Below are positions 1-20,885 of a DNA stretch of 20,885 nt, in pieces. The first letter of the stretch is position 1. Each line of letters begins with the position of its first letter. This DNA is from Chloroflexota bacterium (GTDB taxonomy: Bacteria; Chloroflexota; Ktedonobacteria; Ktedonobacterales; Ktedonobacteraceae). Location: positions 1 through 20,885 of the forward strand of contig CADDYT010000113.1 of assembly GCA_902810755.1 (NCBI GenBank), given 5' to 3'. The notes under the pieces are model-generated. The model had not been told where the DNA came from. It ran no database searches and was given only the letters and a program-made list of their open reading frames with translations. The position numbers were made by a program, and so were the translations under genes.

Positions 1-4
1 ACAA

Positions 5-51
5 AAAGAGCGGGTACATGGTGAGAGAGCTTCACCATGTACCCGCTCTTT
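5..51. terminator. Long perfect hairpin, probable intrinsic terminator
   Basis: Two perfectly complementary 20-nt arms (5-24 and 32-51) surround a 7-nt loop. The right arm ends in TTT, and read on the minus strand the hairpin is followed by TTTTT, so it could stop transcription in either direction. It probably ends a gene lying left of the window and insulates the YceI gene. The structure is seen directly; the terminator role is inferred. Confidence 0.75.
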
Positions 52-105
52 AGTCTGAAAAACCTATCATAGAACGCTAGAAAACGCTATGTTTCGCTAT
101 ATTTC

Positions 106-624
106 TTGAAACTAGTTTCGAACACCCTTGTCGAGTTTGTCGCCAAACATATGATGATTACGACCGTCAGGGGACGTTTCGGCGGCGTGCAAGGCACCAT
201 TGTTCTCGACGAGGCCAACCCGGCCAACTCTTCGGTCGAGGTGGAGATCGATGTCAGCACGATCAATTCGGGCGTGGAGTATCGCGACAATCACCTGAAA
301 TCGGCGGACTTCTTTGAGGTCGAGAAATTCCCGAAGATGACGTTCAAAAGCACCCGCGTCGAGCCGGAGGGCAGCGATCGAGCAAAGGTAAGCGGTAACC
401 TGACCATTCGTGATGTAACCCGTGAGGTGACGCTGGATACAGAACTCACGGGGCGCGGCAAGAATCCAATGGGCCAGGAGGTTGTTGCCTTCGAGGCAAG
501 GACGACAGTCAACCGCAAAGATTTCGGGCTGAACTGGAATGTGGCCCTGGAAACCGGCGGCTTCCTGGTCAACGACAACATCAAGATTGAAATTGCCGCC
601 GAGGCGATCAAGCAGAATTCATAA
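106..624 (+). CDS. YceI-family lipid-binding-like protein
   Basis: This 172-residue protein matches the YceI-like family, small lipocalin-like beta-barrels that bind polyisoprenoid or other amphiphilic lipids. Recognisable parts are VEFVAKHMMITTVRGRF near residues 9-25, the DNHLKSADFFEVEKFP stretch near 61-76 and the DFGLNWN stretch near 138-144. No signal peptide is visible, so it is predicted cytoplasmic. The start is doubtful: the first usable codon is TTG at 106, there is no ribosome site before it, and an in-frame stop lies at 70-72. The family's usual N-terminal D-P-x-H-S strand reads V-S-N-T-L here, so the N-terminus may be eroded. The 3' end overlaps the convergent permease gene by 17 bp. 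The family call is secure; the specific role is unknown. Confidence 0.85.
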   Translation: MKLVSNTLVEFVAKHMMITTVRGRFGGVQGTIVLDEANPANSSVEVEIDVSTINSGVEYRDNHLKSADFFEVEKFPKMTFKSTRVEPEGSDRAKVSGNLTIRDVTREVTLDTELTGRGKNPMGQEVVAFEARTTVNRKDFGLNWNVALETGGFLVNDNIKIEIAAEAIKQNS

Positions 625-1642
625 CTTTTCCTTTTCTATCAGCTTTCGGCTTTGGTTCGCTGCGCAGGCGTGGGTCTGCGATTTCGTCGATGCCGTTGTT
701 GATGAGGGCGAGGCCCGCGCCCAGCAAGGCGATGCAGAGGCCGGGAGGCACGAACCACCACCACATGCCCAGGAAAAGCGCGTCGTCCTTTTGCGCCCAG
801 TAGAACAGGCTGCCCCAGCTGACGGTGGTGGCATCGCCGAGGCCGAGAAACTCCAGCGAAGCTTCCGCCAGGATAACATAAAGCGTGGTGCTGACAAAGT
901 TGGCGGCCACAATCGAAATCTCGTTGGGGAAAATCTCAAAAAAGATGATGCGCCAGACGCTTTCTCCGCTGGCGCGAGCAGCCGTCACAAACTCGCGGCT
1001 GCGCATCGAAAGCGTCTGCGAGCGCAGCACGCGCGCTCCCCATGCCCAGCTGGTGAAGGTAATCACCAGCGAGATGGTCAGCGGGCCGCGCGGGAAGTAC
1101 GAGGCCAGCACGATAGCCAGCGGCAGCGCGGGCAGCACCAGAAAAACGTTGGTGAGCAGCGAGAGTATCTCGTCGATGATGCCGCCGAAGTAGCCGCCGA
1201 TCAGACCGACAACGACGGAGACCATCGTTACCAGAAAGCCGGTCAGAAATCCCCAGAAGATGGAGGTGCGTGTCCCCACGACGAGCTGGCTGAAGATATC
1301 CTGTCCCAGGGTGGTCGTGCCGAGCAGGTGCTTTGACGATGGGGCCGCATTGGAGAGCGTGGAGAGCGTGTTGGGGTCCTGGCGAATGAACAACGGCCCG
1401 ACGATGGCGACCAGTACGAAAAAGCCGACGATGCCGACTCCCAGGCTCACCTTCCTGTTGATGGTTATCCGTATCCAGAGGTTGCGCAGGCCGTTGAAGA
1501 AGCGCAGGTACGGCGGCGTATTCAATAGCAGTCCGGTTGGAGAGACATACATTGTGGCAGAGCCGCCGTTGAGGGCAATATCCGGCTGTTTTACCATCGA
1601 ACTGTCTTTGCTCTGTGTCGCTTGCTGTGGCAAATCTTTCAT
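608..1642 (-). CDS. ABC importer permease, DppC/OppC type
   Basis: This 344-residue inner-membrane permease belongs to the dipeptide/oligopeptide/nickel (DppC/OppC) family. A hydrophilic N-terminus of about 65 residues precedes the first membrane helix (near 66-86), then a periplasmic-side loop containing the family's LLGTTTLGQDIFSQL stretch, and four to five further helices. The cytoplasmic EAA-like loop, which docks an ATPase, is REFVTAARASGESVWRIIF followed by FPN. The ATG overlaps the stop of the upstream permease gene as ATGA, indicating translational coupling. The N-terminal extension is long for the family, and internal ATGs near residues 16 and 31 could be the real start. No OppD/OppF ATPase genes follow; the next gene is the convergent YceI gene. 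The substrate could be peptides, oligosaccharides or muropeptides; context favours the last two, but only by inference. Confidence 0.93.
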   Translation of the reverse strand: MKDLPQQATQSKDSSMVKQPDIALNGGSATMYVSPTGLLLNTPPYLRFFNGLRNLWIRITINRKVSLGVGIVGFFVLVAIVGPLFIRQDPNTLSTLSNAAPSSKHLLGTTTLGQDIFSQLVVGTRTSIFWGFLTGFLVTMVSVVVGLIGGYFGGIIDEILSLLTNVFLVLPALPLAIVLASYFPRGPLTISLVITFTSWAWGARVLRSQTLSMRSREFVTAARASGESVWRIIFFEIFPNEISIVAANFVSTTLYVILAEASLEFLGLGDATTVSWGSLFYWAQKDDALFLGMWWWFVPPGLCIALLGAGLALINNGIDEIADPRLRSEPKPKADRKGKVMNSA

Positions 1643-2640
1643 GCTTCAGCCCCCCTGTCCAGGCGCACGCGCGGGTCGAGAACGACATACAACAGATCGG
1701 CCAGGAAGTTGGCGCCCATGACGGCTGCGGCGATAATCAGGAAAATGCCTTGCAGCAGGGGATAATCCTGCCCCTGCACGGCCTGCAGCAGCGAGAAGCC
1801 GATGCCGGGATAGGAGAAGACGATCTCGGTCAGCAACTGGCCGCTGACGACGAAGCCGATGGCCAGCGCGAAGCCCGTTACATTGGGCAAAATGGCGTTG
1901 CGGGCCGCGTAGGCGAACATGATGCGGCGCGAAGAGAGGCCTTTGGCCTGCGCCATCAGGATATAGTCTTCGGAGAGCGTGGTAATCATCGAGTTGCGCA
2001 TGACCAGCATCCAGCCGGCGATCGAGGAGATGATGAGCGTGAGCGCGGGCAGGATGGCGTGGTAGATGGCGCTGGTGATAAACGCGGGCGTCCAGCCGAT
2101 GTCGAGCGTGGTGTCATAGCCGTCCGAGAAGGGGAACCAGCCCAGGCGGAAGCCGAAGATGTAGAGAATAATCAGGGCGAGCCAGAAATAGGGGATGGCT
2201 GAAATAAAGGTCATCAGCGGCGAAATGGTGGCGTCGAAGATGGAGCCGCGCCGCCAGGCCATGAAAATGCCGATCAGACAGCCCAGCGAGAAGCTGATCA
2301 CGACGGCAACGCTGCCCAGCACCAGCGACCAGCGAATATCCTGTGAGATGACATCGCTCACCGCCGTCGGGTAGTAGGTGAATGACAGCCCTAAATTGCC
2401 GGTCAGCAGGTTGTGCAGATAGCTGACGTACTGCACCCACAACGGGTCATGCGTATCGATGCCAAAGGCCGCCTGCAACGCCTTCAACGCGGCTGGCGAG
2501 ATCGGCCCCTGCCGCTCGAAACGGCCCAGCAGCGCCTGCGCCGGGTCGCCCGGAGCCAGCCGGGGAATGAAAAAGTTGAGCGTGACCGAGGCCCAGAGGG
2601 CAACAAGATAGAAAATAATACGCCGGAGGATGTGACGCAT
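1639..2640 (-). CDS. ABC importer permease, DppB/OppB type
   Basis: This 333-residue permease is the DppB/OppB partner of the downstream gene. The N-terminus MRHILRRIIFYLVALW leads into the first helix, followed by the family's FFIPRLAPGDPA stretch, a large external loop, and about five more helices. The EAA-like loop reads EDYILMAQAKGLSSRRIMF followed by NAILP. A longer frame exists upstream, but ATG at 2640 is preferred because GGGAG lies just before it and the helix begins immediately, as in homologues. The stop overlaps the next ATG by 4 nt. It lies about 155 nt downstream of the binding-protein gene, separated by a hairpin that may reduce permease expression relative to the binding protein. 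Confidence 0.94.
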   Translation of the reverse strand: MRHILRRIIFYLVALWASVTLNFFIPRLAPGDPAQALLGRFERQGPISPAALKALQAAFGIDTHDPLWVQYVSYLHNLLTGNLGLSFTYYPTAVSDVISQDIRWSLVLGSVAVVISFSLGCLIGIFMAWRRGSIFDATISPLMTFISAIPYFWLALIILYIFGFRLGWFPFSDGYDTTLDIGWTPAFITSAIYHAILPALTLIISSIAGWMLVMRNSMITTLSEDYILMAQAKGLSSRRIMFAYAARNAILPNVTGFALAIGFVVSGQLLTEIVFSYPGIGFSLLQAVQGQDYPLLQGIFLIIAAAVMGANFLADLLYVVLDPRVRLDRGAEA

Positions 2641-2733
2641 CTCGTAACTCCCTTTTGACAGACAGGCTTTTCGCGCTCGCTCATCATCTGCATCCACGCA
2701 GGTTTGTTTTATCATATCTCATTTGCTGACAGA

Positions 2734-2760
2734 AGGGGATGGCAATGGTTGCCATCCCCT
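2734..2760 (-). terminator. Intercistronic hairpin between binding protein and permeases
   Basis: A 12-bp perfect stem (2734-2745 with 2749-2760) closes on a 3-nt loop, about 35 nt after the stop of the binding-protein gene. On the minus strand only a weak TTCTGT tail follows. It is more likely a partial terminator or 3'-end-stabilising hairpin that gives binding protein in excess over permeases than a full stop. The structure is seen; the role is inferred from similar importer operons. Confidence 0.7.
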
Positions 2761-2794
2761 CTGCTGGCGGAGAGCCGCCGGCTGATGGGACGCG

Positions 2795-4474
2795 CTACGC
2801 GGGTACCAGATGTGTGATAATCACCACGTTGTCAGGAGCGGAGTACGCGGCGCCAACCGCGTACGGGTTGTTCTGGTCGGGCCAGCCGGTGAAGTTCTTC
2901 GTGCTGTACTCGTACCAGGAGGCCGCGTTGACCAGTGGGATGTTGGGCAACTCGGTGGCGTAGATCTTCTCAATGCCCTGAATGGCCTGCATCTGCACAT
3001 TGGGATCGGTGGTGGTGGCGTACTCCTGCAACAGCTTATCTGTCGTCGGATCCTTCCACCGGCCCCAGTTGTAGCCGTTGGGAGAGAGATTCGCGCTGTT
3101 CAGATGCGTGTTGTACAGGTAGAACGGCGACGGGCCACCGAAGAGGCCGCCGATCAGCAGGTCGAAACCGGCGTTAGCGCGCGCTGTAGCATAGGCATTG
3201 AACGAGATGTCGTTGATGGTGATGTTGAAGCCGACGCTATCCAGGTTCTGCTTGATGATCTGGGCCATCGTCTCCCAGTCCGTCCAACCGGAGACGACAT
3301 CCAGCCCGAAAGCCAGCTTCTTGCCGTTCTTGTCGGCAAAGACGCCATCCGAACCCTTTGTGAAACCGGCGCTTTGCAGCAACTGCTGGGCCTGAGCAAC
3401 GTTGGGCGTGGTGGGAGTGTTGGCGTAGGCCGGGTCGAGGTAGTTCTTCTGGTTGGGCAGGATCAGCCCGGTTGTGCTGGCCGGCGCGACATAGCCGCTT
3501 TCGGCCTGGTTCGCCATCTGCTGGCGGTCAAGCGCGGCGCTGATGGCCTGACGCACACTCACCAGGTTGAACGGGTACTTCGTCAGGTTCACATAGAGCG
3601 TGAACATGTCGGTCGGGGCCATCCAGTAGTGGTTGTGGGCCGGGTCTTTCGCCACAAAGGTGTTGTTCAGGTCGGGCGCGAAGAAGCTGCCCCAGTCGAT
3701 CTGACCGGCCATCAACTTCAGTTGCAGCGTGTTGTTGTCCTTCACCGACGGGTACTGCAACTCGTCGACCTTCACCCTGTCCGCCTGCCAGTAGCCAGGG
3801 TTGCGGTCATAGATGAGCAGCGAAGGCGAGAACTTCGTCAGCTTGAACGGGCCGGTGCCGATGGGAGGATCATCGGCGAACCTGGTAGGATCACCGGCGC
3901 TGGCGAAGATGTGCTGCGGAACGATGTAGGTCTGACCGGCGATGTACCACAGCAGCGGCGGATAGGCCTTTTTGAAGGTCATGGTTACCGTATTGGCGTC
4001 CGGCGCAGTGACGCTGGTGAGGTAGTTCCACAGCCCGTTGATATCGGCTGCCGGGTACTGCTTGAGCATGTTGAAGGTGAATGCGACATCGTTGGCGCTG
4101 AACGGCTGTCCATCCGACCACTTGACGCCCTGACGGATGGTGAAGGTCAACTGCGTGGAGTCGCTGTTGTACTGGTAGCTGGTTGCCAGCCAGGGGGTGG
4201 TCGTGCCATTGGCCCTGTCGAAGAAGTACAGGGTTTCGTAGACCATACCCTGAATGCCGGAGTCGGGGCTGGTGTTATACGGGCTAAACGCCCTGGTGAA
4301 GTCTGAGCCGACCTGCGCGCCAATGGTGAGAATGTGCTTCTGACTGGTGGTAGTGCTGCTCTGCCCGTTGCCGCCACAGGCCGCGAGCGCAAGCACGAGA
4401 ATGACCAGGAGGGTAGACAGGACGGCAAAGGCTCTGGCCTTCGGAGGGACCGAAGACAGTGTGTTGGGAGCCAT
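2795..4474 (-). CDS. Extracellular solute-binding lipoprotein, SBP family 5
   Basis: This 559-residue binding protein of the peptide/nickel/oligosaccharide ABC importer family (SBP_bac_5) captures substrate outside the membrane. The N-terminus has a basic start, a hydrophobic stretch (about 16-32) and the lipobox L-A-A-C with lipidated Cys33, followed by a flexible Gly/Ser/Thr linker. The mature part has the family stretch LTFTIRQGVKWSDGQPFSAN (near 112-131), then VAFTFNML and later AISAALDRQQMANQ. The start is firm: TAGGAGG lies 6 nt before the ATG. It heads an operon with two permeases. A candidate promoter (-35 TTGACA at 4917-4912, -10 TACAGT at 4894-4889) would give a leader of about 400 nt with several operator-like sites. 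The substrate cannot be read from sequence; neighbouring genes suggest amino-sugar oligomers or muropeptides. Confidence 0.93.
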   Translation of the reverse strand: MAPNTLSSVPPKARAFAVLSTLLVILVLALAACGGNGQSSTTTSQKHILTIGAQVGSDFTRAFSPYNTSPDSGIQGMVYETLYFFDRANGTTTPWLATSYQYNSDSTQLTFTIRQGVKWSDGQPFSANDVAFTFNMLKQYPAADINGLWNYLTSVTAPDANTVTMTFKKAYPPLLWYIAGQTYIVPQHIFASAGDPTRFADDPPIGTGPFKLTKFSPSLLIYDRNPGYWQADRVKVDELQYPSVKDNNTLQLKLMAGQIDWGSFFAPDLNNTFVAKDPAHNHYWMAPTDMFTLYVNLTKYPFNLVSVRQAISAALDRQQMANQAESGYVAPASTTGLILPNQKNYLDPAYANTPTTPNVAQAQQLLQSAGFTKGSDGVFADKNGKKLAFGLDVVSGWTDWETMAQIIKQNLDSVGFNITINDISFNAYATARANAGFDLLIGGLFGGPSPFYLYNTHLNSANLSPNGYNWGRWKDPTTDKLLQEYATTTDPNVQMQAIQGIEKIYATELPNIPLVNAASWYEYSTKNFTGWPDQNNPYAVGAAYSAPDNVVIITHLVPA

Positions 4475-4650
4475 ACGAAACCTCCTAACATCGGATTGTG
4501 AATTCTTTCACGAATCCCGCAAAATAGTCGATAGTAGCGATCCAATCGACTGCCGTAGCTGAGAAGAGTATGAGCGGTGCGGGCGCTCACCCTGCCAGGT
4601 ATGCGCTACGATTGTCTGTCAACGCCTGTTGCTACAGGACGACATGCTTA

Positions 4651-4690
4651 CAAAAAGAATTCCGAAGAGGTGCGGAACGCTCCGCCGGGT
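4651..4690 (-). promoter_or_regulatory. Possible alternative hairpins in importer leader
   Basis: Read on the minus strand, inside the predicted leader of the binding-protein mRNA, two short stems overlap: GCGGA-GCGT-TCCGC and TTCCG-CACCTCTT-CGGAA, the second followed by TTCTTTTT. They share the TCCGC segment and cannot form together, an arrangement seen in attenuators. Both stems are only 5 bp, so this is weak evidence. Confidence 0.2.
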
Positions 4691-4835
4691 TTTTTGCCTG
4701 TCAAGCAATGGGTCTATACACGTACTGGCATCCTTCCCTCTGCCGATTGCCGATGACCGGGACACCAGCGTTCTCCTGTTTCCGGCTCACCCTCCTTTCT
4801 GGCAACAGATACCTCTATCGTCACACTGGTATCAT

Positions 4836-4864
4836 GGTATATACCTGCTATTGTATGTACCAAT
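4836..4864. promoter_or_regulatory. Two more GntR-type operator candidates in importer leader
   Basis: A perfect palindrome GGTATATACC lies at 4836-4845. At 4849-4864 the minus strand reads ATTGGTACATACAATA, which resembles the NagR/YvoA operator of Bacillus (recalled as ATTGGTATAGACAACT) at about 12 of 16 positions. Both lie just downstream of the predicted start of the importer transcript, where a repressor could block elongation. Match counts were made by eye against recalled consensus sequences. Confidence 0.4.
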
Positions 4865-4888
4865 CCTTCCAGATAATCTCTGTACACA

Positions 4889-4917
4889 ACTGTACCCTGT
4901 CTCTTTGAATTTGTCAA
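4889..4917 (-). promoter_or_regulatory. Predicted sigma-70 promoter of importer operon
   Basis: On the minus strand a perfect -35 TTGACA (4917-4912) is followed after 17 nt by TACAGT (4894-4889), a 4 of 6 match to TATAAT. Transcription would start near 4882, roughly 400 nt before the binding-protein ATG. An operator-like sequence abuts the -35. Confidence 0.5.
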
Positions 4918-4932
4918 GTCATCTAGACCACT
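4917..4932. promoter_or_regulatory. dre/NagR-like operator candidate
   Basis: AGTCATCTAGACCACT matches the DasR/NagR-type palindrome (recalled form ACTGGTCTAGACCAGT) at about 11-12 of 16 positions, with the TCTAGACCA core intact. It touches the -35 of the minus-strand importer promoter and contains the -35 candidate of a plus-strand promoter, so one bound GntR dimer could control both directions. The regulator would be the GntR protein encoded at 8050-8796. Confidence 0.5.
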
Positions 4933-4952
4933 AGACAGGATTGTTGTAAAAT
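4924..4952 (+). promoter_or_regulatory. Possible plus-strand promoter towards nagB-II
   Basis: TAGACC (4924-4929; 4 of 6 to TTGACA) and TAAAAT (4947-4952; 5 of 6 to TATAAT) are spaced by 17 nt. It would drive transcription towards the deaminase gene across about 430 nt of palindromic repeat. The -35 lies in the operator candidate. No closer promoter to the deaminase is obvious. Confidence 0.35.
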
Positions 4953-4986
4953 TTTGATGAGAATATGCTTGCATGTCATGAAAAAC

Positions 4987-5076
4987 TGGCCCCAACGTGT
5001 CATACTGAGCGGCAAAGAGCCGTTAGCCCTGAGTGCAGCGAAGGGGAAGCATCTGAGCGTGGGGCCATGTCACATA
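4987..5076. repeat. Interspersed GAGCG/AGCGAA palindromic repeat
   Basis: This noncoding block contains the unit GTCATACTGAGCG and a degenerate TGAGTGCAGCGAAG, bracketed by ACTGGCCCCAACG and CGTGGGGCC as an imperfect inverted repeat. The same family recurs at 5229-5345, 8816-8920 and 19963-20075. Similar sequences are known as dispersed intergenic repeats in several bacterial groups; their mobilising enzyme is not in this window. Confidence 0.6.
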
Positions 5077-5077
5077 A

Positions 5078-5224
5078 GCGTTAACTGAAGCCAGTGCGAG
5101 CGCGACGCAGGCCAGCCGCAAGGGATGGCCCTACTATAGACGACCGCTCCACCAGCGGCACGACCGCCTCGTGGAGAGTAGGGCCACCCCTTGCGGCTGG
5201 CCTGGGGCGGCCTGAAGTGAACGC
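5078..5224. repeat. 147-bp palindromic element, copy 1
   Basis: The element begins GCGTTAACTGAAGCC and ends GGCCTGAAGTGAACGC, which are imperfect terminal inverted repeats. Inside, GGCCAGCCGCAAGGG and GGCCCTACT on the left pair with AGTAGGGCC and CCCTTGCGGCTGGCC on the right, around a divergent core of about 40 nt. A second copy of exactly the same length lies at 8998-9144. No coding capacity is evident. It resembles a MITE or REP-like structured repeat. Confidence 0.75.
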
Positions 5225-5228
5225 TTCT

Positions 5229-5345
5229 GGGGCCATGTCATGCGGAGCGAGAGCGAAGCATGCTATGAGAAACCATCGTGGACATGTTATGCTGAGCGTA
5301 GCGAAGGATGACATGCGAAGGGGCGGCGTTTTTTACGGCATGACA
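5229..5345. repeat. Interspersed GAGCG/AGCGAA repeat block
   Basis: Two tandem units are visible: GCCATGTCATGCGGAGCGA with GCGAAGCATG, then ACATGTTATGCTGAGCGTA with GCGAAGGATGACATG, which is itself an inverted repeat (CATGTTAT/ATGACATG type). The block ends in TTTTTTACGGCATGACA, much like the end of the related block near 8921-8936. It is intergenic and lies just upstream of the deaminase gene. Confidence 0.6.
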
Positions 5346-5389
5346 CGGCTCATATCATTGACTGCTTATAGCCATAAATGGAGGAGTAT

Positions 5390-6427
5390 ATGACATCGCT
5401 GCTGGAACAGGAAATTGCCAGCCAACCGGAGGGCATTGCCCGGCTGCTGGAACGCGAAAGGGAGCATGTAGCGCAGATTGTCAGGGAGTTGCCGCCTTTC
5501 AACTACATCTTGATTGCCGCTCGTGGTTCGTCGGACCATGCCGCGACCTACGCGCAATATGTGTGGGGGGCGCTGGCGGGCTATCCCGTCGCCCTCGCCA
5601 CGCCCTCGCTGCACACGCTGTACCGGACGCCGCCGCGTCTTGAGGGCGCGCTGATCGTCGGCATTTCGCAATCAGGCCAGTCGCCGGATATTCTGACCGT
5701 TGTGGAAGAGGGCGTGCGTCAGGGCCGTCCCACGCTCGCCATCACCAACGATAGCGCATCTCCGCTGGCGGCGGTGGCCAACCACGTGGTCGAATTGCAC
5801 GCGGGCCTCGAGCGCAGCGTGGCGGCGACGAAGACCTACACGGCCCAGCTTGCCGTCATGGCTCTCTTCGCCGCTGTCTGGAACGGCGATCCCGCGCGTA
5901 TGGCCGAACTGCAGTCCCTGCCGCAGGCAATGGAGGCCACGCTGCACCTCAACGCGGAGAGCATAGCTCGCCGGGTTGAACGCTACTGTTACATGGATGG
6001 TTGTGTGGTCATCGGGCGCGGCTACAACTATGCCACCGCCTTCGAGCTTGCTCTCAAGCTGAAGGAATTGACCTACATCATGGTGACGGCCTATTCTTCG
6101 GCTGACTTCCGGCACGGCCCTATCGCCACCATTCACGAGGGCCTGCCCGTTCTTCTGGTTATGCCAGCAGGCGCATCCTTCGACGATATGCTCGCGCTCG
6201 CGCACGACCTGCGCCAGCGTGGGGCCGAACTGCTGATCGTCTCCGAGGCCCGGCAGGCGCTGGCGCTGGCGAAGACGCCCCTACCCATTGTACCTGCCGT
6301 TGCAGAGTGGCTTAGCCCGCTCATCACCGTTCTTCCCGGCCAGCAAATGGCGCTCTCCCTCGCGCTTGCGAAAGGGCTGAATCCCGACCTGCCGCGCGGC
6401 CTGCAGAAAGTGACAAAAACACGATAA
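5390..6427 (+). CDS. nagB-II: NagB-II type glucosamine-6-phosphate deaminase (double SIS domain)
   Basis: This 345-residue protein with two SIS domains (about 38-165 and 200-330) resembles the isomerase half of GlmS without a glutaminase domain. It closely follows the pattern of the NagB-II deaminases first described in Shewanella: EQEIASQPE at the N-terminus, ARGSSDHA (44-51), GISQSGQSPD (91-100), VAATKTY (144-150), GRGYNYATAFELALKLKE (209-226), SADFRHGP (237-244) and the C-terminal GLNPDLPRGLQKVTKT. It should convert glucosamine-6-P to fructose-6-P and ammonia in the cytoplasm, completing the NagA pathway. An in-frame ATG lies 12 nt upstream, but GGAGGAG sits just before the ATG at 5390, so this start is chosen. 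An AgaS- or FrlB-like sugar-P isomerase is the alternative. Its stop codon lies in a long palindrome shared with convergent nagA. Confidence 0.87.
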   Translation: MTSLLEQEIASQPEGIARLLEREREHVAQIVRELPPFNYILIAARGSSDHAATYAQYVWGALAGYPVALATPSLHTLYRTPPRLEGALIVGISQSGQSPDILTVVEEGVRQGRPTLAITNDSASPLAAVANHVVELHAGLERSVAATKTYTAQLAVMALFAAVWNGDPARMAELQSLPQAMEATLHLNAESIARRVERYCYMDGCVVIGRGYNYATAFELALKLKELTYIMVTAYSSADFRHGPIATIHEGLPVLLVMPAGASFDDMLALAHDLRQRGAELLIVSEARQALALAKTPLPIVPAVAEWLSPLITVLPGQQMALSLALAKGLNPDLPRGLQKVTKTR

Positions 6428-6486
6428 TGGGTATGGATGGAGAAATGCGCCCATGCGCGCATTTCCCCATCCATACCCATTATCGT
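6421..6486. terminator. Bidirectional 30-nt-arm palindrome spanning two stop codons
   Basis: Arms 6421-6450 and 6457-6486 pair at 29 of 30 positions around a 6-nt loop. The convergent nagB-II and nagA genes both end inside it, each with CGA TAA followed by TGGGTATGG, so the two coding ends are mirror copies. It probably works as a terminator or 3'-end stabiliser for both transcripts; there is no strong T-tract on either side. Confidence 0.75.
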
Positions 6487-7682
6487 ATTGTCAGACGTTT
6501 GCGCCATTCGTCGGTGGCGTAGGCGAGAGCGCCCCGACAGAGGGTGGCTTGCAGGGTAAGCGAGGAGTCGTAGATGAGCAGGTCGGCATCGTAGCCGGGT
6601 TGCAGGCAGCCTTTGCGGTTGGAGATGTGCGCGGCCTGCGCGGGATTGTAGGTGAGCATGCGCACAACATCCTGTAATGAAGATTCGGTCCAGCCGAGCA
6701 TGTTGCGCAGCGCCTGATCGAGGGTCAGCACGCTGCCGGTGATGGTGCCGTCGGCCAGGCGAGCGACGCCGCAGATGACCTGTGCAGGCTGGCCGGCAAA
6801 TTCAAAGGTGGCGTTGTCGATACCGGCGGCGGCCAGGGCGTCGGTGATGACGATGGTGCGTTCCGGCCCCAGCAATTTCACCAGTACATCCATCATGGCC
6901 GGGTGAACATGGACGCCGTCGGCGATCAATTCTCCGCACACCTGCGATGACTGCGCGACGGCGGCGATGGGGCCTGGGTTGCGATGGTGCAGCGAGCGCA
7001 TGGCGTTGAAGCAGTGGGTCATGTGGGTGACGCCAAGCTGGATAGCCTCACACGCCTGCTCATATGTGGCGTCGGTATGCCCCATGCTGACGGTGACGCC
7101 CGCCTCAACCAGCCGCCGGATCATCGCTGGCGCGCCCGGCAATTCGGGGGCGAGCGTAATCAGACGCAGATGGCCACCGGTCAGCGCGAGCAGACGTTCG
7201 GTCTCGGCCTCGTTCGGCGTGCGCAGCCACTCTGGCAGGTGCGCGCCCTTACGGTGCAGACTGATGTATGGGCCTTCCAGGTGGATGCCCAGCGGCTCGG
7301 CTGTTCCGTCCGTTGAAGCATGGCCCTCTATTGCCTCTACAGCGGTCGAGAGTTGCTGCTCCGGCAGCGCGCCGGGGACGCCGACAACGCCGATGAGAAA
7401 CGAGGTTACTCCTGTTTGCGGCACCCAGCGCGTATACGCGCGAATCTCTTCCGTATCGGTGGTGTGCAGGTTGAAGCCGCCGCCTCCATGTGTATGCACA
7501 TCGATAAACCCTGGCGTGACGATCATGCCGCTGGCATCAATGATCTTCCCACCATCTCCGGTCGCCGACCTTTCTTCCGCGACTCCTACGGCCTCGATAG
7601 TGGAACCATTGATGGTAATATCTCCATCGGACGTGTCACGACCGGCGTCCACCAGGCGTGTACCGCGTAATGTAAACCTCAT
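6480..7682 (-). CDS. nagA: N-acetylglucosamine-6-phosphate deacetylase
   Basis: This 400-residue amidohydrolase, the usual length for NagA, removes the acetyl group of GlcNAc-6-P to give glucosamine-6-P and acetate in the cytoplasm. Visible motifs are the metal-site DVHTHGGGG (61-69, His63 and His65), HLEGPY with the metal ligand Glu136, GHTD with His202, THCFNAM with His223, ADGVHVHP (254-261) and catalytic Asp281 in ITDAL. A longer frame starts upstream at 7721, but AAAGGAG precedes the ATG at 7682 and the family begins about here. It is convergent with nagB-II, which takes the next step, and divergent from the GntR gene. An extended -10 promoter and operator-like sequence lie about 135 nt upstream of the start. 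Confidence 0.96.
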   Translation of the reverse strand: MRFTLRGTRLVDAGRDTSDGDITINGSTIEAVGVAEERSATGDGGKIIDASGMIVTPGFIDVHTHGGGGFNLHTTDTEEIRAYTRWVPQTGVTSFLIGVVGVPGALPEQQLSTAVEAIEGHASTDGTAEPLGIHLEGPYISLHRKGAHLPEWLRTPNEAETERLLALTGGHLRLITLAPELPGAPAMIRRLVEAGVTVSMGHTDATYEQACEAIQLGVTHMTHCFNAMRSLHHRNPGPIAAVAQSSQVCGELIADGVHVHPAMMDVLVKLLGPERTIVITDALAAAGIDNATFEFAGQPAQVICGVARLADGTITGSVLTLDQALRNMLGWTESSLQDVVRMLTYNPAQAAHISNRKGCLQPGYDADLLIYDSSLTLQATLCRGALAYATDEWRKRLTIR

Positions 7683-7708
7683 ACCTCGTATCTCCTTTGC
7701 CGTACAGG

Positions 7709-7724
7709 TTCCATAGACCACAGA
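7709..7724. promoter_or_regulatory. Weak operator-like half site in nagA leader
   Basis: The sequence CCATAGACCACAG carries an intact right half (TAGACCA) of the dre/NagR palindrome but a poor left half. It lies between the nagA promoter and start codon. It is listed as an auxiliary site candidate only. Confidence 0.25.
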
Positions 7725-7747
7725 AAGGGAAGCCTGGAACTTGCCCC

Positions 7748-7804
7748 CTCTTGACAGACGCGCAAAAGTATGGAATTATTGATAGTGTCAAGAGTGGTCT
7801 ATAC
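7748..7804. repeat. Inverted repeat CTCTTGACA/TGTCAAGAG in nagA-gntR intergenic region
   Basis: CTCTTGACA (7748-7756) and its exact complement TGTCAAGAG (7796-7804) face each other. Each contains TTGACA, a consensus -35, on opposite strands. The left copy gives a plausible plus-strand promoter with AATTAT (7774-7779) after 17 nt. The right copy has no convincing -10 on the minus strand. The symmetry could also be a regulator target. Confidence 0.45.
7751..7779 (+). promoter_or_regulatory. Predicted promoter of gntR
   Basis: A consensus -35 TTGACA (7751-7756) is followed after 17 nt by AATTAT (7774-7779), 4 of 6 to TATAAT. Transcription would begin near 7786 and run through the operator candidate at 7803-7818, which suggests autoregulation of the repressor. 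Confidence 0.4.
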
Positions 7805-7818
7805 AACATACCAATTAT
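7803..7818. promoter_or_regulatory. dre/NagR-like operator between nagA and gntR
   Basis: AGTGGTCTATACAACA matches the dre/NagR operator family at about 12 of 16 positions and resembles the Bacillus NagR target. It covers the predicted nagA start point (minus strand) and lies just downstream of the predicted gntR start (plus strand). A related half site, CATACCAAT, follows at once. Binding by the adjacent GntR protein is inferred. Confidence 0.55.
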
Positions 7819-7823
7819 ACCAT

Positions 7824-7832
7824 TTCTACCAT
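7824..7832 (-). promoter_or_regulatory. Extended -10 promoter of nagA
   Basis: On the minus strand the sequence TGGTATAAT contains a perfect TATAAT preceded by TG one base away, an extended -10 element that does not need a good -35 (none is seen). Transcription would begin near 7817, inside the operator candidate at 7803-7818, giving a leader of about 135 nt. Confidence 0.5.
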
Positions 7833-8049
7833 ATCGGCGCGAGGGAATCAAGCCACTGGTGGTGGATGTCTGGTGGGGTACGCTGCGGGGGCGCGGGATA
7901 ACCTGGCGCGTTGGCCTGTCATGCCCTGAACATGGCGTCTCTCGCGGAGCGACCGCGAATATGCTATGATTGGGAGAAAAGACAGCCTGCCTGTTAGTTC
8001 AGAGGAGGATGCCCTGCCAGGGCCTCCGGGAAGGGTGAATGGAGATAGT

Positions 8050-8796
8050 ATGAGCGCGATTTACCGCAATAGCCCTGTTCCTCGCTACTTTCAACTGAAA
8101 GAGATTATGCGAGAGAAGATTCGCTCCGGCGAGTGGAAGCCGGGGAACCTGATCCCTTCGGAGCGCGAACTGGGCGAAAAATATGGCATCAGCCGGATGA
8201 CGGCCCGCCAGGCCATTACGGATCTGGTCAACGAGGGCCTGTTTTACCGCGAACAGGGGAAAGGCACCTTTGTCAGCCAGCGCAAAGTGACGCAGCAACT
8301 GATGCGCCTCACCGGTTTCACCGAGGACATGAGCGCGCGCGGGCAGAAGCCGAGTACCAGAGTGCTGTCCGCCCGGATGCGCCCGGCTGATGAGGAGACG
8401 GCGGAACGCCTGCGTATCCGACCGCAGGAACCGGTCATCTGCCTGCAGCGCCTGCGCCTGGCCGATGGCGAACCTCTCGCCATCGAGTTGTCGCAACTCC
8501 ACTTTCCCAACTGCGAGCGCCTGCTGGAGGAAGACCTGGAACACAACTCCCTTTATCGTCTGCTGGAGACGCAGTACGGCCTGCCGCTCATGGAGGCCGA
8601 GCAGGAGATAGAGGCCGGTCTGGCGGGCAACGAGGAAGCGCAACTGCTGAAAATTCCCATCGGTAGCGCCGTCCTCTACATTCGCCGCACCACCTACACC
8701 GACCGCAATCAACCCATCGAGTACGCAAAGTCCGTCTATCGCGGCAACAAATACACCTTCTACACCCATATGAAGCGCGAACAGCTCATGCCGTGA
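8050..8796 (+). CDS. GntR-family regulator with UTRA domain, NagR/DasR-like
   Basis: This 248-residue transcription factor of the GntR/HutC subfamily has an N-terminal winged helix (about 10-78) with PRYFQLKEIMREKIRSGEWK, LIPSERELGEKYGISRMT and GKGTFVSQ, and a C-terminal UTRA effector domain (about 90-245) of the kind that binds GlcNAc-6-P or GlcN-6-P in NagR and DasR. A longer frame begins at 7966, but GGAG lies 5 nt before ATG 8050 and family members begin close to the helix-turn-helix. It is divergent from nagA and upstream of murQ-nagZ. Operator-like sequences in the nagA-gntR and importer-nagB-II control regions make it the likely repressor of the cluster, released by an amino-sugar phosphate. 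Its effector is inferred, not shown. Confidence 0.92.
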   Translation: MSAIYRNSPVPRYFQLKEIMREKIRSGEWKPGNLIPSERELGEKYGISRMTARQAITDLVNEGLFYREQGKGTFVSQRKVTQQLMRLTGFTEDMSARGQKPSTRVLSARMRPADEETAERLRIRPQEPVICLQRLRLADGEPLAIELSQLHFPNCERLLEEDLEHNSLYRLLETQYGLPLMEAEQEIEAGLAGNEEAQLLKIPIGSAVLYIRRTTYTDRNQPIEYAKSVYRGNKYTFYTHMKREQLMP

Positions 8797-8815
8797 TCAG
8801 CATGAAAAAACGATC

Positions 8816-8920
8816 GTGCCATGTCATGCTGAGCGCAGCGAAGAATCCCCGGTAGCCAGCCGGACGAGATGGCCTCCTCGGATTCTGAGCGCAGCGAAGA
8901 ATGACACGTTGGGGCCACGT
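8816..8920. repeat. Interspersed GAGCG/AGCGAA repeat block
   Basis: Two units are present: GCCATGTCATGCTGAGCGCA with GCGAAGAATC, then GATTCTGAGCGCAGCGAAGAATGACACG. The outer parts form an imperfect inverted repeat (TGTCAT against ATGACA). The block follows the gntR stop by about 20 nt and could act as its 3' hairpin. It belongs to the same family as the blocks at 4987, 5229 and 19963. Confidence 0.65.
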
Positions 8921-8997
8921 TTTTCCGGCATGCCGTATGCTGGCTCCCCGTCACAGGTCGACAGCGCAGGCCAGCCGCCAGGGGTGGCCCTTCTTAG

Positions 8998-9144
8998 GCG
9001 TTAACTTAAGCCCGCGCGAGCGCGAAGCAGGCCAGCCGCCAGGGGTGGCCCTCCTATAGGCGGCGGCTCCACAAGCTCTACGATACGTCCGTCTAGAGGA
9101 GGGCCACCCCTGGCGGCTGGCCTGGGGCGGCCTGAAGTGAACGC
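8998..9144. repeat. 147-bp palindromic element, copy 2
   Basis: It has the same length, ends and arms as the copy at 5078-5224. It starts GCGTTAACTTAAGCC and ends GGCCTGAAGTGAACGC. The arms GGCCAGCCGCCAGGGGTGGC and CCCTCCT pair with AGGAGGG and CCACCCCTGGCGGCTGGCC. Relative to copy 1 at least two arm positions differ with the pairing partner changed to match, while the core differs freely. Confidence 0.75.
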
Positions 9145-9149
9145 CTATG

Positions 9150-9218
9150 GGGGCGGCCCTACGAGAGACGACCGCTTGTGGAGGGACACGAGCCGCCCGT
9201 ATAGAGTAGGGCCGCCCC
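9150..9218. repeat. Additional palindrome GGGGCGGCCCTAC
   Basis: GGGGCGGCCCTAC (9150-9162) pairs exactly with GTAGGGCCGCCCC (9206-9218). The spacer starts with a GACGACCGC stretch, like the core of the 147-bp element at 5078-5224. It looks like a partial or rearranged relative of that element. Confidence 0.6.
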
Positions 9219-9333
9219 TGGCGGATGGCCTGCGATGCCGGGTCGTATAAGAGGAATCCGGCAGGCTAGCAGAGGGAGCCAGCATACGGCATGACATAAT
9301 ACGATCAAACTCAAGACCGGAGGTAAAGAACAC

Positions 9334-10269
9334 ATGCCAGCCGATCATAGTGCGCATACAGACGATAGACAGGCGTTCAGCGGGCTGGAAACCGAGAAGG
9401 TCAATGCGGCCGGCGCCGCTATCGACCGCATGAGTCCGCTGGAAATGGTGCAGGTGATGAACGCGGAGGATGCGAAAGTCGCCTCTGCCGTCCAGCAAGA
9501 GCTGCCGCAGGTTGCCAGAGCCATCGAGGCCATAGCTGAGCGCATGCGGCGCGGCGGCCGGCTCATCTATTTCGGCGCCGGAACCTCCGGTCGCCTCGGC
9601 GCTCTGGATGCCGCCGAATGCCCGCCGACCTTCAACCTGCCGCAGGGGCAGGTCGTGGGCTGCATTGCCGGAGGCGAGTTCGCGCTCTGGCAGTCAGTCG
9701 AAGACCTTGAGGATAGCGTCGAAGCTGGCCGCGCCGACGCGACAAAGGTGGCCGTCACCGATGCGGACGCCGTTGTGGGCATCGCCGCCAGCGGGCGTAC
9801 TCCCTACGTGCTGGGCGCCATCGCTTATGCAAAGGAGCAGGGCGCATTCACCATTGGCATTGCCTGCAACAAACAGACGCCGCTCGAACAGGAGGTGGAG
9901 ATCATGATTGCCCCCATTGTCGGGCCGGAAGTGATCTCCGGTTCCACGCGCCTGAAGGCGGGAACGGCGCAAAAAATGGTGCTGAACATGCTCAGTACGG
10001 GAACCATGATCCTGCTGGGCAAGACCTTCGGCAATTTGATGGTGGATGTGCAGGCTACCAACCGCAAATTGCGTCGCCGCGCCATCACCATCGTCCAGCA
10101 GGCCACCGACCTTGACGCCCTCGCCGCCGAAGCACTGCTGGAAGCCTCAGAGGGCGAAGTCAAAACCGCTATTCTGGTTGGTCGTAGCGGTCTGGAGCCA
10201 TCGCTTGCCAGGGAACGGCTCGCGCAACATGATGGCATTCTGCGTGCAGCACTGGAAGCACTCCCATGA
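9334..10269 (+). CDS. murQ: N-acetylmuramic acid 6-phosphate etherase
   Basis: This 311-residue single-SIS-domain enzyme, of typical MurQ length, cleaves the D-lactyl ether of MurNAc-6-P to give GlcNAc-6-P and D-lactate in the cytoplasm. Motifs are the phosphosugar loop FGAGTSGRLGALDAAECPP (80-98) with Glu95 at the position assigned to catalysis in E. coli MurQ, GCIAGGEFAL (109-118), AASGRTPYV (151-159) and SGSTRLKAGTAQKM (202-215). GGAGG at 9319-9323 precedes the ATG by 10 nt. The stop overlaps the nagZ ATG (ATGA), so the two are co-translated. Its product feeds NagA, encoded on the other side of gntR. No MurNAc or anhydro-MurNAc kinase, nor a MurP transporter, is in the window, so the source of MurNAc-6-P must be encoded elsewhere. 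Confidence 0.96.
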   Translation: MPADHSAHTDDRQAFSGLETEKVNAAGAAIDRMSPLEMVQVMNAEDAKVASAVQQELPQVARAIEAIAERMRRGGRLIYFGAGTSGRLGALDAAECPPTFNLPQGQVVGCIAGGEFALWQSVEDLEDSVEAGRADATKVAVTDADAVVGIAASGRTPYVLGAIAYAKEQGAFTIGIACNKQTPLEQEVEIMIAPIVGPEVISGSTRLKAGTAQKMVLNMLSTGTMILLGKTFGNLMVDVQATNRKLRRRAITIVQQATDLDALAAEALLEASEGEVKTAILVGRSGLEPSLARERLAQHDGILRAALEALP

Positions 10270-11900
10270 TACATAACTCAGCCCTTTCCTTTGATGACCT
10301 GACGCTGGAAGAGCAGATCGGCCAGCTTTTTATGGTCGGCTTTCGGGGAACGACTCCCTCCCCGGAAATACTCGACATGATCTCGCGCTACCACGTGGGA
10401 GGCGTCATCCTCTTTTCGCGCAACGTGCAGGATACGCAGCAGGTGCTGGAACTCACAGGTAGTTTGCAGGAGGCAGCGCGGGCCGCCGGGCATCGCTTTC
10501 CCCTGCTCATTGCGATTGACCAGGAAAACGGGGCGGTGCAGCGGCTGGGGAGGGGTGCGACGCAGTTTTCCGGCAATATGGCTCTTGGCGCTATCGGCTC
10601 GGAGCAAATCGCCCACGATATCGCCTTTGCAACGGGCCGCGAACTGCGCGCGCTCGGCCTCAACATGAACCTTGCCCCCGTCGTCGATGTCAACAATAAC
10701 CCTGCCAACCCGGTGATCGGCGTGCGTTCCTTTGGCGAAGATCCGCAGCAGGTGGCCCGACTCGCCGCCGCAGTCGTGCGCGGCTATCAAGAGGCCGGTG
10801 TCATCGCCACGCTCAAGCACTTTCCCGGTCACGGCGACACTTCCACCGACTCACATCTCTCTCTGCCCACGCTCCCCTTCTCAGTGGAACGCTTAGCGCG
10901 GGTGGAACTGGTGCCATTTCGCGCTGGAATCGAGATCGGCGCGGACTGCGTGATGAGCGCCCATATCGCCTTCCCTGCCATCACCGGGCGCGCGGACATT
11001 CCCGCCACGCTCTCGCCAGCCATCATCCAGGGCTTGCTGCGCGCGCAACTCGGCTTTGGCGGCGTCGTCATCTCCGATTGCCTGGAAATGCAGGCCGTCG
11101 CGGACACCGTAGGCATCGCGCGGGGCAGCGTCCTCGCCTTACAGGCTGGCATCGACCTCGTCTTGATCTCCCACCTCTATTGGCGCCAGCAATCCGGCCT
11201 TGAAGCGACCTTGCAGGCAGTGCAATCTGGCGAACTCCCATATACAACCGTGCGCCAGGCGGTCGAGCGCGTGCTGCAACTCAAAAGCCGACGCCTCTCA
11301 TGGGAGAGCCTGCCGTCCGGTGCTGTGCCATCCTGGGTTGGCGGCGTGGAGCATCGCCGGTTGAGCGAACACGCCTACGACCTCTCCACCACCCTTGTGC
11401 GCAACGACGATGGCCTCGTTCCCCTGCGCCTGCAACCGCACGAACGCATCCTTGTCATCGCCTCTTCAAAAGATATGCGTTCGCAGGCCGAAGACCGTCA
11501 GTATTCCAGTGTTCCCCTCGTCGAGAGCCTGCGCCGCTATCACGAAAAAGTCGAAAGCCTGACCATTCCCGCCGATCTCAAGGAAGAGGATATCCCGCAG
11601 CTTCTCGCGGCCAGCGGCCAGTTTGATCTCGTTCTCATGGTCACGGTCAATGCCAATCGCGACCCGCAGCAGGCGGCCCTTATGCGCGCCCTGCTCCAAT
11701 CGGGCCAGCGTGTCATCGGCCTCGCCGTCGGTACTCCCTACGATCTGCTCGCCTTCCCCACCTTGCGCACGTATCTTGTTACCTGCGAACCAACCGGCCC
11801 GGCGCAGGTCGCGGCGGCAAAGGTGCTGTTCGGGCAGGTAGAGTCGAAAGGACGCTTGCCGGTGAGCTTGCCGCTTCCATCGTGTTGCCAGAAATCCTGA
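10266..11900 (+). CDS. nagZ: Beta-N-acetylhexosaminidase, GH3 family (NagZ-like)
   Basis: This 544-residue glycoside hydrolase family 3 enzyme would remove non-reducing GlcNAc from muropeptides or chitooligosaccharides. The catalytic TIM-barrel (about 1-335) carries AIDQENGAVQRLG (83-95), the NagZ signature KHFPGHGDTSTDSH (184-197) with the Asp195-His197 acid/base dyad, and VVISDCLEM with nucleophile Asp271. A C-terminal alpha/beta domain (about 365-540) makes it a two-domain enzyme like Bacillus NagZ rather than the shorter E. coli form. There is no signal peptide or lipobox, unlike secreted Bacillus NagZ, so it is predicted cytoplasmic and to act on imported disaccharides. It overlaps murQ by 4 nt; the same murQ-nagZ pairing occurs in Bacillus. 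Confidence 0.94.
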   Translation: MIHNSALSFDDLTLEEQIGQLFMVGFRGTTPSPEILDMISRYHVGGVILFSRNVQDTQQVLELTGSLQEAARAAGHRFPLLIAIDQENGAVQRLGRGATQFSGNMALGAIGSEQIAHDIAFATGRELRALGLNMNLAPVVDVNNNPANPVIGVRSFGEDPQQVARLAAAVVRGYQEAGVIATLKHFPGHGDTSTDSHLSLPTLPFSVERLARVELVPFRAGIEIGADCVMSAHIAFPAITGRADIPATLSPAIIQGLLRAQLGFGGVVISDCLEMQAVADTVGIARGSVLALQAGIDLVLISHLYWRQQSGLEATLQAVQSGELPYTTVRQAVERVLQLKSRRLSWESLPSGAVPSWVGGVEHRRLSEHAYDLSTTLVRNDDGLVPLRLQPHERILVIASSKDMRSQAEDRQYSSVPLVESLRRYHEKVESLTIPADLKEEDIPQLLAASGQFDLVLMVTVNANRDPQQAALMRALLQSGQRVIGLAVGTPYDLLAFPTLRTYLVTCEPTGPAQVAAAKVLFGQVESKGRLPVSLPLPSCCQKS

Positions 11901-11962
11901 TTACCATTAGACTAAGAACGAAGGATGGTTTTCGATCAGAATGTTTCGGAACAGGAGAGAGC

Positions 11963-12403
11963 ATGGCACGGAAAACGGCGACTTCGGCAGGAGCGGTTGT
12001 CCTGCGCGAGGTTGAAGGGCAGTTAAAGGTTGCACTGGCACATCGAGCAAGAACAAATAAAGTCTGGGTATTGCCCAAAGGCCACGTTGAGAAGGGCGAA
12101 TCGCTCGAACAGGCCGCTTTACGAGAGGTATACGAAGAGACAGGTCTGCACAATGTTCGCCTAATGACCTATCTCGGCTCAATCCCGCGCGAAGCTGTCA
12201 GGAGCAACGGCGATGTAGAGCAGAAAACAATCCATTTCTTTCTTGCCTATGCCCTCTGTGAAAGCCAGCCACAGGCTCCCACTGACTCCAGATTTATTGA
12301 ACCCGGCTGGTTTTGTCCCGAAGAAGCCATCAAACTGCTGCCCTATGAAAGCGAGCGGGCTTTTTTGCGGGAGCAACTGGCTCTGCTGTTCAAGGATAGA
12401 TAA
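11963..12403 (+). CDS. Nudix hydrolase
   Basis: This 146-residue Nudix protein has a complete catalytic box at residues 40-62: Gly40, Glu46, Arg54, Glu55, Glu58, Glu59, Gly61 and Leu62 all fit the G-x5-E-x7-REUxEExGU pattern. WVLPKGH just before the box and the short length resemble Ap4A/Ap6A or diphosphoinositol-type hydrolases, but substrate cannot be decided from this. A longer frame begins at 11882 inside nagZ. ATG 11963 is preferred because AGGAGAG lies just upstream and the beta-strand ATSAGAVVLR follows. It lies 62 nt after nagZ with no terminator between, so it may be read through from the salvage operon. Confidence 0.92.
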   Translation: MARKTATSAGAVVLREVEGQLKVALAHRARTNKVWVLPKGHVEKGESLEQAALREVYEETGLHNVRLMTYLGSIPREAVRSNGDVEQKTIHFFLAYALCESQPQAPTDSRFIEPGWFCPEEAIKLLPYESERAFLREQLALLFKDR

Positions 12404-12416
12404 CCCACTTTTCCCA

Positions 12417-12476
12417 TTGCTATACCTCTCTCCCCTGTTCCTCGTTAGAGGAAGTAGGTACAAATACTGATAGCAA
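12417..12476. repeat. Nested inverted repeats before the redox module
   Basis: TTGCTAT (12417-12423) pairs with ATAGCAA (12470-12476), enclosing a second hairpin TTCCTC-GTTA-GAGGAA (12438-12453). No T-tract follows, so it does not look like a terminator. It occupies most of the 97-nt gap between the Nudix gene and the oxidoreductase, where a promoter for the redox genes would be expected, and may be a regulator site. Confidence 0.35.
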
Positions 12477-12500
12477 GAAACCAGGGTGAGTTACAATAAT

Positions 12501-13838
12501 ATGGTTGCTGGGGGAAAGGGACGGTCGTTTGTGATCGTCGGCAACGGCATTGCAGGAGTGACGGCGGCGGAGACGCTGCGGGCGGAGGATGGTGCGGCCT
12601 CTATTACTATCATTGCTGCCAATACTGTCCCGGTCTATTACCGACCGGCACTGAAGGATTTTCTGGGCGGGCGCGTGCCTGCTGAGAAGCTATGGGCGCG
12701 CCCGCCCAGTTTTTATCAGGATATACGTATCCAGTATATTGCCGATCAGGTGGTGGCGATTGATGGACGGCAGCATCTGCTCTTGCTGGCCAGCGGACGC
12801 CAGGTGGGCTATGATTGCCTGCTGCTGGCAAATGGCGCGTCGGCCAGTACGCTGACCTGCCCTGGCATGCAGCTTGCCGGAGTGACGACGCTGCGCAGCG
12901 TGGCTGATTACCAGGCCGTGCTGGCCTATCTGGGCAATGTGCGGCGCGTTGTCGTCGTTGGTAGCGGCACGCTGGCCCTGGAAACGGTGGAGATGCTGCG
13001 ATATCGTGGTTTGCAGGTGAGTCATCTGCTGCGCCATCAGATACTCTGGTCAGAGGTGCTGGATGCCACTGCCTCTGATCTCGTGCTGCAACAGGAGGAG
13101 CATGATGGGGTTGATGTGCGGCTTGAGCAGGAGGTCGCGGAAATCGTGGGCAAAGATGGCTGCGTCAGTGGCGTGGTGACGCGCCAGGGCCAGCATATTC
13201 CCTGCGAACTTGTTCTTATAGCCATTGGAATTCAGCCGAATATTGATTTCATTCGGCGCGGCGGCATTGCCTGCGGGTGCGGCGTGCAGGTGGACGCGAG
13301 TATGCGCACCAGTATGCCCGATATCTATGCCGCCGGCGATGTCGTCGAGGCGTATAACCCGCTTACCGCTCGCGCTCGCCCGCTCGGTCAGTGGTATCCG
13401 GCCATCCAGCAGGGCCGTGCCGCCGCCTATAGCATGCTCGACCTGCTGGACACCGGCAGCACAGCCGGGGCGAATATCAACTATCTCAATGCCACCTTTC
13501 TCTACGGCCTTGATTTTGCCTCGGTTGGTCTGACCAGCGTCTCCGGCTACCCGTATCATCCGCTGGTCGCGCCGCCGCAGCCGCGCCGCTATCAGAAAGT
13601 GCTGTTGCACAACGGCATTCCCGTTGGCTGGCTCTCGCTGGGCGATCGCGCCCCGGCCCTTGCCTTCAAACGCGCCATCGACCACCATGTCAACCTCCTG
13701 CCTGTCGCCTCTGTCCTGTGCGAGCAGCACTTCGACCTCGATAGCTGGCTCGATGCGCAGGGAGTGCCGCCGCCCATACTGGGTGTGAGCAAGGTGGGGG
13801 AGGACCACCTTGCTTCTCAGATGGCCCGAATACGTTGA
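12501..13838 (+). CDS. FAD-dependent NAD(P)H oxidoreductase
   Basis: This 445-residue class-I pyridine nucleotide-disulfide-type flavoprotein has an FAD-binding GNGIAGVTAAETLR stretch (14-27, GxGxxG), an NAD(P)-binding GSGTLALETVEMLR stretch (154-167, GxGxxA), and the second FAD contact IYAAGDVVEA (275-284). It resembles NirB N-terminal, rubredoxin reductase or ferredoxin reductase-type proteins; no redox-active CxxC is seen. It would pass electrons between NAD(P)H and an iron-sulfur partner, and the next gene encodes a polyferredoxin. The start is uncertain: GTG at 12486 adds five residues, but AGGGTGAG suits ATG 12501. The gap to the next gene is 40 nt, and three genes appear to form an operon. 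Confidence 0.88.
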   Translation: MVAGGKGRSFVIVGNGIAGVTAAETLRAEDGAASITIIAANTVPVYYRPALKDFLGGRVPAEKLWARPPSFYQDIRIQYIADQVVAIDGRQHLLLLASGRQVGYDCLLLANGASASTLTCPGMQLAGVTTLRSVADYQAVLAYLGNVRRVVVVGSGTLALETVEMLRYRGLQVSHLLRHQILWSEVLDATASDLVLQQEEHDGVDVRLEQEVAEIVGKDGCVSGVVTRQGQHIPCELVLIAIGIQPNIDFIRRGGIACGCGVQVDASMRTSMPDIYAAGDVVEAYNPLTARARPLGQWYPAIQQGRAAAYSMLDLLDTGSTAGANINYLNATFLYGLDFASVGLTSVSGYPYHPLVAPPQPRRYQKVLLHNGIPVGWLSLGDRAPALAFKRAIDHHVNLLPVASVLCEQHFDLDSWLDAQGVPPPILGVSKVGEDHLASQMARIR

Positions 13839-13878
13839 GTAGATACATACCAGTCGAAGTCTGGGGTAAAGAACAGAG

Positions 13879-15882
13879 ATGCAATCACCATTACCTGCTT
13901 CCGCTATTGTGGTATCCGGTATGCAGCATCGAAGCGATATAATAATGCCATTGGATGCGAAACAGATCCGTTTTGAAATTGATATGTGTATTGGCTGTGA
14001 TCGCTGTATGCTTGCCTGTCCCGTCCCGTCATCCTCCAGTATCACGATTGCCGAACTGAATGCCGCTACGGTCAATCAGACCGGGACGCTTGCGCCGCAA
14101 ATTGCTGACTTCACCGAAGCCTGTGTGATGTGCGGTTCCTGCGTTCCCGTCTGCCCCGTTGGCAACCACCGCGACCTGTTGATGCTCTCCCTCAAGCAGC
14201 GGCTCGGCGCCAGCTGGAACAGGCCGATAGATGTCGCTCGCGTGCAAAGCGGCTTGCCTGCCGGTGTACCGCTGCCATCCTTGCTCGCCGCCTTGCGCGC
14301 GCAGCGGCTGTTCAGCCAGGGGGTTCCCGATTCCTACCTGCTGCACCTCGTTGCTGAAGCAAGCGTACAGGTATATGACACGGGCCATGTTCTCTTCCGA
14401 GAAGGCGATTTCGGGCGCGATATCTTCTTTATCCTCGATGGGCAGGTCGAATTATCTGCCGCCGATGCGAGCGGAACGGCCCTGCCGTTCGCGCTCTATG
14501 GTCGGGGCGAGTACGTGGGCGACTACGGCATGCTGACAGGTCAGTCGCACTACGCGACGGCGACGGTACGCGCGCCGGGTGCGTTCTTGCTGGTTGTGCG
14601 GGAGCAGACCATGCAGCGATTGATGGAACTGGTTCCGACTGTACGTCACTATTTTGAGCTGAGCAGCAACGCTCGCTCGCTCGAAGCTATCTTGAAGCGC
14701 CTGTCCCTGTTTACGGGCCTGCCCGATGACACGCTTCGCTGGCTGGCGCAGCAGATGCGCATACGTCGCTACGAACGTGACGAGCGGCTCTTTGCCGAAG
14801 AGGGGCAAAGTGTGGGGATTGTAGCGAACGTGGAGGCGCGCGAGGCATTGCATATCGTGCTGGAAGGCTTCGTCAAAGTCTCGCGTCGCACAGCAATGGG
14901 GACGGGGCGTGCAAAAAGCGATGAGCGTGTTATTGCCTACCGCCAGCATGGCGACTACTTCGCCGGGGGCCTGGATATGCTCGGCGATCAACAGACGGTA
15001 ACAGCGACGGCTATCACGCGCGTGCGTGTGGCCGAGGTGCCGCGCCAGGCCCTTTCACAGATTTTTGCTGCCTTTCCCGCTGTCGCGCAGCGTTTCCAGA
15101 CGGGCCTGCAACAGTATCGCGAAGCGGCAGACGCCGCCCATACCGCCATGTTTGCGACCATTGACCCCCGACAGCTAGCTGCCGGGATGCCTGTAACGAA
15201 CCCTCGTTCGGATGCTGAGGCGCGCCGGGGGCTGCACGCCCTCGTCAGCGAGGGTGTGGTCGAGGGAACTGATGTGCTGGTGATTGACCTTGATCGCTGC
15301 ATCCACTGCGGCGAGTGTGAAGAAGCCTGCGCGCGCCGTCACGGTCATTCGCGTATGAACCGCAAGGGGATGGTAGTGGGCAATATGAGTATCGCTACCG
15401 CCTGCCGCCAGTGCCAGGACCCTGTCTGCATGCTGTGCAGTCGCGGCGGCATCGCGCGCATGCCCGGCGGCGAGGTCTACATCACCGAAAGCTGCATCGG
15501 TTGTGGTATCTGCGCCGAACGTTGCCCTTACGATAATATCTCGATCATCCCTCTGGCAGAAAGCCGCGAAAGTCGGGAGGGAGTTGAGACGCCCTCAACC
15601 TGGCGGCGTTTCAACAGTCTGCTCAAGCACGGTTTCGGCAAAGAAGCCGGGCGCAAGACGCTGCCCGTGCTGACGGCTGGCACGCTGCCTCGCCCGTTTG
15701 ATGGAGAGAGCAGGGACGGGTATACAGAGATGTTGAAAAAGGTAGCCATTAAGTGCGATCTGTGCGCCGGATACGAGAATCAGGCCTGCGTGCAGGCCTG
15801 TCCGACCGGAGCCGCTTTCCGCGTCAACCCCATTCGCTTCTTTGGCTCGACCGAGGATATTCTGCGACAGAGGGCGCAGTAG
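13879..15882 (+). CDS. Polyferredoxin with two internal cyclic-nucleotide-binding-like domains
   Basis: This 667-residue fusion starts with a two-cluster ferredoxin (Cys37/40/43/47 and Cys82/85/88/92). Two cNMP-binding/CRP-like beta-roll domains follow (about 140-255 and 275-400). The C-terminal ferredoxin resembles DmsB/FdhB electron-transfer subunits, with Cys474/477/480/484, Cys509/512/517/520, Cys539/542/545/549 and Cys626/629/637/641. That makes 24 cluster cysteines, enough for six [4Fe-4S]. In the sensor-like domains the phosphate-cassette equivalents GEYVGDYGMLTGQSHYATAT and GDYFAGGLDMLGDQQTVTAT lack the usual Arg, so cNMP binding is doubtful. No signal, Tat motif or membrane segment is seen. 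It sits between a flavoprotein and a di-heme membrane protein and probably wires them. ATG 13879 follows GGGGTAAAGAACAGAG; ATG 13945 is an alternative. Confidence 0.9.
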   Translation: MQSPLPASAIVVSGMQHRSDIIMPLDAKQIRFEIDMCIGCDRCMLACPVPSSSSITIAELNAATVNQTGTLAPQIADFTEACVMCGSCVPVCPVGNHRDLLMLSLKQRLGASWNRPIDVARVQSGLPAGVPLPSLLAALRAQRLFSQGVPDSYLLHLVAEASVQVYDTGHVLFREGDFGRDIFFILDGQVELSAADASGTALPFALYGRGEYVGDYGMLTGQSHYATATVRAPGAFLLVVREQTMQRLMELVPTVRHYFELSSNARSLEAILKRLSLFTGLPDDTLRWLAQQMRIRRYERDERLFAEEGQSVGIVANVEAREALHIVLEGFVKVSRRTAMGTGRAKSDERVIAYRQHGDYFAGGLDMLGDQQTVTATAITRVRVAEVPRQALSQIFAAFPAVAQRFQTGLQQYREAADAAHTAMFATIDPRQLAAGMPVTNPRSDAEARRGLHALVSEGVVEGTDVLVIDLDRCIHCGECEEACARRHGHSRMNRKGMVVGNMSIATACRQCQDPVCMLCSRGGIARMPGGEVYITESCIGCGICAERCPYDNISIIPLAESRESREGVETPSTWRRFNSLLKHGFGKEAGRKTLPVLTAGTLPRPFDGESRDGYTEMLKKVAIKCDLCAGYENQACVQACPTGAAFRVNPIRFFGSTEDILRQRAQ

Positions 15883-15897
15883 AAAGGAGGGGCAACT

Positions 15898-16821
15898 ATG
15901 TCAGTAGCGACAAAGCCGCCCATACCCGAACAGCGACCGTTGCGCCGCCTGTGGAAGTCTCCACGCTCAAAGGTCTGGTGGGTCAGTCTGCTCATTGTGG
16001 CATGTTACTATCTCGGCGTGCTGTTCCTCTTTGCGCAGGCGATGAAACAACGATCACCGGGAGAGGTTCCCGGCAGCGGTTCGCTGTCGAAGTTTGGCTT
16101 TCTTGTACTGGGAACGGTCACGCTCGCGCTGGCCTATACCCTGCGCCGCCGTTTTGCGCGCTTCCTGCCCGGCAAGGCGCAGGACTGGCTCTGGCTTCAC
16201 AACTGGCTTGGCATCGCCGCCGTTCTGATCGCCTTTCTCCATGCTGATTTCTCGCATGTGCTGTATGATTACTGCTTCAGCTATCAATGCCTGCGCAGCG
16301 AATATTTTGGCCCGTTTGCCCTCTATGGCCTGCTTCTCCTCGTTGCCTGTGGCATTGCTGGTCGCCTGCTCGATCTCCGGCAGACGCGCATCATCGCGCA
16401 AGAGGCCAGTTCAAACGGCGCTGGCATCGCGCAGGCGGTGGAGGAGCGCGTGCTTGAACTGCGCTATGCCGTTGAACGGCTCTATGCCGGTAAATCCGCC
16501 GCTTTCAAACAATCCTGTATCCAGGCCCTTAGCCGCCAGAAAGACGCATCTCTTCTCTCTCCCACCATGCTGGCCGAACTGCAAGCGATGCTGCCATCGC
16601 TTCCACCCGCCGAGCAGGCCGATTTCCAGCGTGCCGGTGCAATCCTGAGCGAACGCGCTCGTCTGCTGCAATCGCTGTGGCGTCAGCAGCGAGCGCAACA
16701 ACTCATGCGGCGCTGGCGTACCCTGCACATCGTCCTTGCCTGCCTCGCCCTTGCCGCCATCTGCCTCCATCTCAGCTTTATTGCCGTTCCCGCGGTACTC
16801 ACTCGCCTGTATATTCACTAA
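15898..16821 (+). CDS. Membrane protein, di-heme cytochrome b-like
   Basis: This 307-residue membrane protein has about five helices (near 26-47, 66-82, 99-118, 138-157 and 276-298) and a hydrophilic, partly helical insert of about 115 residues before the last helix. Helix 3 carries His101 and His115 and helix 5 carries His277 and His291, both H-x13-H. This is the spacing by which ferric reductase and cytochrome b-type proteins hold two stacked b-hemes, so a trans-membrane electron path is likely. AAGGAGG lies 7 nt before the ATG and the gene follows the polyferredoxin by 15 nt, so the two are probably co-translated. It could reduce quinone or an outside acceptor, or run in reverse to the cytoplasmic clusters. 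The heme call is inference from His spacing. Confidence 0.85.
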   Translation: MSVATKPPIPEQRPLRRLWKSPRSKVWWVSLLIVACYYLGVLFLFAQAMKQRSPGEVPGSGSLSKFGFLVLGTVTLALAYTLRRRFARFLPGKAQDWLWLHNWLGIAAVLIAFLHADFSHVLYDYCFSYQCLRSEYFGPFALYGLLLLVACGIAGRLLDLRQTRIIAQEASSNGAGIAQAVEERVLELRYAVERLYAGKSAAFKQSCIQALSRQKDASLLSPTMLAELQAMLPSLPPAEQADFQRAGAILSERARLLQSLWRQQRAQQLMRRWRTLHIVLACLALAAICLHLSFIAVPAVLTRLYIH

Positions 16822-16875
16822 ACAGGTGAATGGAAGTAGCCCGGTTCCATTTCTCCGTATAGGCATTTTACCTAT

Positions 16876-16981
16876 TGACCCATCCTACTATAGCTATGAC
16901 GCTCAAGGCAACGTGCGCAATGTGACCGATAGCAGCGCAAATGTGCTGGTGCAGGAGAGCTACTACGCCTTTGATGGTTGA
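16876..16981 (+). pseudogene. RHS/YD-repeat gene remnant
   Basis: The plus-strand frame from 16876 reads PIDPSYYSYDAQGNVRNV then TDSSANVLVQESYYAFDG and a stop. This matches the conserved core of RHS/YD-repeat proteins (YYxYDxxGNVxxxTD...YxYDAFG). No start, repeat array or toxin tip is present, so it is a decayed piece of a large RHS gene, left between the cytochrome-like gene and the small membrane protein. It marks past rearrangement here. Confidence 0.7.
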
Positions 16982-17097
16982 ACAACATCACACTTCTACG
17001 GGAACTTTTGGGGCACGTGAAAGAGTCTTTGTTATAGAACCTGTGCAGGGAACAAAGACAGGAAAAACAGGTAAAGAACTTTCAGGAGGCTTATACT

Positions 17098-17568
17098 ATG
17101 ACATCTCTATTAGACTGGATCAAAGAACATCGTATCGCTTCAGTTATTATTCTGGTTATTCTGATGATTGCCATATCGGGCATCTGGTGGGTGCGTCCTG
17201 CCTACTTTGCCGCGACGCATACGAATATGCAGGATTGCGGCTCTGTGAGTCGGGGTGGTGGCTCCGGTCTGCATGTCACGGGCAATAGCAGGCCGGAGCA
17301 GGTCATCCAATGCTTTGTGCTGGCGCACCAGCAATGTCGTACCGCCTCTATCGCCTATACCTCTTTTGGGATCGATGCAGGCGTCACTGAAACCTTCTAT
17401 ACCGCTAACTCATTTGGCCAGTGCGGTCTCTCGCTGGAAACCGACAGCTATGTCATCCCGGCCAGAAATGTGACGAACGATTACACGTGCAGCAATATGG
17501 CGCAGAAAGCGGATGGGCTGCACTTCACCTGCGACAGTCTGGGTGAACAGGTTTTTCCAGGTAAGTGA
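17098..17568 (+). CDS. Small membrane-anchored six-cysteine protein, unknown function
   Basis: I do not recognise this 156-residue protein. A short basic N-terminus is followed by one membrane helix (about 13-32) and a domain of about 120 residues that should lie outside the cell. The exported part has six cysteines (47, 72, 80, 109, 131, 145), suggesting up to three disulfides, and no Cys in the helix, so it is not a lipoprotein. AGGAGG at 17083-17088 precedes the ATG by 9 nt, which supports real translation. It follows an RHS remnant and ends before a hairpin, so it appears to be a single-gene unit, possibly accessory cargo of the former RHS locus. Confidence 0.75.
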   Translation: MTSLLDWIKEHRIASVIILVILMIAISGIWWVRPAYFAATHTNMQDCGSVSRGGGSGLHVTGNSRPEQVIQCFVLAHQQCRTASIAYTSFGIDAGVTETFYTANSFGQCGLSLETDSYVIPARNVTNDYTCSNMAQKADGLHFTCDSLGEQVFPGK

Positions 17569-17624
17569 TTGCTTCACGGCATGCTCGCTGGCGTTACTTA
17601 CCGATCTTGTTAGCTCAAGTTTGT

Positions 17625-17661
17625 GAACGAACCGCCTGTAAGCAGCACAGGCGGTTCGTTC
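17625..17661. terminator. Convergent hairpin terminator
   Basis: A 15-bp perfect stem (17625-17639 with 17647-17661) encloses a 7-nt loop, between the six-cysteine gene (+) and the WD40 gene (-). On the plus strand a short TTTT appears 7 nt after the stem; on the minus strand no T-tract follows. It probably serves both convergent transcripts. Confidence 0.7.
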
Positions 17662-17681
17662 AGCGGCTTTTAGAAGAGGCG

Positions 17682-19112
17682 TCAGGCGATCCAGACCTGA
17701 ATGGTGCTGGGGGTGGTTTCGGGCGAGTCTGCCGAGGCGATGTATCTTCCATCCGGGGACCAGGCGAGCAGGCGGATCGTCGACGGGTTTTTCTTGAAGG
17801 TGTAATACGTCTTGTCGGTGACTGTGTTCCAGAGTTCGATGTGATCGCCTGCCGAGGCAATGCTGCTGCCGTCGGGCGACCAGGAGAGGGCGGTCAGGCC
17901 GAACCCGTCGTTGGGTCCGTTGTGCGTTTGCAGGAGCTTGCCTGTCTGCGCGTCGATAATCTTCACGGCATCGTTATCGGTGTAGGCGATGCGCTGGCCG
18001 TCTGGTGAGAAGGCGGCGGTAATCACATTGCGCGCATGCTCCTCAATATCCAGCACTTTCTGGCCTGTGCCTACCGACCAGAGCTGAATACTGCCATCTA
18101 CACTGGTTGAAACAATGTATTTGCTGTCCGGCGACCAGGAGATCGACTGGATAAAATCGTGATGTCCGTTATACTGGAGCAGCATTTTGCCGGTAGTGGT
18201 ATTCCAGACCTGGATGTAGTTGGAACCCGGCGAGAAGAAGGATGTCGCCATCAGCGAGCCGTCGGGGCACCAGGCGGTGACGCCGGAGCCGCTGCCGCCG
18301 CTGGTGGGAATGTTGAGCATGGCGAGCGGGCCGCCGGTTGTCTGCATCCGCGCCTGGCTGTTTCCTGTGTAGGTCATCAACAACTGGCCGGTTGTCGCGT
18401 CATAAATCTGTACCCCCGCGCCTACAGAGGTGACGGCGACGCGCTTGCCATCGGGCGAGAAGACGATATCCATAATGCTGCCGGAGCGGAGAGGGCCGTA
18501 GTTGACCACATTCTTCCCGCTCGTCGCGTCCCATGACTGCGCCCGCAGCGTGCCAACGCCCAACCGCTTACTGTCCGGCGACCAGTTCAGTGTGTAGGCA
18601 TTGAGGCCATCTTCCATACTGACAGTCGTGCTATAGACTACCTGCCCGATGTTCTCTGGCCCCGGCGTGGGGGAGACCGCCTGCGTAGGCAGTGGATTGA
18701 GCGTCCCTCCTCCGTTCCGGGGCGAGCCGACTGTTGTGGAATGATGGGCCGCATTGAAGACAAAGGCCATACTGCCCACCAGGATGGCCAGAAAGAGGAC
18801 GGCGGCCAGAATGCCGATGCGCTGTCCGCGCGGCGTATGTAAAGGCGCATTACTGCGCAGGGTTTGTCGTTCTTGCATAGGAATGATAGTTCCTTTCCGC
18901 ATTCGTTGCTGCTCAATGCCGGACGCGGCTTCGCTGATACGCGCCCACATGCGTCGCAGCGTTTCTCGCTCGTGCGCCGTGTCCATTGCATAGAAACGGG
19001 TGAGGTAAGCGATCAGTTCGGCATCTGCCTGCTCGTCGGGCGATTGCCTGCGCAGGCGCTCGATTTGCTCATCTACCTCCTCAGGGCGAAAGAACTCATC
19101 CGACGTATTCAT
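17682..19112 (-). CDS. Membrane-anchored WD40 protein, putative sigma-factor partner
   Basis: This 476-residue protein has a charged, helical cytoplasmic N-terminus (about 1-95) without the HxxxCxxC of zinc-binding anti-sigma factors, one membrane helix (about 99-119), a Ser/Thr/Pro/Gly-rich linker and an external WD40 propeller (about 155-476). Seven blade motifs are visible: WSPDSKR, FSPDGKR, WCPDGSL, WSPDSKY, FSPDGQR, WSPDGSS and WSPDGRY. The gene overlaps the ECF sigma gene by ATGA. By position and topology it could hold the sigma factor at the membrane and sense an outside signal through the propeller. That is inference; the N-terminal part matches no anti-sigma domain I can name. Confidence 0.9.
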   Translation of the reverse strand: MNTSDEFFRPEEVDEQIERLRRQSPDEQADAELIAYLTRFYAMDTAHERETLRRMWARISEAASGIEQQRMRKGTIIPMQERQTLRSNAPLHTPRGQRIGILAAVLFLAILVGSMAFVFNAAHHSTTVGSPRNGGGTLNPLPTQAVSPTPGPENIGQVVYSTTVSMEDGLNAYTLNWSPDSKRLGVGTLRAQSWDATSGKNVVNYGPLRSGSIMDIVFSPDGKRVAVTSVGAGVQIYDATTGQLLMTYTGNSQARMQTTGGPLAMLNIPTSGGSGSGVTAWCPDGSLMATSFFSPGSNYIQVWNTTTGKMLLQYNGHHDFIQSISWSPDSKYIVSTSVDGSIQLWSVGTGQKVLDIEEHARNVITAAFSPDGQRIAYTDNDAVKIIDAQTGKLLQTHNGPNDGFGLTALSWSPDGSSIASAGDHIELWNTVTDKTYYTFKKNPSTIRLLAWSPDGRYIASADSPETTPSTIQVWIA

Positions 19113-19658
19113 GATGCAGACCCTTCCTTCCCTTGCGCATAGAGACGGCGCAAGAAATTCAAACTGCGTGAGAGGGTGACGCGAATGGCATTTTCCTGTT
19201 TCCCCAGACGAGTCGCGATCTCGTAGCAGGATAGCCCTTGCCCGAAGCGCAGGCGTAATACCTCCTGCTGCCCGGCGGGTAGCCGGTTGATCTGGAACTG
19301 GATGGCAGCCAGGTCTTCGTGCTGCAGGGCCAGCGTTTCGGGGTCGCGGGCCTCGGACTCATATAAGCTCTCGCCCACGTCTTCTAACGCGACAGACTGT
19401 CGCCGTCTGGCATAGCGGTAGGCATCGATGGCTTTGTTGCGCGCAACCCGCCAGAGCCAGAGCAACTGTGCCCGTTCGGAGAGCGAGGCGAAGCTTTTAC
19501 TTTCCAGCGCTGCGAGAAAGACCTCAACCACCAGGTCTTCCGCGTCCGCTGGAGAGGGGGCGTGCATGCGCATAATAGGCAAGCATGCCCGGCGCATACC
19601 GCTCGAACAACGCGGCCAGTTCTAACCCTGCCTGCGCTTCATCGCCGTCTACCTGCAT
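19109..19658 (-). pseudogene. ECF sigma-70 factor with apparent frameshift
   Basis: Reading from ATG 19658 (AAAGGGGA just upstream) gives MQVDGDEAQAGLELAALFER then YAPGMLAYY, a normal ECF N-terminus (region 2). The rest, MHAPSPADAEDLVVEVFLAA and onward, lies in the +1 frame. Removing one T from TATTAT (19577-19572) joins them into one protein of about 182 residues. The second frame holds the end of region 2 (WLWRVARNKAIDAYRYARRR) and region 4 (QINRLPAGQQEVLRLRF, then SCYEIATRLGKQENAIRVTL). Without correction, frame 0 stops soon after, and internal ATGs would give a 162-residue or shorter protein lacking the first helix. A sequencing error, a mutation or programmed slippage are all possible. 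The last codons overlap the WD40 gene by 4 nt. Confidence 0.8.
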
Positions 19659-19736
19659 GTGTTCCCCTTTGCTTGAGTACTCATCTGTATATTCGTTTGA
19701 GGTCGTGAGATATTACACCTACACGCCCCTCATCAT

Positions 19737-19766
19737 TTGACCTGCCTGGCGTTGTTATGCTATAGT
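19737..19766 (+). promoter_or_regulatory. Predicted sigma-70 promoter
   Basis: TTGACC (19737-19742; 5 of 6 to TTGACA) and TATAGT (19761-19766; 5 of 6 to TATAAT) are 18 nt apart on the plus strand. It points towards the ABC ATPase gene, which starts about 350 nt further on after a repeat block. Confidence 0.5.
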
Positions 19767-19962
19767 ATGCATACTTACCTTTGATTCGGGTCAATTGTTC
19801 CATGAAGGCGTGACGGCGCGAAGTGAAAAGCCGGGAAGGCAACCGTCTCTCATGCCCGACCAGCGTTTTTGTCGCCGACGAACCCGAAGCAGAACCGGTA
19901 CTCCCCTCTCCGGGTGGATACCGGGATTTTGTGCTGTGTTCTTAATTCTCCACTCTTTAGAA

Positions 19963-20075
19963 AACTGGCCGGGGCAGGTTATGCTGAGCGGGCGCGAAGC
20001 CTCTGAAGCAACCACTTTTCAGCGCAGCAAAAGCGGATGCCTCGCGCTTGCTCGACATAACCTGTCTGCCTGGCA
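19963..20075. repeat. Interspersed palindromic repeat block
   Basis: An imperfect inverted repeat of about 26 nt is formed by 19975-20000 (CAGGTTATGCTGAGC, then GGGCGCGAAGC) and 20039-20064 (GCCTCGCGCTTGCTCGACAT, then AACCTG). It begins GAAAACTGGCC, like the block at 4980, and carries the TGAGCG signature of the family. It lies in the noncoding gap 19659-20124, where the only other things seen are the promoter candidate and the ribosome site of the next gene. Confidence 0.6.
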
Positions 20076-20124
20076 TTGGATGGATGTTGATTTCTCTGAA
20101 GAGAAACAGGAGAGGAGAGTGTCT

Positions 20125-20885
20125 ATGGCAATTATTGAAGCGGAGGGATTGAGTAAAGTGTTTCGGGTGGCGCGGCGCCGACCGGGGCTGCTTGGCAGTC
20201 TGCGCAGCGTGGTGGACCCGCAGGTGCGCCTGGTGCAGGCAGTGCAGGACCTGTCGTTGTGCGTTGAGCGCGGCGAAATGATTGGCCTGCTGGGGCCGAA
20301 CGGCGCCGGCAAGAGTACAACGATCAAGATGCTGACCGGCATCTTAACGCCTACCGGTGGCACGATGCGCGTGGCGGGGCTGAATCCGCTCACACAGAGG
20401 CGCGAACTGGCGGCGCGGATCGGTGTCGTCTTCGGTCAGCGTTCTCAGCTCTGGTGGGACCTGCCTCTGATCGACTCGCTGCGCCTGCTGCGGCATCTCT
20501 ACCGCGTACCGCAGAAACGGCACGACGCCAATCTGGTCCGGCTGCGCGCTATGCTCGATCTGGATGAGTTCCTGGATACGCCCGTGCGCCAGCTTTCGCT
20601 CGGCCAGCGTATGCGCGGCGACCTTGCCGCTGCTCTGCTGCATGACCCCGAACTGCTCTACCTCGACGAGCCTACCATCGGCCTCGACGTGGTGGCGAAG
20701 GCGCGTATTCGCGAATTTCTGCTGACCATCAATGCCGAACAGAACGTCACTGTGCTGCTGACCACCCACGATATGGATGACGTGGAGATGCTCTGCCCCC
20801 GCATGGTGATTATCGATCACGGGCGCAAGCTCTACGATGGCACCGTCGAAGCGATTCGCGAGCGTTTTGGCGGCGAGCGCACCCT
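20125..20885 (+). CDS. ABC transporter ATP-binding protein (partial, ABC-2 exporter type)
   Basis: The first 253 residues of an ABC ATPase run off the right edge with no stop. They contain Walker A GPNGAGKST (57-65), a Q-loop in VVFGQRSQLWWDLP (101-114), signature LSLGQ (157-161), Walker B LLYLDEP (177-183), D-loop GLD (186-188) and an H-loop in LLTTHDMDD. The insert before Walker A (residues 14-38, RRRPGLLGSLRSVV) and the GQRSQLWWDLP stretch are typical of ATPases that pair with ABC-2-type export permeases, which should lie beyond the window. This is not the missing ATPase of the importer at 608-4474. AGGAGAGGAG precedes the ATG. A predicted promoter lies at 19737-19766. Confidence 0.93.
   Translation, partial: MAIIEAEGLSKVFRVARRRPGLLGSLRSVVDPQVRLVQAVQDLSLCVERGEMIGLLGPNGAGKSTTIKMLTGILTPTGGTMRVAGLNPLTQRRELAARIGVVFGQRSQLWWDLPLIDSLRLLRHLYRVPQKRHDANLVRLRAMLDLDEFLDTPVRQLSLGQRMRGDLAAALLHDPELLYLDEPTIGLDVVAKARIREFLLTINAEQNVTVLLTTHDMDDVEMLCPRMVIIDHGRKLYDGTVEAIRERFGGERT

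Follow-up and report, generated by a model that had tools for sequence, protein, structure and literature searches.

What does a tight three-gene cluster from a Ktedonobacteria contig do, when its products look like a flavoprotein, a polyferredoxin with two CNBD folds in its middle and a histidine-paired membrane protein? We considered this question within the window, that is, the whole stretch of 20,885 nt and not the three-gene feature alone. The genes, called here FAD, FUS and MEM, lie on one strand with spacings of 40 and 15 bp in the ORF list (Table 1). Their ORFs are as the preliminary description stated, namely a flavoprotein, a protein with six cluster motifs and two CNBDs, and a membrane protein with H-x13-H pairs. 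The start given there for the flavoprotein, position 12501, is an in-frame ATG and stands as an alternative start, but the ORF itself begins upstream at a GTG. Elsewhere in the window, positions 5378-11900 encode SIS-domain proteins, NagA-like and MurQ-like proteins, a GntR-like regulator and a GH3 hydrolase (the GH3 and one SIS protein assigned by Pfam, the rest by eye), a block that looks like amino-sugar or cell-wall recycling. Directly 3' of MEM, at 16880-16982, a short stretch YSYDAQGNVRNVTDSSANVLVQESYYAFDG resembles by eye an RHS/YD-repeat remnant, and the minus strand carries, at 17682-19597, an ECF-type sigma factor gene and, downstream of it, a gene for a transmembrane WD40-repeat protein.

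Table 1. Features of the three-gene cluster in window coordinates; nucleotide limits of protein parts are derived from residue numbers.
Feature	Positions	Strand	Remarks
FAD gene, flavoprotein, 450 aa	12486..13838	+	GTG start at 12486; Pyr_redox_2
FUS gene, CNBD-polyferredoxin, 667 aa	13879..15882	+	
FUS N-terminal two-cluster ferredoxin part, residues 37-92	13987..14154	+	motifs CIGCDRCMLAC, CVMCGSCVPVC
FUS CNBD1, residues 164-250	14368..14628	+	phosphate-binding cassette degenerate (GD...SHY)
FUS CNBD2, residues ~290-395, limits approximate	14746..15063	+	cassette without Glu (GDYFAGGLDML)
FUS C-terminal four-cluster part, residues 474-641	15298..15801	+	HydN/HycB-like
MEM gene, five-helix membrane protein, 307 aa	15898..16821	+	
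MEM first WX3HX13H motif, residues 97-115 (His101, His115)	16186..16242	+	WLWLHNWLGIAAVLIAFLH
MEM second WX3HX13H motif, residues 273-291 (His277, His291)	16714..16770	+	WRTLHIVLACLALAAICLH

The FAD protein matches Pyr_redox_2 in Pfam (E = 8.3e-51) and has two dinucleotide-binding sites, with the FAD motif GNGIAG at residue 19 and the NAD(P) motif GSGTLA at residue 159. In the NAD(P) site an arginine follows the second strand in 10 of 11 aligned members, which suggests NADPH by analogy with glutathione reductase. Neither a CxxC nor a CxxxxC pair occurs in the window protein; unlike its relatives, it also ends without an FHA/zinc-ribbon tail, and similarity to that FHA tail was found nowhere in the window. 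The top family matches were PadH, the epsilon subunit of phenylglyoxylate dehydrogenase (NCBIfam NF045765), and NirB-type flavoproteins; membership in both families was rejected, as the scores are far under the curated cut-offs (170.6 bits versus 475 and 162.5 versus 578, respectively).

All 24 cysteines of FUS fall within six four-cysteine motifs (residues 37/40/43/47, 82/85/88/92, 474/477/480/484, 509/512/517/520, 539/542/545/549 and 626/629/637/641), two before and four after the CNBDs. This is the cysteine content of a six-cluster polyferredoxin, and FUS would hold six [4Fe-4S] clusters; in Pfam, two cNMP_binding stretches are flanked on both sides by Fer4-type matches. The built-in ligand sensor that had been suggested for this protein is not borne out in the window, where both phosphate-binding cassettes are degenerate. 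Patterns for a cassette with Glu and Arg, our own relaxed version and a strict one, gave no match in the window FUS, and a working sensor there appears doubtful. CNBD1 of the window reads VGDYGMLTGQSHYAT; most relatives keep the GE...R pattern, and at least one relaxed match was present in 14 of the 23 Ktedonobacteria loci described below and in 88 of 120 close homologues. CNBD1 cassettes vary (Glu and Asp in 8/16 each, Arg in 7/16, His in 6/16), and in the inspected sequences from Ktedonobacteria the Glu of CNBD2 is missing. FUS of Sphingobium has one strict cassette match, so other members of the family may still bind a ligand.

For MEM, a model places helices at residues 25-50, 62-87, 94-114, 137-173 and 237-306, and hydropathy agrees with five transmembrane helices. 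Lysines and arginines number 6, 5 and 15 in the presumed cytoplasmic loops versus 1, 1 and 1 on the other side, and a cytoplasmic helical domain is predicted between helices 4 and 5. The pairs H101-x13-H115 and H277-x13-H291 lie on helices 3 and 5. All four histidines are invariant in 15 Ktedonobacteria homologues and also in 16 homologues from three module types and two phyla, over which the invariant columns are G92, H101, G105, H115, G152, G155, W273, H277 and H291. Two WX3HX13H motifs are found in 22/22 MEM proteins of Ktedonobacteria (window included), 28/28 of Planctomycetota and 2/2 of Sphingobium. As a control, two such motifs were sought among the 2658 ORFs of 70 loci (23 Ktedonobacteria, 34 Planctomycetota, 13 Chloroflexales); 49 ORFs carried them, and these are exactly the 49 matches of the MEM profile. 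Some of the same loci had gone into building the MEM and FUS profiles, which makes the motif count the more independent check. Judged by its sequence, MEM is a protein family of its own. It matches Ferric_reduct and DUF4405 weakly, and assignment to Ferric_reduct (PF01794) was rejected at 25.9 bits, under the Pfam cut-off of 28. From the motifs of the three proteins, the module is predicted to bind two hemes b, a flavin and the clusters.

It appears that the three genes form a conserved unit, as had been proposed. Scanning one genome per species with a FUS alignment and two peptide patterns from the N-terminus of FUS, a choice that favours close kin, gave 28 loci, of which 23 belong to Ktedonobacteria; the remaining five are weak ferredoxin-type matches. 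Gene order is constant: FAD stands upstream of FUS in 23/23 Ktedonobacteria loci, and MEM downstream in 21/21 of those with sequence left (L003 and L015 stop at the contig end). In three of the 23 (L013, L015 and L020) flavoprotein, FHA and FUS are fused as one ORF. Across the class, FUS is present in 18 of 47 genomes and a strong MEM (E < 1e-50) in 17 of 47, all of them within the 18 with FUS; in the eighteenth (G278) the locus lies at a contig end. Rare adjacency in other genomes would speak against a unit, but the neighbourhood check found the trio together in the Ktedonobacteria loci and FUS with MEM in most of the Planctomycetota loci described below.

The Ktedonobacteria relatives carry additions. 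Similarity to the FHA tail is present in 23/23 loci: 21 have it within the flavoprotein ORF itself, L008 and L019 in an adjacent ORF. In the four proteins scanned with Pfam the tail consists of FHA domains, usually with a zinc ribbon at the end. A kinase-fold/transmembrane/Rieske gene lies upstream in 9/23 loci (L001, positions 4008-5465, and eight further ones; one copy is divergent and one is cut by the contig start). Its product joins a kinase fold to a bc-type Rieske domain on the extracytoplasmic side; a twin-Arg-like stretch precedes the transmembrane helix, and eight copies have the bc-type ligands CTHxxC...CPCH. The kinase domains look like pseudokinases, because HRN and EFG replace HRD and DFG in 7/7 readable copies. 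Such a gene is found neither in the window nor nearby in 14/23 relatives, and Rieske-plus-kinase-like genes are present also in genomes without FUS. Downstream, 12/23 loci have a zinc-ribbon/transmembrane/RskA_C-like gene.

A second three-gene module was seen in the same genomes, in 5/5 loci examined (L117, positions 6166-9489, and L118, L119, L120 and L121). Like FAD-FUS-MEM, it consists of a flavoprotein, a two-cluster ferredoxin (101-112 aa) and a MEM-like protein with two H-x13-H pairs; unlike it, the CNBDs and the four-cluster part are absent, and one of the two motif tryptophans is missing (both H-x13-H and just one W in all five). The stand-alone ferredoxin of ~102 aa resembles the N-terminal part of FUS and aligns with it, which suggests that FUS is such a ferredoxin joined to a CNBD-four-cluster protein.

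Outside the class, partners of FUS vary. In Planctomycetota the FUS profile matched in 64 of 294 genomes (E <= 1e-15), most rows representing the four-cluster part and a few the CNBD alone; the phylum runs scored the best few candidates per genome. The 34 loci taken from this phylum are mostly the best-scoring places of the profile search, six of them on contigs < 10 kb. All 34 contain FUS. A same-strand MEM lies no more than 8 kb away in 28/34, and in 26 of these the two genes touch or are at most 60 bp apart; 29/34 have a multiheme ORF with at least five CxxCH (at least nine in 27), and 28/34 have both MEM and a multiheme ORF. The multiheme ORFs nearby score against Cytochrome_C7 and models of the MtrC/MtrF type, and one of them has an FHA domain. 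Unrelated NAD(P)H-type flavoproteins stand near FUS, NuoEF-like in 5/34 and FNR-type in 7/34. At L134, L138 and L147 a NuoEF-like gene adjoins FUS, with neither MEM nor a multiheme ORF, possibly a soluble version.

Twelve records of Sphingobium plasmids have a FUS match, and gene neighbourhoods were taken from two. Like the window, the cluster on NZ_CP020539.1 (L156) joins a flavoprotein, two CNBDs and four clusters, here in one protein of 825-841 aa, followed by MEM (E 1.6e-37) and then a decaheme cytochrome gene. It differs in that the flavoprotein fused at the N-terminus is thioredoxin-reductase-like (Pyr_redox_3/2) and that the N-terminal two-cluster part of FUS was not seen. A calcineurin-like phosphoesterase gene, annotated cpdA in one record, follows these genes (L156, 14051-14899; L157, 12142-12990); a neighbour of this cAMP phosphodiesterase-like kind was seen in Sphingobium only. 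In Chloroflexales, a protein with the FUS domain order minus the N-terminal ferredoxin (for example in Roseiflexus castenholzii, P0123) shares ~31% identity, and none of 13 control loci had a FAD, MEM or multiheme gene near it. In a Roseiflexus-like genome such a gene adjoins PucC and DUF3623 genes (L060, 6966-8414); at L086 it stands beside an aldehyde ferredoxin oxidoreductase-type gene (by Pfam), a homologue of which is near in L083 and L085. In a wider protein search, the 120 matches listed of 5138 bear names from Planctomycetota, Acidobacteriota and Methylomirabilota, and many of them start with a NuoG-like part; the last two names are attached, among the matches listed, to FUS alone.

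Taken together, we consider it somewhat probable that FAD, FUS and MEM form a membrane-anchored complex, a transmembrane conduit running from NAD(P)H via FAD, six [4Fe-4S] clusters and two hemes b to the outside. With NAD(P)H, probably NADPH, as donor, the FAD of the first protein would accept a hydride, and single electrons would then travel along the clusters of FUS; the two CNBD folds of FUS may in this lineage be mainly spacer or docking domains. FUS would dock on the basic cytoplasmic loops and the helical domain of MEM and reduce a putative inner heme b (His101/His277), from which electrons would reach an outer one (His115/His291). The latter is expected to exchange electrons with an extracytoplasmic partner, probably the neighbouring multiheme cytochrome c in Planctomycetota and Sphingobium and perhaps the membrane-anchored Rieske domain in 9/23 Ktedonobacteria loci; no such partner is encoded near the module in the window. 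The sequence fits both directions of flow, outward for disposal of NADPH or reduction at the surface, and inward for reduction of NAD(P)+. The chain of NAD(P)H, flavin, Fe/S and heme b put forward in the preliminary description is plausible, with motifs, gene union and fusions in agreement; cofactors, topology, order of partners and direction are predictions from sequence. We prefer a conduit to a soluble or purely regulatory role because fusions link the flavoprotein to FUS, pairing links FUS to MEM, and multiheme neighbours link an outside partner to MEM. It is possible that the module is itself the oxidoreductase.

The strongest rival, which we regard as unlikely on balance, is an NAD(P)H:menaquinone oxidoreductase (or the reverse), in which MEM would exchange electrons with the quinone pool as in formate dehydrogenase-N or hydrogenase cytochrome b. 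The C-terminus of FUS resembles four-cluster subunits of the HydN/HycB type, whose neighbours in known enzymes are quinone-reactive cytochromes b, and the window encodes no outside acceptor. Quinone activity was moreover proposed for the PCC3/PCC4 inner-membrane proteins, which have the same motifs, in the passages of PMC5566968 on these clusters. Multiheme cytochromes, however, recur beside MEM in two other phyla and suggest an outside partner, with which a quinone site would be compatible.

Direct transfer from MEM to O2 or Fe(III) at the outer face, as by a surface reductase or NOX-like enzyme, seems improbable to us. Helices 3 and 5 with their H-x13-H pairs, weak Ferric_reduct matches in 12/15 Ktedonobacteria MEM proteins and an ambiguous NOX5 entry among second-look aligner matches may point that way, but Ferric_reduct stays under its cut-off and the flavoprotein is of the Pyr_redox_2 type, not the FNR-type FAD/NAD domain of NOX/FRE enzymes. 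Very improbable is a redox-signalling unit, whose chain would set the redox state of the Rieske pseudokinase and FHA-bound partners with regulation as its main output: an FHA tail throughout the 23 Ktedonobacteria loci and the upstream Rieske gene in nine of them, with HRN/EFG in the seven readable, would suit it, but the window has neither, 14/23 relatives have no such gene nearby, similar genes occur without FUS, and six clusters with two hemes look built for flux.

Extending the conduit reading beyond the window, we tentatively propose, as possible rather than probable, that Chloroflexota, Planctomycetota and Pseudomonadota share an unrecognised kind of respiratory complex with FUS-MEM as its conserved core, a signal-gated transmembrane conduit between NAD(P)H and redox partners outside. 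Its outlets (multiheme c, Rieske) and its modules on the NAD(P)H side (Pyr_redox_2, thioredoxin-reductase-like, NuoEF-like, FNR-type) would be swappable, and it would be gated at two places, the CNBDs responding to cyclic nucleotides and the FHA domains to phosphothreonine; the window would hold a stripped version with both switches lost. If so, the complex type would be widespread, with second messengers and phosphorylation as possible switches for electrons moving between NAD(P)H and the outer face of the membrane, and predicted iron-oxidation clusters would gain a defined cytoplasmic partner for their hypothetical inner-membrane protein. Carriers of the module are in culture (Ktedonobacter, Dictyobacter and Tengunoibacter among Ktedonobacteria, and Sphingobium), which opens it to experiment now.

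Among known systems, QmoABC and FdnGHI-type complexes have one or more Fe-S subunits beside a membrane subunit with two b hemes, as predicted for the module. Flavoproteins belong to Qmo too, but these are different ones, and CNBDs are not known from such complexes. The host lineage is not known to have an outer membrane. No paper on the FAD-FUS-MEM module was found in the library of open-access papers that was searched. The earlier view that no recognised complex has this composition holds in that no study of the whole module was found, but not for its parts: MEM carries motifs published for PCC3/PCC4 (PMC5566968), and relatives add FHA, Rieske and multiheme cytochromes. In their passages on these clusters, He et al. 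2017 (PMC5566968) treat PCC3 and PCC4 as putative porin-cytochrome conduits of neutrophilic Fe(II) oxidisers, as predictions, and describe five-helix inner-membrane proteins in which helix 4 bears SGxxG and helices 3 and 5 each bear WX3HX13H, a signature that they liken to ferric reductase and cytochrome b; in PCC4 subgroup II, Planctomycetes included, an Fe-S gene stands upstream of the inner-membrane gene. MEM is alike in its ~300 aa, five helices and two WX3HX13H, a likeness of motifs and topology. Of the three motif features of PCC4 the window MEM has two and most Ktedonobacteria relatives all three, for SGxxG reads CGIAG in the window and is kept in 20/21 Ktedonobacteria relatives and 15/28 MEM proteins of Planctomycetota. 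FUS also differs by its CNBDs and extra ferredoxin; neither 'cyclic nucleotide' nor 'Rieske' occurs in the main text of PMC5566968, and Chloroflexota were not seen among the PCC3/PCC4 hosts in its passages on these clusters. We do not file the window under PCC4, because a multiheme gene is absent (no window ORF of at least 100 aa has two or more CxxCH) and no porin gene was seen among the scanned window proteins; its inner-membrane part probably works like that of PCC4. The module is conserved and, as far as the literature searched goes, largely unstudied, and that of the window is a porin- and cytochrome-c-free variant, from Chloroflexota, of a conduit type so far partly predicted.
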